A stretch of DNA of 64,000 nucleotides. It comes from Lachnospiraceae bacterium (GTDB lineage Bacteria; Bacillota; Clostridia; Lachnospirales; Lachnospiraceae). The notes under the pieces were generated by a model. It saw only the letters and a program-made list of their open reading frames with translations, made no database searches and was not told where the DNA came from. This document shows, piece by piece, positions 1-64,000 of the stretch. The position numbers were made by a program, and so were the translations under genes. The DNA lies in contig JALEJP010000019.1 of NCBI GenBank assembly GCA_022769625.1, positions 1-64,000 on the forward strand, read 5' to 3'. Numbering within the stretch: the stretch's first letter is position 1; every line of letters starts with the position of its first letter.

Positions 1-845
1 GCAAAAGAATCTATTTTAACCGCCGCCGCAAAAGCTGCCATGACCGTTGCCCCAAAGCTGTTCACTCTGCCCTGGACCATCAGGATACCAAAATTCATCA
101 CCGACTGCTGAATACAGGTCAGAGCGGAAAGACTGAAAACATCCTTTGCCGTTCGCCTGCTCCATCTGCAGTCTTCTTTACCTGGCAGGAACTGAGGAAA
201 TTTTATCACCGTATACAGCATGATCCCGATTCCCGAAACATACTGTGAGAGTACCGTTGCCCCTGCTGCTCCTTTCACTCCCCAGTGAAAGATCAGGATA
301 AATACAAGATCCAGTCCGATATTGAGTACTGCGGATATTCCCAAAAAAATCAATGGTACCACAGAATTTCCCAGTGCACGCAGAAAAGATGCAAAATAAT
401 TATATAAAAAAGAGGCTGCGATTCCCCAGAAAATCACCCACAGATAATCCTTCATTTCCGCATATATTTCATCCGGTACCTGAAGAAGCAGAAGAATTCC
501 GTCCATTCCCGCAAATACTGCCACATTCAGAATCAAAGTCAGTGCTGCAATCGCAGTAAACGATACAAATATACAGGATCGCAGATAAGCAAAATCCTGT
601 TTACCGCTGCATATCGAAAAAACCGTACCGCTTCCCATACAAAGCCCAAGTAAAATCGAAGTAAGAAAAGTCATAAGTGTATAGGACGATCCCACAGCAG
701 CCAGCGCTCCCGCTCCAAGAAACTGTCCCACGATCAACGTATCCACTACATTGTAAAGCTGCTGCAGCATATTTCCAACCATCATTGGAAAGGCAAAAAT
801 CAGCATGGTCTTTGTTATATTTCCTTTTGTCAAATCTTGGTTCAT
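1..845 (-). CDS. MATE family efflux transporter (C-terminus truncated by window edge)
   Basis: Manual minus-strand translation from ATG at 845: MNQDLTKGNITKTMLIFAFPMMVGNMLQQLYNVVDTLIVGQFLGAGALAAVG..., typical MATE N-terminus; open to window edge. Confidence 0.85.
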   Translation of the reverse strand, partial: MNQDLTKGNITKTMLIFAFPMMVGNMLQQLYNVVDTLIVGQFLGAGALAAVGSSYTLMTFLTSILLGLCMGSGTVFSICSGKQDFAYLRSCIFVSFTAIAALTLILNVAVFAGMDGILLLLQVPDEIYAEMKDYLWVIFWGIAASFLYNYFASFLRALGNSVVPLIFLGISAVLNIGLDLVFILIFHWGVKGAAGATVLSQYVSGIGIMLYTVIKFPQFLPGKEDCRWSRRTAKDVFSLSALTCIQQSVMNFGILMVQGRVNSFGATVMAAFAAAVKIDSF

Positions 846-888
846 ATCCGTCTTCCATCCACTTTCTGAAGGAATTTCTTATGTAATA

Positions 889-931
889 AAAAACGCTGTC
901 GCCTGACACCCAACAGCCAGTACGACAGCGA
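889..931 (-). terminator. Intrinsic terminator of candidate 6S RNA
   Basis: Minus strand CGCTGTCG...CGACAGCG followed by TTTTTT. Confidence 0.7.
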
Positions 932-1055
932 TACTATCAGTCCCAGAATGCCGTTTCCTGCCTTTTGATTCCTGGCAGAGCCAGGTGGGTATCCGCAGCT
1001 ATGTGCGCTGTCATCCGCTCCAAGGCGGCCCGACATTACACAGGCAATCTAAGAT
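892..1055 (-). ncRNA. ssrS: Candidate 6S RNA
   Basis: Minus strand AGATTGCC...GCGGATACCCACCTGGCTCTGCCAGGAATCAAAAGGCAGGAAACGGCATTCTGGGA: 6S-like 3' half (ACCCACCUGG hairpin), closing-stem complementarity, TATAAT at 1062-1067 upstream, terminator at the end. Confidence 0.55.
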
Positions 1056-1232
1056 TCCCTAATTATAATTGCAGGTTCAAAATAACAGGAGTGTCGCACA
1101 TCCCAGGTTGTTTTCAACTGAAATTATTATACTCTACTATATATAAATTTTCAACTGGAAATTCCAGAAAACTTTTTTTGTACTGCCATTCAGCTTTGAG
1201 CCAAACAATAAAGAAATCTGTCCTGTTCTCTG

Positions 1233-4200
1233 CTATTTTACAGTCACCTTCAGTTTTGCTTTTTTTCCGTTGAAGGTTTTCACCGTGATCACAGTCCTGC
1301 CTTTTTTCCCAACCCACACCGGTTCTGTGATACCCGTAAGTGTCGGTGTCACTTTCTGCATCAATCCATCTTCAAAATCCAGTCTGTCTATACAGACCTC
1401 TCTGTGATAACCAAATCCGCCATCCACCTGACCAAGCGGTGTCAGAAATCTGTGACAGGCAATATAATACATATCCTTCTGTGGTATATAAAGAATGGAA
1501 TGATGTCCGGTTCCAAGGATATTTCTGGATTTATCCTTCTGTAAAATTGGATATTTGTAAGTAATCGGTCCATACAGGCTTTGGGAAACCCCGTAATTGA
1601 CCTGATAGTTTTCGCTGCCCGTATCATCCTGCGACCAGGTAAAGTGGTAGGTTCCCTCCCTTTTTGTAACTGTGATCGCTTCGCGGAAGCCAGTGGCACC
1701 GGCATAGTTTTTCATCGTGCCCCGTCGCCAGCTTGTCATGCTGCTGCTAAGCTGCACAATAGCCGGATAGCCGTTTCCAAACAGAAGATAAGAGGTTCCG
1801 TCATCCTCCGTGAAAACCGATGGATCAATAACCTGACCCATGGAGATTCCTTCAATTTTGCACTGTTCCAACGTAAGCAGCGGTGTTTCCTTTACCGTAA
1901 ATGGACCCACCGGACTGTCTGCTACAGCGACACCGATGGCTTTATTGCCTGTGGATCTGTCATTTCCGCAAAAATAGAAATAGTATGATCCATCCTTTTC
2001 CTCAATAGCGGGTGCCCATGCATTTCCATCAGACCAGGGCACAACAGCCACATCCACACCTTTTTCATTTTTGTAACTGTTCTCTGCTTTCAGATCCAGA
2101 ATAATACCTTCGTCCTCCCAGTTTACCAGATCTTCCGAAGAAAACACATGGAACTGATAGCCGCCCCAGCCGGATACACCGTCTGTCGTCGGATAAATAT
2201 AGTATTTGTCCTGAAAAAGCGCAATATCCGGATCTGCAAATTCTCCGGACAATACCGGGTTGCTGCAGGCTGTAAACTCTGCCATCCATTCTTCCGTATG
2301 ATCACCTGTATTCACTATCAGTGTCAGAGGCTTTGAAATATCATATGCTTTCTTCTCATTTTCAATGTAAGTTCCTTCTGCCATTTGAAAGGAAAGCTCT
2401 GCACTGACAAAATCAGCTGATGATTGATTCCTGCCCACATAAACGGTAAGTCTCTTATTTTCCGCATCAGAAACCGTTTTTATAATGGAGAGACCCTCAC
2501 CTTTCACCTCTTTGATCGGACAAAATGAAATTCCCTGTTCCTCTGCAATCTCCCTTTCCGTAAGTGCCCGATTTTGGATTTTCAGATTGTCGATCCATCC
2601 CCGACAATACTCACCACTGCCCCAGTTGGCCTTTCCAATCATCAAAATGCTGTTCTTTCCCAGAATCTGTTCCAGAGCACAGCTGCTATTAGCCAGACTT
2701 TGCTGTATTCCATCTACATAGATGGCGGTAGAAGCTTCACTTACTACTACGTCCACATGAACCCACGTATCTCCCGTCTCTGCCGACGGATTCTCCGGCC
2801 ATTCCCCGTCATTATTGTAGCGTTCCGCTGTGGTCGTCCCATTGTTAGCCAGAATACCAAAATAACGCTCTGATTTGTAAACCGGTGAAGCAGCGTCCGG
2901 GGCCGCGTACAAGATCCAGTTGGTATCCAAGTGCTTCCGTCAAGATACAGGGCTTTTCCATCATTATGTGCATCCAGACGAACGGAACCATTTGCCTCTG
3001 CTATTGCAATGCCGCCGGTAAATCCCTTCTCTCTGTCATCAAAATCAAAGTCTGCAAGAATACCATCCTCAGGCTTCTCCACCGATTCTTTGTTGTTTGT
3101 AACGTAAGCTTCCTTGATTCTTTCATACTCCGACTGAGTCAGATTCAGAATCGTACCATGACGCTTTTTCAACATATCAAAACTATATTCACCGGCAGAA
3201 AGCTTTTTCCAGGAATGATCGGAATTATCCGCATCATTCAGATTGGTTGTGACAACCGGAAGATATCCTTTGCCTTCCGCATACTGGTCGGTAAACAGCC
3301 CGTAAGTTGCTTTTCCGTCGATCCAGTCCTTTTTATTAAACCGGATCAGTTCCGGTCCTTCCAGTCTGGATCCGGTCATATCCTGATCAAAGCCAAGATC
3401 ATTGAGGATAGTCACCTTCTCCCATTCTCCAAACAGTTCCCGGCTTCGTTCCAGGGTGATCTGTCCATCAGCAGAGGCGCGGTAATAATAACCGTCTTCG
3501 GCAAGAATCATGCTGGTATCAATAATTGAGCGGTCATCCGCACGGTAAATATACTCCTGTGCCTCAGAAAAGCTGATAAAATCTCTGGTAGTTGTCACAA
3601 AAATACGGAGATCCTTATCCAGAGCGCCATCAATCACATGGCTTTGCGCAAAGTATACCACATATTCTCCCGTTTCTTCATTGTAGATGGCTTCCGGAGC
3701 CCAGGCGCATCCGGCATCCTCCGTACCCACTGCCACTGCACGGGGCTCTGACCAGTTCACCAGATCCGTAGATTCCCAGATGATCAGGTCACGGCTGCCA
3801 GTTGTAGTTGCCTTTGCGCTTCCCCAGCCTCCGCGATAATAGATACTGAGATCCGTTGCCAGAAGATAAAACTTATCTCCTTCGGCAGAACGCATGAGAT
3901 AGGGATCCCGCACTCCTCTCTCACCAATGTGACTTTCCAGAACCGGCCTGCAGTGATTCAGATCCGTGTAATAATATCCCATCTGTACTGACTGCAAAAT
4001 AAATCTGCTCATCCATTGGACTTCCTTCCGTACCGGTAAAGCTTCCAAAAATTTTCCAGGAAACCGCAGCACCTTCTATCTGATCCGGCAAGGAGATATT
4101 TCCCCGTATGTCATCCAACCCCGGAATTTCCAGTCTGCTTGCGGCGCGCCCAACCACAGCTTCCTCTGTATCCGGCAGAGCCAGCTCTTCTGCTGTTTTT

Positions 4201-4686
4201 GCCCGGCAGTAGATCTGCAGATTATCCAGCAGACCATTGAAGTACTCACCGTTTTCCCAGTTTGCCTTTCCAATCTGCAGAATACCTCCCTCTTCTCCCA
4301 GAATATCTCCAAGTTTGTAGCTGCTTGCTGTATTTCCGGCATACTCCCCGTCCAGATAGACGGTTGTGTCTGTTTCCGTGATTACCACATCCACATGTTT
4401 CCATTCACTGGTAGATACAGCCTGAACCTAACAGCGGGCTTCCATCTTCTTTTGTGATACTCAGCCAGGTATTGCGGCCTAATGAAATAGCATTTCCGGC
4501 ACCTCCAAAACTCTTCGTAAAAGCAGCCTCTCCATTTACCGATGCCACGGCACCTGCTCCCTTCAATCCTTCCTCATCATCAAAATCAAAGGATGCAATC
4601 AGACCTTCCTGCCGATCTGCTGCTTTTGTCCTGGTATTCCCGACACAGATCCCAGGCGGCACCAGGGAACATACAATAGCTGCCAA
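1233..4686 (-). pseudogene. Decayed multi-domain secreted glycoside hydrolase (LamG-GH43-LamG-GH43-Ig-like), broken into at least 4 reading-frame segments
   Basis: ORFs 4405-4686, 3921-4394, 2747-4072 and 1233-2930 are consecutive pieces of one architecture (LamG 'GLLDNLQIY', GH43 'RDPYLMRSAEGDKFYLLATDL' and 'FADPDIALFQDKYYIYPTTDG'); frame breaks near 4400, 3985 and 2930; no good start codon/signal peptide (ATG AAA TAA upstream). Confidence 0.8.
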
Positions 4687-4777
4687 ATTTCTGTTTCTAT
4701 TATTTCATATTCTTCGTTATTTGTAATCCAATTTTTTTGCGGAATTTGTTTGAAATTTTTTAATATCAGACAGAAAA

Positions 4778-4814
4778 ATGCCGCTGCAAATCACAAAATC
4801 ATTTGCAGCGGTTC
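4778..4814 (-). terminator. Intrinsic terminator
   Basis: CCGCTGCAAAT-N9-ATTTGCAGCGG, T-tract on minus strand. Confidence 0.75.
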
Positions 4815-4822
4815 CAATAAAG

Positions 4823-5806
4823 CTAAATGGAATAATCTGTTTCACCAAACAGAATCCTGCATTGTTTGGCCAGATTTTGTTCCTGTTCTTTCCGGCTGTA
4901 TGTAAGGAATTCATGAGTAAGATACTTCGGTCGGATCTTATCTACCAGCTTTTTCACATAGGGTGTGGTAAATGGCAGATGTCTGTCGATTTGAGCGATA
5001 TGTTCATAACAGGCTTTCGCGCGCTCCGGATAGGTATCCGGCAGCTTTTTCTTGACGGCAAGCATCTCTTTTACGTATTCTCCCGTTATGCTCTGATTCA
5101 GATGAATTCCTTTAATATAAGCAGACATCTCTTGGTGTTCTTCGATTTTCTCAAGTATGTAATCAATAGCCTCTTCCTGTGTTTTCAGTTCCAGATTTGT
5201 ATGCATCAGATGCCCGGTATCCAGCATGATCCCTTTTCCAGAATAATGCACCTGATCAAGAAGTCTTTTTGTCATCTCCGGTCTTGTCATGGTAAGCCCG
5301 GGCCACCACAGGTTTTCCATCAGAAAATCAAATTCATAATCTTTATGATCCAACAGCTGATTAATCAGAGCGGCTGAAGCGTCAATGACTTCCTCATCTG
5401 TATGGGAACAGGTATACGTAAAAAGCTCAGAAACCTTTACATCACTGACATGAAAAACCACATAGGAAGCATGCAGACGCCTGGCCAGCTCCAGATCCTC
5501 CTGAAGTCTTGTAAAAATGCATGTTCGATCCAGACCGCCGAATATCTCTGCGGCATTTTCCAGCGTATCATACTCTTTTTTCAGAATATCCAGTTTCCCG
5601 TTCCACAGATCAACCCACTCATCCAGATAGCGAAGATGGACTCCGACCACTGTTTTTTCCGAAAAGAAGTTTTTATCTCCACCTTCACAGGGCAGAAGTT
5701 CAAAACCGTCACAGCCAAATTTGCAGGCAAAGCTTTTGGCATCCTCCTCATCCCGATAACGGCTTACGTCAAAAGCGTAATCGGTTGTATTAATCATTTG
5801 TTTCAT
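4823..5806 (-). CDS. Sugar phosphate isomerase/epimerase (TIM barrel, AP endonuclease 2 family)
   Basis: ORF with VGVHLRYLDEWVDLW, YVVFHVSDV, GIMLDTGHLMHTN motifs. Confidence 0.75.
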   Translation of the reverse strand: MKQMINTTDYAFDVSRYRDEEDAKSFACKFGCDGFELLPCEGGDKNFFSEKTVVGVHLRYLDEWVDLWNGKLDILKKEYDTLENAAEIFGGLDRTCIFTRLQEDLELARRLHASYVVFHVSDVKVSELFTYTCSHTDEEVIDASAALINQLLDHKDYEFDFLMENLWWPGLTMTRPEMTKRLLDQVHYSGKGIMLDTGHLMHTNLELKTQEEAIDYILEKIEEHQEMSAYIKGIHLNQSITGEYVKEMLAVKKKLPDTYPERAKACYEHIAQIDRHLPFTTPYVKKLVDKIRPKYLTHEFLTYSRKEQEQNLAKQCRILFGETDYSI

Positions 5807-6076
5807 GGTCACCCTCCGCAAAAACAGAAAATAAACGAACAAACCAGTCTATTCTGGTGCCATTCTAGACTGAATTTCCAGAAAAGTCAACGAAACCCCA
5901 TCTTTTTTTGACGGAAAGTGAACCGATATTTCCGGAAATGTGAACAAATTGTACATTTTATGTGAACATTTTAATTTTTATTCTTTTTTAATTGGTTGTA
6001 CCGCCCATTTTATGGTAAAATAAAATTCAACATGTTAAAACGAGAACAATTAGAGACGAAAACGGAGGAACTGCTT

Positions 6077-7435
6077 ATGAATATTTATTCAGAAATTACA
6101 CCGGAGATACTGTCTCTGACAAAACTTGCAGAAAGCACCAGCAAGATTGACCCTTCCCTCTATGCCAAATACGATGTGAAACGTGGACTGCGTGACATCA
6201 ACGGAAAAGGTGTTCTTGCGGGTCTCACCGACATCGGTAACATCCACGCTTATGATATCGTAGACGGCGTACAGATTCCCTGCGAAGGTAAGCTTTACTA
6301 CCGCGGCTACGATATCGAGGAACTGGTTTCCGGATTCCTGAAAGATAAGCGTTTTGGTTTTGAGGAAGTCACCTATCTGCTTTTGTTCGGACAATTGCCA
6401 GACGAGAAGGAGCTCAGAAAATTTTCTGATACATTGGCTGCTTATCGTTCCCTTCCTACCAGCTTTGTCAGAGACATTATTTTAAAAGCACCCAGCCATG
6501 ATATGATGAATACACTGGCGCGCAGTGTACTGACCTTATATACCTATGATGAACGAGCCGATGATGTTTCCCTTTCAAACGTGATCAGACAGTGTCTGCA
6601 GCTGATTGCACTGTTTCCGATGCTGTCTGTATATGGTTATCAGGCGTACAGCCACTACCACGACGGGAAAAGCCTGTTTATTCATAATCCGGATCCCAAA
6701 CTGTCCACAGCGGAGAATCTGCTTCATATTCTGCGCCCGGACAGTCAATATACGGAACTGGAAGCACGTATTCTGGATATTGCCCTTGTCCTTCATATGG
6801 AACATGGCGGCGGTAACAATTCTACTTTTACAACCCATGTGGTATCTTCTTCCGGCACCGATACGTACTCCTCCATGGCAGCTTCCTTAGGCTCACTGAA
6901 AGGTCCAAAACACGGCGGTGCAAACATCAAAGTGGTAAAAATGTTTGAAGATATGAAAACAGTTGTGAAAGACTGGTCCAATGAAGAGGAAGTCCGCAGC
7001 TATCTGCGCGCACTGCTCAACCGTGACGCATTTGACCATGCCGGACTGATTTATGGTATGGGACATGCCGTATATTCTCTCTCTGACCCCCGTGCCAATA
7101 TTTTCAAAAGCTTCGTGGAAAAGCTTTCCAGAGAAAAAGGACGGGAGGAAGAATTCCAGCTCTACTCTCTGGTAGAACGCCTCGCACCGGAAGTAATCGG
7201 AGAAGAGCGCAAGATTTACAAAGGCGTCAGTGCAAACGTGGATTTTTACAGTGGATTTGTTTACAGTATGCTGGATCTTCCCACACAGCTGTTTACCCCA
7301 ATCTTCGCCATCGCCCGTGTCGTCGGCTGGAGCGCACACCGGATCGAAGAACTGGCGAATAACGGCAAAATCATCCGTCCAGCTTACAAGAGTATTTCTG
7401 AGCACAAAAAGTATGTGCCAATGAAAAAACGTTAA
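6077..7435 (+). CDS. gltA: Citrate synthase (citrate/2-methylcitrate synthase family)
   Basis: MNIYSEITPEIL... with LHMEHGGGNNSTFTTHVVSSSGTDTYSSMAASLGSLKGPKHGGAN and GMGHAVYSLSDPRA; RBS GGAGGA before 6077. Confidence 0.92.
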   Translation: MNIYSEITPEILSLTKLAESTSKIDPSLYAKYDVKRGLRDINGKGVLAGLTDIGNIHAYDIVDGVQIPCEGKLYYRGYDIEELVSGFLKDKRFGFEEVTYLLLFGQLPDEKELRKFSDTLAAYRSLPTSFVRDIILKAPSHDMMNTLARSVLTLYTYDERADDVSLSNVIRQCLQLIALFPMLSVYGYQAYSHYHDGKSLFIHNPDPKLSTAENLLHILRPDSQYTELEARILDIALVLHMEHGGGNNSTFTTHVVSSSGTDTYSSMAASLGSLKGPKHGGANIKVVKMFEDMKTVVKDWSNEEEVRSYLRALLNRDAFDHAGLIYGMGHAVYSLSDPRANIFKSFVEKLSREKGREEEFQLYSLVERLAPEVIGEERKIYKGVSANVDFYSGFVYSMLDLPTQLFTPIFAIARVVGWSAHRIEELANNGKIIRPAYKSISEHKKYVPMKKR

Positions 7436-7436
7436 A

Positions 7437-7475
7437 TAAAAAACGTCATGGGAATTTCTCTCATGACGTTTTTCT
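7437..7475. terminator. Bidirectional terminator between convergent citrate synthase and putP
   Basis: AAAAAACGTCATG...CATGACGTTTTT. Confidence 0.8.
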
Positions 7476-7486
7476 CTTCTGCAATT

Positions 7487-9028
7487 TTAAAATCTCACAC
7501 CTTTTACTGATTCATCAAATTCTTTTTCGATTTCTTTTCCAGGTGCAGGTGTCAACAGACTTACTACCAGAATAAATGCTGCGGAAACCAGAAATGCCGG
7601 AAGCAGCTCATAAATAGCAAACACACCGCCCAGAGGTGCGATCAGATATTTCCATACAAATACCATAATGCCGCCGGACAACATGCCTGCCAGTGCGCCC
7701 CATTTGGTGGTGCGTTTCCAGAACAGCGAAAACAGCATCAGTGGCCCAAAAGTTGCGCCAAATCCTGCCCAGGCAAAGGATACGATGGTAAATACAGAGC
7801 TGTTCTGATCCAGCGCCATAATGACACCCATGATGGAAATGGCCACTACAGCCACACGAGCCAGAATCATGGTTGCTTTCTGGGAAAGCTTCAGTCCGAA
7901 TGCGTTTTTCAGGATATTCTCCGTTACACTGGAGGATGCCGCCAGAAGCTGAGAGTCTGCTGTTGACATCGTAGAGGCAAGAATACCTGCCATAATCACA
8001 CCGGCCAGCAATGCCGGAAGAATACCGTGTGTACTTAAAATGCCTGCCATCTTTACAATGACAGCCTGTGATTCTGCTGAAGTAGGAAGCAGTTCGATCA
8101 CACCGGCTCTCGTCATGGCATATCCGATAAAGCCAATGGAAATGGCTATGCCCATCGCAATTACCACCCAAACGGAAGCAACTCTTCTGGAGAGTTTCAG
8201 TTTGTTTTCGTCCTCAATTGCCATAAAACGCAGCAGAATATGCGGCATTCCAAAATAGCCAAGTCCCCAGGCCAGTGTGGATGCAATGACCAGTCCGCCG
8301 TAGCTGCCTACTTCCTTTGTACTCACAGTAAAGGTTGATGTCAGGGACAGATAATCCGGAGATTCCTTTGCAACAGACAGAACGGCATCCAGGCCACCTG
8401 CTGAAGTGATTCCAAATACCAGGATAACAGCAAGTGCAATTGTCATAATGATACTCTGATAAAAATCCGAGGTACTTGCTGCCAGGAAACCGCCAAGTGT
8501 CGTATAGATCAATATAACCGCTGCGCTTACCAGCATGGCAGCTACATAGTCAAATCCGAACAGTGTCTGAAACAGAACGCCGCAGCCACGGAATCCGGAA
8601 GCGGTATATGGAACAAAAAATACAATGATAACAATTGCCGCAATCGCTTCCAGAATATGGGAATCATCATGGAAACGCTTGGAAAAGAAATCCGGAATGG
8701 TAATCGCATTGATCCGATGCGAATATCGGCGAATCCTTTTGGCAACGATCAGCCAGTTCACATAAGTACCGATAGCAAGCCCGATGGCAGTCCAGACTGC
8801 TTCTGCCGCCCCTGTCAGATAGGCAACACCCGGAAGTCCCATCAGCAGCCAGCTGCTCATGTCGGAGGCTTCCGCACTCATGGCGGTTACAAACGGACCA
8901 AGTTTACGTCCGCCCAGATAAAACTCATCTACGCGGTTATTCTTTTTTGCAGTTACAACACCAATGCCGATTACAAACATCAGATATGCAACAATGGAAA
9001 TCATCATACAGACATGCGCTGTAGTCAT
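7487..9028 (-). CDS. putP: Sodium/proline symporter (SSS family)
   Basis: 513 aa: YLGGRKLGPFVTAMSAEASDMSSWLLMGLPG and other SSS motifs. Confidence 0.9.
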   Translation of the reverse strand: MTTAHVCMMISIVAYLMFVIGIGVVTAKKNNRVDEFYLGGRKLGPFVTAMSAEASDMSSWLLMGLPGVAYLTGAAEAVWTAIGLAIGTYVNWLIVAKRIRRYSHRINAITIPDFFSKRFHDDSHILEAIAAIVIIVFFVPYTASGFRGCGVLFQTLFGFDYVAAMLVSAAVILIYTTLGGFLAASTSDFYQSIIMTIALAVILVFGITSAGGLDAVLSVAKESPDYLSLTSTFTVSTKEVGSYGGLVIASTLAWGLGYFGMPHILLRFMAIEDENKLKLSRRVASVWVVIAMGIAISIGFIGYAMTRAGVIELLPTSAESQAVIVKMAGILSTHGILPALLAGVIMAGILASTMSTADSQLLAASSSVTENILKNAFGLKLSQKATMILARVAVVAISIMGVIMALDQNSSVFTIVSFAWAGFGATFGPLMLFSLFWKRTTKWGALAGMLSGGIMVFVWKYLIAPLGGVFAIYELLPAFLVSAAFILVVSLLTPAPGKEIEKEFDESVKGVRF

Positions 9029-9221
9029 AGAAAATCCCTCACTTTCTTTTCTTCTTTCTGATTTTTAATCCTGTCAACAAAAGTCTGTCGTCTGCACATT
9101 CTATTGTTGAAAAATAATCTTTTTTAGTTTAATATATATCTTATCATAAGTAAACTGAATGTTTTTTATATTATTCATTCCAATTACTTATACTTTATCC
9201 ATGCACAGATTGGAGATCAAA

Positions 9222-10091
9222 ATGAGTTCAACAAAATACATCGCATTTCTGAAAGCAGTGGAATGTAAAAGTCTTACCAGCGCTGCGGAACAGCTTGGAT
9301 ACACACAGCCCGGAATCAGTCATATGATTCTTTCACTGGAACGGCAGATGGGATTTCCACTGCTGGTACGAAAAAAAAGTGGTGTCACTCCCACAGCAGA
9401 TGCAAAAAAGCTGATCCCTGCCATGCAACAGATCGTAAACGGGGAACAGAAGCTTCAGGATACCGTCCGTGACATCAATGGAATCAAGACCGGAACGGTA
9501 AGGATTGGTTCTTATTACAGTATTCTCATGAACTGGATGCCGGATATTCTGAAAAATTTCAACCGACAATATCCGGGAATTGAAATTCAGCTCCTGGAAG
9601 GGGACCATGGAGATATCATGCAATGGCTTACTTCCCTGGATGTGGATATTGCACTTTTTTCTCCTCCTGTTCCAGACGGATATGAATTTATCCCTCTGGC
9701 AGAGGATCCGATTTTTGCCGTTCTTCCCGCTTCCCACCCCTTCAGCAAAGCAGAAAAAATCGAGGCCGCTGCCTTGATGGACAGCCCCTTTATCATTCCT
9801 GGTATCGGAGTGGACGAAGAGTTCCGACGCGTCGTAAACGGAGAAAATCTCTCCCCTCAGGTTCGTTACCGGGTCAAAGGTGACGCTGTTATGCTCAACA
9901 TGATTGCCAAAGGACTGGGGGTGTCTTTCATGGCAAACCTTCTTTTATCGGATCTTCCGAAAGGTGTGGTAAAAGTACCGCTAACCAGAAATTATCATCG
10001 TACTCTTGGGATTGGCGTTGCATCCTCCAAATATGCTTCCCCGGCGGCACAGAAACTGATTTCCATGATCCGCACATCAGAAATAACGTGA
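9222..10091 (+). CDS. LysR family transcriptional regulator
   Basis: N-terminal HTH MSSTKYIAFLKAVECKSLTSAAEQLGYTQPGISHMILSLERQMGFPLL. Confidence 0.9.
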   Translation: MSSTKYIAFLKAVECKSLTSAAEQLGYTQPGISHMILSLERQMGFPLLVRKKSGVTPTADAKKLIPAMQQIVNGEQKLQDTVRDINGIKTGTVRIGSYYSILMNWMPDILKNFNRQYPGIEIQLLEGDHGDIMQWLTSLDVDIALFSPPVPDGYEFIPLAEDPIFAVLPASHPFSKAEKIEAAALMDSPFIIPGIGVDEEFRRVVNGENLSPQVRYRVKGDAVMLNMIAKGLGVSFMANLLLSDLPKGVVKVPLTRNYHRTLGIGVASSKYASPAAQKLISMIRTSEIT

Positions 10092-10154
10092 TCACATATA
10101 AAAATATGCTTGACATGAATATATTCAAATGTTAGAATAATATCGTTGTCAAGA

Positions 10155-10228
10155 CGGCGTGTGGCGTAGCTTGGTAGCGCGCTCGGCTGGGGGCCGAGAG
10201 GTCGCAGGTTCAAATCCTGTCACGCCGA
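10155..10228 (+). tRNA. tRNA-Pro (anticodon GGG)
   Basis: Acceptor CGGCGTG/CACGCCG, anticodon stem CTCGG-CTGGGGG-CCGAG, T arm CAGGTTCAAATCCTG. Confidence 0.95.
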
Positions 10229-10407
10229 TTTATACTGATAAATCAAAGGTTTTCAGATGCTTTAAGAACATATGTTTTGATTACCTCTGATTCCCATTAT
10301 GAATACGCTTATTTAATTGGCTATAGTCATTTTAGAATTTATTTCTGAGATGATTATAGCTTTTTCTTTTGTAGGTGAAATGCACAGTTCCAATGAAACA
10401 AAGACGA

Positions 10408-10456
10408 TAAAAGGTATCCCGGATACGACTACTTCCCCGCATCCGAGATACCTTTC
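10408..10456. terminator. Terminator downstream of leuD
   Basis: AAAGGTATC-CGGAT...ATCCG-GATACCTTT. Confidence 0.75.
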
Positions 10457-10483
10457 TGATATTGATCCTGATTGTGTAATCTT

Positions 10484-10972
10484 TTATTCCTTACTGTTAA
10501 TATAGGAAATCAGACCCTCTGATTTAATAATCTTCTGCATAAATTCCGGAAATGCCTGTCCTTTGAACTCCGTTCCTTTTGTGCGGTTATAGATCATACC
10601 GCTGTCGAAATCGATTTCTACCTCATCCCCTGCTTCGATCCCTTTGGATGCTTCCGGACATTCGATGATGGGAAGACCGATATTGATGGCATTGCGATAA
10701 AAAATCCGGGCAAAGGTCTCTGCAATGACACAGCTGACACCAGCTGCTTTGATGGCAATCGGCGCATGCTCTCTGGAAGAACCGCATCCGAAATTTTTCT
10801 CAGCCACAATAATATCACCCTTGTGAACCCTGTTTACAAACTCCTTATCAATGTCCTCCATGCAGTGTGTTGCCAGTTCTGCCGGGTCGGAGGAATTCAG
10901 ATATCTTGCCGGGATAATAACGTCAGTATCTACGTTGTCTCCATATTTAAATACTGTACCATGTGCTTTCAT
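10484..10972 (-). CDS. leuD: 3-isopropylmalate dehydratase small subunit (aconitase-family swivel)
   Basis: [36 protein letters not shown]. Confidence 0.92.
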
Positions 10973-10987
10973 TCTATCTTTGTCCTC

Positions 10988-12256
10988 CTATAATCCAAGC
11001 TCTGACGGAGCAGAAATCTTACCGGTCACTGCACTGGCTGCTGCCACAGCAGGGCTTGCCAGATAAACCTCTGATTTTACATGTCCCATACGTCCTACAA
11101 AGTTACGGTTTGTGGTGGAGATACAACGCTCACCTTCTGCCAGAATACCCATGTAACCGCCAAGACATGGTCCACAGGTCGGTGTGCTGACAACAGCGCC
11201 CGCTTCAATAAAGATTTCAAGGAGTCCTTCTCGCATCGCCTGCAGATAAATCTGCTGGGTCGCGGGAATCACAATACAGCGAACTCCTTTCTTCACTTTG
11301 CGGCCCTTCAGAATCCGGGCTGCGCATCTTAAATCATCCATACGTCCATTGGTACAGGAACCGATCACAGACTGATCAATCACCACATCTTCTGTGATCT
11401 CATCAATGGTCTTTGTATTCTCCGGCAAATGCGGGAAGGCTACCGTAGATTTCAGCGTACTGAGATCAATGGTGTACTCTGCATCGTAAACGGCATCTTC
11501 ATCTGCCTCATAAATCTTGTACGGACGTTTGGAATGATCCTTCATGTACTGAATAGCCAGATCATCCACCGGGAAAATGCCATTCTTTCCGCCTGCCTCA
11601 ATTGCCATATTTGCGATCGTGAAACGATCATCCATGCTCAGATACTGGATGCCCTCTCCTGTAAATTCCATGGATTTATAAAGAGCACCATCTACACCGA
11701 TCATGCCGATGATATGTAAGATCACATCCTTGCCGCTCACCCACTCCGATGGTTTGCCAACGAGATTAAACTTAATCGCGGACGGAACCTTAAACCAGGC
11801 TTTGCCGGTTACCATGCCGGCTGCCATGTCGGTACTTCCCACACCGGTGGAAAATGCTCCCAGTGCCCCGTACGTACAGGTATGAGAGTCTGCACCGATA
11901 ATCACATCACCCGCAACTGTGAGACCCTGTTCCGGAAGAAGTGCATGCTCGATCCCCATCTGACCTACATCAAAATAATTGGTAATATCATGTTTGCAGG
12001 CGAATTCCCGCACACATTTGCAGTGCTCTGCTGATTTAATATCTTTGTTTGGAATAAAATGATCCATAACAAGAGCAATCTTGTCCTTGTCAAATACCTG
12101 CTGCTTATGAAATTTATCCATCTCGTGGATGGCAACCGGCGAGGTAATATCATTTCCCAGTACCAGATCCAGGTCTGCCTCGATCAGCTGTCCGGCTTCC
12201 ACACTCTGAAGTCCTGCATGAGCTGCAAGAATCTTCTGTGTCATTGTCATTCCCAT
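10988..12256 (-). CDS. leuC: 3-isopropylmalate dehydratase large subunit (HACN-type)
   Basis: [41 protein letters not shown]. Confidence 0.92.
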
Positions 12257-12342
12257 GTCTGTTTCCTCCTCATTTTTCATTACATTGTCTGCATTATAGC
12301 ACAGAAAAGGAGGGATTACAACTTTTCAGGGCAAAAATCCCT

Positions 12343-12741
12343 TTAACCGCAGGTATGATGACCACATCCATGGCTTCCGCAGTCACCGCCGTGATTCTCT
12401 CCATGGCCGTGATGATTACAGTTTTCATCCGGATTATAGGAAAGCGTTCCATCCAGAAAAGCTTCCACAGCTTTGTCCGCATTGCCGGAAACACCGCCAA
12501 AGAGCTGAATACCCGCCAAAGCCAGCGCATTCCTGGCTCCTCCGCCAATACCACCACAGATCAGAACCTCAACACCAAGCGAAACCAGTACTCCTGCCAG
12601 TGCGCCATGTCCGCTTCCATTTGTGCTCACAATCTCTGAGGAAACGATCTTTCCATCTGTCACTTCGTACACTTTAAAATATTCAGTATGTCCAAAATGC
12701 TGAAAAATAGATCCATCTTCATAGGTTACTGCAATTTTCAT
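12343..12741 (-). CDS. NifX/NifB-type dinitrogenase iron-molybdenum cofactor domain protein with His/Cys-rich tail
   Basis: MKIAVTYEDGSIFQHFGHTEYFKVYEV...LICGGIGGGARNALALAGIQLFGG; tail HHGHGENHGGDCGSHGCGHHTCG. Confidence 0.88.
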   Translation of the reverse strand: MKIAVTYEDGSIFQHFGHTEYFKVYEVTDGKIVSSEIVSTNGSGHGALAGVLVSLGVEVLICGGIGGGARNALALAGIQLFGGVSGNADKAVEAFLDGTLSYNPDENCNHHGHGENHGGDCGSHGCGHHTCG

Positions 12742-12839
12742 ATTCTGTTTTCCTCCTCTTAAATCAAAGAAATGTTTCGATATGCCATATCCTCCAGATC
12801 CATCATTATAATGGCATATGTCAATAATCATTCATGCAG

Positions 12840-12888
12840 AAAAAGCATCCGAAAAGCTTCTGCTCCTGGGATCATGCTTTTTCGGATG
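12840..12888. terminator. Strong hairpin/terminator downstream of nfnB-like gene
   Basis: GCATCCGAAAAGC...GCTTTTTCGGATGC. Confidence 0.65.
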
Positions 12889-12922
12889 CCTTCAAAACCT
12901 GTAACCTTTTAATTTCTTCTGC

Positions 12923-14311
12923 TTATTTATTACTTAAGAACTCGTGAATACCCTTTGCTGCTGCCTTGCCTGCACCCATAGCCAGAATAACGGTAGCTGC
13001 ACCAGTTACAGCATCACCGCCGGCATATACGCCGTCTTTTGATGTCTTTCCGGTCTCTTCGTCTGCAATGATGCATTTTCTCTTATTTACATCCAGACCA
13101 ATGGTGGTGGAAGAAATCAGAGGATTCGGTGAAGTACCGAGAGACATGATAACGGTGTCTACATCCAGGACAAATTCAGAGCCCGGAACTTCAACCGGAC
13201 GTCTTCTTCCGGATGCATCCGGCTCACCAAGCTCCATGCGAATGCATTTCATACCTGCAACGGCATCATTCTCATCCACAAGAATTTCCTTTGGATTCGT
13301 CAGCAGATCGAAGATGATACCTTCTTCTTTTGCATGATGTACTTCTTCCACACGGGCCGGAAGCTCTGCTTCACTTCTTCGGTAAACGATATGTACCTCA
13401 GCACCCAGACGAAGTGCTGTTCTCGCTGCATCCATGGCAACGTTACCGCCGCCAACGACTGCAACTTTCTTTCCGTGTACGATCGGTGTGTCGTAATCTT
13501 CACGGAAAGCTTTCATCAGATTGTTTCTGGTCAGATACTCATTTGCAGAGAACACACCCTTTGCTGTCTCGCCAGGAATACCCATAAACATCGGAAGTCC
13601 GGCACCGGAACCGATAAAGACAGCCTCAAAGCCTTCTTCATCCATCAGCTCATCAATGGTAATGGAACGGCCGATGATCACGTTTGTCTCAATCTTTACA
13701 CCAAGTGATTTTACATTTTCCACTTCTTTTGCCACTACATCCAGCTTCGGCAGACGGAACTCCGGAATACCATATACCAGAACACCGCCCGGCTCATGCA
13801 GGGCTTCAAAAATCGTCACATCATAGCCAAGCTTTGCCAGATCACCGGCACAGGTCAAACCGGATGGGCCGGAACCGATCACAGCCACCTTCTTGCCGTT
13901 TTTCTCTGCCGGTGCAGCAGGTTTGATACCATTCTCTCTTGCCCAGTCAGCAACAAAACGCTCCAGCTTACCAATGGAAATCGCTTCTCCTTTGATACCG
14001 CGGATACATTTGCCTTCGCACTGGCTCTCCTGCGGACATACACGGCCGCAGATTGCCGGAAGGGCACTGGACTCTGAGATAATCTGATATGCTTTCTCGA
14101 AATTGCCTTCTTTCACCTCGTGGACGAAAGCCGGAATATTAATGGAAACAGGACAGCCCTGCATACATTTTGCATTTTTACAGTTAATGCAGCGGGAAGC
14201 CTCTTCCATCGCTTCATCTTTATTATATCCAAGACAAACTTCGTTAAAGTTTGTTGCTCTCACTTTTGGCTCCTGTTCTCTTACCGGAACCTTCTTTAAT
14301 ACGTCTGCCAT
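12923..14311 (-). CDS. NADPH-dependent glutamate synthase-like / NfnB subunit
   Basis: 462 aa, Cys motifs CINCKNAKCMQGCP, GRVCPQESQCEGKC, FAD GSGPSGLTCAGDLAKLGYDVTIFEA, NADPH GGGNVAMDAARTALRLG. Confidence 0.9.
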   Translation of the reverse strand: MADVLKKVPVREQEPKVRATNFNEVCLGYNKDEAMEEASRCINCKNAKCMQGCPVSINIPAFVHEVKEGNFEKAYQIISESSALPAICGRVCPQESQCEGKCIRGIKGEAISIGKLERFVADWARENGIKPAAPAEKNGKKVAVIGSGPSGLTCAGDLAKLGYDVTIFEALHEPGGVLVYGIPEFRLPKLDVVAKEVENVKSLGVKIETNVIIGRSITIDELMDEEGFEAVFIGSGAGLPMFMGIPGETAKGVFSANEYLTRNNLMKAFREDYDTPIVHGKKVAVVGGGNVAMDAARTALRLGAEVHIVYRRSEAELPARVEEVHHAKEEGIIFDLLTNPKEILVDENDAVAGMKCIRMELGEPDASGRRRPVEVPGSEFVLDVDTVIMSLGTSPNPLISSTTIGLDVNKRKCIIADEETGKTSKDGVYAGGDAVTGAATVILAMGAGKAAAKGIHEFLSNK

Positions 14312-15201
14312 TATTTGTCACCTCCGCAATTTCCACATCCGCCATGATGTGTCTCTCCTTCGCGCAGTTTCAGAAGTGCACGTCCTTCTTCTGTTTTATA
14401 CATAGCCTGTCTCTTCATCGCTGCATCGAAATCAATCTTGTGACCATCAAACTCAGGACCATCTACGCAGGCAAATTTTACTTCATCACCAACCATGACA
14501 CGACATGCTCCGCACATGCCGGTACCGTCCACCATGATCGGATTCATGCTGACGATAGTCGGGATGTTCAGTTTCTTTGTGGTCAGACAACAGAATTTCA
14601 TCATGATCATCGGTCCGATCGCTACACAGTGATCGTATACTTTACCCTCATTTGTAACCAGATCTTCAATGACCTTTGTAACCATACCGCTTCTTCCGTA
14701 GGAACCGTCATCTGTGGTAACGTAAAGATTCCCTGCTACTTCAGAAAGCTCTTTTTCCAGAATAACCAGATCCTTTGTCTTTGCACCGACAATAACATCC
14801 ACATCTACTCCATGCTCATGCAGCCATTTTACCTGAGGATAAACAGGAGCGGTTCCCACGCCACCTGCCACGAACAGTATTTTCTTCTTTTTTACTTCCT
14901 CCAGCGGCTCTGTGCACAGATCAGACGGCATACCCAGAGGTCCGACAAAATCACGGAATGCGTCTCCGGCCTGAAGCTTTGTAAACTTCTCAGTAGAAGC
15001 ACCGATTGGCTGGAATACAATAGTAATCGTACCTGCCTCTCTGTCATAATCACAGATGGTTAACGGAATACGCTCGCCTACTTCATCCATCTTAACGATG
15101 ACAAACTGACCCGGCAGACAATGCTTTGCAACACGAGGTGCTTCTACAACCATCTCGTAGATATTGCCTGCAAGTTTTCCTGCTTTTAAAATCTTGTACA
15201 T
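14311..15201 (-). CDS. Sulfide/dihydroorotate dehydrogenase-type FAD/NAD-binding protein / NfnA subunit
   Basis: MYKILKAGKLAGNIYEMVVEAPRVAKHCLPGQFVIVKMDE; 2Fe-2S motif DGTGMCGACRV; start/stop overlap with downstream gene. Confidence 0.88.
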   Translation of the reverse strand: MYKILKAGKLAGNIYEMVVEAPRVAKHCLPGQFVIVKMDEVGERIPLTICDYDREAGTITIVFQPIGASTEKFTKLQAGDAFRDFVGPLGMPSDLCTEPLEEVKKKKILFVAGGVGTAPVYPQVKWLHEHGVDVDVIVGAKTKDLVILEKELSEVAGNLYVTTDDGSYGRSGMVTKVIEDLVTNEGKVYDHCVAIGPMIMMKFCCLTTKKLNIPTIVSMNPIMVDGTGMCGACRVMVGDEVKFACVDGPEFDGHKIDFDAAMKRQAMYKTEEGRALLKLREGETHHGGCGNCGGDK

Positions 15202-15335
15202 ATCATACCTCCATAGTTTTTTGTTCCATAAAACACTTTTCACAGTAACCGAACAATGCTTTGTTGCTGCAGTCACTTTTATTCTACAAAACACTACATT
15301 AAAGTATAAAACAATCTTCGTGAAAATTCAATATA

Positions 15336-17912
15336 TTATTCTCCCTGCTCCAGATAATTTTCGAACTGTTCCAGGGACATCAGAACTTTTCTCGGTTTTG
15401 TGCCTTCCTCCGGACCTACCACCCCCGCCTCTGAGAGCTGATCCATAATGCGTGCCGCACGGTTAAAACCAATTTTAAACATTCGCTGCAGCATACCGAT
15501 GGAAGCCTTGTCCTTTTCAATGATAAATTTCCCGGCATCCGCAAAATATTCATCCACATCTCCGTCACTGCCGCGCATCTCGGAAGCAGCCTGTGCCACT
15601 TTTGACATCTGCTGCTCCATCTCCTCATGATAATCCTGAGGCTGATTTTTTTCCGTCAGAAAAGCAACCACCTTTTCCACTTCGCTGTCCGATACAAAAG
15701 CTCCCTGCACACGAACCGGTTTCTGATAATTCTGAGGATAGAACAGCATATCACCGTTTCCAAGCAGCTTCTCCGCCCCGTTCATATCCAGTATCGTCCG
15801 GGAATCTACACCCGAAGATGCTTTAAAAGCAATTCTGGAAGGCATATTTGCTTTGATCAGTCCGGTAATAACGTTGACCGACGGACGCTGAGTGGCCAGT
15901 ATCAGATGGAGACCTGCAGCACGTGCCAGCTGAGCAAGACGGCAGACCGCATCCTCCACTTCTCCCGGTGCAACCATCATCAAATCCGCAAGCTCGTCTA
16001 CGATGATGACGATCTGAGGCATTTTCTGCGGATGTGGCTGTCCTTCATCATGGGGCATCTCGCAGATTTTCTGATTATAGCTCTTTAAATCCCGGACACC
16101 ATACTGGGCAAATTTCTGGTACCGGTCTGTCATCTCCGCAACGGCCCAGTTCAAAGCACCTGCTGCTTTTTTCGGGTCTGTAACAACCGGGATAAACAGA
16201 TGCGGAATCCCGTTATATACACTCAGCTCCACAACCTTTGGATCGATCATAATCAACTTGACATCCTCCGGAGAAGATTTGTAAACAAGACTTGTAATAA
16301 TGGTGTTTACACATACCGACTTTCCGGAACCAGTGGCCCCCGCAATCAGAAGATGAGGCATCTTTGCAATGTCCGCCACGATGATCCTTCCGGTAAGATC
16401 CTTCCCTACCGCAATGGCCAGATTGGACGGATTCTCTCTGAATTCACGGGATTCCAGAAGCTCACGAAGACACACCCGGCTGCTCTCCTTATTCGGCACC
16501 TCGATTCCCACCGCTGCCTTTCCTGGAATGGGAGCCTCAATACGAATATCCTCCGCTGCGAGATTTAATTTGATATCATCCGCCAGATTGACGATCCGGC
16601 TGACTTTCACCCCCTGTTCCGGTGTCAGTTCATAACGTGTCACCGATGGTCCGCAGCTTACATTTGTCACACGTGCCTCCACGTGGAAGCTGTGCAATGT
16701 CTTTTGAAGAATCTGTGCCGTTTTCATCAGGGCATCGCCGGAATCACCGCTGCGTCCTCTTTTTGGTTTCCCCAGAATTTCCAGAGGAGGGAAGATATAT
16801 TCCGGCTTCTTTTCCTGTTCTGCCATGGCAATCTCTTTTTCCACATCTGCAATCTGTTCTTTCTGTTCCTGCTCGGAAGAACGGGGGTTTTTCCGGCTGC
16901 GCTGCTCCGGTTCATCCGGCTTTTCCGGAATTTCAGAATCATATTCTGCAGCCACCTCCTCTTCCAGAATATCGGCCGGTCTCTCCACTGTAAAATCAGG
17001 AAGCGGGTCGGTTTCGACGAATTCCTGTTTGATTTCCACTGTCTCAGGCTCAGTCAGAACCTCTTTTTCCAGCTTCTGAAATACAACACCGGATACTTTA
17101 TGATCCATCCTTCGCTGTTTGCGTTCCTCAAGTGCTTCCCTTTCTCTGGCCAGCTGCTGTTGATTCTCAAGAAGCTCCTGCTCCCTCCGCAGTGTATTTT
17201 TTTCTCTGCGCAGTCTTGCCTGTTCTCTGCGGAATCTGGCATCCTCCACAGCAGATTCATAGACGCGTTCGCTGCCCTTTTTGACACCGGACAGAACGGA
17301 ACGTTCTGTAATCAGAATCATGGATATGATCACCAGTACGATCACAACCACATAAGCACCTGCCATCCCAAGGGCAGGACACAGCATTTTACAGAAAATC
17401 CCGCCTACCATACCTCCTCCGGCATGATTCTCCACACTCTCTTTGAAATATTCCAGGATCGTGCGCTGTTTGTCAAATCCATTCAGGAGCTCACAAAAAG
17501 CACAGAAAGCAATCCAGAGCAATCCAAATCCCACGGTCTTGACCCAGGCAATCTGATTGTCTTTATTTGATATCAGAAACGCAGCCGTGAGAAAAAGCGC
17601 AAAAGGAAGCAAATAAGCCAGAAATCCAAACATCCCCATACAAAATCGACTGATTCCATTTCCGATGAATCCTCCAAACCCAAAGTTGCTGATTAAAATC
17701 AAAACAGACAAAGCAAGAATCAGCCAGAGAACAATCTCCTCCCAGATTGAAATGGCCCCGGCTTCCGGATACTCCCTTACGTTTGTGCTGGAAGATCCGG
17801 AGTGCTTCACCTGTTCTTTTTTTTCTGTATTTTTTCTGCCTGTACCGGCCCGGCTTCCGGAGCCTGATTTTTTTGCTCCTTTTGCCTCTGCCGCAGTTCT
17901 TTTCCCAGCCAT
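15336..17912 (-). CDS. DNA translocase FtsK/SpoIIIE
   Basis: N-terminal TM segments, [12 protein letters not shown] Walker A, C-terminal gamma domain. Confidence 0.95.
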
Positions 17913-17959
17913 ATCATTCTCCCCTTTTCAAGCAATCGGCCAAAACAGCCTGCGAAAGA

Positions 17960-17996
17960 AAAAACTGTTACAGTAATGGAACCGTAACAGTTCTTT
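17960..17996 (-). terminator. Intrinsic terminator after uppP
   Basis: AACTGTTAC...GTAACAGTT followed by T-tract on minus strand. Confidence 0.8.
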
Positions 17997-18019
17997 CAGG
18001 TATGTAAAACTTCAATCAA

Positions 18020-18895
18020 TCAAACAAAAAAATTTGCCACAATCGCGATCATTCCGATGATAAAGCAGTAAATTGCAAAGCCTCTGAATTTCTTTCTGCG
18101 TACCACCTTGAGCATGGTCTTAATGCAGACATATCCGACACAGCCTGCAACAACCGCACCAATCAAACCGTTGATCACAATACCTGCCGAAATGGTTTCG
18201 CTGCCGATATCCTTAATCTCCAGTACTGCCGCTCCCAAAATGGCAGGAATGGACATGATAAAGGAATAACGAACTGCAAACCTTTTATCGTATCCGCTCA
18301 TCAGACATGCTGCAATCGTGGTCCCGGAACGCGACAATCCGGGAAGTGTAGCACATCCCTGTGCTGCTCCGATGAGGAAACCATTGGTATAGGAAATATC
18401 CTTTGGTATCTTATGCCCGTCCTCACAAAGCTCAGCAACCACAAGCAGCACCGCCGTCAGGAGAAGACATACTCCCGGAACGATCAATGTGGCATTAGCC
18501 TTCTCCACCAGTCCCTTTCCGATATATCCGATGATACCGGTAGGTATCGTGGAAACCAGAACAAGCACTACAAATTTCCGGTAATTATTCTTTATAATCC
18601 TGCGGTAACGCAGTGCACTGTACTGTCTCTGATTCTGGATAAAACTCTTTAAATTATAAATAAGATCACCGCACATATGGATGGTCTCAACCAGCATCCG
18701 CAGTATATCTTTTCGATATACCACGATCACCGCAACCAGTGTACCAAGATGCAGCATAATGTCAAAAAACAGTCCTCCATCTGTCTCAATATGAAAAATA
18801 TTTTGAATGATTGCCAGATGGCCGGAGCTGCTGACCGGCAGAAATTCGGCAATTCCCTGCACGATTCCCAATAATATTGCCTGCAATATCGACAT
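18020..18895 (-). CDS. uppP: Undecaprenyl-diphosphatase
   Basis: GIVQGIAEFLPVSSSGHLAI, LPGLSRSGTTIAACL. Confidence 0.95.
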   Translation of the reverse strand: MSILQAILLGIVQGIAEFLPVSSSGHLAIIQNIFHIETDGGLFFDIMLHLGTLVAVIVVYRKDILRMLVETIHMCGDLIYNLKSFIQNQRQYSALRYRRIIKNNYRKFVVLVLVSTIPTGIIGYIGKGLVEKANATLIVPGVCLLLTAVLLVVAELCEDGHKIPKDISYTNGFLIGAAQGCATLPGLSRSGTTIAACLMSGYDKRFAVRYSFIMSIPAILGAAVLEIKDIGSETISAGIVINGLIGAVVAGCVGYVCIKTMLKVVRRKKFRGFAIYCFIIGMIAIVANFFV

Positions 18896-18990
18896 AATAA
18901 CCTCCCACACCGCATCTGCAGCGGCTTCTAAATAGCTTTTTTGATTATATCATACTTTTTATAAACTTACAAATATTTTCTGAAAACAGC

Positions 18991-19128
18991 CTAACAGCAA
19001 AACATATGATATCCCAGTACCAGCAGAGCAATAATAAAGAGAACAGACACAAAAACGTTCGGCATAAAAAATGCAATGGTCATGCCAAATGCAATCCAGA
19101 ACAAGGTATAGCCGATCATTCTTTTCAT
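18991..19128 (-). CDS. Small 45-aa membrane protein
   Basis: Manual translation MKRMIGYTLFWIAFGMTIAFFMPNVFVSVLFIIALLVLGYHMFCC*; two hydrophobic segments; absent from supplied ORF list because of length cut-off. Confidence 0.55.
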   Translation of the reverse strand: MKRMIGYTLFWIAFGMTIAFFMPNVFVSVLFIIALLVLGYHMFCC

Positions 19129-19213
19129 GCTGTTCTCCACAGGGTTCTTTTCTATCATTATATGCAGGACAGAAGCAGTTTTTCCCTTTCTTTCACCAAA
19201 CCGGAAAAATCAG

Positions 19214-19627
19214 TTATTCCCCGGTGCTGTCTGTGCTTTCTCCATCGTTCGGATTGTTTTTTTCGTCATCCGTCTCTTCTGCGGAAAACAGTTTGCCGGA
19301 CGTGAATTTATTTACAAAATCCGGCACCATATCCAGAATCTTTGTAAGGCCATCCTGATTTTTCACATTCACAAGCTTTGTTGTACCATTTGAAATGACG
19401 AGAACCGCGCTGGGACTCATTTTTCCACCCATACCGCCGCCTCCATTTTGTTTCTTATCCTCATTTTTCGCCGTAGCGGCAACACCAAAGGTCACATCCA
19501 CCAGCGGCAGGATAATCGTATCACCTACTGTGATCGCCTCGCCTACCACCGTTTTTGTGGTGATAAAACTGTCCATCCCTTTAAAAAGGGAATTTACGGT
19601 TTCCTGGAAATTGTTTTCTGATGCCAT
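19214..19627 (-). CDS. GerW/YtfJ family spore protein
   Basis: ANGxG-type MASENNFQETVNSLFKGMDSFITTKTVVGEAITVGDTIILPLVDVTFGVAA...GGGGMGGKMSPSAVLVI. Confidence 0.88.
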   Translation of the reverse strand: MASENNFQETVNSLFKGMDSFITTKTVVGEAITVGDTIILPLVDVTFGVAATAKNEDKKQNGGGGMGGKMSPSAVLVISNGTTKLVNVKNQDGLTKILDMVPDFVNKFTSGKLFSAEETDDEKNNPNDGESTDSTGE

Positions 19628-19629
19628 GG

Positions 19630-20625
19630 CTAATTCCTCCTTAACTGTTTGAATTTATTCCAATAGGATTTTAACTTTTTATCGAAAAAGATCTGTAATG
19701 CCACTTTAACAATGTGGCAGACCCGGATGTGCCCGGCCAGATACAGTTCTCCTTCCAGAACCTGATTCTCAAAATCCGGCTGCAATACCACACAGTTCCA
19801 ACGAGCCGGAAGAAGCAGATATAAGATGCCGGTCAGCTGTCCGGTAAGGGAAGGATCCTCAACTCCATAGTGCAGATTTCCCTTCGCTTTTCTTGGTCGT
19901 ATGTGATGAAGCAGGTAAAAAATATGCTCTTTTAAAATCTGAAAAACTTCTTTTGTTGTCTGGGAACGCAGGAATCGAATAGATTCTCCCATCTCCTTTT
20001 GTTTTTCACAGAGAGAATTTATTAAATCCTGAACGCCTTTGTACAGACGCCGGAAAAATGCTGCAGTTTTATCCCGGATACCGGAAAAGCTCGGCAAATG
20101 TTGTGTCTTCTTTATATTTTCTGTTTCTTCTGCAGCATGCCAGCTCCTATGCGGCTGATTTCCAGGAATCCCAACCGGCTCTGGAAGACTCTCTTCCTGA
20201 CTCTGATCCTGCTTTTGATGTCTGTTCTCTTTTTCCGGTAATTGTTCTTTCGCAGTTTTTTTTGACTGCGATTTATTCTCTGCAGTTCTTTCTGATTTTT
20301 CCTTTTTCCCTGGTGTTTTCTCTCTTTCGGTTTTCTCACTTGCGGAATGCGTCTGTTCTCCAGCCAGATATTTTTTTATCCATAAAATCCGCAAAATGAC
20401 CACCGTTTTTCCGGATTCATATCCACCCTCCACAGATACCGCGCCAAAAATCCAGCGGACAGCTGCGCAGACCTTTGCTTCTTTCCATCCTCCTGTTTTC
20501 TGAAGCTGCACGTGATAACGAAAAGGAACAAAAAGGCAGATCAGAAGAAGCAAAAGAACAAGCAGAAGAAGCACTGCAAGCACAATACCTGTTATTTTCA
20601 GTATAGCCAAAATGATATGTAGCAT
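19630..20625 (-). CDS. DUF2953 domain protein (sporulation-associated), charged central region
   Basis: N-terminal TM, C-terminal HYGVEDPSLTGQLTGILYLLLP; directly upstream of the gerW-like gene. Confidence 0.7.
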   Translation of the reverse strand: MLHIILAILKITGIVLAVLLLLVLLLLLICLFVPFRYHVQLQKTGGWKEAKVCAAVRWIFGAVSVEGGYESGKTVVILRILWIKKYLAGEQTHSASEKTEREKTPGKKEKSERTAENKSQSKKTAKEQLPEKENRHQKQDQSQEESLPEPVGIPGNQPHRSWHAAEETENIKKTQHLPSFSGIRDKTAAFFRRLYKGVQDLINSLCEKQKEMGESIRFLRSQTTKEVFQILKEHIFYLLHHIRPRKAKGNLHYGVEDPSLTGQLTGILYLLLPARWNCVVLQPDFENQVLEGELYLAGHIRVCHIVKVALQIFFDKKLKSYWNKFKQLRRN

Positions 20626-20652
20626 ATTCCAACACCCGTCAATTTTTGTTTG

Positions 20653-20979
20653 TCAGTTTCTGTTTGCACATCGGTCTCTTAAATATCCCCGGATATCACA
20701 GGCACCTGTATGCCGCCAGGTTTCCTCTGCAATCTTTACAACCAGATCCACAGCCTCTTCATAACCTTTGGCTATGCCGACGATCATAGGAAGGTTTCTT
20801 CGCACAGCCGGCTGTTTCAGCCATGCAGAGGAAATAATGTCGAGCATGTCCACCCCATTTGCCGCCTCGGTAATCACCCAGATATCTATCATACCTGTGC
20901 CTGTTTTCAGGCGACGAATTATTTTGTTTTTCTTTTTCTCTGCATTTTCACCCACGTAAAGGTACGGGTACCATTTCAT
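20653..20979 (-). CDS. Hypothetical protein (108 aa)
   Basis: ORF MKWYPYLYVGENAEKKKNKIIRRLKTGTGMIDIWVIT, collinear with neighbours. Confidence 0.65.
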   Translation of the reverse strand: MKWYPYLYVGENAEKKKNKIIRRLKTGTGMIDIWVITEAANGVDMLDIISSAWLKQPAVRRNLPMIVGIAKGYEEAVDLVVKIAEETWRHTGACDIRGYLRDRCANRN

Positions 20980-21007
20980 ATCACGCCCTCCTTCGCTGTT
21001 TTGCAGT

Positions 21008-22522
21008 CTACTCTTCTTTCAGCCTCTTTTCAATGGCGTTTACAACGGTTTCCAGCACCTTGATGCGTGCATAATATTTACAGTTTCCCTCCACAATAAT
21101 CCACGGAGCGTAGGTCGTGGAAGTCCGGATGAGCATCTCGTCCACCGCTTCCTCATACAAATCCCATTTTGCACGGTTCCGCCAGTCCTCCTCTGTAATC
21201 TTCCATCGTTTCTCAGGTATATTCATGCGCTCCTCAAAGCGGCGTTTCTGCTCCTCTTTATCAATCTGCATCCAGAATTTAAGAACGATCGCTCCGGAAT
21301 GTGCCAGCTGTGCTTCCATGTCGTTGATTTCCTTGTAAGCACGCTTCCACTCCTCTGTGGTACAGAATCCTTCGATCCGCTCCACCATGACACGTCCATA
21401 CCAGGTCCGGTCAAAAATCGCCACATGGCCATCCTTTGGCATGGCCTGCCAGAATCTCCAGAGATAATGATGCGCAGATTCGATATCGTTTGGTGATGCC
21501 GTAGGATGAACCTCATAGCCTCTTGGATCCATACATTCCGTCAGTCGTTTGATCGCTCCGCCTTTTCCGCCTGCGTCCCATCCTTCAAATCCAATCACAA
21601 CCGGAATCCTTCTCCGGTACAGCTCACTGTGAAGCAGGGAGAGACGTTTCTGTAATACGTTAAGCCTTTCCCTGTACTCTTCCTTTGTAAAAGAAAGGGA
21701 AAGATCCACACTGTCCAAAATCGAAGACCGGAAGATATCATTTTGTTCCGAAGCAGATGACTCCTTCTCAGGAGTTGCCTTTGCTGCTTCTTTTTTCTTT
21801 TTCCCTTCCAGCACCTGATTGATTTGCTTTTCCAGACGCCGGATTACCGTTGATACTACTTTAATGGTTGCATATTCCCGGTCCATGGCTTCTATGATCG
21901 TCCAGGGTGCAAAATCCGTATCCGTCTGCTGAAGCATTTCCTCATTCATAACTTTATATTCTTCAAACTGATGATTTCTCTTTAAATCACCTTTTGATAC
22001 ACGCCATGCCGTCTCTTTGTTATCCAGAAGCTTTTTAAAACGCTTTGTCTGCTCCTTTTTTGTGATATCCAGAAAGAATTTAATAATCACCGTTCCGTCA
22101 TCAGCAAGCTGCTGCTCAAAAGATACGATTTCATTGTAGGCGTATCCAAGCTGTTTTGTGGAGGTTATTTTATCAAACCGGTCAATCAGCACTCTGCGGT
22201 ACCAGCTTCGGTCAAAAATGGCAATGCGGCCTTTTGCCGGTGTTTTTGTCCAGAATCTCCATAGAAACGGATGCATCTGTTCTTCTTCTGATTCCCCATT
22301 CACTGCGTAAACATCGAATCCTCTGGGGTCAAGCGGGCGAATCAGCCGGTTAATCAGAGTACCTTTTCCTGCAGCACCGAAACCTTCAAATACTATGATG
22401 ACAGGAATCCCAAGCTCTCTGCACTCCCGCTGAAGCTCGCCAAGTCTGATGCCAAGTACATCCATCTGCTGACTGTATTCCTTTTTACCCATTTTTTTTG
22501 ACAGATCTATCTTTTCCAGCAT
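21008..22522 (-). CDS. pap: Polyphosphate:AMP phosphotransferase (tandem PPK2 domains)
   Basis: Duplicated Walker A/PPK2 motifs: FEGFGAAGKGTLINRL and FEGWDAGGKGGAIKRLTECMDPRG; DRSWYRR and DRTWYGRV. Confidence 0.9.
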   Translation of the reverse strand: MLEKIDLSKKMGKKEYSQQMDVLGIRLGELQRECRELGIPVIIVFEGFGAAGKGTLINRLIRPLDPRGFDVYAVNGESEEEQMHPFLWRFWTKTPAKGRIAIFDRSWYRRVLIDRFDKITSTKQLGYAYNEIVSFEQQLADDGTVIIKFFLDITKKEQTKRFKKLLDNKETAWRVSKGDLKRNHQFEEYKVMNEEMLQQTDTDFAPWTIIEAMDREYATIKVVSTVIRRLEKQINQVLEGKKKKEAAKATPEKESSASEQNDIFRSSILDSVDLSLSFTKEEYRERLNVLQKRLSLLHSELYRRRIPVVIGFEGWDAGGKGGAIKRLTECMDPRGYEVHPTASPNDIESAHHYLWRFWQAMPKDGHVAIFDRTWYGRVMVERIEGFCTTEEWKRAYKEINDMEAQLAHSGAIVLKFWMQIDKEEQKRRFEERMNIPEKRWKITEEDWRNRAKWDLYEEAVDEMLIRTSTTYAPWIIVEGNCKYYARIKVLETVVNAIEKRLKEE

Positions 22523-22629
22523 ATCCGATCCCCCTTTTTTCATATTTTACCAAATGCATGAAAATAATTCAATTGGAAGCTGATTTATTTCCTGTTATCG
22601 AATCCGTTTCCAATCTGGGCGGAAATGAA

Positions 22630-22662
22630 AACGGAGTCTCCGGCGAACCGGGACTCCTCTTC
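22630..22662 (-). terminator. Intrinsic terminator after NUDIX gene
   Basis: GGAGTC-CCGGTTCGCCGG-AGACTCC then GTTTTCATTT on minus strand. Confidence 0.6.
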
Positions 22663-22686
22663 AACCCTTCCTGGTGCAGTAATTCG

Positions 22687-23139
22687 TCAAAAATACTTTT
22701 TGTTACCCCAGAGATTTTTCTTTTTTAAATCCAGATATTCATTGTATGCCTTCTCAAGTATTGCTTTTTCATTGGAAAACTTAAGAAGATGATATGCCTC
22801 ATGGTATTTGTAATAACCCGAATCCACAAAATACTCTTCTCTCTGTGGTTTGCTGTAATAACTGTCCGCCATCATCAGATACCAGTGCACGTCCTTGGAA
22901 ACAACATCCTCCGGGACGTTAAAGGTGTATTGACTTTTGCCGATGTATTTGATGATTGATGCATTGACACCAGTTTCCTCCAGCACTTCCCTTGCTGCGG
23001 TATCCTTGAATTCCTCTCCAGCTTCTACAGTTCCCTTCGGCAAAACCCAACCCTCATATTTATTTTTGTAGCTTTTATACAAGAGCAGAATCTTGCCTCG
23101 GAAGATTACCACACCGCCACAGCTCGTTGCCTCAATCAT
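22687..23139 (-). CDS. NUDIX hydrolase
   Basis: Nudix box GTVEAGEEFKDTAAREVLEETG. Confidence 0.93.
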   Translation of the reverse strand: MIEATSCGGVVIFRGKILLLYKSYKNKYEGWVLPKGTVEAGEEFKDTAAREVLEETGVNASIIKYIGKSQYTFNVPEDVVSKDVHWYLMMADSYYSKPQREEYFVDSGYYKYHEAYHLLKFSNEKAILEKAYNEYLDLKKKNLWGNKKYF

Positions 23140-23233
23140 TGCAATTCCTCCTGTACGCGTTGTGCTCAAAACTGTATTTAGTATAACCCTTTTTCATCTT
23201 GAAAGCAAGTAGTTTAAGAAATGCATAATATTT

Positions 23234-24874
23234 TTATTCGTATTGCAGCTCATACCACCAGGTATCAAAGATCTGTTTCGCTGCAGGTACTGCTGATGCA
23301 CTTCCGGCACCGCCATCTTCAATAATGACGCTGATGGCGAGTTTGGGATTCTCCACATCCAGATATCCGGTAAACCAGGAATGGGTTCCATGTTCCCCAT
23401 CCTTGGAACCGTATTCTGCGGAACCGGTCTTGCCTGCTGCAGTGTAGGATTCGCCGGAAAGCTTCCTTGCCGTTCCTTCCGTTACAACTTTTTCCATGAA
23501 TCCGGAAATAATCTCCACTTCCTCTGCTGACATCAGTTCTTTGTACTTGGAAGGTTTATACTGTTTTACCACTTCCTGATCATAAGTCTCGATCCGGTCA
23601 ATATAATATGGTTTCATCATCGTGCCTCCGTTTGCCACGGTAGCTGATACAAGAGCCATCTCAAGAGGGGAAACCAGTGTCTCTCCCTGACCGATCGCCG
23701 TCATCATTTCCTCACCATAAGAGGCATTTTCCGTCAGCCGGAACAGACTCTGACTGGAAGGCAAATCAAGCGGAGTATCCTTATTAAACATAAAATCTTC
23801 ACACAGCGCTTTAAAAGAACGGTTGTCTATCTCCATTCCAATCTGCGCAAAGGCACCGTTGCAGGAATTCACAAAAGAAGACTCCAGATTCTCATAACCG
23901 TGAACTTCGCCTTCGTAGCAGGTGATGGTGACATCCTCCTTTGAGATTCTTCCATCACAGTTATAACTGAAATTCTGGTAATCATTCGGATGCTCACGAA
24001 TATATTCCAGCGCAGTCAGTATTTTAAATGTAGAACCCGGCGGATACTGTCCCTGGATTGCACGATTAAACAGGGAACTGTTGGTTTCATCATTGATCAG
24101 TGCATCCCAGTCCTGCTCGATTGTGTTGGGATCAAAATCAGGTTTGGAAACCATGGCCAGAATCTTTCCGGTATCCGGCTCCAGCACCACAATGGCACCC
24201 TTATTATCTCCAAGTGCCTGATAGCATGCTGCCTGCAGTCTGGAATTCAGTGTCAGAACAATACTGTCTCCCTGTACCTTGGTATCCAGTTTTTCCTCCC
24301 GGATCTGATCCAGAATAGAAGCATGGCTGGTGGTCAGTTCATAATTATTTACTGACTCCACACCGGATTTGCCGTTGGTAGCATATCCCACAATATGTGC
24401 AAACAGATTGCTGTAGGGATAATATCGGCTCTCCGTTCCATCTTCTGCCACCTCAGTCACAGCCAGTGTCTCACCGTCTTCGGAATAAATATTACCCCGG
24501 ATGATCTGCTCCTGGTAAACCGCCTGCTTTGTGTTATAGGGATTGCTGTTTAAATCATCCCGCAGTTCCACATTGAGGTAGATCAGATAGGCTGCCATGG
24601 ACAAAAACAGTGCAACCATGAGATAGCTCATCTGTACCAGTCCTCTGTTTTTTTTGCGGCGGATGCGCTCCTGTTCCTCTTCATCGTCATAATAAGCCGA
24701 ACCGGAACCGGTATACTCCTCTTCACTTATGGCTTTTTCAGTTTTCTTTCCTCTTCGCTTTTTTCGCCCGGCATCATTTACCGGTATATCCTCCACGAAA
24801 ATATCACCGTAATTACGGTCCATAGTACTGCGGTTCTTCATAATATCCTTCATCTTCAAACGGATCATCCTCAT
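23234..24874 (-). CDS. Penicillin-binding protein transpeptidase (PbpA/FtsI type)
   Basis: Catalytic SxxK 'PPGSTFKILTALEYI', SCNGAF, KTGSAEYG. Confidence 0.93.
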   Translation of the reverse strand: MRMIRLKMKDIMKNRSTMDRNYGDIFVEDIPVNDAGRKKRRGKKTEKAISEEEYTGSGSAYYDDEEEQERIRRKKNRGLVQMSYLMVALFLSMAAYLIYLNVELRDDLNSNPYNTKQAVYQEQIIRGNIYSEDGETLAVTEVAEDGTESRYYPYSNLFAHIVGYATNGKSGVESVNNYELTTSHASILDQIREEKLDTKVQGDSIVLTLNSRLQAACYQALGDNKGAIVVLEPDTGKILAMVSKPDFDPNTIEQDWDALINDETNSSLFNRAIQGQYPPGSTFKILTALEYIREHPNDYQNFSYNCDGRISKEDVTITCYEGEVHGYENLESSFVNSCNGAFAQIGMEIDNRSFKALCEDFMFNKDTPLDLPSSQSLFRLTENASYGEEMMTAIGQGETLVSPLEMALVSATVANGGTMMKPYYIDRIETYDQEVVKQYKPSKYKELMSAEEVEIISGFMEKVVTEGTARKLSGESYTAAGKTGSAEYGSKDGEHGTHSWFTGYLDVENPKLAISVIIEDGGAGSASAVPAAKQIFDTWWYELQYE

Positions 24875-26168
24875 CTTTTCTCAATATATATAATCCCTGT
24901 ATCACAGAGAACATGATCAGTGTACTAAGCATCGAACTTCCCCCGGAACTGACAAACGGAAGCGTAACTCCCGTCATCGGAATCATCTTCATAGATCCGC
25001 CTATGGTCAAAAACACCTGAATGGCATACGTACAGGCAAGCCCAAGAGCCACATACCGGTAAAAGTCATTCACCATCTTCATGGCAATATTTACAAACAT
25101 AATGAAACAGCTCATGCAGATTAAAATGACACAGATACAGAAAATGCTTCCCATCTCCTCAGCGATAGCAGCAAACATAAAATCCTGATCCACATAGGGG
25201 ATTTCTGTGGGGGAACCCTGAAAAAGTCCCGTACCAAACCAGCCTCCGGCGGCAATGGCAAACAAAGCCTGCGCTACCTGATAGCCACTTCCCTCATAGA
25301 CTGCAAATGGATCTTTCCAGATTTCCACACGGACACGTACATGTGCAAAAAGGAAATAGGCGGCAACCGCTGCCAGAGCAAAACCGGCAATGCCAAGTAT
25401 CAGCCATCTCCAGTCTCTGGTGGCAACAAAAAGCATGATCAGGTAGGTCATAAAATAAATGAGCGCACTGCCAAGATCTGTGGATGCCACCAGAATCAGC
25501 ACATGGACCGCGGCAAGAATACTTGTCTTTATAATCTGGTTGAAATCTGTGGATTTGGAAAGCATCCCTGCAATACAGAATACATATATAATCTTTACAA
25601 ACTCAGAAGGCTGCAAAGTAATGCCTCCTACCGTGAGTGCAAGCTTTGCACCGTTTGTAACCTGTGCCATAACTGCCACTGCAGCAAGAAGCCCGATGCC
25701 AAGAACAGCATAAACCCAGGCAAATTTTGTTATAAATTTCAGTTTGCTGATCAGCCAGGGCACAATCAGGGCAATCACAGTTCCGATTACACAGATTTTG
25801 AACTGTTTCACGGACTGGTCGTAAGAAAGTCTAGTGACCATGATAAAACCGATGGTAATCAGCATACACATGTTATTGATGGCAAGCTTGGATGCTTTGG
25901 GATACAGATGGCGGAAAAAAATCAGCGTCGCTGCCAGATACAATGCCTGCTCACCGTAAAATATCAGAAGCTGTGCTTCTTCCATCTGCAGATACAACAC
26001 CATAAAAGCCACAAAATGAATACAGAACATTACCACATTCTGGCGAAGGAAAAGGAATTCCCTGGCCTCCTCATTCCTTTTTGCAAAAATCAGGATGCTC
26101 TGCAAGGTATATATCACGATCAGAAAAATTAAAACATATTTTGAAAACTCTACAATCAACTTAACCAA
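24813..26168 (-). CDS. FtsW/RodA/SpoVE family SEDS glycosyltransferase
   Basis: 10-TM protein, LQPSEFVKI, MIPMTGVTLPFVSSGGSSMLSTL. Confidence 0.92.
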   Translation of the reverse strand: MVKLIVEFSKYVLIFLIVIYTLQSILIFAKRNEEAREFLFLRQNVVMFCIHFVAFMVLYLQMEEAQLLIFYGEQALYLAATLIFFRHLYPKASKLAINNMCMLITIGFIMVTRLSYDQSVKQFKICVIGTVIALIVPWLISKLKFITKFAWVYAVLGIGLLAAVAVMAQVTNGAKLALTVGGITLQPSEFVKIIYVFCIAGMLSKSTDFNQIIKTSILAAVHVLILVASTDLGSALIYFMTYLIMLFVATRDWRWLILGIAGFALAAVAAYFLFAHVRVRVEIWKDPFAVYEGSGYQVAQALFAIAAGGWFGTGLFQGSPTEIPYVDQDFMFAAIAEEMGSIFCICVILICMSCFIMFVNIAMKMVNDFYRYVALGLACTYAIQVFLTIGGSMKMIPMTGVTLPFVSSGGSSMLSTLIMFSVIQGLYILRKDEDDPFEDEGYYEEPQYYGP

Positions 26169-26171
26169 TGC

Positions 26172-28535
26172 TTACTCTACTCCTCGTCTGTAATGCCCTC
26201 TCGTAAATTCGTAGCCGGGCGTAAATGTTCCCCTTTCATAAATGTATTCCCTGAGGAACCCTTTCGTAATCTCCTGTATTTCCTTTCCGGTCTCTGTAGT
26301 AAATGCAAGTCGTACGGATCCGGGAGAAAGCTTTTTCACATCCTCTGCCATACCGTGCAGGGAGATCGGAACGGAATTATAAATCACATTATAACACCAG
26401 GGACAGCAGTTTTTTACCGGAAAAGCTTTCCCTTTCCGGTCTTTCAGAATATGAAGTCCCGGTTGTTTTCCGCAATGACCTGTCGTCTTCTGCAGACACT
26501 GGACTGTGGTCATCACCGGAATCCTGCCATAGATCAAAAGTTCATCCCTGCAACAGGATCTCTGGGCAAGCTCCTGAAAGCGCAGCTCTACCGGACAGGT
26601 GCTAAATACACATCCGGCATCTGCCAGTACCTCTTTTGCCGTATCGTTGCACGTATACAGATTGTAATCGGAAGCCGTTTTCCCCGTGTACCCGATTTCT
26701 TTCAGATACTGGATCTCCTCCAGATTTTTCAGCAGAATGCCGTCAAAGCAGTCACACCATTTCAAATCAGGAAGCTTACTTTCCTGCGACGGGATCCTGC
26801 GGAAGATGGCAGGCATGATATACCAGCAGGGAATTCCCTTTTCTCTGCAAAGCTTTACAGCAGCAGACGCCTTCTCCCTGGCCGAATCACTCATAAAACA
26901 TTTGCTGTCCAGATAGATCCTTGCGATACCCGGAAGCTCAACAAGCCCGGCAAGACCCTCCAGACTCTCCAGCGATACGGTAAGCTCCAAAGAAACGCCT
27001 GCTTTATGTCCTTCCTTTTTCCCGGTGCTTTCTACCGGAAGGGAAACAATGTCTTTTTTTCTCCGATACGGCAGCAGCTGCCTGTACTGAAGCTCTTCCA
27101 GTGCCTCTCTCCGCAATTCGTTCAGCTGCTGGAGCGGCAGAAAACAGTCCTTTCCCATCTCAATATCCAGTTTTTCAAAAACATACGGCGTGTTCCCGGT
27201 GCGCATCATCTGTTTTTTCACTTTTTCTTCCGTCATCGGCTGCCGTTCTGCCTTCTGAACCAGATTTCCTGAGATGTTTACGATAATCTCATGCTCCCCA
27301 TCATGCTGAAATACCGACAGTATAGCAGGTTCCCCCGGAGAAATCATTAATTTCCCATTAATTTTCTCCTGGATCCGTTTCTCCGTATACCGTTCTTTCA
27401 GGGTTTCCATAAGCGGTGCACAGTACGTCCTGTTCCAGACCGTACCTTTTTTGAGAATTTTACGATCCTGCATCCGGATGGTAAAGGTCTTTCCTTTCGG
27501 AACATCATCCTCGACCGGCCAGGACTCCAGTATGTCCCCTTTATTGAGCGGTTCCAGGGCACGCCAGGTGCTTACACTGCCTTTTTGCCCCACCAGAGCA
27601 GCTCCTTTTGTTCCGTAATGATTCTGCCGTTCCACTGACATCATGGAAACACCGTTGTATCTTTTATAATATCCACCAGAGAATCCTCCCCGATTATAAA
27701 GATCCATAAGGATCCGGATATCATCTTCCTCCACACGATAGCCTTCTCTGCCATTTTTGTGATAAAGATCCACATATTTCCGATACATGGCGGATACACC
27801 GGCTGTATATTCCGTACGTTTCATACGTCCTTCAATCTTCAGCGAATCCACTCCTGCTTCCAGAATATCCGGCAGAATTTCCAGTGTACAGATATCTTTT
27901 GGACTGAGCAGAAACTGATCTCCACCTCCGTCATAAGAATACGGAAGCCTGCACGGCTGGGCACATCTGCCACGGTTTCCGCTGCGTCCTCCGATCATAC
28001 TGCTCATAAGACACTGTCCGGAATAACTGTAACAGAGCGCGCCATGAACAAAACACTCAATCTCCAGCCCCGTCTCTTTCCGTATTCTCCGGATTTCATC
28101 CAGGCCAAGCTCCCTTGCCGGAACCACGCGGGATGCTCCCATACGTTCCAGAAACTTTGCCCCCCAGGCCCCCTGTACCGTCATCTGTGTGCTTACATGA
28201 AGATCCAGCAGGGGGAATTCTTTTTTCAATATGGAAAAAGTTCCCAGATCCTGCACGATCACAGCGTCCAGCCCGGTTTCATAAAAAGGTACAAGCCAGT
28301 TTACAAGGGAAATAAGCTCTTTTTCTTTCATCAAGGTGTTAACCGTCAGATACAGACGTTTTCCATGCAGATGACAATAATCAATACATTCTGACAATTC
28401 CTCATCGGACAGATTATCTGCATAAGCTCTCGCGCCAAACATCCTCCCGCCTGTATACACGGCATCTGCACCTGCCGAAAGTGCCGCAAACAACCCTTCC
28501 TTTGAACCAGCCGGTGCCAGAACTTCTGTCTTCAT
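26172..28535 (-). CDS. Peptidase U32 family protein (RlhA/YrrO-like)
   Basis: EVLAPAGSKEGLFAALSAGADAVYTGG, YSYSGQCLMSSMIGGRSGNRGRCAQPCRLPY. Confidence 0.93.
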   Translation of the reverse strand: MKTEVLAPAGSKEGLFAALSAGADAVYTGGRMFGARAYADNLSDEELSECIDYCHLHGKRLYLTVNTLMKEKELISLVNWLVPFYETGLDAVIVQDLGTFSILKKEFPLLDLHVSTQMTVQGAWGAKFLERMGASRVVPARELGLDEIRRIRKETGLEIECFVHGALCYSYSGQCLMSSMIGGRSGNRGRCAQPCRLPYSYDGGGDQFLLSPKDICTLEILPDILEAGVDSLKIEGRMKRTEYTAGVSAMYRKYVDLYHKNGREGYRVEEDDIRILMDLYNRGGFSGGYYKRYNGVSMMSVERQNHYGTKGAALVGQKGSVSTWRALEPLNKGDILESWPVEDDVPKGKTFTIRMQDRKILKKGTVWNRTYCAPLMETLKERYTEKRIQEKINGKLMISPGEPAILSVFQHDGEHEIIVNISGNLVQKAERQPMTEEKVKKQMMRTGNTPYVFEKLDIEMGKDCFLPLQQLNELRREALEELQYRQLLPYRRKKDIVSLPVESTGKKEGHKAGVSLELTVSLESLEGLAGLVELPGIARIYLDSKCFMSDSAREKASAAVKLCREKGIPCWYIMPAIFRRIPSQESKLPDLKWCDCFDGILLKNLEEIQYLKEIGYTGKTASDYNLYTCNDTAKEVLADAGCVFSTCPVELRFQELAQRSCCRDELLIYGRIPVMTTVQCLQKTTGHCGKQPGLHILKDRKGKAFPVKNCCPWCYNVIYNSVPISLHGMAEDVKKLSPGSVRLAFTTETGKEIQEITKGFLREYIYERGTFTPGYEFTRGHYRRGVE

Positions 28536-28643
28536 AAAGTTTTCCTCCTGATTCTGAAAAACAAAAGGCTGAACACAAAGTACAAAAGCCTATTCTTTTA
28601 AGCCTTTGCATAACGGTTCAACCCTTCCCCTTTTGTCTGTACC

Positions 28644-29042
28644 TTACTTTCCAAGCTCAGTCTCCAGTTTCACGATCTGCTTCTGATAATCGGTTATGCT
28701 GCTTTTGAGGGAATCCAGTTCCTTCTGGGTATCCTCAAGTCTGATCTGCACGCCAATCAGCTCATGTTTCAGGTCGTAGAGCTCCTTGTCCTTCTGGGAA
28801 AGCTCATCTTCAATCATCTCTACCTGCTTTTTTGCTTTAAAATAATCATCTGCAATATTCAGCTCAAGCAGAATGCTTTTGATTTCTTTTGACTGACGTC
28901 CATAACCGTCCAGTTTTTTAAACTCAGCCAGTTTATTGTTGATATATGTGGCAACCCGCTGCAGATACTCTTCACTTTCGTATCCACTGAGAGTATAAAT
29001 TTTCCCATCAATGAGTACTTCCGTTTTGTTTTTGGATGACAT
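28644..29042 (-). CDS. zapA: Cell division protein ZapA
   Basis: EVLIDGKIYTLSGYESEEYLQRVATYINNKLAEF. Confidence 0.88.
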   Translation of the reverse strand: MSSKNKTEVLIDGKIYTLSGYESEEYLQRVATYINNKLAEFKKLDGYGRQSKEIKSILLELNIADDYFKAKKQVEMIEDELSQKDKELYDLKHELIGVQIRLEDTQKELDSLKSSITDYQKQIVKLETELGK

Positions 29043-29138
29043 CGTGTGTACTTCCTCTCTTTCGGTAGATTCTTTCTCACCATTATAACCCTATCTTAGC
29101 TCTGTTTACAAGAGAATATTGTAAAACTTTTTGGCTTA

Positions 29139-30137
29139 TTATTCATTTTGCGGGATTCCAAGATGCTGATAGGTCCGTTCCGTCACGACTCGTCCTCTTG
29201 GCGTGCGCATGAGAAATCCATTTTTAATCAGAAATGGCTCATAGACTTCCTCAATGGTTCCACTGTCCTCGCCGATGGCAGCCGCCAGTGTATCAAGTCC
29301 CACCGGACCTCCCAGAAATTTTTCAATCATCACATTCAGAATTTTGCGGTCCGTCTGATCCAGTCCGCAGGAATCCACCTCAAGCAGATCCAGCGCAAAG
29401 GATGCCACCTCACCTGTGATTCTCCCATCATACCGCACCTGGGCAAAATCACGCACACGCTTCAACAAACGATTGGCAAGCCTTGGTGTTCCCCTGGATC
29501 GTTTGGCAAGCTCTGCTGCCCCCGACGCATCAATTTCCACGTTCAGCACCCTGGCGGAACGTAGAATGATCGTCTCAAGCTCTTTCTCCGTGTAAAACTC
29601 CAGATGATGCACCACGCCAAAGCGGTCTCTGAGCGGGGCTGTCAGAAGTCCTGCTCTTGTTGTTGCCCCGATCAGCGTAAATTTGGGCAGATCCAGTCGG
29701 ATCGAGCGGGCTGCTGCGCCCTTCCCGATGACAATATCAATGGCATAATCTTCCATTGCCGGATAAAGCACTTCCTCTACCTGCCGGTTCAACCGGTGGA
29801 TCTCATCTACAAAAAGCACATCTCCTTCCTGCAGATTATTGAGAATTGCCGCCATTTCACCTGGTTTTTCAATGGCCGGACCGGAAGTAATCTTAATATT
29901 TACTCCCATCTCATTTGCAATGATACCTGCAAGAGTGGTCTTACCAAGTCCCGGTGGTCCATAAAAAAGCACATGATCCAGGGCATCCCCTCTTTGTTTT
30001 GCTGCCTGTATGTAAACCTTCAGGTTTTCTTTTGTCTTTTTCTGTCCAATGTATTCATCCAGACTCTGCGGACGCAGATTCTGTTCCGACCGGACATCCT
30101 CCTCCAGAATGTCCGTAGTAATGATTCGTTTTCCCAT
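29139..30137 (-). CDS. ruvB: Holliday junction branch migration DNA helicase RuvB
   Basis: [49 protein letters not shown]. Confidence 0.97.
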
Positions 30138-30149
30138 TCCCTGCCCCTT

Positions 30150-30755
30150 CTATATCATTTTTTTCAGTGCTGCCTTCAGGATTGCCTCCGTATCCATATC
30201 CTCTGTGACTTCCGCCTGCTTCACCGCACGAAGGGCATCTGATGCGGAATATCCCAGAGCCGTCAATGCCTCCACAGCCTCCTGTCTTGCATCTGTCATG
30301 GTTTTTGACGGATTCTCTCCTTCATGCTGCAGCTTCTTTTCAAAGGCATCTTCCAGACTTAACTTGTCTTTCAGTTCCAGAATCAGTTTTTTGGCCGTCT
30401 TTGTACCAATACCAGGTGCCTTTGCGATCGTTTTTGCATCCTCTGAAAGAACAGCAAACCGCAGATCATCCGCCGAAAATACCGATAATATGCCAAGTGC
30501 CGCCTTTGGTCCAATGCCGCTTACTCCAAGCAGCATGGAAAACATCTCCAGATCATCTTTGCTTTGAAACCCATACAACTGCATCCCATCTTCCTTAACA
30601 TGAAAATATGTATGAAGCTTAACCTTTCTTCCAATATTGGGAAGCACCTGCTGCTCCCTTCCCGAGACAAACACACGGTATCCAATCCCATTTACATCCA
30701 GTACAACACTGCCTTCCGTAATATCTGCGATTTCTCCCCTTATATATGCTATCAT
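30150..30755 (-). CDS. ruvA: Holliday junction branch migration protein RuvA
   Basis: MIAYIRGEIADITEGSVVLDVNGIGYRVFVS; HhH GVSGIGPKAAL. Confidence 0.96.
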   Translation of the reverse strand: MIAYIRGEIADITEGSVVLDVNGIGYRVFVSGREQQVLPNIGRKVKLHTYFHVKEDGMQLYGFQSKDDLEMFSMLLGVSGIGPKAALGILSVFSADDLRFAVLSEDAKTIAKAPGIGTKTAKKLILELKDKLSLEDAFEKKLQHEGENPSKTMTDARQEAVEALTALGYSASDALRAVKQAEVTEDMDTEAILKAALKKMI

Positions 30756-30818
30756 TCACAAATCCTCTCTGTTCCAACCATTACAAACTTCCATTCTGCC
30801 GTAATGCTATGATGTTGG

Positions 30819-30881
30819 GGTCAAAAGTCTTTGACCGCCTGATACCTGCGGATTTCTCCGCGTTTCACGCTCACGAAATCC
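30819..30881. repeat. Tandem hairpins between cobC-like and ruvA (candidate intergenic repeat)
   Basis: GGTCAAA-AGTC-TTTGACC and GGATTTC-N18-GAAATCC. Confidence 0.35.
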
Positions 30882-30901
30882 TGAAAACATTCGAAATTCA
30901 C

Positions 30902-31501
30902 TCATTTTATGTATTCTATCACCTGTACCCTGCGTTTTTTCTGCCATGCAACCTCATCTGCCACAATATGGTATCCCTCGCCGTTTTTTATCTGCCAGTT
31001 GTAAAATGATTTCTCGGGCTCTGCGTATCGTTCCATAATACTCATAATGGTTCCTCCATGAGCCACAACAGCAGCAGATACTGCTTTTTCCCGAAAAAGT
31101 TCATTTACGATTTCAGCAAAAGCGGCTGCACACCGTTTCCGGAATTTATCCTGTTTTTCTCCCGCCGGAAATGGAAGCGTTCCATTACTGTCAATCCATC
31201 TCTGATACCGGAAGTCCTCTGCCAACTCCTGATAGTTTTTATTCTCGAAATCACCGAAATCACACTCCCGCAGACCGTCAATCGGACAGACTTTTCTATC
31301 AGGAAAGAAAATTTCGGCAGTTTCCAGACATCTTTTCAATGGGCTGGAAAATACATATGCTACGGGTGGGAAAATCCTTTTGTTCTTTCGCTCAGCCAGT
31401 TCACTCCTCCCCTGCGGGCAGAGAGGTTCATCTGTACTTCCGATATAACGTCCTTCCAGGTTGCCCCTGGTCTTTCCATGACGAATCAGATAAATCTCCA
31501 T
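30902..31501 (-). CDS. Histidine phosphatase family protein, likely alpha-ribazole phosphatase (CobC-like)
   Basis: MEIYLIRHGKTRGNLEGRYIGSTDEPLC; next to cob genes. Confidence 0.85.
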   Translation of the reverse strand: MEIYLIRHGKTRGNLEGRYIGSTDEPLCPQGRSELAERKNKRIFPPVAYVFSSPLKRCLETAEIFFPDRKVCPIDGLRECDFGDFENKNYQELAEDFRYQRWIDSNGTLPFPAGEKQDKFRKRCAAAFAEIVNELFREKAVSAAVVAHGGTIMSIMERYAEPEKSFYNWQIKNGEGYHIVADEVAWQKKRRVQVIEYIK

Positions 31502-31510
31502 GTCCGCTCC

Positions 31511-31891
31511 TCACTTAATCCTGGTCGGGATGCCGCATACCACACGATATACCTCCTCTGCTGCCGCTGCCGCCTGCGTACAGATACGTCCTGTGGTTTC
31601 CCGATAGTGTCTGTCAAATTGCCCGGTCGGTACCACACCATATCCGAGCTCGTTGCTGATGATGACCAGATCCGGATTTTTTTTCAGAATTTCATGCACC
31701 AAAGTGGTGGTATCCTGGTTCTTTTCCAGCATACGGCGCACATATTCATGAAAATGGCAGATTACCGGCTGTTCAAAAACAGCTTCTTTCTCACAAACCA
31801 GGCCATCTGCAAACTGTCCGGCCGGTATTCCGGTAAGTGTTTCCGCAAACTTTTTTTTCCCCTGAAAAGCGCCTCCAATAATCAGTTTCAT
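31511..31891 (-). CDS. Second, short CobU-like bifunctional adenosylcobinamide kinase/guanylyltransferase family protein
   Basis: MKLIIGGAFQGKKKFAETL P-loop; LVIISNELGYGVVPTGQFDRHYRETTGRICTQAAAAAEEVYRVVCGIPTRIK. Confidence 0.8.
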   Translation of the reverse strand: MKLIIGGAFQGKKKFAETLTGIPAGQFADGLVCEKEAVFEQPVICHFHEYVRRMLEKNQDTTTLVHEILKKNPDLVIISNELGYGVVPTGQFDRHYRETTGRICTQAAAAAEEVYRVVCGIPTRIK

Positions 31892-31959
31892 CTTCCTTAT
31901 CCTTTCCATCGGCAGAATCCTGCCCGACCGCTCCTGTTCAAAACTATGGCCAACACCTG

Positions 31960-32733
31960 CTAAGCAGAATGTAACAGGATTTTCACTGTGATCACACATA
32001 CCGCCATCGCAAGTTCACAGTTCTGAAGAAAAAATCCCGCAAGATCTCCTGTAATGCCCCCAAATTTCTGGTATGCCATTCTCCGGTACCATACAAAAAC
32101 AAGTGCGGCTGCTGCAAGTGCAGCCACACCGTACACCAGGCTGACAGACAGCATCCCCGCGGCACAAAGCAGAATATAACCTGCCATCACCAGACGGACA
32201 CGTCCCTTTACCGCCATATCGGAAAAAGTGGCAGCCAGTCCCGTATTTTTAGCCATACGAAATGTTACCATTCCAAATCCGCTCAATGCACGCGAAAGTA
32301 TAAATCCGATTGCCAGCACCTGAAGTGTCTCCGTATTCGCTTCCGAATAAATACCATAATCCAGTACAAACCAGCAGATTCCAACGATAATCGCAAAAGC
32401 ACCCGCATGGGAATCCTTCAGAATCTCCAGCTTTTCGTCTTTTGACTTGTAGGAACTCAAAGCATCAGCAGTATCCAGAAGACCGTCAAGATGAATCCCC
32501 CCGCTGATCAGTACCGGAATCAGTATCAGCACTGCCGTAAAAAGCGGACTTCCGGAGAGTATGGATCCTGCCAGATAATTCCAGATCAATGTTACTGCGC
32601 CGATCACAGCACCCACTGCCGGAAAAAAACAGATACAATATTTCATACTTTCCCTGGTCCATTCTACCTGCGGCACCGGAATTTTCGAATACATCGAAAA
32701 AGCAACACACAGGCTTCTTCCAATATTTTTCAT
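31960..32733 (-). CDS. cobS: Adenosylcobinamide-GDP ribazoletransferase
   Basis: FFPAVGAVIGAV, GGIHLDGLLDTADALSSY, KDSHAGAFAI. Confidence 0.94.
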   Translation of the reverse strand: MKNIGRSLCVAFSMYSKIPVPQVEWTRESMKYCICFFPAVGAVIGAVTLIWNYLAGSILSGSPLFTAVLILIPVLISGGIHLDGLLDTADALSSYKSKDEKLEILKDSHAGAFAIIVGICWFVLDYGIYSEANTETLQVLAIGFILSRALSGFGMVTFRMAKNTGLAATFSDMAVKGRVRLVMAGYILLCAAGMLSVSLVYGVAALAAAALVFVWYRRMAYQKFGGITGDLAGFFLQNCELAMAVCVITVKILLHSA

Positions 32734-32759
32734 AACTGTCACCTTTGCTGTTCTTACCG

Positions 32760-33272
32760 TTATTTGATTCGCAGTGCAATTCCATACACCACTTCATAAC
32801 AGGCATCGGAAATCTCTGCAAGATACCTGTTGATATTTCCAAGTACCTCCATATAATAGCGTGTTTCCGGATCATATTCCATCCCGTCCGAAAAGATTTC
32901 ATTTGTCACTACACAGACATCTCTTGCCAGTTCTTTCAAATGCATCAGTCCGCATCTTATCGCCTCCTCTGTCGCTTTTCCTGCTCCCCCGGGCGAAAAA
33001 AGTTCATTTGCTGTCAGATTGGACAAGCATTCCAGAAGTACGACGCTGTCTTTGGGAATGTCTGCATGCGCAAGATCCGTATAACACTCCAATGTCTCAA
33101 ACCTCTTATCGCTGCGCATCCTGCGGTGTCGTTCCACTCTCCTCCTGCTTTCCTCATCGTAACACATCATCGTAGCCACATACAGTCGCTTTCCCTCACC
33201 AAACTCAACGATCTTCTGTTCCGCAAAAGCGGATTTACCGCTTCCGCTGCCGCCAGTCACTGTAATAAACAT
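32760..33272 (-). CDS. cobU: Adenosylcobinamide kinase/adenosylcobinamide-phosphate guanylyltransferase
   Basis: VTGGSGSGKSAFAEQ, RVERHRRMRSDKRFETLE. Confidence 0.93.
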   Translation of the reverse strand: MFITVTGGSGSGKSAFAEQKIVEFGEGKRLYVATMMCYDEESRRRVERHRRMRSDKRFETLECYTDLAHADIPKDSVVLLECLSNLTANELFSPGGAGKATEEAIRCGLMHLKELARDVCVVTNEIFSDGMEYDPETRYYMEVLGNINRYLAEISDACYEVVYGIALRIK

Positions 33273-33287
33273 AACGCTCCGTTTCCA

Positions 33288-34337
33288 TCAGCTCAATGGC
33301 TGATACTGTTCAATACTTGCTTCCTCAAAGGTGCTCATACTGTTGTAGACCGCACAAGCCAGATCCAGGATCGGGAATAAAGTCACTGCACCGGTACCTT
33401 CCCCGAGACGCATTTCGCAGTCCAGAGCCGCCTCAAGACCCATACGTTCAAGAAGCATCTGTGCAGCAGGTTCCTTGGAAATATGGGATGCAAGCATATA
33501 ATCCACACACTGCGGACAGATCACGTAAGCCGCCATGGCTGCGGCAGCAGAAATGATCCCGTCTATCACCACCGGCATACCTTTCGCCGCTCCACCAAGA
33601 AACAATCCGGCCATTCCGGCCAGATCAAAGCCGCCCACTTTTGCAAGGACATCGATCCCATCTTCCGGATTGGGACGGTTAACCTCAATGGCCCGATGAA
33701 TAGCAGAAATCTTCCTCGTCAGTCCTGCTGTGGAAAGACCAGCCCCTCTCCCGGTTACCATCTCAACCGGAATATCCAGAAAAACTGCAGCTAACGCACT
33801 GCTGGTGGTGGTATTTCCGATTCCCATCTCACCAGTTGCAATGATCCGATAGCCCGTATCCTTTAATTCACCTGCAATGCGAATGCCGGTCTCAATGGCC
33901 TGGATTGCTTCTGAGCGAGTCATGGCAGGCCCTTTTGTCATATTCCGTGTTCCATAAGCTACCTTTTCATTTCGCAAAGCAGTATCTCGGGCAATTCCAA
34001 TATCAATCGGAAACATGTCTGTTCCGGTCACCTGACACATAATGCTGGACGTAGCCTTTCCTGTCAGGAAATTTTCTGACACGATCGCTGTAACATCCTG
34101 ACCGGACTGGGTAACTCCTTCTTCCACAACCCCATTATCTGCGCACATGACAACCAGAGCCTTTTTCTCCAGATCAATCTTGCTGCTGCCCGTCATTCCG
34201 GCAATCTTAATCAGATAATCCTCCATCTTTCCAAGACTGTGCAATGGTTTTGCAATCCCGTCCCAATGGCGCCTGCAGGCCTCCATCGCCTCATCTGACG
34301 GTGCCTTTATCTTTTTCAATGTTTCTTCCAGAATCAT
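33288..34337 (-). CDS. cobT: Nicotinate-nucleotide-dimethylbenzimidazole phosphoribosyltransferase
   Basis: MCADNGVVEEGVTQSGQDVT, GEMGIGNTTTSSAL, GRGAGLS. Confidence 0.95.
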   Translation of the reverse strand: MILEETLKKIKAPSDEAMEACRRHWDGIAKPLHSLGKMEDYLIKIAGMTGSSKIDLEKKALVVMCADNGVVEEGVTQSGQDVTAIVSENFLTGKATSSIMCQVTGTDMFPIDIGIARDTALRNEKVAYGTRNMTKGPAMTRSEAIQAIETGIRIAGELKDTGYRIIATGEMGIGNTTTSSALAAVFLDIPVEMVTGRGAGLSTAGLTRKISAIHRAIEVNRPNPEDGIDVLAKVGGFDLAGMAGLFLGGAAKGMPVVIDGIISAAAAMAAYVICPQCVDYMLASHISKEPAAQMLLERMGLEAALDCEMRLGEGTGAVTLFPILDLACAVYNSMSTFEEASIEQYQPLS

Positions 34338-34421
34338 CTTTCTCCGCCTTTCTGCATGCAGGTTTCCATCTGCATCTTCACTGCTCCTCATTATAGCAGG
34401 AAAAAATCAGGTCTGCAACAA

Positions 34422-34472
34422 AGAAAAAGCAGCCAGATCATACAGAAAACTCTGCATACTCTGGCTGCATAT
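34422..34472 (-). terminator. Intrinsic terminator after cell-wall-binding repeat gene
   Basis: GCAGCCAGA...TCTGGCTGC then CTTTTTCTTTG on minus strand. Confidence 0.8.
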
Positions 34473-34508
34473 GTAATCAATCCCAAATATCCTGCGGGAT
34501 CATTCCTC

Positions 34509-35939
34509 CTACAGAAGAGACAAAGCAAGGGACAGCTCCTGTCTGTAACGTGTGGTGTATGCCGGGTAGGTTTTCATCCGGTAGGAATAAAGTTTTTCCA
34601 GAAACTGCCTGTCCGTGGTACTGTTTTTGATGCCGGCTGCTTTCACCGCACCGGCGGCCGTCCACTGTCCATGCTGAATAGAATAGCTGAATACCGCACC
34701 TTTGACCACATCCGGTCTGGCAGACATGGAAATGCCAAATTTCGTTTTGAGATATTTCTCAGTCACATCATAGTATTCCTTCTTTGCAAAAGCATCCTGA
34801 TAGGAAGCAAATCCTTTCGGCGATCGGTTGTAGATCGTACGCCATGCCGAATAAAATTTTGTATTTCCCTGTAATTTGGACTTTTCCGCATCGGTATAGG
34901 CTGCATATTTTTTAAATTCCGCAAAGAACGTCGGATTGCTGGCATAGCAATATTTGACAAAAGGAAGGAGAGAATACCGGTAATCAAACTGATATTTTCC
35001 GCAGGCATTTCCATGATCTCCCCCCACCTGCGCATAAGCAGCCGTCCCTGATTCAAAGGTTGTAAAAAACAGAATCTTGTCCGTAACTTCTGCATCATTA
35101 TCCGAGAAATTGGCTGTACATCTGCCGTTTATATCAATATTGTAAACTACACCATCTATCGTAACCGCTTTACTTCTCTGCATAACACCCTTGGTATTGA
35201 AATAGTAAGTAATGCGGTTCACCGATGCCAGGCCAACGCTCATCGCGCCGCCTTCCTCCGGATCCAGATAATAGCGTTTTCCTTTTTTATCCAGCCATCC
35301 GGTCTGCTGAACACCGCTTTCGGAAAAATAATATTTTTTCCCGTCTATCGTCTGCCAGCCTGACACGCGCCTGTATTTACTGTCAGCATAATAAATCTTA
35401 CCGCCAACGGAAAACCAGCCGATGGAACATTTTCCAGTCTTTTTCTGAAAATAATAGTAATTCTTATTAATCTTTCGCCAGCCGGTCAGCATGTAACCGC
35501 CACCTGACTTTGTAAAATAGTAACGACATCCATCAATGGTTCTCCAGCCGCTGGCGCGCACACCTCCTGTGGCAGGATCCAGATAGTATTTCTTTTTCCC
35601 AATCTTTAACCAGCCCAGCTTCTTTTCGCCCTTTTTGGAATAATAATACCATCTTTTCTGAATACAGATCCAGCCGCCTTTAAAATTGGGAATCCACTTT
35701 CCGTCCTCCCCAACAAAGTATTTCCCAACCCACTGATTTCTGGTAAGCGACCCGTCCTCTCCGGCGTAATAATCACCAACCCACTTGTTTTGAATCCGTT
35801 CGGTTCCCTGATATGCGTAATATACCCCGTCTACTTCCTTCCATTTTGCCTTCTGTGCTGCTTCTGCCTTTCCAGGCACACAAAGCACTGCTGTCATCAG
35901 CACAAAAACGGCAAGAAGAATCTTCCTCTTCTCCTTCAT
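34509..35939 (-). CDS. Secreted cell-wall/choline-binding-repeat protein with C-terminal lysozyme-like domain (catalytic assignment tentative)
   Basis: Signal peptide MKEKRKILLAVFVLMTAVLCVPGKAEA; repeats GWxxIxGxxYYF; C-terminal FESGTAAYAQVGGDHGNACGKYQFDYRYSLLPFVKYC. Confidence 0.8.
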   Translation of the reverse strand: MKEKRKILLAVFVLMTAVLCVPGKAEAAQKAKWKEVDGVYYAYQGTERIQNKWVGDYYAGEDGSLTRNQWVGKYFVGEDGKWIPNFKGGWICIQKRWYYYSKKGEKKLGWLKIGKKKYYLDPATGGVRASGWRTIDGCRYYFTKSGGGYMLTGWRKINKNYYYFQKKTGKCSIGWFSVGGKIYYADSKYRRVSGWQTIDGKKYYFSESGVQQTGWLDKKGKRYYLDPEEGGAMSVGLASVNRITYYFNTKGVMQRSKAVTIDGVVYNIDINGRCTANFSDNDAEVTDKILFFTTFESGTAAYAQVGGDHGNACGKYQFDYRYSLLPFVKYCYASNPTFFAEFKKYAAYTDAEKSKLQGNTKFYSAWRTIYNRSPKGFASYQDAFAKKEYYDVTEKYLKTKFGISMSARPDVVKGAVFSYSIQHGQWTAAGAVKAAGIKNSTTDRQFLEKLYSYRMKTYPAYTTRYRQELSLALSLL

Positions 35940-36114
35940 ATGTAGTCCTTCCATACGTTCTTTGTTATTAAATATTACAAAATTGTTAAATATTTTAATC
36001 TATTATAACGTATTTCTTATCGTTTGTCAAATCTTTTGCCTGTGCTGACGGCAGCTCACGCCAGGCCGCCGACTGCTTTCGGCAGATTGGTGTAAGCCGC
36101 CCGTTTCTCCTGTT

Positions 36115-37584
36115 TCATATGATAATACAAATAATCCTTCCATTGGACTCATTCACGATTTTCTTCATGGTCTCCTGCAGTTTATTCTGACTCTCCTCCC
36201 CGATCATTGCAAGTTTTGTCCGAATCCCGTCTTCCACCAGCTGACTGACTGATTTCCCAAAAATATTCGTATCCCAGATTCCATTTTCTTTTTTTGCATT
36301 TTCTTCAATATATGCAACCAGATCCCTGGCCTGCTGCTCACTTCCAACAATCGGTGCAATCTCCGTTTCAATATCCGCGCGTATCAGATGAATCGATGGA
36401 CTATATGCTTTGATCTTTACCCCATATCTGGATCCCTGTTTCATGACGACGGGTGCCTCAAGCGTTATATCCTCTTTTTCCGGTGTGATCACGCCATATC
36501 CGCAGCCTTTCACAGAAGTCAGAGCATCCTGTACACTCTCGTATTCTTTTCGCTTGTCAGAAAGCTCCTTTATCATTGAGATCAGCTGATATTCTCCATT
36601 GATCTCCACTCCGGCCATCTGACTGAGCATCTCATAATAATATCGCTCCTCCACTTCCAGACGCACCTGGACACTTCCATCCGCCAGAGAAATGTTTTCC
36701 AGCTTACTTTTTTCCACATAATCACATTGCAGCATGATTCTTTCCTGCGTCACATCCCGTATCGTTCCAAGATTTTCAAAAATCTGAACAATGGCTTCCA
36801 GAATGGCCTTTTTCACGGGATGTTCTTCCGAAAGAGTTTCGATCCACCGCGGCACAAAATACTCAATTCTGGTCAACGGAAACGCGCAAAGCAGCTGCAT
36901 CAGAACTTTACGTATATCCTCTTCCTTCATCTGTTCACAGTTCACCGGTACAACAGCAGAACCATACTTTTTCTCCAATTGCTCTGACAGAGCTTTTGTC
37001 TCTGCAGAATATGGCTTTTGAGAGTTCAGAACGATCACAAAGGGCTTTCCTGTTTTTCGAAGTTCTGCCACCGTCTTTTCCTCTGCTCCAATGTAGGCTG
37101 ATCGTTCAAAATCACCGGTACTCCCATCTGTGGTCACCAGTATTCCGACTGTGGCATGATCCCGGATTACTTTTCCGGTTCCGATCTCTGCCGCCTGCGG
37201 AAAGGGAATTGCCTCTTTTGACCAGGGTGTTTTCACCATGCGCACCTGATTGTTTTCGTCCAGTCCAAAAGCTCCGTCGATCACAAATCCGACACAGTCA
37301 ATCAATCGAATTCTGGCACGTACTCCTTCCTCCAGCTCTACTTCAGCAGCCTTAGCCGGCACAAATTTCGGTTCCACTGTTGTGATCGTCTTCCCGCCGC
37401 CGCTTACTGGAAGTTCATCCTTCAATGCACTGCTGTTTTCATCCGAAATATGCGGCAGTACAAGCTGTTCCATAAACCTACGGACGAACGTGGATTTTCC
37501 GCTCCGAACCGGACCCACCACACCTATGTAGATTTCGCCCTTTGTTCTCGCCTGTATGTCCCGATACAGATGAAATGTATCCAT
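36115..37584 (-). CDS. spoIVA: Stage IV sporulation protein A
   Basis: MDTFHLYRDIQARTKGEIYIGVVGPVRSGKSTFVRRFMEQLVLP. Confidence 0.96.
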   Translation of the reverse strand: MDTFHLYRDIQARTKGEIYIGVVGPVRSGKSTFVRRFMEQLVLPHISDENSSALKDELPVSGGGKTITTVEPKFVPAKAAEVELEEGVRARIRLIDCVGFVIDGAFGLDENNQVRMVKTPWSKEAIPFPQAAEIGTGKVIRDHATVGILVTTDGSTGDFERSAYIGAEEKTVAELRKTGKPFVIVLNSQKPYSAETKALSEQLEKKYGSAVVPVNCEQMKEEDIRKVLMQLLCAFPLTRIEYFVPRWIETLSEEHPVKKAILEAIVQIFENLGTIRDVTQERIMLQCDYVEKSKLENISLADGSVQVRLEVEERYYYEMLSQMAGVEINGEYQLISMIKELSDKRKEYESVQDALTSVKGCGYGVITPEKEDITLEAPVVMKQGSRYGVKIKAYSPSIHLIRADIETEIAPIVGSEQQARDLVAYIEENAKKENGIWDTNIFGKSVSQLVEDGIRTKLAMIGEESQNKLQETMKKIVNESNGRIICIII

Positions 37585-37591
37585 AAATTTA

Positions 37592-37627
37592 CCCCCTCGC
37601 TGTACTGATAAAGCATATGCGAGGGGG
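37592..37627 (-). promoter_or_regulatory. Hairpin enclosing the spoIVA Shine-Dalgarno (candidate translational control element)
   Basis: CCCCCTCGC-N18-GCGAGGGGG; the GAGGGGG SD is 7 nt from the spoIVA ATG. Confidence 0.55.
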
Positions 37628-37695
37628 TTTTTCTTTATGCTATATGTTTCCTGTGATATCCGATACCAGTCAGGTCAACGTCTCCGATTTGTCAT

Positions 37696-39396
37696 CTATT
37701 TTCCACAGAAATCTGGATTATGCAGCAGTTCGTGTGCTTTTCCTTTGAATTCGCTTCCGTTATAGAAAACATCCATCAGAGGATTCTCGTTACATTTCTT
37801 GATTGCCATATTTCCGTCAGCCGTATAGAGACCTTTTGCACGCGCTTCTCTGTGTCTTGGCCCTGCCGGAATCGGCTGTCCGCCGCCCATAATACATCCG
37901 CGTCTGCATGCCATAACTTCGATCAGATGATAATTCTTCTCACCTCTCTGAACCTGCTCCATAACGGTTCTGGCATTTGCAAGTCCACTGACAACACAGA
38001 TATTGACATCCATGCCTTCATACTGAATGGTGAATTCCTTGATGCCCTGTTCACCACGCATACCAGCCTCCGCAATGGCATCCAGAGTAGCGTTGTCATG
38101 TCCGGGTACCAGACGACGAATCACTGCTTCTGTTACACCGCCGGTTACACCAAAGATAACACCTCCGCCGGAACCAATACCAAATGGCATATCACAGGAT
38201 TCTGCCTCAATCTTATCCAGTGCAATACCTGCCGTTTTGATCATGCGGGTAAGCTCCGTGGTAGTGATAACAATATCTGTATCCTTCTCACCTTTTGTAT
38301 AACTGTTCGGACGCTTTGCTTCCATCTTTTTCGCTGTACAAGGCATAATAGATACAACAACCGTCTTCTTTCCCTGTGCATGTTCCGGATTACGGTAATA
38401 CTCCTTGATAACTGCCGAGAACATCTGCTGTGGAGAACGACATGTGGACACATTTTCACGGAAATCCGGGAACTGATCGTCAACAAATTTCACCCATGCC
38501 GGACAGCAGGAGGTCAACAGCGGCAAAGTCCCCCCATTCTTCACACGATCCAGGAATTCCGCAGACTCCTCCATAATCGTCAAATCTGCCGAATAACTGG
38601 TGTCAAATACTTCATCAAAGCCCATGCGGTGAAGAGCTGCTACGATCTTGCCCATGGAATTTTCACCTTTTGGCAGACCAAATGCATCACCTGCTGCCAC
38701 ACGTACAGCCGGCGCAATCTGAGCAACCACTCTCGTATCCTTATCCGCCAGTGCTTTCCATACTTCATCAATATTCGTGCGGATCGTGATGGCACCTGTC
38801 GGACAGAACACACGGCACTGTCCACAGTTCACACAGTCTGTTTCCGCAATCTTCTTATCAAATGCAGGTGTAACCATAGCATCTGTGCCACGGTGTGTAA
38901 ATCCGATACATCCCACACCCTGGATCTCCTCGCAGACACGCACACAGTTTCCGCAGAGGATACACTTATTCGGGTCACGCACAATAGACGGGGAAGAGAA
39001 ATCAATCGGTCTGACTTCTCTGGTATTCTCGAAACGTACATTTAATACACCAAGCCTGTGTGCCAGATTCTGCAGTACACACTCACCACTTTTAACACAG
39101 GTGGTACAGTCACGGCAGTGTGCAGCCAACAAAAGCTCAACAATCAGCTTACGATACTTGCGTACTTTCTCGGAGTTTGTATAAATTACCATGCCGTCTC
39201 TTGGTTCTTCCGAGCAGGATGCAAAGGTGCGTCCTCTGTCATCTTCTACGGTACAGAGTCTGCAGGCTCCGAACGTGGAGAGTTCTGAATGGTAACAGAG
39301 TGTCGGCATGTCGATCCCGGCTTTTCGGATGATCGTAAGAATATTTTTTTCGTCTGTAAATTCGACCTTGCGGCCGTCAATTGTAATAAATCCCAT
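37696..39396 (-). CDS. hydA: NADH-dependent electron-bifurcating [FeFe] hydrogenase catalytic subunit
   Basis: H-cluster motifs LTSCCPAWVKF, VSIMPCTAKKMEAKR, EVMACRRGCIMGGGQP; N-terminal 2Fe-2S and ferredoxin domains. Confidence 0.95.
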   Translation of the reverse strand: MGFITIDGRKVEFTDEKNILTIIRKAGIDMPTLCYHSELSTFGACRLCTVEDDRGRTFASCSEEPRDGMVIYTNSEKVRKYRKLIVELLLAAHCRDCTTCVKSGECVLQNLAHRLGVLNVRFENTREVRPIDFSSPSIVRDPNKCILCGNCVRVCEEIQGVGCIGFTHRGTDAMVTPAFDKKIAETDCVNCGQCRVFCPTGAITIRTNIDEVWKALADKDTRVVAQIAPAVRVAAGDAFGLPKGENSMGKIVAALHRMGFDEVFDTSYSADLTIMEESAEFLDRVKNGGTLPLLTSCCPAWVKFVDDQFPDFRENVSTCRSPQQMFSAVIKEYYRNPEHAQGKKTVVVSIMPCTAKKMEAKRPNSYTKGEKDTDIVITTTELTRMIKTAGIALDKIEAESCDMPFGIGSGGGVIFGVTGGVTEAVIRRLVPGHDNATLDAIAEAGMRGEQGIKEFTIQYEGMDVNICVVSGLANARTVMEQVQRGEKNYHLIEVMACRRGCIMGGGQPIPAGPRHREARAKGLYTADGNMAIKKCNENPLMDVFYNGSEFKGKAHELLHNPDFCGK

Positions 39397-39408
39397 AATG
39401 TCCCCCTC

Positions 39409-41289
39409 CTACGCTTCTACATAAATGGCATCAAATGCACAGTTTTCCTTACATGCTCCACACTTGATACAGATATTCGGGTCGATATGGAATGGCTTCT
39501 TGACCTGACCTGTGATAGCTCCCACCGGACAGTTCTTTGCACACTTGCTGCAGCCTTTACAGAATTCCGGATTAATCACATATTTGCGCATTGCCTGACA
39601 GACTTTGGCTGCACATTTGTGATCGCGGATATGCTCCAGATATTCGTCCCTGAACAGATTTAAGGTACTGATAACCGGAAGCGGCGCACTCTTTCCAAGT
39701 CCACACAGAGCCATACTGCGAATCATGCCTGCAAGCTCCTCCAGCTTGTCCAGATCGGACTCTTCTCCTCTTCCTTCTACAATCTTTTCCAGGATTTCCA
39801 GCATACGTTTCGTACCCTCACGACATGGTACACATTTGCCGCAGGACTCTCTCTGTGTAAAGCTCATAAAGAAACGGGCAACTTCCACCATACAGGTGTG
39901 CTGATCCATGACAACCATACCACCGGATCCTACGATTGCATTAAATTTCTTGACGGAATCAAAATCCAGAGGCTCGTCCAGATGCTTGCTGGTCAGACAG
40001 CCGCCGGACGGTCCGCCAATCTGTACTGCCTTAAACTCGGAGCCTTCTTTCAGTCCTCCTCCTATATCATAAATAATCTCTCTGAGCGTACTTCCCATCG
40101 GAACCTCGATCAGTCCGGTGTTTTCAATCGCACCGGTCAGAGAGAAGGTCTTTGTACCAGGACTTCCGGCTGTACCGATGGAACGATACCAGTCTGCACC
40201 CTGCAGAATTATTTTCGGTACATTTGCATAAGTCTCCACGTTATTGAGAACCGTCGGTTTCTCCCACAGACCTTTCTCAACGGTACGCGGCGGTTTCACA
40301 CGCGGCATACCGCGATTGCCTTCAATCGAAGCAGTCAAAGCACTTCCTTCGCCGCACACAAAAGCACCGGCACCACGGTTGATATGCATATGGAAACAGA
40401 AATCAGTTCCAAGAATATTATCACCGAGCAGATGATGCTTTTCCATCTCGGCAATAGCATGTCTTAAACGGGATACAGACATAGGGTACTCTGCACGTAC
40501 ATAAATATAACCCTCTGTAGATCCGACTGCGTATCCGGCAATCATCATGCCTTCCAGGAGTTTATAGGGATCTCCTTCCATAACCGAACCATCCATAAAT
40601 GCACCTGGATCTCCCTCATCACCGTTACATACCACATAACGCATGGTTTCTTTCTGGCGGGCTACCTGTTTCCATTTTCTTCCGGTTGGGAAGCCTCCGC
40701 CTCCGCGTCCACGCAGACCTGATTTATCAATCTCATCAATTACTTCATCTCTCGTCATCTCAAACATGGCTTTTTCCAGTGCGGAAAAGCCTCCGGATGC
40801 CATATACTCTTCAATAGACTCCGCATCAAAACGACCACAGTTTTCCAGTACAATGCGGGTCTGTTTTGCAATAAACGGAATCTCCTCCGGATGTTTGTAT
40901 ACCTTTTTTGCTTTACGATAAAGGAGGCGCTCCACCACTTCATCGCCCAGAACAGACCGTTCAAAAAGTTCCTGACAATCCTCAATCTGTACTTTTACAT
41001 ACTGAACCGTCTCTTCTCCTTTTGTGATACGAACCAGCGGACCCAGTTCACAGAAGCCCTGACAACCGGTCTTTTTCAGCCCGATATGTGCGTCTCCGTC
41101 ATGAGGTGCAAACTCTACTGTTACGCCCGGAGCCGAGTTTGCCAGTTTCAGAAAACGGTTATAAATCTTCTCGGAGCCTGTCGCAATACATCCGGTACCT
41201 GAACAGACCAGGATACGACAGACAGCCGATGACATCTGCTCTTTCGCTTCAATACGGCATTTTTCCAATTCTTCTCTGTTGTGAATCAT
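39409..41289 (-). CDS. hydB: Electron-bifurcating hydrogenase NuoF-like subunit
   Basis: GLRGRGGGGFPTGRKW, C-terminal 2x[4Fe-4S] CKGCSKCAKNCPVGAI / CIKCGACKENCAFDAI. Confidence 0.95.
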   Translation of the reverse strand: MIHNREELEKCRIEAKEQMSSAVCRILVCSGTGCIATGSEKIYNRFLKLANSAPGVTVEFAPHDGDAHIGLKKTGCQGFCELGPLVRITKGEETVQYVKVQIEDCQELFERSVLGDEVVERLLYRKAKKVYKHPEEIPFIAKQTRIVLENCGRFDAESIEEYMASGGFSALEKAMFEMTRDEVIDEIDKSGLRGRGGGGFPTGRKWKQVARQKETMRYVVCNGDEGDPGAFMDGSVMEGDPYKLLEGMMIAGYAVGSTEGYIYVRAEYPMSVSRLRHAIAEMEKHHLLGDNILGTDFCFHMHINRGAGAFVCGEGSALTASIEGNRGMPRVKPPRTVEKGLWEKPTVLNNVETYANVPKIILQGADWYRSIGTAGSPGTKTFSLTGAIENTGLIEVPMGSTLREIIYDIGGGLKEGSEFKAVQIGGPSGGCLTSKHLDEPLDFDSVKKFNAIVGSGGMVVMDQHTCMVEVARFFMSFTQRESCGKCVPCREGTKRMLEILEKIVEGRGEESDLDKLEELAGMIRSMALCGLGKSAPLPVISTLNLFRDEYLEHIRDHKCAAKVCQAMRKYVINPEFCKGCSKCAKNCPVGAITGQVKKPFHIDPNICIKCGACKENCAFDAIYVEA

Positions 41290-41765
41290 CAGCGCTCACC
41301 TCTCAGTTCTGCAATCAAATCTACTACTTTTTCCGGTGTCATGTTGGGGTGCACTTCATCGTTTACCGTACAGGTCGGTGCAAGCCCACAGGCACCCAGG
41401 CAGGAAACCGTTTCAACCGTAAAAAGCATATCGTCTGTCGTATGCTTTTTGCTTGAAAGTCCAAGTTCCTTAAAAAAAGCGTCCAGAATTGCCGTTGATT
41501 TTTTTACGTGGCAGGCTGTGCCGTCGCAGACTTTAATGATATATTTTCCTTTCTGCTCAAACGAAAAATTCTCATAAAATGTCGCAACACTGTAAGCCTT
41601 TGCTTCCTTGACCCCAATCTCCCTGGCAACATAGGTAAGCAGTTCCCCCGGCAGATAGCGATACTCTCCCTGAATATCCTGCATAACAGGAATCAGAGAG
41701 GATGGTTTCTTACCATACACGGCAATAATCTCATCCGCTTTCTGGTAATATGACTGATCCAGCAT
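41289..41765 (-). CDS. hydC: Electron-bifurcating hydrogenase NuoE-like subunit
   Basis: 158 aa thioredoxin-like 2Fe-2S: VCDGTACHVKKS, CLGACGLAPTCTVND. Confidence 0.95.
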   Translation of the reverse strand: MLDQSYYQKADEIIAVYGKKPSSLIPVMQDIQGEYRYLPGELLTYVAREIGVKEAKAYSVATFYENFSFEQKGKYIIKVCDGTACHVKKSTAILDAFFKELGLSSKKHTTDDMLFTVETVSCLGACGLAPTCTVNDEVHPNMTPEKVVDLIAELRGER

Positions 41766-41813
41766 ACCAATAACCTCCTATCTTTTTAATGTTTCACACA
41801 TTATTATGCAGTA

Positions 41814-41842
41814 ATTATAACCTATTTCGACATTATATACAA
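41814..41842 (-). promoter_or_regulatory. Candidate sigma-A promoter of hydCBA
   Basis: TTGTAT (41837-41842) -N17- TATAAT (41814-41819). Confidence 0.65.
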
Positions 41843-41854
41843 TACATTCGCAGC

Positions 41855-41872
41855 TAATTAAAAATTTAACAA
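41855..41872 (-). promoter_or_regulatory. Candidate Rex operator between divergent hydrogenase genes
   Basis: Minus strand TTGTTAAATTTTTAATTA versus Rex consensus TTGTTAANNNNTTAACAA (2 mismatches in right half). Confidence 0.4.
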
Positions 41873-41953
41873 GCAATTTGCACAATTATTTCTAAATTTC
41901 TGTGCTTATTCTGATATATCACTGTTGTTTTAAAAAATGTACACCCCCTTCGA

Positions 41954-41982
41954 TTGCGAAATTTATTTTCATATGTTATAGT
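41954..41982 (+). promoter_or_regulatory. Candidate sigma-A promoter of group-B-like hydrogenase gene
   Basis: TTGCGA-N17-TATAGT. Confidence 0.6.
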
Positions 41983-42029
41983 AAATCGAACAGAAGGAGA
42001 GACAAATATCAGACTGGAAGGAGAAACGA

Positions 42030-43535
42030 ATGAGAGGTATTGAAACTCAGGTAAGAAAAATCCGCCGCCAGATTTTTGCGGAGGTCTCAAGACTTGGTTT
42101 TGAGTCAGATTCCGAATCACTGATCCACGATATTGAGGCGATCCCCTACAAAATTGTAACGGAAGAAGGTCCGCAGTACCGAGACAGTATTTATCGTGCA
42201 CGGGCAATCGCCACCGAACGTGTGCGACTTGCTATGGGTATGTCACTGCGCCCTACGAACAAACCGGTTCATTTGACAGAAGGTATTGAGGCGAGTAATA
42301 TTTCTGAAAAATACTACGAACCCCCTTTGATGCAGGTCGTTCCCTCTGCATGTGCCGCATGCGAAGACAATAAGTTCGAAGTCAGCGATATGTGCAAAGG
42401 CTGTCTCGCACACCCGTGTGCAGAAGTATGTCCAAAGGGAGCAATCTCCATGGTAAATGGACGCTCTTACATTGATCAGGGAAAATGCATCCACTGTGGA
42501 AAATGCAAATCCGTCTGCCCCTATGATGCCATTTCAAAAAAGGAACGTCCCTGTGCACGTGCATGTGGTGTCAAAGCCATCGGCAGTGACGAATTCGGAC
42601 GCGCAAAGATTGACACAGAAAAATGTGTTTCCTGCGGTATGTGCATGGTAAGCTGTCCATTTGGTGCAATCAGCGATAAATCTCAGATTTATCAGCTTTC
42701 TCTTGCTTTAAAAGAAAAAAATGAAATTATTGCAGAAATCGCACCGGCCTTTGTGGGTCAGTTTGGCGATATGGAGCCTTCCGATGTGCACGCAGCCCTG
42801 AAAACCCTTGGTTTTTCCAGGGTATACGAGGTTGCTCTTGGAGCCGACATTGGAGCCGTATCCGAAGCAAAACATTATGCAGAGAAAGTATCCACAGGAG
42901 AGCTTCCATTTCTTCTGACCTCCTGCTGCCCCTCCTGGTCCATGCTTGCCAAAAAATATTTTCCGGATATGATTGAAAATATTTCACAGGAGTTGACTCC
43001 TATGGTAGCAACGGCCAGAAGCATCAAACTGGAGCATCCAAATGCCAAAGTGGTATTTATCGGTCCTTGTGCCGCAAAAAAATTGGAGGCAAGTCGAAAA
43101 AGCGTTCGAAGCGATGTGGATTTTGTCATTACATTCGAGGAACTGCTGGGTATGTTTGACGCAAAAGGCATAAGTATCACAAAACAGCCGGAAAGCCCTT
43201 CCCTTCATGACGCAACCGCCGCCGGACGGGGCTATGCCGTATCAGGCGGAGTAGCCGGCGCAATCGAAGAATGCCTGAAAGAATACTATCCGGATGTCAC
43301 GCCAAAAATCGTCCATGCAGAAGGACTGGCTGAATGTAAAAAAACACTGGCTCTGGCAAAAGCCGGAAAGATGAACGGATGTCTGATTGAGGGCATGGGA
43401 TGCCCTGGTGGATGTATCGCAGGCGCCGGAACGAATCTGGCACTGAATAAAGCTTCATCCAAAATAAAATGGTACAAATCCGTTTCCACCAAAAAACTGC
43501 CGCCAAAAGAGCTTGCAGAAATTGAACTGAACTAA
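42030..43535 (+). CDS. Group-B-like monomeric [FeFe] hydrogenase with 4Fe-4S clusters
   Basis: LTSCCPSWSMLAKKYFPD, FIGPCAAKKLEASR, EGMGCPGGCIAGAGTN; ferredoxin repeats CIHCGKCKSVCPYDAI, CVSCGMCMVSCPFGAI. Confidence 0.9.
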   Translation: MRGIETQVRKIRRQIFAEVSRLGFESDSESLIHDIEAIPYKIVTEEGPQYRDSIYRARAIATERVRLAMGMSLRPTNKPVHLTEGIEASNISEKYYEPPLMQVVPSACAACEDNKFEVSDMCKGCLAHPCAEVCPKGAISMVNGRSYIDQGKCIHCGKCKSVCPYDAISKKERPCARACGVKAIGSDEFGRAKIDTEKCVSCGMCMVSCPFGAISDKSQIYQLSLALKEKNEIIAEIAPAFVGQFGDMEPSDVHAALKTLGFSRVYEVALGADIGAVSEAKHYAEKVSTGELPFLLTSCCPSWSMLAKKYFPDMIENISQELTPMVATARSIKLEHPNAKVVFIGPCAAKKLEASRKSVRSDVDFVITFEELLGMFDAKGISITKQPESPSLHDATAAGRGYAVSGGVAGAIEECLKEYYPDVTPKIVHAEGLAECKKTLALAKAGKMNGCLIEGMGCPGGCIAGAGTNLALNKASSKIKWYKSVSTKKLPPKELAEIELN

Positions 43536-43539
43536 AAAA

Positions 43540-43582
43540 AACCGGTTTTCCATATGCGGAGTCTGGAAAACCGGTTCTTTTA
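43540..43582. terminator. Bidirectional terminator between hydrogenase gene and riboswitch transcript
   Basis: AAAACCGGTTTTCCA...TGGAAAACCGGTTCTTTT; T-tracts on both strands. Confidence 0.75.
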
Positions 43583-43811
43583 TGACAGGTGCGGATTCCT
43601 GTCACAGAAGGAGGTATGTCGTGAATTACCCCCAATATGTTCAGGATTGCTCGAGATGACTCAATCTTCTTTTTCGTGTATAACCTTCAGACCTGCCACC
43701 GGCAGCTTCCTCCGGATGTATAACAACACAAAATATCTGCTTACCCTTAGCAGACATCATATGGGATCCATATCCCGGATTGGATGTTTCAGCTTTACTC
43801 GGAAGCTCATC

Positions 43812-43998
43812 TCATGTACCAAGCAGGTTTCCTGACTTGCACTTCACTGCACTGCCTCTCCTTCTCGCAAAAATGGGTATACAATGGATTATGAGGCAGT
43901 ACTCTTTGCTTACAGTGGCCGGACCGTTCAGGTTTTTCACCTGATTCCCTTTTACCCGATATACATCGGCACTTGCTACAGCAATATGTAATTCACAT
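43812..43998 (-). promoter_or_regulatory. Cobalamin (AdoCbl-type) riboswitch
   Basis: Minus strand GGGAATCAGGTGAAAAACCTGAACGGTCCGGCCACTGTAAGCAAAGAG...GAGAGGCAGTGCAGTGAAGTGCAAGTCAGGAAACCTGC; B12-box GCCACTG and AGTCAGGAAACCTGC are diagnostic. Confidence 0.92.
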
Positions 43999-44003
43999 TA
44001 CTC

Positions 44004-44032
44004 AGTATACCTTCCTCATAAACGTTTGTCAA
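44004..44032 (-). promoter_or_regulatory. Strong sigma-A promoter driving riboswitch transcript
   Basis: TTGACA (44027-44032) -N17- TATACT (44004-44009), inside the 3' end of the epimerase CDS. Confidence 0.8.
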
Positions 44033-45134
44033 GAATTGTTTTCTCATCCAAATACTTCAGGCCGTCAATCCCTTTGATTCCAAGTCCAGGCTCCTTGGAC
44101 ACAAGAATCTCCTGTTCCTGGAAAACTGCACCGCCAAGGATCGGATCTTCTCTGCAAAGCACCGGTCCATCCAGATCAATTTTTGTAACAATTTTCTTTG
44201 CACATGCCAGATGAACCGCCGCATTGACACTGATTTTTGCTTCCAGCATACATCCAACCATACACTCCACACCGTAAATTTCGGCAGCAGAAGTAATTTT
44301 CAGTGCATTGTACAAGCCTCCGCACTTCATAAGTTTAATGTTAACCAGATCGGCAGCACGCATCTGCATAATCTTAACAGCGTCCTCGCAGGAAAACACG
44401 CTTTCATCTGCCATGACAGGCACATAGGATCGCTCCGTTACATACTTCAATCCTTCAAAATCATGACCTGCTACCGGCTGTTCCACAAATTCGATATCAA
44501 GACCTCGTTCCTGCATCTGGTTCAGCAGACGTACTGCCTGCTTGGGACTCCAGGCCTGATTTGCATCGATTCGCAGCTTCCGCTCTGGTCCTGCTGCCTG
44601 GCGTACCGCAGTCAGTCTGGCAATATCAAGTTCCGGATTTACACCAACCTTCACTTTCAGAGTTTCATAGCCGCGCTCCACCGCATTTCTCGTATCCTCT
44701 GCCATCTCTTCCGGGTCATTGACACTGATCGTAATATCCGTAGTAATCCTGTCCCTTGCACCGCCAAACAGCTTGTACACCGGAATCTTGTAAAGCTGTC
44801 CATACAGATCATAGAGTGCCATATCAACAGCAGCTTTTGCACTGGTATTCCCGACGATACACTTGTTGACTGCCTGTATCACATCTTCAAAATCATCCAC
44901 ATCTCTTCCAACGATGGTTTTTATGATATGATCCCGGAGAGCTCCCAGGATGGCTCCCGTCGTATGTCCTGTTATGGCACCCGTCGGCGGCGCTTCCCCA
45001 TAACCCACATGGCCGGTATCCGTATAAATCTCAACAATGATATCCTCCACGCTTGACACGGAACGCAAAGCCGTCTTAAAGGGGACACGCAGAGGAACGG
45101 AAATTGTCCCAAGTCTGACTTCTGTAATTTTCAT
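44016..45134 (-). CDS. Dipeptide epimerase (L-Ala-D/L-Glu epimerase, enolase superfamily)
   Basis: GYGEAPPTGAITGHT, LKVKVG, LRIDANQAW, EQPV, ADESVFS, NIKLMKCGG. Confidence 0.9.
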   Translation of the reverse strand: MKITEVRLGTISVPLRVPFKTALRSVSSVEDIIVEIYTDTGHVGYGEAPPTGAITGHTTGAILGALRDHIIKTIVGRDVDDFEDVIQAVNKCIVGNTSAKAAVDMALYDLYGQLYKIPVYKLFGGARDRITTDITISVNDPEEMAEDTRNAVERGYETLKVKVGVNPELDIARLTAVRQAAGPERKLRIDANQAWSPKQAVRLLNQMQERGLDIEFVEQPVAGHDFEGLKYVTERSYVPVMADESVFSCEDAVKIMQMRAADLVNIKLMKCGGLYNALKITSAAEIYGVECMVGCMLEAKISVNAAVHLACAKKIVTKIDLDGPVLCREDPILGGAVFQEQEILVSKEPGLGIKGIDGLKYLDEKTILDKRL

Positions 45135-45179
45135 ACCATTCTCCTTTTCAAAATCTTTGATCTTTTGCAGATAAATCTT

Positions 45180-46553
45180 TTAATCTGCCGCAAGTGCACA
45201 CATGGCTTCTGCCAGAATCACTGCATTATCAATCAGCCGATCCAGTTCCATAAATTCATCCGGTTTATGCTCACGCACTTCGTCTCCCGGAAATATGGGG
45301 CCAAAAGCAACTACATTCGGCAGCATTTTCGCATAGGTTCCACCGCCGATGCTTTTGGGTTTTGCTTCCTGTCCAGTACATTTTTCATACACATGCAGCA
45401 GTCTCTGGACCAGTTCACTTTCCGGCGGCATATACAGGCTCTCTTTGTGACGAATCCAGCTCTGTTCAAAACCGGCTTCCTCAAATGCTTTCCTAACCAG
45501 AGGGGCACATTCTTCAAAGCTCCTGGTTACCGGATAACGATAATTAAGCATTACCTCCAGGTGATACCGGTCACCACGTATCACGCCAAGATTCATGGTA
45601 AGTATACCGGAAACAGAATCCTCCATTGCAATTCCAAGGGATCTTCCATCACATTCCATACCGATCTTTTTTGAAAGAAAATGCACTGCTCTCTTCAGAT
45701 TCCCTGCTTCCAGAATCTCATCCAAAAACTGCAGCAGACGACCAATGGCATTTTCCCCCTCCCAGGGCGTACCTCCATGTGCACTGATGCCCTCTGCTTC
45801 TATGCGAATTCCATCCCGTGTTCGTATGCAGACAATTCCCGTACGCTTTAATTGTTCCACCTTACGGGCTTGATCCTCCGTACATGTAAAAACTGCAAAG
45901 GCACTGGCCGGTACAATATTCGCAGCCGTTCCACCCTGAATTTCTTTCAGTACAAAATCTCCTTCCTGCCTCAAACGGAAGCAGTAAGTTTCCCCGATCA
46001 GACCTTTTTCTCCATTGATAACCGGATATTCTCCATCTGGTGTAAAGCCCATAACCGGAATTTCACCGCCGTGACTGATATAATACTTCATATCAGAGCT
46101 TCCGGTCTCTTCGTTCAGGCCAAAAATCAGCCGAATCCTTCTTTTTAATGGAATACCAGACTCTTTGATGGCCTTTAAGGCAAACAAAGCCGCAACAGAG
46201 GGACCTTTGTCATCCATGGTTCCCCGGCCGAATATTTTTCCATCCTGAATCTGTCCTTCATAGGGTGGTACGGACCATCCGTCACCGGCAGGCACCACGT
46301 CCAGATGACCAAGCACGGCCACGATCTCATCTCCGGAACCATACTCACACCATCCAACCTGATTATTCATATTATAAGTCTCAAACCCCATCGCCTGAGC
46401 CAGGCCAAGCATATATTCCAGGCAATCATGAACGGATTTGCCATAGGGATATCCACTTTGATCCTCTGCAAACACACTGGGAATACGGATACAATCCTGC
46501 AGACGGGTGATCAGCTCATCCTGGCTGTTTTTCATCCATTTACGAAAATCCAT
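45180..46553 (-). CDS. M20 family dipeptidase (PepV/Sapep)
   Basis: VLGHLDVVPAGDGWSVPPYEG, GRGTMDDKGPSVAALFALK, GLNEETGSSDMKYY. Confidence 0.92.
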   Translation of the reverse strand: MDFRKWMKNSQDELITRLQDCIRIPSVFAEDQSGYPYGKSVHDCLEYMLGLAQAMGFETYNMNNQVGWCEYGSGDEIVAVLGHLDVVPAGDGWSVPPYEGQIQDGKIFGRGTMDDKGPSVAALFALKAIKESGIPLKRRIRLIFGLNEETGSSDMKYYISHGGEIPVMGFTPDGEYPVINGEKGLIGETYCFRLRQEGDFVLKEIQGGTAANIVPASAFAVFTCTEDQARKVEQLKRTGIVCIRTRDGIRIEAEGISAHGGTPWEGENAIGRLLQFLDEILEAGNLKRAVHFLSKKIGMECDGRSLGIAMEDSVSGILTMNLGVIRGDRYHLEVMLNYRYPVTRSFEECAPLVRKAFEEAGFEQSWIRHKESLYMPPESELVQRLLHVYEKCTGQEAKPKSIGGGTYAKMLPNVVAFGPIFPGDEVREHKPDEFMELDRLIDNAVILAEAMCALAAD

Positions 46554-46564
46554 CTTTTCCTCCC

Positions 46565-47950
46565 TTACATTTCCTCACACATCAGAACCTCTTTCATGCA
46601 CAAAAATTCGTCATATTCAAGTCCCTTCGTCTCCGTTTCCATCTCACCCACCTGATTATCATAGGGATCGGCTCTCCAGTGCTGTTTCTCAATGGTAAAC
46701 GGTGCCTGGAAAGCTCGATTCGCTGCCATGCGATAAGCATCCAGATTTCCAAAATAAAATTTCCGCCGTTCTTCGTTCTGATTTCGCACGGCTGCGATAC
46801 CATAGGAAGGATCTGCGTAAAGCCATCCATAAGGTGCCACGTAAAATCGTACCCAGTCGTGAGCACCACAGAAATCCGGTTCGGCAGTAAGACCGCTCTG
46901 CCAGCAGGCAGGTATTTTGGCACAGCGGCACATCGTCAGGAAAAGCAGGGAAAACACCCCACAGTCTCCCAGACAATTTCTGGCACAGGAGTCCGCAATA
47001 TGTTCCAGATTAAAATACGCCGGCATAAAGGAATACTTCATATTCTGTGTGATGTAATCATAAAACCGTCTTGCCTTTTCCATCGGATCCTCTATATCCC
47101 CGGACAGCTGACCGACCAGTTCCCGGATATACGGTGTAAAAACGATATGGGGCGGTTCCTCCTGTGTAAAAAAGTCCGGCTGTTTTCCTTCCCCATGCAT
47201 TTTTTCTGTATCATGATAGCTTGCTGTATAAACATAAGAGTATACTACCGAAAAGGAATGATTTTCCTTCATTGTCTCTTCGAAGCAGATGGTTCTCTGC
47301 AGCGCATCCTGAGGCGCGATTTTCCCACAGGGTGGTTCCATCTTTTCAATCACAATATCCGACTGCTGTTCACATGCAGCCGGAATGGGCAAATGAACCC
47401 TCACAAACACGCCAGGCGTAAAACACTCATCCTTCATCCGAACAGAAGCCCGGATTCGAATGCGGTTTTTCAATATTCCTTTTTCTTTTATCTGATGCAC
47501 ACAGTAATCCAGACGATTTTTTCCTCCAAAAGAAGAAACTGCACTCTCCACTCCCGGAAGCATCACACCGGCACGGACTGCAAACCCGGGATCTGTCTTA
47601 CACATGGACGCAAAAAAACGATTGAAAAACTGCATTCTGCCATTTACATAAATCCAGCCGATTTTCCCTTCCTCCACACATCGGTCAAATTCCTCATCCG
47701 TAAAATCAGGTACTTTTTCTCTCAGGACAGAAAGTGCTTCTTCCCGCGTATAAGGATAATCTGCAGGCATACGTCTGCAGATTTCACGCTGGACAATGAG
47801 AGAATACCGAAACGGTTCCGGAAGATTTCCCATGTCAAGCCTTCGGTCAATCAACCGGATTGCACCGCAGAAATCCCCCGCCACTTTTCGGCGGTAAATA
47901 TCATCCGGCAATCCGATATTCAGATACCGGAACATTTGATTGACATTCAT
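46565..47950 (-). CDS. Transglutaminase-like domain protein
   Basis: ARNCLGDCGVFSLLFLTMCRCAKIPACWQSGL...GAHDWVRFYVAPYGWLYADPSYG (Cys-His-Asp triad). Confidence 0.85.
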   Translation of the reverse strand: MNVNQMFRYLNIGLPDDIYRRKVAGDFCGAIRLIDRRLDMGNLPEPFRYSLIVQREICRRMPADYPYTREEALSVLREKVPDFTDEEFDRCVEEGKIGWIYVNGRMQFFNRFFASMCKTDPGFAVRAGVMLPGVESAVSSFGGKNRLDYCVHQIKEKGILKNRIRIRASVRMKDECFTPGVFVRVHLPIPAACEQQSDIVIEKMEPPCGKIAPQDALQRTICFEETMKENHSFSVVYSYVYTASYHDTEKMHGEGKQPDFFTQEEPPHIVFTPYIRELVGQLSGDIEDPMEKARRFYDYITQNMKYSFMPAYFNLEHIADSCARNCLGDCGVFSLLFLTMCRCAKIPACWQSGLTAEPDFCGAHDWVRFYVAPYGWLYADPSYGIAAVRNQNEERRKFYFGNLDAYRMAANRAFQAPFTIEKQHWRADPYDNQVGEMETETKGLEYDEFLCMKEVLMCEEM

Positions 47951-47965
47951 ACGCTCCTCCATATC

Positions 47966-48002
47966 CGGATTTCCTGCTCTGTCACCCGGAGCAGGAAATC
48001 CG
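47966..48002. promoter_or_regulatory. Perfect 14-bp intercistronic hairpin
   Basis: CGGATTTCCTGCTC-N9-GAGCAGGAAATCCG between DUF819 stop and the transglutaminase SD. Confidence 0.7.
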
Positions 48003-48014
48003 ATGAACCTCTTT

Positions 48015-49199
48015 TTACAGGAACAGTCTCAAAATAAATCCGCAGGCCAGGCCGCAGAAATTACCGATCGCAGCTCCCATCACTCCCATCAATACACCGA
48101 TGCCTGCATAAGAGGGATTATATGCGGATGCAACGATAGGTGCGGATGCACTTCCACCGATGTTTGCCAGGGAAGCCGTGGATACCATACAGCAATCCCA
48201 GTGAAATACTTTTGATAACAAAAACATGATAACAATATGTATGATCAGTACGACAAGACCAGCCACGATCCAGAGCGGTGCACTCACCAGATCCACCAGA
48301 GATGCTGTGGATGCCAGCAGGGATACGACTGCATAAAGATAAACGTTTGACAGTTCTTCCACAGCCGGAAGCTTGCCAAGAGGTGTCAGGGCACAAACCA
48401 GACCAAGTACCGTTACAAATACCGTTGTCATCGTTCCTTTGTCAAACATGGACAGACCGATTGAACTAAGACCCGCATTCATTGCAGCCCCCACCTGCTG
48501 TGACAATGCAGATACCATCAGTGAAAGACCGATCAGGAAAATCCAGTCACCGGCCGCAGCGTGTTTTTTCTCTTTTGCAACTTCTTCGTTTGCCGCATCT
48601 GCAACAGCCTGAAGCTTTGTGGTATCCGCCTTGACTGCCTTATCCCATTTTCCTGCATAGCGTACCATAATAAGCAGAAGTGCAATCCAGACAGAATAAT
48701 AAACGGTATCAACTGCCAGGGCACAGCCGTAAGCACCCGGATCAATCGTAAAGGCCGCTTCCATCGCTGCCATATTTGCCGAACCGCCAATCCAGGATGC
48801 ACACAGTGCTGCCATTGCTGCCCAGGTGGTTTCTCCTCCGCCAAGCGGGTTCTTGAAAATCAGAAAAGCAATGATGAACCCAAGAAGAATGGAAAAAGCT
48901 CCTCCAAGAAAAATTGCAGCCATACGACCGCCCAGTTTTGCAAGCTTGCGGATATCACAACGCAGAAGCATAACAAAAATCATGGCATAGAGGAGATTGT
49001 TCTTTAATACAGAATACGCCTGCGAGCATTCTTCTGAATTGTAAAGACCTGCTGTACAGAAAATCATATTCAGCACATAGAGCCATACAAGAGGTGGAAT
49101 CACCTGAAACACTTTCCATTTCGTATACTTTTCTGCCGCCAGTAAAACCCCTGCCAGAAACATTAAAAAAGCAATGTAAGTAAAACCATTCGTTATCAT
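48015..49199 (-). CDS. DUF819 family integral membrane protein
   Basis: Multi-TM, CASWIGGSANMAAMEAAF, STASLANIGGSASAPIVASAYNPSYAGIGVLMGVMGAAIGNFCGL. Confidence 0.88.
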   Translation of the reverse strand: MITNGFTYIAFLMFLAGVLLAAEKYTKWKVFQVIPPLVWLYVLNMIFCTAGLYNSEECSQAYSVLKNNLLYAMIFVMLLRCDIRKLAKLGGRMAAIFLGGAFSILLGFIIAFLIFKNPLGGGETTWAAMAALCASWIGGSANMAAMEAAFTIDPGAYGCALAVDTVYYSVWIALLLIMVRYAGKWDKAVKADTTKLQAVADAANEEVAKEKKHAAAGDWIFLIGLSLMVSALSQQVGAAMNAGLSSIGLSMFDKGTMTTVFVTVLGLVCALTPLGKLPAVEELSNVYLYAVVSLLASTASLVDLVSAPLWIVAGLVVLIIHIVIMFLLSKVFHWDCCMVSTASLANIGGSASAPIVASAYNPSYAGIGVLMGVMGAAIGNFCGLACGFILRLFL

Positions 49200-49564
49200 A
49201 ATTCACTCTCCTTAAATATTTTTAACGTATCCTTTTCAGACCGCTGCATAATCCGATTCCCCCCTTTCCCGATTTCTTTACCGAACCTTCACAAAAAAGC
49301 GGGAAAATGTTCCGACTCCCCACCACATCTTTGTGTTTCGGTACCAACGGCATCATGCAGACCTGTTCCTCAAAAGCACGTTCCGTCAAATTGTCATAAA
49401 TTATGTGCAGCAAATCTAAATTTATGTTTATAATTATAAATTTTATATGAAATAATGTCAAGTTTATTCTCTGTATTTACACATATTTTTCGTTATTTTA
49501 TATTCTTTTATGCATTTTGTTTCGTTTTCCAAAAATATTTCGTTGATAACTTAATTTTTGCACA

Positions 49565-49608
49565 GAAAAACAGCTCTGTCCGTATTCATTCTGACAGAGC
49601 TGTTATTT
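49565..49608 (-). terminator. Terminator at end of Wood-Ljungdahl operon
   Basis: AACAGCTCTGTC-N12-GACAGAGCTGTT with T-tract on minus strand. Confidence 0.85.
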
Positions 49609-49650
49609 TAAAATCTCAGGAAAAGAAATGACAGATAAATTCCGTCTTTC

Positions 49651-50502
49651 TTATGCATTTGCCTTTTCTGCTGCATCCACCACATGGCCAATCAGCACAG
49701 AAGTGGTTACGCTTCCAACGCCTCCCGGTACCGGAGTGATCGCATCCACGATGGGTTCTACTTTATCGTATGCAACATCACCGCAGAGTTTGCCCTCAGC
49801 GTTTACATTGATTCCAACATCAATCACAATCTGACCCGGTCTAACATAAGTATCATCCACAACGCCTGCGCGGCCTGCTGCTACAATTACAATGTCTGCC
49901 TCTTTTACAACAGATGGCATATCCACGGTCCTTGTGTGACAAATAGTAACCGTCGCATTTTTCTTGATCAGCATCATAGCTGCCGGTTTACCCACTACCA
50001 GAGAGCGGCCAACAACCACTGCCTTTTTACCGGTACAGTCAATGCCATAGTGATCCAGAATTTCCATACATGCCTGCGGTGTACATGGCGGATAACCCAG
50101 ATCCTTTCCGGTAAATACGCCTGCCATAGATCCGTTTGTCATACAGTCAACATCCTTTGCCGGATCCAGCGCCTGCTCGATCTCATTCTGATTCAGATGC
50201 TTCGGCAGGGGACGGAACAGAAGCACGCCATGAATATTGGCATCCTTATTCACTTCGTCGATAACAGCCAGAACCTGCTCCTGTGTTGCATCAGCCGGAA
50301 GCAGATATTTTTTATACTCAACGCCCAGTTTTTCGCACCGCTTTGTTGCCCCTCTTTCATAGGAAAGATCGCTTTCATTCTCGCCTACGCGAACAATACC
50401 AAGTGTCGGTTTTACACCTTTTTCATTTAAAGCTGCAACCTTTGCCATAATGCGTTCATTTAAAGCTGCAACTACTTCTTTTCCCAATAACTGTTTTGCC
50501 AT
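49651..50502 (-). CDS. folD: Bifunctional methylene-THF dehydrogenase/methenyl-THF cyclohydrolase
   Basis: VGENESDLSYERGATKRCEKLG, FRPLPKHLNQNEIEQALDPAKDVDC, VVGRSLVVGKPAAMMLI, PVPGGVGSVTTSVL. Confidence 0.95.
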   Translation of the reverse strand: MAKQLLGKEVVAALNERIMAKVAALNEKGVKPTLGIVRVGENESDLSYERGATKRCEKLGVEYKKYLLPADATQEQVLAVIDEVNKDANIHGVLLFRPLPKHLNQNEIEQALDPAKDVDCMTNGSMAGVFTGKDLGYPPCTPQACMEILDHYGIDCTGKKAVVVGRSLVVGKPAAMMLIKKNATVTICHTRTVDMPSVVKEADIVIVAAGRAGVVDDTYVRPGQIVIDVGINVNAEGKLCGDVAYDKVEPIVDAITPVPGGVGSVTTSVLIGHVVDAAEKANA

Positions 50503-50517
50503 AGTTTTTTCCTCCGC

Positions 50518-51147
50518 CTATTTCAGTCTGCCAAGCACACTTTCAAAAATTTCATCTGCCATTGCCGGATATTTTGCCAGCATCGCATCTGCCTTTGCGT
50601 TCAGTTCTTCCGCATACTCTCTGTTTTTCATGGATTTGGTGTTGATGTACACATTCAGAGATGCTCCCTGCAGAGCTGCCTTACAGAACACTGCACCTAC
50701 ACCGGCATCACTGATTGCAAGTGCGGAACCTTTTGCTGCAAATTCCTTGATCAGTTCAATCGCTTCACAGCATTTCTCCATAATTTCCATGGGAACAGAG
50801 CAGGCATCTTTCAGCACGATCTCCATTACACGTGCTTTTTCTGCCTTTTCTTCCTCAGTGGCTCTTGGCATACCATATGCTTTTGACAGAGGCTCAAAAA
50901 CTTCTGCATCTCTCTCAACCAGAGTCAGCAGCTCTTTCTGAAGGACATCACATTTTGCCTTCAGTTCATACATCTCATCCTCTACATCCGCATATTTTTT
51001 CTTGCCCACTGTCAGGCTTCCAACCATATTTCCAAGTGCAGTACCGACTGCACCCACCAGAGCAGATGCTCCACCGCCGCCCGGCACCGGTGCTTTGGAA
51101 GCCAGAACTTCTACGAACTCATTACATGGTACAGTAGAAAATCCCAT
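50518..51147 (-). CDS. fchA: Methenyl-THF cyclohydrolase / formiminotransferase-cyclodeaminase family
   Basis: FVEVLASKAPVPGGGGASALVGAVGTALGNMVGSLTVGKKKY. Confidence 0.92.
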   Translation of the reverse strand: MGFSTVPCNEFVEVLASKAPVPGGGGASALVGAVGTALGNMVGSLTVGKKKYADVEDEMYELKAKCDVLQKELLTLVERDAEVFEPLSKAYGMPRATEEEKAEKARVMEIVLKDACSVPMEIMEKCCEAIELIKEFAAKGSALAISDAGVGAVFCKAALQGASLNVYINTKSMKNREYAEELNAKADAMLAKYPAMADEIFESVLGRLK

Positions 51148-51166
51148 TGTAAACTCCTCCTTCATT

Positions 51167-51817
51167 TTATAATAGTTTCTTTAACGTCCCAATCGCGATA
51201 TCTCCCACAACCGCAAGATCCTCCGCTTCAAAAGACAATGGAAAATTATCGGAAAAGAGAATCTGGGAAGAAGGCGGAAACTCATCATCCCCCGCCCACA
51301 GAAGAAACTGTACGCGATATCCGTTCATGAACTCAAACTCATATCCGGCATCACCATGCCCGCATGCGACAGCCCCCATTGCTTCCATTCTCTTTTGAAA
51401 ATCTTTCAGCCTGTTTCCATAAGAAAAAGCGAGACGCATCATACAGCGCCCGTTAAACTGGCGATAATATACTTCCCCATGAGGTACTTCGCGATATGTC
51501 AGAAATCTGCCGCTTCCAACAGATTCCACGCCTCTGGTCAGATAACGAATCACCATGATCCTGGCCGGAATGCCATCTTCCATGGCTCCATAACCCGTAT
51601 CCGAAGCATCTTTTTTCCGTATCGTACATTCCGGCCATTTTACCAGAAATGTCTTCTGCATCATGCGAACCTCAAACTCCTGTGTATCCTCATGCCAGGG
51701 CACACCGGTTCGTCTGGATGCCTCCTGTGGTTGGATCGATGCAAACTCTTTCAGATAATATTCAAACGGAATTTGCTCCTTATTGTTTTTCTCGTATTCC
51801 GGCTTCATAAATTTCAT
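51167..51817 (-). CDS. DUF3786 domain protein
   Basis: WHEDTQEFEVRMMQKTFLVKWPE... LLWAGDDEFPPSSQILFSDNFPLSFEAEDLAVVGD. Confidence 0.8.
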   Translation of the reverse strand: MKFMKPEYEKNNKEQIPFEYYLKEFASIQPQEASRRTGVPWHEDTQEFEVRMMQKTFLVKWPECTIRKKDASDTGYGAMEDGIPARIMVIRYLTRGVESVGSGRFLTYREVPHGEVYYRQFNGRCMMRLAFSYGNRLKDFQKRMEAMGAVACGHGDAGYEFEFMNGYRVQFLLWAGDDEFPPSSQILFSDNFPLSFEAEDLAVVGDIAIGTLKKLL

Positions 51818-51832
51818 GTTCCTTTTCTGTAT

Positions 51833-51852
51833 GAGAGGTCATAAGACCTCTC
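51833..51852. promoter_or_regulatory. Intercistronic hairpin upstream of DUF3786 gene
   Basis: GAGAGGTC-ATAA-GACCTCTC. Confidence 0.5.
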
Positions 51853-51907
51853 TATTTCGTTTGCCCCGCATGCATCATACATTCAGAACATCCTGCCCTG
51901 CACAAAC

Positions 51908-53833
51908 TCATCCGTGACTCGGAAACAGGGATGCATCCGTATGCGGCAGGAAGCAGGCTCCCACAAACTCATCCATGTATTGCGGGATCGCACTCAGTTC
52001 TATATATGTCATATTGGATGCCAGCTCATAAACCTTGCGCTCCGATGCGGTAGAATACAGCATCGCATATGCACCCGCCAGAGAAGTATTTCCGACATAA
52101 TGGTACATTTCCACCGGAATATCCGGGAACATACCAATGTTGATGGCATTGGCCATATTAATCCCGCTGCCGATACCTCCGGCCACGTAAACATTCTCGA
52201 TCATGGAAATATCAAAATCACAGTAAGACAGCATCGTACGTATTGCAGAGAAAATCGCTCCCTTTGCACGGATAAAGCTGTCAATATCCACCTCTGTAAT
52301 CTCCACATCTTTGCTGGAACCAGCTTCCTCTCCCTCAAAAGCGAGAATATAACTACCCATACCATCGGAATCGCGTCTGACACGTTCACCGTCCCGGATA
52401 AATTTTCCTTTTGGATTGATAATACCGCAGCGGAACAGTTCGCTGATAATATCGATAATACCAGATCCACAAATACCTACCGGTTTCGTGCCCGAATCAC
52501 CTACAACAGTAAGCGTCGGCTCCATGGTCTCCTCATCAATCACACATGCCTCAATGGCTCCATCTGTAGCACGCATACCGCAGCTGATATCTCCTCCCTC
52601 AAAGGCAGGTCCCGCCGAGCAGGCACAGCTGAACATAAAGTCCGAATTTCCGAATACGATCTCACCGTTTGTTCCAAGATCAATAAACAGCGAAAAGGAT
52701 TCTTTATTCCAAAGCATGCTCACAAAAGCTCCCGCTGTGATATCGCCGCCCACGTAGCTTCCAATATTTGGTGCAAGAATAATATGCGCATCCGGATTGA
52801 CACAGATACCGATATCTCCGGCAAACAGAGAATTTGTTTTAAAAAAAGTAGGAATATAAGGCTCCATCCTGACCGGATCTGCATCGACACCAATCAGAAG
52901 ATGATTCATCGTTGTATTGGAAGCGATGGCCATGCGATAGATACTCATGGGATTCAGCTTCGCCTGACGACACATATTCTTCACCAGCGGATTAATGGTC
53001 TCCTCGATCACAGCTTTCTGAAGTTTGTCCCTTCCTCCCGGTTTCTGGGATTCAATAATACGATTAATGACATCTGCTCCATAACGAATCTGTCCATTTC
53101 CGCTTGATGCCTTTGCCAGAATCTTTCCATCCAGCATATCAATGATAATCGCAGACACCGTGGTTGTACCAATATCAATCGCAAGTCCCGCCACCACCGG
53201 TTCTTTCTCGCCACTGCATATGTCATATACAAAAATGTCTCTGCTGGTTTTCCGAATCACCAGATTGACATCAAAATTACTTTCGCGCAGTACGTGCGCC
53301 ATTTTACGGATAACCGAATAGGGAAGCTTCACATGCTCCATTCCGGTCTGATTCCGGATAGCCCATACCAGACGTTCATTGTCCGGCATCGTATCATCCA
53401 GAGTCGGTTCGTCCATTGTTACACGAATGATTTCAAGATTATTTTTGAGTTCGATACCTGCTTCTGCGATAGACTTTTTAATATTATCAAAAATTTTAAT
53501 CTCATCCGGTGATGACAGATCTGCCACTTTCATCCTGCTGCGATAAGCAGAAGCAATGTCTGGAACCAGTACAGCAACATCCGCAATTATTTTACTGACA
53601 CACGCCAGACGCCATCCGGCAGCATACTCTTCATCACTGATATGTCTCGTTTTTTTGGAATCCAATTCCCCACCAATGAGCTTCACTCTGCATTTTCCGC
53701 AAGATGCATTGCCTGAACACGGTGCATCGATAGCTACATTTGTTTTTCTCGCTACCTCAAGAAGGCTTTCACCGAAAGCAGCGAAGACTGTTACATCTTC
53801 GCTGTTTTCAAACTTAAAAGTAACCTTATACAT
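51908..53833 (-). CDS. acsV: ASKHA-type corrinoid protein reductive activator (AcsV/RACo-like)
   Basis: N-terminal 2Fe-2S DAPCSGNASCGKCRVKL; GLAIDIGTTTVSAIIIDM; C-terminal ASKHA domain; location in acs operon. Confidence 0.92.
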   Translation of the reverse strand: MYKVTFKFENSEDVTVFAAFGESLLEVARKTNVAIDAPCSGNASCGKCRVKLIGGELDSKKTRHISDEEYAAGWRLACVSKIIADVAVLVPDIASAYRSRMKVADLSSPDEIKIFDNIKKSIAEAGIELKNNLEIIRVTMDEPTLDDTMPDNERLVWAIRNQTGMEHVKLPYSVIRKMAHVLRESNFDVNLVIRKTSRDIFVYDICSGEKEPVVAGLAIDIGTTTVSAIIIDMLDGKILAKASSGNGQIRYGADVINRIIESQKPGGRDKLQKAVIEETINPLVKNMCRQAKLNPMSIYRMAIASNTTMNHLLIGVDADPVRMEPYIPTFFKTNSLFAGDIGICVNPDAHIILAPNIGSYVGGDITAGAFVSMLWNKESFSLFIDLGTNGEIVFGNSDFMFSCACSAGPAFEGGDISCGMRATDGAIEACVIDEETMEPTLTVVGDSGTKPVGICGSGIIDIISELFRCGIINPKGKFIRDGERVRRDSDGMGSYILAFEGEEAGSSKDVEITEVDIDSFIRAKGAIFSAIRTMLSYCDFDISMIENVYVAGGIGSGINMANAINIGMFPDIPVEMYHYVGNTSLAGAYAMLYSTASERKVYELASNMTYIELSAIPQYMDEFVGACFLPHTDASLFPSHG

Positions 53834-53836
53834 TTA

Positions 53837-54622
53837 TTAGATCTCCAGATAGGAATCTGCGTACAGTGTATTATTCTTGAATACATCACAGGATTTGATG
53901 GTTTCCATCAGACGCAGGTCATTCGGATTTACGATAGCAGAGGTCAGACCCTGCATCATAGCCATCGCTACCAGCGCGGAGTCCATAATCGGACGGATGT
54001 GTTTCGGCATACCGTTCGAGTTATTGGAAAGACCACCGGTAGAATTCAGACCCATATCAGAGAACATCTTGATACACTCAAGAATATCCATCTGCTTATC
54101 CTGCATACCTTTTACAACCAGGAACAGTGGATCAAACCACAGATCCTCTGCTTCCATACCATGCTCCAGACCTCTCTCCAAAAGCAGCTGGCAGTAACCC
54201 ATACGCTCATCATTGTCTTTTGCAATACCTTCACCATTACACAGCGCAATAACGATTGCATCGTTTGCTGCTGCAAGATCGATATTCTCGATTCTTCCGG
54301 CTGCATCTGCAGAGTTGACAATCGGTTTGCCTTTGGAACGGTTGTATACGGAAATACCTGCTTCGATTGCTTTCTTATTGGAAGTATCCAGAGCCAGAGG
54401 TACATTATCCAGCTCGCTCTGAAGAAGCTGTACTGCCCATTTCATCAGTTCTTCTCCATCGCTCTCAGCCGGTCCGATGTTTACATCCAGATAAACAGCG
54501 CCTGCATCCAGCTGCTGTTTTGCTCTTTTCAGAATCGGTTCCGGATCACGAGTTGTGAACGCTTTGTTCACTGCCGGAGCTGTTGTGGAAAGTCTCTCAC
54601 CAATTGTTACAAATTTTGCCAT
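53837..54622 (-). CDS. acsE: Methyltetrahydrofolate:corrinoid/iron-sulfur protein methyltransferase
   Basis: MAKFVTIGERLSTTAPAVNKAF...GAVYLDVNIGPAESDGEELMKWAV, GGLSNNSNGMPKHIRP. Confidence 0.95.
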   Translation of the reverse strand: MAKFVTIGERLSTTAPAVNKAFTTRDPEPILKRAKQQLDAGAVYLDVNIGPAESDGEELMKWAVQLLQSELDNVPLALDTSNKKAIEAGISVYNRSKGKPIVNSADAAGRIENIDLAAANDAIVIALCNGEGIAKDNDERMGYCQLLLERGLEHGMEAEDLWFDPLFLVVKGMQDKQMDILECIKMFSDMGLNSTGGLSNNSNGMPKHIRPIMDSALVAMAMMQGLTSAIVNPNDLRLMETIKSCDVFKNNTLYADSYLEI

Positions 54623-54711
54623 AGCTTTGTTCTCCTTTTGCTCATTTATTTCATTATTTTTCCAAATAATTTTCACTTGGCCATACGGCGAACCGCTGTC
54701 ACAGGAATCGA

Positions 54712-56055
54712 TTATGCGAAATCCTTCATAAACTTAACAAGCTGAACTGCCTCGTTCGGAGCAATGATGATTTCCCAGTCAGGAAGCTTAGCTTCCAGCT
54801 CGCCCTTCAGAACAGCAACCTTGCCAGGAATGATCAGCTTTCTGCTCTTGATCTTGCCTGCGATATCCTGCTCCTCAAAGAATTTTGCAATGGTACCGGA
54901 TGAGAATTTGCCGGCTGCCCATGAGGTCAGTACGGAAAGTCCGCCTGCATCGTTGATGATCAGATTTACCGGTACACCGGAACGCTCCAGCTCGCCGGAT
55001 ACCAGGAAGTATGTAAGTGCAAAGTCAACCGTTGTCAGGCATACTGAATTCTCATCTGCGCCGTTCAGAGGATAAATACCCGGCTCAACTTTCATTGGCT
55101 TCTGCGGATCCGTAAACAGGTTCTGACGCAGACCATACAGAGGAAGTGCTTCTGCATAGCCAATATTCTCAGCTACTACGATTGAACCATATTTCATGGT
55201 GAACAGAGACAGAAGAGCTGCCTGTTTATGAGCATCGCCTCTTGCAACTTTTGCAACATTTACAATAGAAGGATAACCACAGGTTCTGTCGCCATCTTTC
55301 AGTGCTGCCTTGCGAAGCTGTACTGCGTTTTTAAATGTATCTTTTACAGTCTCACCTGTCACATCGATCACAAGGTTCTTATTACCCAGTGCCTCCAGTT
55401 TTTCAACGGTATCATGAATCTCGGCCAGATCTGCCCCGCTGACACCAAGAACCACACCTGCTGCTGTAGCAACTGCATTCATCGCCTCATAGTTGGCAGC
55501 ATCTGCACCGTTCAGGATTGGTTTGCCATCCTTGCATACTTCAAGGGCTGCTTTTGCTTTTTCTGCATCTTTTACGCCAAGAACCAGAACACGTCCCGTA
55601 GCTGCTGCTTTCTTAACCAGCTCAACGTAATCCTGTGCGCCATCTGGTGCATCGTTTACGTATACCATTTCTACGAACATTCTCTCGCCGATACGCTCAT
55701 AGTCAACTTTCGCAATATCTGCAAGTTTCTGCTCAACTGTTGCATCATCCATGCATGTGCACAGTGCCATTGCATATCTTGTTTTGCTTACGAATGTTTT
55801 CTCATGTCTGAACAGAACAGTCTCGCCGCCCAGACTCATTTCTGCATCGCCTGCACCAACTTTGATTGTTTTCATTGGCGGCTCAGTAGCTGCTGACAGT
55901 TTAGCCAGAGCTTCCGGTGCAAAATACGGACATTTTGAAAGCTCTACTGCACCCTGTGCAACTTTCATGGAAAATGCCATACAAGTCGGGCTTCCACATT
56001 CTTTACAGTTTTTCTTCGGTGACAATTTGAAAATATCAAGACCTTTAAGTGCCAT
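54712..56055 (-). CDS. acsC: Corrinoid/iron-sulfur protein large subunit (CODH/ACS gamma)
   Basis: MALKGLDIFKLSPKKNCKECGSPTCMAFSMKVAQGAVELSKCPY 4Fe-4S motif. Confidence 0.95.
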   Translation of the reverse strand: MALKGLDIFKLSPKKNCKECGSPTCMAFSMKVAQGAVELSKCPYFAPEALAKLSAATEPPMKTIKVGAGDAEMSLGGETVLFRHEKTFVSKTRYAMALCTCMDDATVEQKLADIAKVDYERIGERMFVEMVYVNDAPDGAQDYVELVKKAAATGRVLVLGVKDAEKAKAALEVCKDGKPILNGADAANYEAMNAVATAAGVVLGVSGADLAEIHDTVEKLEALGNKNLVIDVTGETVKDTFKNAVQLRKAALKDGDRTCGYPSIVNVAKVARGDAHKQAALLSLFTMKYGSIVVAENIGYAEALPLYGLRQNLFTDPQKPMKVEPGIYPLNGADENSVCLTTVDFALTYFLVSGELERSGVPVNLIINDAGGLSVLTSWAAGKFSSGTIAKFFEEQDIAGKIKSRKLIIPGKVAVLKGELEAKLPDWEIIIAPNEAVQLVKFMKDFA

Positions 56056-56082
56056 AATTCTATCTCCTCCTTAACGCAACAA

Positions 56083-57024
56083 TTAAACTAATTCTTTCAT
56101 CAGACCGGAAATTGTCTTGATGGATTCCGGATGTTTCAGGATCACTGCGTTGGAACCTGCTGCGATCACTGCCATAGCAGTCTCAATTTCCATATCGATT
56201 CCACGCTCTTCCTGAGATCCCCATTCCGGTGAATCTGCTTCGGAAGACATAGCCTCTTTTACACCCCATGTCTCAGATGCAACAGGCGTAATGATCGGCA
56301 TCTGTAAGTTTACATCACCCTGCTGAAGTGCTGCTGCCTTTACACGGTCCATAGTGGAGATTACATACTCAAAACCATAACCTGCTGCTGCAGTACCTAC
56401 ATTCATAACGATGCTCTTCTTATCGACACCAAGCTGGGAAAGCAGAACATTCAGCTGTTTAGCAAGGTTGATATCTACGGCCGATTCAGCGCCTACAACC
56501 TGCTTGTAAGCAAGACCTGCTGCTGCACCAACTGTCTTATAGTTTTCTTCTTTTGCAGAGAGAATAACAGCATTTTTTCCCTCCAGAGCTGCTGCTGCCG
56601 CATTAAACAGTTCTGCATCCTTCTCTGCATTTTTACATCCGCATACGACCAGAGGCAGATCAACTGCTGCTGCGATTTCCTTCAGCTCGCCAATCAGCTC
56701 TTCTGTGGATTTGTTTGCTCCGTTTGGATCTCCGCCTTCCATACGGAAGCTTAAGAAGTCCACACCTTCCATAGAAGCTGCCTTTGCAGCGATCTCTGCC
56801 AGTGTTGTACAGCCTTCATAATACTTTTTGATGCACTCCAGCTCGTGTTCCATACCGAAATCTGTAATTTCGATACCTACCTTCGGTGCGTTTTCAATCG
56901 GTGCATCAAAAGAATACAGAGGGAAAACATTTTCTCCTCCAATCTTCACTGCTTTATCTCCAGTACCAATTTCAACTGTATTGATGCTGGCATTAAATTT
57001 TCCTGATTTTGGTGTAAATGGCAT
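56083..57024 (-). CDS. acsD: Corrinoid/iron-sulfur protein small subunit (CODH/ACS delta)
   Basis: VEIGTGDKAVKIGGENVFPLYSFDAPIENAPKVGIEITD; IITPVASETWGVKEA. Confidence 0.95.
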   Translation of the reverse strand: MPFTPKSGKFNASINTVEIGTGDKAVKIGGENVFPLYSFDAPIENAPKVGIEITDFGMEHELECIKKYYEGCTTLAEIAAKAASMEGVDFLSFRMEGGDPNGANKSTEELIGELKEIAAAVDLPLVVCGCKNAEKDAELFNAAAAALEGKNAVILSAKEENYKTVGAAAGLAYKQVVGAESAVDINLAKQLNVLLSQLGVDKKSIVMNVGTAAAGYGFEYVISTMDRVKAAALQQGDVNLQMPIITPVASETWGVKEAMSSEADSPEWGSQEERGIDMEIETAMAVIAAGSNAVILKHPESIKTISGLMKELV

Positions 57025-57076
57025 TTCTAAAAATCCTCCTTCATGCTTTTTAGACTGTTATAAAACATTACCATCA

Positions 57077-57105
57077 TTTTACAACAGCAGCCGCTAAAAA
57101 TCAAT
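57077..57105 (-). promoter_or_regulatory. Candidate internal promoter upstream of acsD
   Basis: Minus strand TTGATT-N17-TAAAAT. Confidence 0.45.
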
Positions 57106-57151
57106 TATAAAACTTTTAACATATGTCATATTCTGAATTTTTATCGGATAT

Positions 57152-57189
57152 GGGTGCCTGTGGGAATCCGCATTCCCCTGCAGGCACCC
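57152..57189 (-). promoter_or_regulatory. Long GC-rich hairpin between acsB and acsD (terminator/processing element)
   Basis: GGGTGCCTG TGGGAAT-CCGC-ATTCCCCTG CAGGCACCC; no strong U-tract on minus strand. Confidence 0.6.
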
Positions 57190-57258
57190 GCTTTCTTTCA
57201 TAATGATTCAGAATCGTTCATACCATAACGTGATAGGTAATGACAAGATCTGTGCGGA

Positions 57259-59382
57259 TTACATCATCGGCTCCATGGAAAGTGCCGGATGTCCTTTTTC
57301 TTCCAGATAAGCCAGCAGAGTCTCAGGATCTTCTGCAATCGTTTCATCTGCAATCATATCTGCAAAGTTCTCAATACCATACAGCTCTTTTGCTGTCTCG
57401 TTCAGTCTCTCAGCAACCTGATCTTTCAGCTCCTTCGGCATCCATACGATACGTGCAACGCCGCCTTCTGCCTTCATGAACTTCTTGGAAGCGATGAAGT
57501 GTTTGCCGTGTCCCATAAAGCCCGGTGTCTGAACACCGCCGCCTGTCATGGAAGCCAGCTCTGAGAAGGTCATACCGATCGGAGTCATACCTGCATACTC
57601 ACGGTTTGCGATGCAGACACCATTTGACAGAGGCTCAATACCACAGATACACTCGAAACATCCGCAGGATGTCATCGGTTTCTCAATGATGGAATACAGG
57701 GATACATCTTCCAGCGCACCCTGTGAAAATCTCTGTACTGCCTCGTTTACATCCTCGTATTCACCGATTCTCTCATCGATTGGTCTTTCCTTTGTGATGA
57801 TCTGGCATGGTCCCTGCGGATCCAGCTCGTTGGTTGCCTTTGCATCCAGCCATGAAACGGCACCGCAAAGTCCAAGTCTCTCCGGTGTAACTACACATAC
57901 GTGAGACGGTGAGAATGCCTGGCACATGATACAGCTGTAGTATACATCCACGCCTTCATCTGTCAGTGTAGTCAGACGCTCATCACGTTTGTCAAACAGC
58001 GGCATAGCCACTTCATGACGAATTCTGGTACATTCAGCCGGATCGGTGTAAACGGTAACCTGACATTTATCAACAACAGCTGCGAACTCACTCTTAACTT
58101 TCGCATACAGAACTTCACCGATGTGTTTTGCACGGAAGCCTGCCTCATAGGTATCTTTGCTGATACGGATACGGATCATGTCACGCTGACCGGTATGCAT
58201 CATACCTTCCACGCAGTTTAAGTAAGAATGGAACTTACGCTCAAATACCGGTTCAAAGTCAGACTGCATGCTCTTGCCTGCCACTTCTACAACATAGCAG
58301 ATACTCTGTTTGCTGCCCACCGGCATTTCATCGATATCCGGTCCGATCAGTGTAATCTTGTGGTCTTCGATCTCAGAAGCTTCCTTTGTCATAACCAGCT
58401 CACAGCAGTCAACACGGGAACCGTCAAATTCTACCTGCATATCGCCGCGGCGGATGATCTCGCCTTCGAAAGCGGAAGCAAATGCAACCGGAATGTCAAT
58501 ATGTGTAATCTTAATCTTGATATCTCTTGCTTCCAGAGAAGTTGCATTGAATTTAGAAACATCTTTCTGAACGATCAGGCTCTTCGGTACACGGAAAGTC
58601 TCTTCGTTTGTTACAACCGGGAAGCCAAGAGCGATAGCTCCGGCACCACATGCAACAATAACCGGATCCAGAGGAGCAAACGCATTAACAAATGCCGGTA
58701 CACGCTCCATGGTGTATTTCATCAGTCCGGCTGCGTCACCCGGCTGGATGTTACCAAAGATCAGAGCTGCTCTGACTGCAACCGATACTACGTGGATAAC
58801 ACTTGTTACATCCTTGCCCAGAGGGATAACACGTACATTTGCGCCTGTCTTGTAGCCCAGCTCTTCACACTGATCAATGATACCGCCAACCAGAGTTACC
58901 AGGATACCCTGAGCCTGATAGCTCTTTACCAGGTCAACGCCTTCCTGAGCGGTCGGTGCGGAACCAAGGATAACAGCAACACCCGGGATATCACCGGTTA
59001 CCAGAGGTACACCCAGTTCACGGATCACTGCATCTGCCAGATGTCCATAGCAGGGAGCTTCATACGGCAGAGCACCATCAATATATTTCAGAACCTCAAT
59101 AAACTCTGCACACAGAGCTGTTGCGATACCGGACATGAATGCATCATTCAATCTCGGTTCTCTTGTCATCAGAGTCTTAACTACGCCCAGAGCCTCTTTT
59201 AACTGGCCAAGAGTTGCCACTTTTGTGCCGGTTACCGCATAATAACACGGAAGGCTGTATGCGGTATCCGGAAAAGCGATTGCTTTGTCTGCGCCATGTT
59301 TTTCAATCGCTGCATCAATCGCGCCTTCTGTCAGACCGTATACGGTATCATTTCCACTGAATACAACATCAAATAATGTCAC
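57259..59382 (-). CDS. acsB: CO-methylating acetyl-CoA synthase (CODH/ACS beta subunit)
   Basis: YYSCIMCQAFSPSHVCVVTPERLGLCGAVSWLDAKATNELDPQGPCQ, SCGCFECICGI (A-cluster ligands). Confidence 0.96.
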   Translation of the reverse strand: MTLFDVVFSGNDTVYGLTEGAIDAAIEKHGADKAIAFPDTAYSLPCYYAVTGTKVATLGQLKEALGVVKTLMTREPRLNDAFMSGIATALCAEFIEVLKYIDGALPYEAPCYGHLADAVIRELGVPLVTGDIPGVAVILGSAPTAQEGVDLVKSYQAQGILVTLVGGIIDQCEELGYKTGANVRVIPLGKDVTSVIHVVSVAVRAALIFGNIQPGDAAGLMKYTMERVPAFVNAFAPLDPVIVACGAGAIALGFPVVTNEETFRVPKSLIVQKDVSKFNATSLEARDIKIKITHIDIPVAFASAFEGEIIRRGDMQVEFDGSRVDCCELVMTKEASEIEDHKITLIGPDIDEMPVGSKQSICYVVEVAGKSMQSDFEPVFERKFHSYLNCVEGMMHTGQRDMIRIRISKDTYEAGFRAKHIGEVLYAKVKSEFAAVVDKCQVTVYTDPAECTRIRHEVAMPLFDKRDERLTTLTDEGVDVYYSCIMCQAFSPSHVCVVTPERLGLCGAVSWLDAKATNELDPQGPCQIITKERPIDERIGEYEDVNEAVQRFSQGALEDVSLYSIIEKPMTSCGCFECICGIEPLSNGVCIANREYAGMTPIGMTFSELASMTGGGVQTPGFMGHGKHFIASKKFMKAEGGVARIVWMPKELKDQVAERLNETAKELYGIENFADMIADETIAEDPETLLAYLEEKGHPALSMEPMM

Positions 59383-59396
59383 TTTATTTTCCTCCT

Positions 59397-60167
59397 TTAG
59401 ATAGCTGTTTCATCTATCCTGTTTTTAATTATTGAAATTTCAGCCCGCGCTGTGGGACTCACATCAAAAGGTGAACGTCCCTGGCGATCAGCATCAATTA
59501 CTTCTGAATTGTAATGAATGAATCCCAGTAGGTCTTCCTCCGGTATCCTGGAACGAATAAAATCCTCATCCTCTGTGCCCCGCACTTTATTTGCAACAAC
59601 ACGTACTTTTCGAATGCCCAGCTCCGACGCAAGACGTTTCACATTTTTGTAAGTTTGAATACTTCTTGCTCCAGGTTCAATCACAACCACAAACTGATCC
59701 ATTCCTTCCGTCGTCCCTCTTCCAAGATGCTCCAGTCCAGCTTCCATATCCAGAATAACCACATCATTGCTGCGAAGCACCAGATGGTTAATGATTCTCT
59801 TTAACATCACATGTTCCGGGCAGACACAACCGCTCCCGGCGGTTTCCACTGTTCCAAGAACCAGAAGTTTTACACCATTACAGGATTTGGAATAGGTATC
59901 GGGTATATCGTCAACCTTTGGATTCAGCTTATAAAACTGATTCTGATCATTGGCACCTGTACGCTCCTGAATCAGTTTACGCATTTTCGTAATCGGCACG
60001 ATGGAATCCAGCTCTTCCTCTGAAAAACCAAGTGCCAGTCCCAGGTTTGCATCCGGATCCACATCCGCTGCGAGTACATGTTTCCCTTCCTCTGCATACA
60101 ATCTGGCCAGCGTTGCAGCAAAAGTTGTCTTTCCCACTCCGCCTTTTCCGGTAACTGCAATTTTCAT
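59397..60167 (-). CDS. CooC/AcsF-type nickel-insertion ATPase
   Basis: MKIAVTGKGGVGKTTFAATLARLYAEEGKHVLAADVDPDANLG; CVCPEHVMLK. Confidence 0.9.
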   Translation of the reverse strand: MKIAVTGKGGVGKTTFAATLARLYAEEGKHVLAADVDPDANLGLALGFSEEELDSIVPITKMRKLIQERTGANDQNQFYKLNPKVDDIPDTYSKSCNGVKLLVLGTVETAGSGCVCPEHVMLKRIINHLVLRSNDVVILDMEAGLEHLGRGTTEGMDQFVVVIEPGARSIQTYKNVKRLASELGIRKVRVVANKVRGTEDEDFIRSRIPEEDLLGFIHYNSEVIDADRQGRSPFDVSPTARAEISIIKNRIDETAI

Positions 60168-60248
60168 ATATTCATCCACCTTTGATTTTTGATATACAGA
60201 GCAAGCTTTGATACTTGCTCTGTCCGTACTTTACTTTAAATCTATTGA

Positions 60249-62141
60249 TCAGATTCCAAGAGCAGCTCTCTTCTCTTCGATTCTGGCGATCATAGCATCG
60301 CCCAGTTTGTCAATATCTTTCTCAACCGTATAAGCTGCTTCTACCCAGTCACGGATACCGCTTGTCAGAAGCTCTGCAACCTGATCGGAACCGGATACAT
60401 ACGGATCAACGCCCAGGAAAGTATCCAGACCGGTTGCGACAACATAGTTACCAATGGATACTGCTTTCTCAGACATCCACTCCGGAGCACATCCTACAAC
60501 CGGCAGCTGAGAAATATTCAGACCGGAATCCTTAGCCAGCTCTGCTGCCAGAACCATCATACGTGAAATATCAACACAGGAACCCATATGCAGTACCGGC
60601 GGAATATCAGCCAGCTCGCATACTCTCTTAAGGCCTGCGCCGCAGAGATCTTTTGCAGCCTTGTCCATCAGACCCGCCTTTGCAGCTGCCTGTGCAGAAC
60701 ATCCGGAAGCAATGATTACGATATCATTTGCGATCAGTTTCTTCATCAGCTCAATGTGAGCAGTATCCGGTCTAACCTTAGGATTGTTACATCCAACCAT
60801 AGCTACCGCACCGCGGAGAACACCAGAAGTGATACACTCGATCAGCGGCTTTGTGGTACCCATCTCATCCACCTGAGAGTTTGCAACGCCATCCAGAGTC
60901 TTTACAATTGCCTCAACAGAATAACCAACGGTTGCTTTCTGCTTCATATCCGGAATGTAAACCAGCTCCGGTTTTCTGTTCTTAAAGTTCTCGATTGCCA
61001 TCTTCACGATTGCTTTTGCATTTTCCGCAGCTGACTCTGCACTAAAACGGATAAACTCGGAATCCGGCATCTGTGCGATCGGGGATGTCGTCACAAATTT
61101 TGTGTGGAAGCATTTGCTCAGAGGGCCAAGTGCCGGGAAAATACACTGAACATCAACAACAATCGCCTCACAGGCACCTGTCAGAACAACATTCTCCTGC
61201 TGCAGGAAGTTTCCTGCCATCGGAATACCACGGCGCATAGCTACTTCGTTTGAAGTACAGCATACACCGGAAACTGTGATGCCTTTTGCTCCCATCTCTT
61301 TTGCGTATGCAATCATTTCCGGATCATCCGCATACTCACAGATCATCTCTGAAAGGGAAGGATCATGTCCGTGCACGACAATCTGTACGTTCTCAGCAAC
61401 CTTTACTCCAAGGTTTGCCTCTGACTCAATCGGCTTCGGAGTTCCGAACAGTACATCTGAAAACTCTGTACCTGCCATGGAACCACCCCATCCATCGGAA
61501 AGACCTGCACGAAGTGACTGCCGAATCAGTGCTTCCGGTTTTGAAGAACATCCCATATGTGCCATATGTAAGGAGCAGGATACCTCACGGTCAATCGCAC
61601 GCGGAGCGATTTCCTCTCTCTCCCAGATTTCCTGTGTATGCTTTGGTGCTCTCTTCAGGAAATTCTGATTGCCAAACACTTTTCCGTACTCGCCCATTCC
61701 AAGATATGCCATTTCGTGAGCAAGATCGTAGATGTCTTTTCCTTCTGTTTCAACGCCCCACTCTTTTGCAATGCGGATCAGTTTCTCCGGATCTTTTACT
61801 TTGTAAGGTCCTTCCGGTTTTGCGCAGTACAGCGTATGACAGATTTCACGGCCATGATCAGAATGTGTTGCTGAGCCGCCTGCTGTAAACTTCAGATAGT
61901 TACGTGCTACAATGCCATGTGCATCACATCCGCAGATGCCTCTTGGAGCTTTTGGTGTAATACGGCAGGGACCCATGGAACAGATACGGCAGCAGATACC
62001 CTGCTCACCGAATTTACAGTGCGGTGTCTGATTTGCGACACGATACTGCCAGGCATCTGCTCCTACCTTTTTGCCTGTCTCCAGAAGTTTTGCTGTAGCG
62101 GCTTCAAATTCTTCAACCGTTGTCAATTTAAAGTTTCCCAT
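60249..62141 (-). CDS. cooS: Anaerobic carbon monoxide dehydrogenase catalytic subunit
   Basis: CKFGEQGICCRICSMGPCRI, DAHGIVARN, SCSLHMAHMGCSS, HMGSCVDISRM. Confidence 0.96.
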   Translation of the reverse strand: MGNFKLTTVEEFEAATAKLLETGKKVGADAWQYRVANQTPHCKFGEQGICCRICSMGPCRITPKAPRGICGCDAHGIVARNYLKFTAGGSATHSDHGREICHTLYCAKPEGPYKVKDPEKLIRIAKEWGVETEGKDIYDLAHEMAYLGMGEYGKVFGNQNFLKRAPKHTQEIWEREEIAPRAIDREVSCSLHMAHMGCSSKPEALIRQSLRAGLSDGWGGSMAGTEFSDVLFGTPKPIESEANLGVKVAENVQIVVHGHDPSLSEMICEYADDPEMIAYAKEMGAKGITVSGVCCTSNEVAMRRGIPMAGNFLQQENVVLTGACEAIVVDVQCIFPALGPLSKCFHTKFVTTSPIAQMPDSEFIRFSAESAAENAKAIVKMAIENFKNRKPELVYIPDMKQKATVGYSVEAIVKTLDGVANSQVDEMGTTKPLIECITSGVLRGAVAMVGCNNPKVRPDTAHIELMKKLIANDIVIIASGCSAQAAAKAGLMDKAAKDLCGAGLKRVCELADIPPVLHMGSCVDISRMMVLAAELAKDSGLNISQLPVVGCAPEWMSEKAVSIGNYVVATGLDTFLGVDPYVSGSDQVAELLTSGIRDWVEAAYTVEKDIDKLGDAMIARIEEKRAALGI

Positions 62142-62187
62142 CATTTACCTCCTTAAATTATAGTGGGTTTTACTTTTATCTGAGGGT

Positions 62188-62293
62188 ATATCCTATCCAC
62201 CCCCACGGGATATTTTTATTTATAAACAATAGAAAGCCCGTTGCTCGAACTTTCTATTGCCCTGAATAAAAGCTCGCCATGCGTGCTTTTATT
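62188..62293. repeat. Cluster of three hairpins between the second ATPase gene and cooS
   Basis: ATATCC/GGATAT (62188-62213), CAATAGAAAG/CTTTCTATTG (62227-62259), AATAAAAGC/GCTTTTATT (62265-62293). Confidence 0.55.
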
Positions 62294-62337
62294 ATTCAAA
62301 ATGAATCCTTGTGCAAACTCCGCAAAACACATCAAAT

Positions 62338-63108
62338 CTACATATCAATAGAATCAAAAATTTTCCGTGCTGCCATTTTGACCGGTGAATCAGCCGGTAA
62401 TTCGATCGTAGGTCTGCCATCACAATCAAATTCGTAAACATCCTGATCCTGAGGAACAACGCCAAACAGAGTGAGTCCCTGTTTTTGAATTTCTTCGCGT
62501 GTACCCTCATTTAACACACCACCAGGTGCACGGTTTACAATCAATCCGATGGTGTTCGGATTCAACCCACATTCTCTGACAAGGGCTGCAATCCTCCCGA
62601 CAGCCTGAACACCCCTTCTGGAGCAGTCACTCACCAGAATCACAGTATCAACTTTCGGCAATATTCCACGACTGATATGCTCCATTCCGGCTTCATTATC
62701 CACGACCATATATTTATAATTCGGTGTCAGACGCTGCACCTGAGCCTGAAGCAGACCATTCACATAACAGTAGCAACCTTTTCCCTGCGTTCTGCCCATA
62801 ACCAGCATATCATAGTCATCTTCCTCAACCAGACATCGATTGAGCATAATCTCCGCATAATCTGCCTTTGACATGCTTGCCGGTATCGGATTCTTTGCGC
62901 TGTTTGCTGCATTTTCGATCTGCTCGCGCACTTCCCCCAATGTCATCTCTACTTCCACACCAAGCACTTCATTCAGATTGGAATTTGCATCCGCATCCAC
63001 TGCAAGAACCGGTGTTTTTCCTTTTTCACAGAGATACTGTATCAGAAGACCGCACAGCGTTGTCTTTCCTACGCCGCCCTTTCCGGCAACAGCTATTACA
63101 TGTGCCAT
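62338..63108 (-). CDS. cooC: CooC-type CODH maturation ATPase
   Basis: MAHVIAVAGKGGVGKTTLCGLLIQYLCEKGKTPVLAVDADANSNLNEVLG; GKGCYCYVN; VDNEAGMEHISRG. Confidence 0.92.
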   Translation of the reverse strand: MAHVIAVAGKGGVGKTTLCGLLIQYLCEKGKTPVLAVDADANSNLNEVLGVEVEMTLGEVREQIENAANSAKNPIPASMSKADYAEIMLNRCLVEEDDYDMLVMGRTQGKGCYCYVNGLLQAQVQRLTPNYKYMVVDNEAGMEHISRGILPKVDTVILVSDCSRRGVQAVGRIAALVRECGLNPNTIGLIVNRAPGGVLNEGTREEIQKQGLTLFGVVPQDQDVYEFDCDGRPTIELPADSPVKMAARKIFDSIDM

Positions 63109-63198
63109 AAATCAGCTTCCTCCTGTTATCACACGGCAATGGAAGACTTATTCTGTAAGCTTTCAGCTGCCGCAAATTTCTTATAAAATATTTTTCTG

Positions 63199-63387
63199 TT
63201 ATTCGATACAGTCAATCTTTACAATACTGTTTGCAAGATCAACCATCCGAATAGCCCCTTCCACAACCTTCTGTTCACCCATCACATCAGTCAATGTGAT
63301 CGTTTCCCCATCGACATCAATTCTGCTTACAAATTCAAACAGCTTTGTCTCCGGTTCCTGGGCTTTATATACCGTTGCAAGACACAT
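63199..63387 (-). CDS. cooT: CooT-family nickel-binding protein
   Basis: MCLATVYKAQEPETKLFEFVSRIDVDGETITLTDVMGEQKVVEGAIRMVDLANSIVKI. Confidence 0.85.
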   Translation of the reverse strand: MCLATVYKAQEPETKLFEFVSRIDVDGETITLTDVMGEQKVVEGAIRMVDLANSIVKIDCIE

Positions 63388-63401
63388 TTTTTCGCCTCCT
63401 G

Positions 63402-63743
63402 TCAGCTTTCTTTTACAGTGGCGAGTGCAACACTCAGATATAGATTACCCTTCTGAAACTCGTCAACTGCCTTGCGTATCTGTTCTGCCGCCACATCCAT
63501 ACCGGCTGCACGCAGCTTATCTGCCATCTGATCCAGTTCCGCAGCATGGTGTTCATTGTGCTGAAGCATATAAGTTAAAAGTGCAATATTTTCTTTTTTA
63601 GGATCATGTTCCCCGCAGCTGTTGCAGTCACTTCCACAATCCGAAGAGCAGGGTGCATCGTGCTTATGCTCATGTGTATGTCCATGACCATCCTCATGGG
63701 AATGAGGACAAAGATTACCATTCTCGTCTTTTACGATATGCAC
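63402..63743 (-). CDS. His/Cys-rich putative metal-binding protein, first gene of the acs operon
   Basis: GTG start after AAAGGAG; MHIVKDENGNLCPHSHEDGHGHTHEHKHDAPCSSDCGSDCNSCGEHDPKKENIALLTYMLQHNEHHAAELDQMADKL. Confidence 0.8.
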   Translation of the reverse strand: MHIVKDENGNLCPHSHEDGHGHTHEHKHDAPCSSDCGSDCNSCGEHDPKKENIALLTYMLQHNEHHAAELDQMADKLRAAGMDVAAEQIRKAVDEFQKGNLYLSVALATVKES

Positions 63744-63857
63744 TGTTATCACTCCTTTCTCGTCCGGACTCTGTATCACTCTGTTTCCCAAAATCTTTGT
63801 TAAGTTTTTATCACAGATATGCAGACAAATAATATCCAGACATCATTATATGAGCAC

Positions 63858-63886
63858 ATTATAACACAAGAGCTGTTAATTCTCAA
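63858..63886 (-). promoter_or_regulatory. Candidate sigma-A promoter of Wood-Ljungdahl operon
   Basis: TTGAGA (63881-63886) -N17- TATAAT (63858-63863). Confidence 0.75.
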
Positions 63887-64000
63887 CAAGAGATGATGTA
63901 TTTTTTTAAAAATACCAGAAATTTTAACAATTCCCTACATAGCGAATCCGTCAGATTGCATTACTCTGATAATAGAAGCTTAGTTGTGGCCATCCACTGC

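Follow-up and report, generated by a model that had tools for sequence, protein, structure and literature searches.

Ordinary members of the cobalamin riboswitch family RF00174 lie mostly ahead of mRNAs for B12 transport, B12 synthesis or related functions (60 sampled), whereas one copy in the DNA analyzed here runs into a terminator with no gene on its strand before it. The question is what such a riboswitch controls. The stretch, hereafter the window, comprises 64,000 nucleotides of a Lachnospiraceae bacterium (contig JALEJP010000019.1 of GenBank assembly GCA_022769625.1). A preliminary description of the locus had proposed a small RNA or micropeptide of about 450 nt, or an antisense regulator of the neighboring hydrogenase. 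Overall, our data indicate that the element is very probably a conserved RNA gene that begins with a riboswitch and is linked to acetogenesis.

Architecture of the locus

The RF00174 covariance model matched positions 43805-43991 of the minus strand over its full length (1-189 of 189), scoring 102.3 bits (gathering score, 31.5; E=1.8e-24). The genome contains four such matches, and this one has no same-strand gene ahead of its terminator. A sigma-70-type promoter, TTGACA-N17-TATACT, occupies 44004-44032 (-). A promoter-like site is expected about once per shuffled region by chance, and the call, with 11/12 matches, carries weight because of its position and its presence in the sister species, where TTGACA...TATAAT stands at the equivalent place. 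The unit spans 44032-43536 and closes with an intrinsic terminator at 43536-43582 (-), an 18-bp stem with a U run that is predicted to be strong on both strands and holds UCCGCA in its loop. About 250 nt of noncoding sequence separate it from the aptamer, and no known gene was found on the sense strand of that interval. Beyond the terminator lies a convergent monomeric [FeFe] hydrogenase of group B1 (42030-43535 (+); TIGR04105, 605 bits). The riboswitch, its own promoter, the bidirectional terminator and the lack of a recognizable target gene, all named in the preliminary description, were thereby confirmed.

The expression platform begins with a putative P13/L13 element at 43783-43811 (-), GATG.GCT-TTCCGAGTAA-AGC..CATC, which we assigned by analogy with the known architecture of cobalamin riboswitches and which is present in every member of the RNA family described below. 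It is followed at 43732-43758 (-) by a hairpin with a GGGU loop, which, judged from its sequence, is most likely the intrinsic terminator of the riboswitch, because another locus (L170) carries the same hairpin with seven U directly ahead of an mRNA. Across 12 sequences, the pairing of this hairpin reaches 91%, compared with at most 45% in sliding controls, and its four double-change pairs, equalled by 27/500 shuffles, amount to moderate covariation. Termination at this site may not be general, because some members have the hairpin without a U run.

Downstream, the conserved small-RNA block comprises a UCUC box (ATCTCGAGCA; 43648-43657 (-)), an anti-Shine-Dalgarno stretch that is the predicted seed (ACATACCTCCTTCTG; 43605-43619 (-)) and the hairpin TGTGACAGG-AATCCGCA-CCTGTCATA (43581-43606 (-)), whose UCCGCA loop is predicted to be at least 0.89 unpaired. 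The three hairpins listed earlier all exist: TCTGCT-AAGGGTA-AGCAGA lies inside 43758-43732, GACAGG-N8-CCTGTC lies at about 43603-43584, and CTGCC-GGT-GGCAG falls within a dispersed repeat of about 50 nt at 43682-43733 (-). This repeat (TTGTTGCNATNCATCCGGAGGAAGCTGCCGGTGGCAGG) has no counterpart in the same-genus species and is inserted, in the window, right behind the GGGU terminator hairpin. It is common in the family (also at L007, L009, L012, L017 and L036), where it usually sits directly behind the U run of intrinsic terminators, a T-box terminator among them.

The micro-ORFs that had been noted are present in this one sequence, but read-through of the TGA found no support and the frame that we tested is not conserved. 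It starts at the GGGU hairpin, and in most relatives a stop follows after 3-14 codons; the frame also shifts with the length of the loop, lacks its start in several members and, in the window species, runs into the dispersed repeat. The non-conserved frame gives the proposed micropeptide no support.

Conservation and motifs of the RNA

A second species of the genus retains the block at 75% identity (E=2e-100), with the convergent hydrogenase downstream as in the window and a different gene upstream. A DNA search of 397 genomes of the same family, extended by a covariance model that joins P13 to the hairpin, found the element in ten genomes from nine genera. Scanning 85,462 named genomes for the pattern returned 13 loci, of which 11 belong to Lachnospiraceae and two are chance matches; RF00174 lies immediately upstream in 11/11 of the Lachnospiraceae loci. 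Among the named members are Murimonas intestini DSM 26524 (whose record bears an unverified/contaminated flag), isolate 1XD42-54 and species of Candidatus Limivivens. A second model, applied to 392 genomes of the order, added more members, every one within the same family. The parts follow the aptamer in the order P13/L13, variable linker, GGGU-loop hairpin, UCUC box, anti-Shine-Dalgarno stretch, UCCGCA hairpins and terminator, and the genes flanking the RNA change between genera while the RNA stays. Searches with the downstream parts of three loci found no Rfam family above the gathering score; candidate known families were chance matches alone (microRNA-type and one sRNA), far below that score. 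On sequence grounds, the small RNA of about 450 nt envisaged at the outset is well supported, as it has its own promoter and terminator and recurs, amid differing neighbors, in at least nine genera.

Two motifs characterize the downstream RNA. The anti-Shine-Dalgarno stretch reads (A)YACACAA-AUACCUCCUU across the family, with its ACCTCC core in 13/14 non-redundant members; the divergent members G391 and G320 are without the core. A conserved C-rich stretch complementary to the Shine-Dalgarno sequence is thus present, as in FsrA/IsrR-like sRNAs. Folding predictions for the genus of the window place most of this stretch in a helix with GGGGGUA. For the second motif, TCCGCA, we counted 25 copies in 14 members, whereas a first-order simulation predicts 0.8. 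Of 60 ordinary riboswitch leaders sampled in the family, four contain it, in a single copy each, and two of these four (L137 and L140) belong to the second group of loci described next. The (U)UCCGCA sequence lies mostly in hairpin loops, with one to three per RNA on stems of unrelated sequence between members, and the loop of the end terminator often holds it as well.

Ten further loci, delimited by eye, have a B12 riboswitch and a terminator hairpin followed by a different conserved RNA with a AUUAUGCAUGAUUAAAUGGC-like sequence. RNAs of this second group were noted at L015, L053-L055, L057, L058, L060, L137, L140, L163 and L165. They often bear UCCGCA loops (CCUCCGCA), and acetyl-CoA synthase is encoded in 8/10 of the genomes concerned. 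Some of them may be leaders, because one genus has a gene for a cysteine-rich small protein downstream. The kinship of this second group to the first is unproven.

Linkage to the Wood-Ljungdahl pathway and candidate targets

Upstream of the RNA, the window encodes a complete Wood-Ljungdahl cluster at 49651-62144 (-), consisting of acsA, cooC, acsB, acsD, acsC, acsE, acsV, a metV-like gene, fchA and folD (cooC and metV were named from position and resemblance alone). The minus-strand order is folD, four unrelated genes, the RNA, then hydC-hydB-hydA, and then spoIVA. The hyd genes, which encode an NADH-dependent [FeFe] hydrogenase (37696-41765 (-)), lie directly 3′ of the RNA in several relatives. 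Elsewhere, the RNA directly follows folD (at least two genomes) or is flanked by folD on one side and hydCBA or spoIVA on the other, and in five genomes it is found on the same strand downstream of the acs operon, 9-14 kb from acsB. Full-length acetyl-CoA synthase is encoded by 49/397 genomes overall, compared with 10/10 genomes carrying the RNA, which bears out the suggested link to corrinoid-dependent carbon fixation. The co-occurrence has p=3.4e-10 in a Fisher test that ignores the shared ancestry of the genera, and a rough count by genus, likewise ignoring shared ancestry, still gives about 1e-8. Among nine further genomes reached through named records, acsD is present in seven and absent from two draft genomes.

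The window also contains a 6S RNA (RF00013, 56 bits) at 936-1112 (-). In the acsB-acsD gap (~57030-57110 (-)), an inverted repeat, CTGTTGTAAAAT-N-ATTTTA(C/T)AACAG, surrounds the acsD promoter and recurs in several genera (G001, G140, G179, G250, G668 and L202); it is likely the operator of a Wood-Ljungdahl regulator.

Because an anti-Shine-Dalgarno sequence can find a partner in every strong ribosome site, we kept the core fixed and shuffled its flanks when scoring twelve genes in eight related genomes. Extra pairing beyond the core was found for acsD (Stouffer z of -3.7) and acsB (-2.8), and the other ten genes ranged from -1.9 to +1.1. The top candidate target by ribosome-site complementarity is acsD (56083-57024 (-)), encoding a subunit of the corrinoid iron-sulfur protein. 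An uninterrupted twelve-base pairing of the sRNA with acsD is possible in G179 and Murimonas (ACCTCCTTCATG with CATGAAGGAGGT). Both partners have changed in 1XD42-54, and twelve bases pair anyway (TACCTCCTTGTG with CACAAGGAGGTA). Beyond the core, TTCATG matches CATGAA in two genera, and another clade has TTGTG matched with CACAA. Neither CATGAAGGAGGT nor CACAAGGAGGTA was found at the readable acsD sites of genomes without the RNA, and one such genome, G014, has a site close to the pairing sequences (AACAAGGAGGTA). Cognate pairs of sRNA and acsD surpassed swapped pairs with p=0.024 over 12 genomes and 0.10 over seven clades. Taken together, the sequence comparisons are suggestive of acsD as the best candidate target of the RNA.

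Other searches for targets gave less. Long seed matches were not enriched in the genome itself (15-mer with up to two mismatches, 11 compared with 9 in a reversed control), UGCGGA, the partner of the loop, formed no pattern close to start codons, and a search for B12-binding domains returned a single clear match, a radical SAM protein. The acsB-acsD gap of the window and that of G001 contain non-homologous hairpins (at ~57155-57190 in the window) with AUGCGGAU in or near the loop, which is complementary to the AAUCCGCA loop of the small RNA. These hairpins are absent from other genera, and because they are restricted to the genus of the window, we count them as a lead to a partner of the RNA loops, not as evidence.

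Putative mechanism, alternatives and known systems

In the usual logic of such riboswitches, B12 halts transcription at a terminator hairpin. We accordingly infer an OFF switch for a trans-acting sRNA that blocks Wood-Ljungdahl translation at low B12. The riboswitch would read the corrinoid level within a free-standing RNA gene. Binding of B12 would let P13 and the GGGU hairpin fold, and transcription would end at about 260 nt. Without B12, the 3′ strand of P13, ACATC, could pair with the 5′ arm of the hairpin, GATGT, as an antiterminator, and the polymerase would read through to produce an RNA of about 460 nt. The added 3′ part would expose the anti-Shine-Dalgarno stretch and the UCCGCA hairpin loops. 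It would target Wood-Ljungdahl mRNAs, acsD first, by base-pairing in trans with their ribosome-binding sites through the proposed segment ACCUCCUU, so that their translation is lowered while the cofactor is missing. We favor this reading over each of the alternatives below, although the chances that all of its steps hold seem to us evenly balanced. Somewhat more tentatively, we propose that this is a "B12-sparing" base-pairing RNA that ties Wood-Ljungdahl translation to corrinoid and shares its UCCGCA loop motif with the second group of RNAs. If the mechanism is true, a single transcript from the end of the pathway's operon would unite sensor and effector.

The repeated loops might instead serve a protein. 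Identical loops, one to three per RNA, on sequence-unrelated stems are what one would expect if the ligand is a protein, and one of the two published B12-gated noncoding RNAs is a sponge; like EutX/Rli55, this B12-gated RNA could titrate an RNA-binding regulator that recognizes UCCGCA-loop hairpins and so keep it from Wood-Ljungdahl or other mRNAs. We regard this as unlikely, although worth keeping in view. No sense-strand UCCGCA hairpin ahead of acs genes was found in the loci scanned. ANTAR dual hairpins have six-base loops with A1 and G4, whereas no such hexaloop occurs in the window RNA, whose hairpin loops comprise 7, 8 and 11 bases (AAGGGTA, AATCCGCA and GACTCCGCATA). An EutV-like ANTAR regulator was not found in the genome, and the one ANTAR-domain protein present (G000, contig C51, 24278-24424; L040) is encoded directly 3′ of the glutamine synthetase gene, for which reason we rejected an ANTAR/EutV sponge. 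A reading in which the RNA is a long attenuated 5′ leader of hydCBA appears rather improbable. At low B12, read-through would yield more hydrogenase and so an outlet for electrons while the Wood-Ljungdahl pathway is stalled, and in L072, L079, L083, G179 and G668 a same-strand hydC does begin 450-630 nt past the B12 box; in G693, moreover, a B12 riboswitch (L170, C55:12751) lies immediately ahead of a monomeric [FeFe] hydrogenase homologous to that at 42030-43535 of the window. However, a terminator closes the RNA ahead of hydC, the convergent gene intervenes in the window, and members with spoIVA, galE or other downstream genes keep the same RNA. A further riboswitch of G693 (L162, C55:477) precedes genes resembling malate dehydrogenase and hdrB, and it is possible that L170 and L162 represent direct B12 control of electron disposal.

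The remaining alternatives fare worse when the comparison is extended to other genera. The hydrogenase is convergent in both species of the genus, and the window has short ORFs, as expected for an antisense RNA or a coding micropeptide. We nevertheless consider this pair very improbable, since the bidirectional terminator is strong, the tested ORF is not conserved and the neighbors vary in other genera; with galE, spoIVA, hydCBA or other genes downstream there, the earlier suggestion of a leaky terminator giving antisense control fails as a conserved function. The absence of a gene behind the riboswitch could also mark a non-functional relic whose gene was lost. The preliminary description had named a decayed B12 gene as the finding that would speak against it, and none of the homologues has a gene at the site. 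Promoter, motifs, hairpins and both terminators are retained in nine genera despite changing neighbors, and a relic is scarcely credible.

The architecture of the proposed sRNA gene has precedents. EutX of Enterococcus and Rli55 of Listeria, similar to the window RNA, combine a B12 aptamer under its own promoter with a noncoding, terminator-ended 3′ part, near a B12-dependent pathway and with no coding target in cis. They exist as a short form with B12 and a form of about 450 nt without it, as is predicted for the window RNA. Their ANTAR dual hairpins bind EutV, whereas the window RNA has UCCGCA loops and an anti-Shine-Dalgarno stretch, and its pathway is Wood-Ljungdahl. EutX/Rli55 sequesters EutV and AspocR lowers pocR expression, so that in each case the B12-dependent pathway is on only with the cofactor present (PMC5821096, PMC8079631). 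AspocR from Listeria resembles our proposal in that a long RNA under a B12 riboswitch reduces the expression of a B12-dependent metabolism gene. However, AspocR is antisense to pocR, whereas no conserved opposite-strand gene is overlapped by the window RNA family, and the downstream genes differ between genera.

With FsrA, IsrR and RoxS/RsaE of Firmicutes, the window RNA shares C-rich, Shine-Dalgarno-matching stretches and, as proposed here, a cofactor- or metal-sparing logic, although we know of no sequence similarity to them. FsrA-type sRNAs are under a protein repressor such as Fur, whereas the window RNA is gated by a riboswitch in its own transcript. The C-rich sRNAs IsrR and FsrA cover Shine-Dalgarno sites and thereby spare iron (PMC9410917). 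For acetogens, cobalamin riboswitches in the open-access literature searched concern B12 synthesis and transport genes only (PMC5651825, PMC12456013, PMC6239172), and how their corrinoid-dependent CO2 fixation is matched to B12 supply appears little studied. B12-gated sRNAs are already known; the RNA family, its motifs and the Wood-Ljungdahl link appear to be new, and the UCCGCA loop motif has so far been undescribed. The RNA adds one more family to a very short list of riboswitches with regulatory-RNA output and, as a conserved RNA at an operon end, would offer a direct, testable regulator that bears on gut hydrogen and acetate metabolism and on acetogen engineering. If the targets hold, it would unite the layout of the B12-gated noncoding RNAs with that of the C-rich, Shine-Dalgarno-blocking sRNAs.
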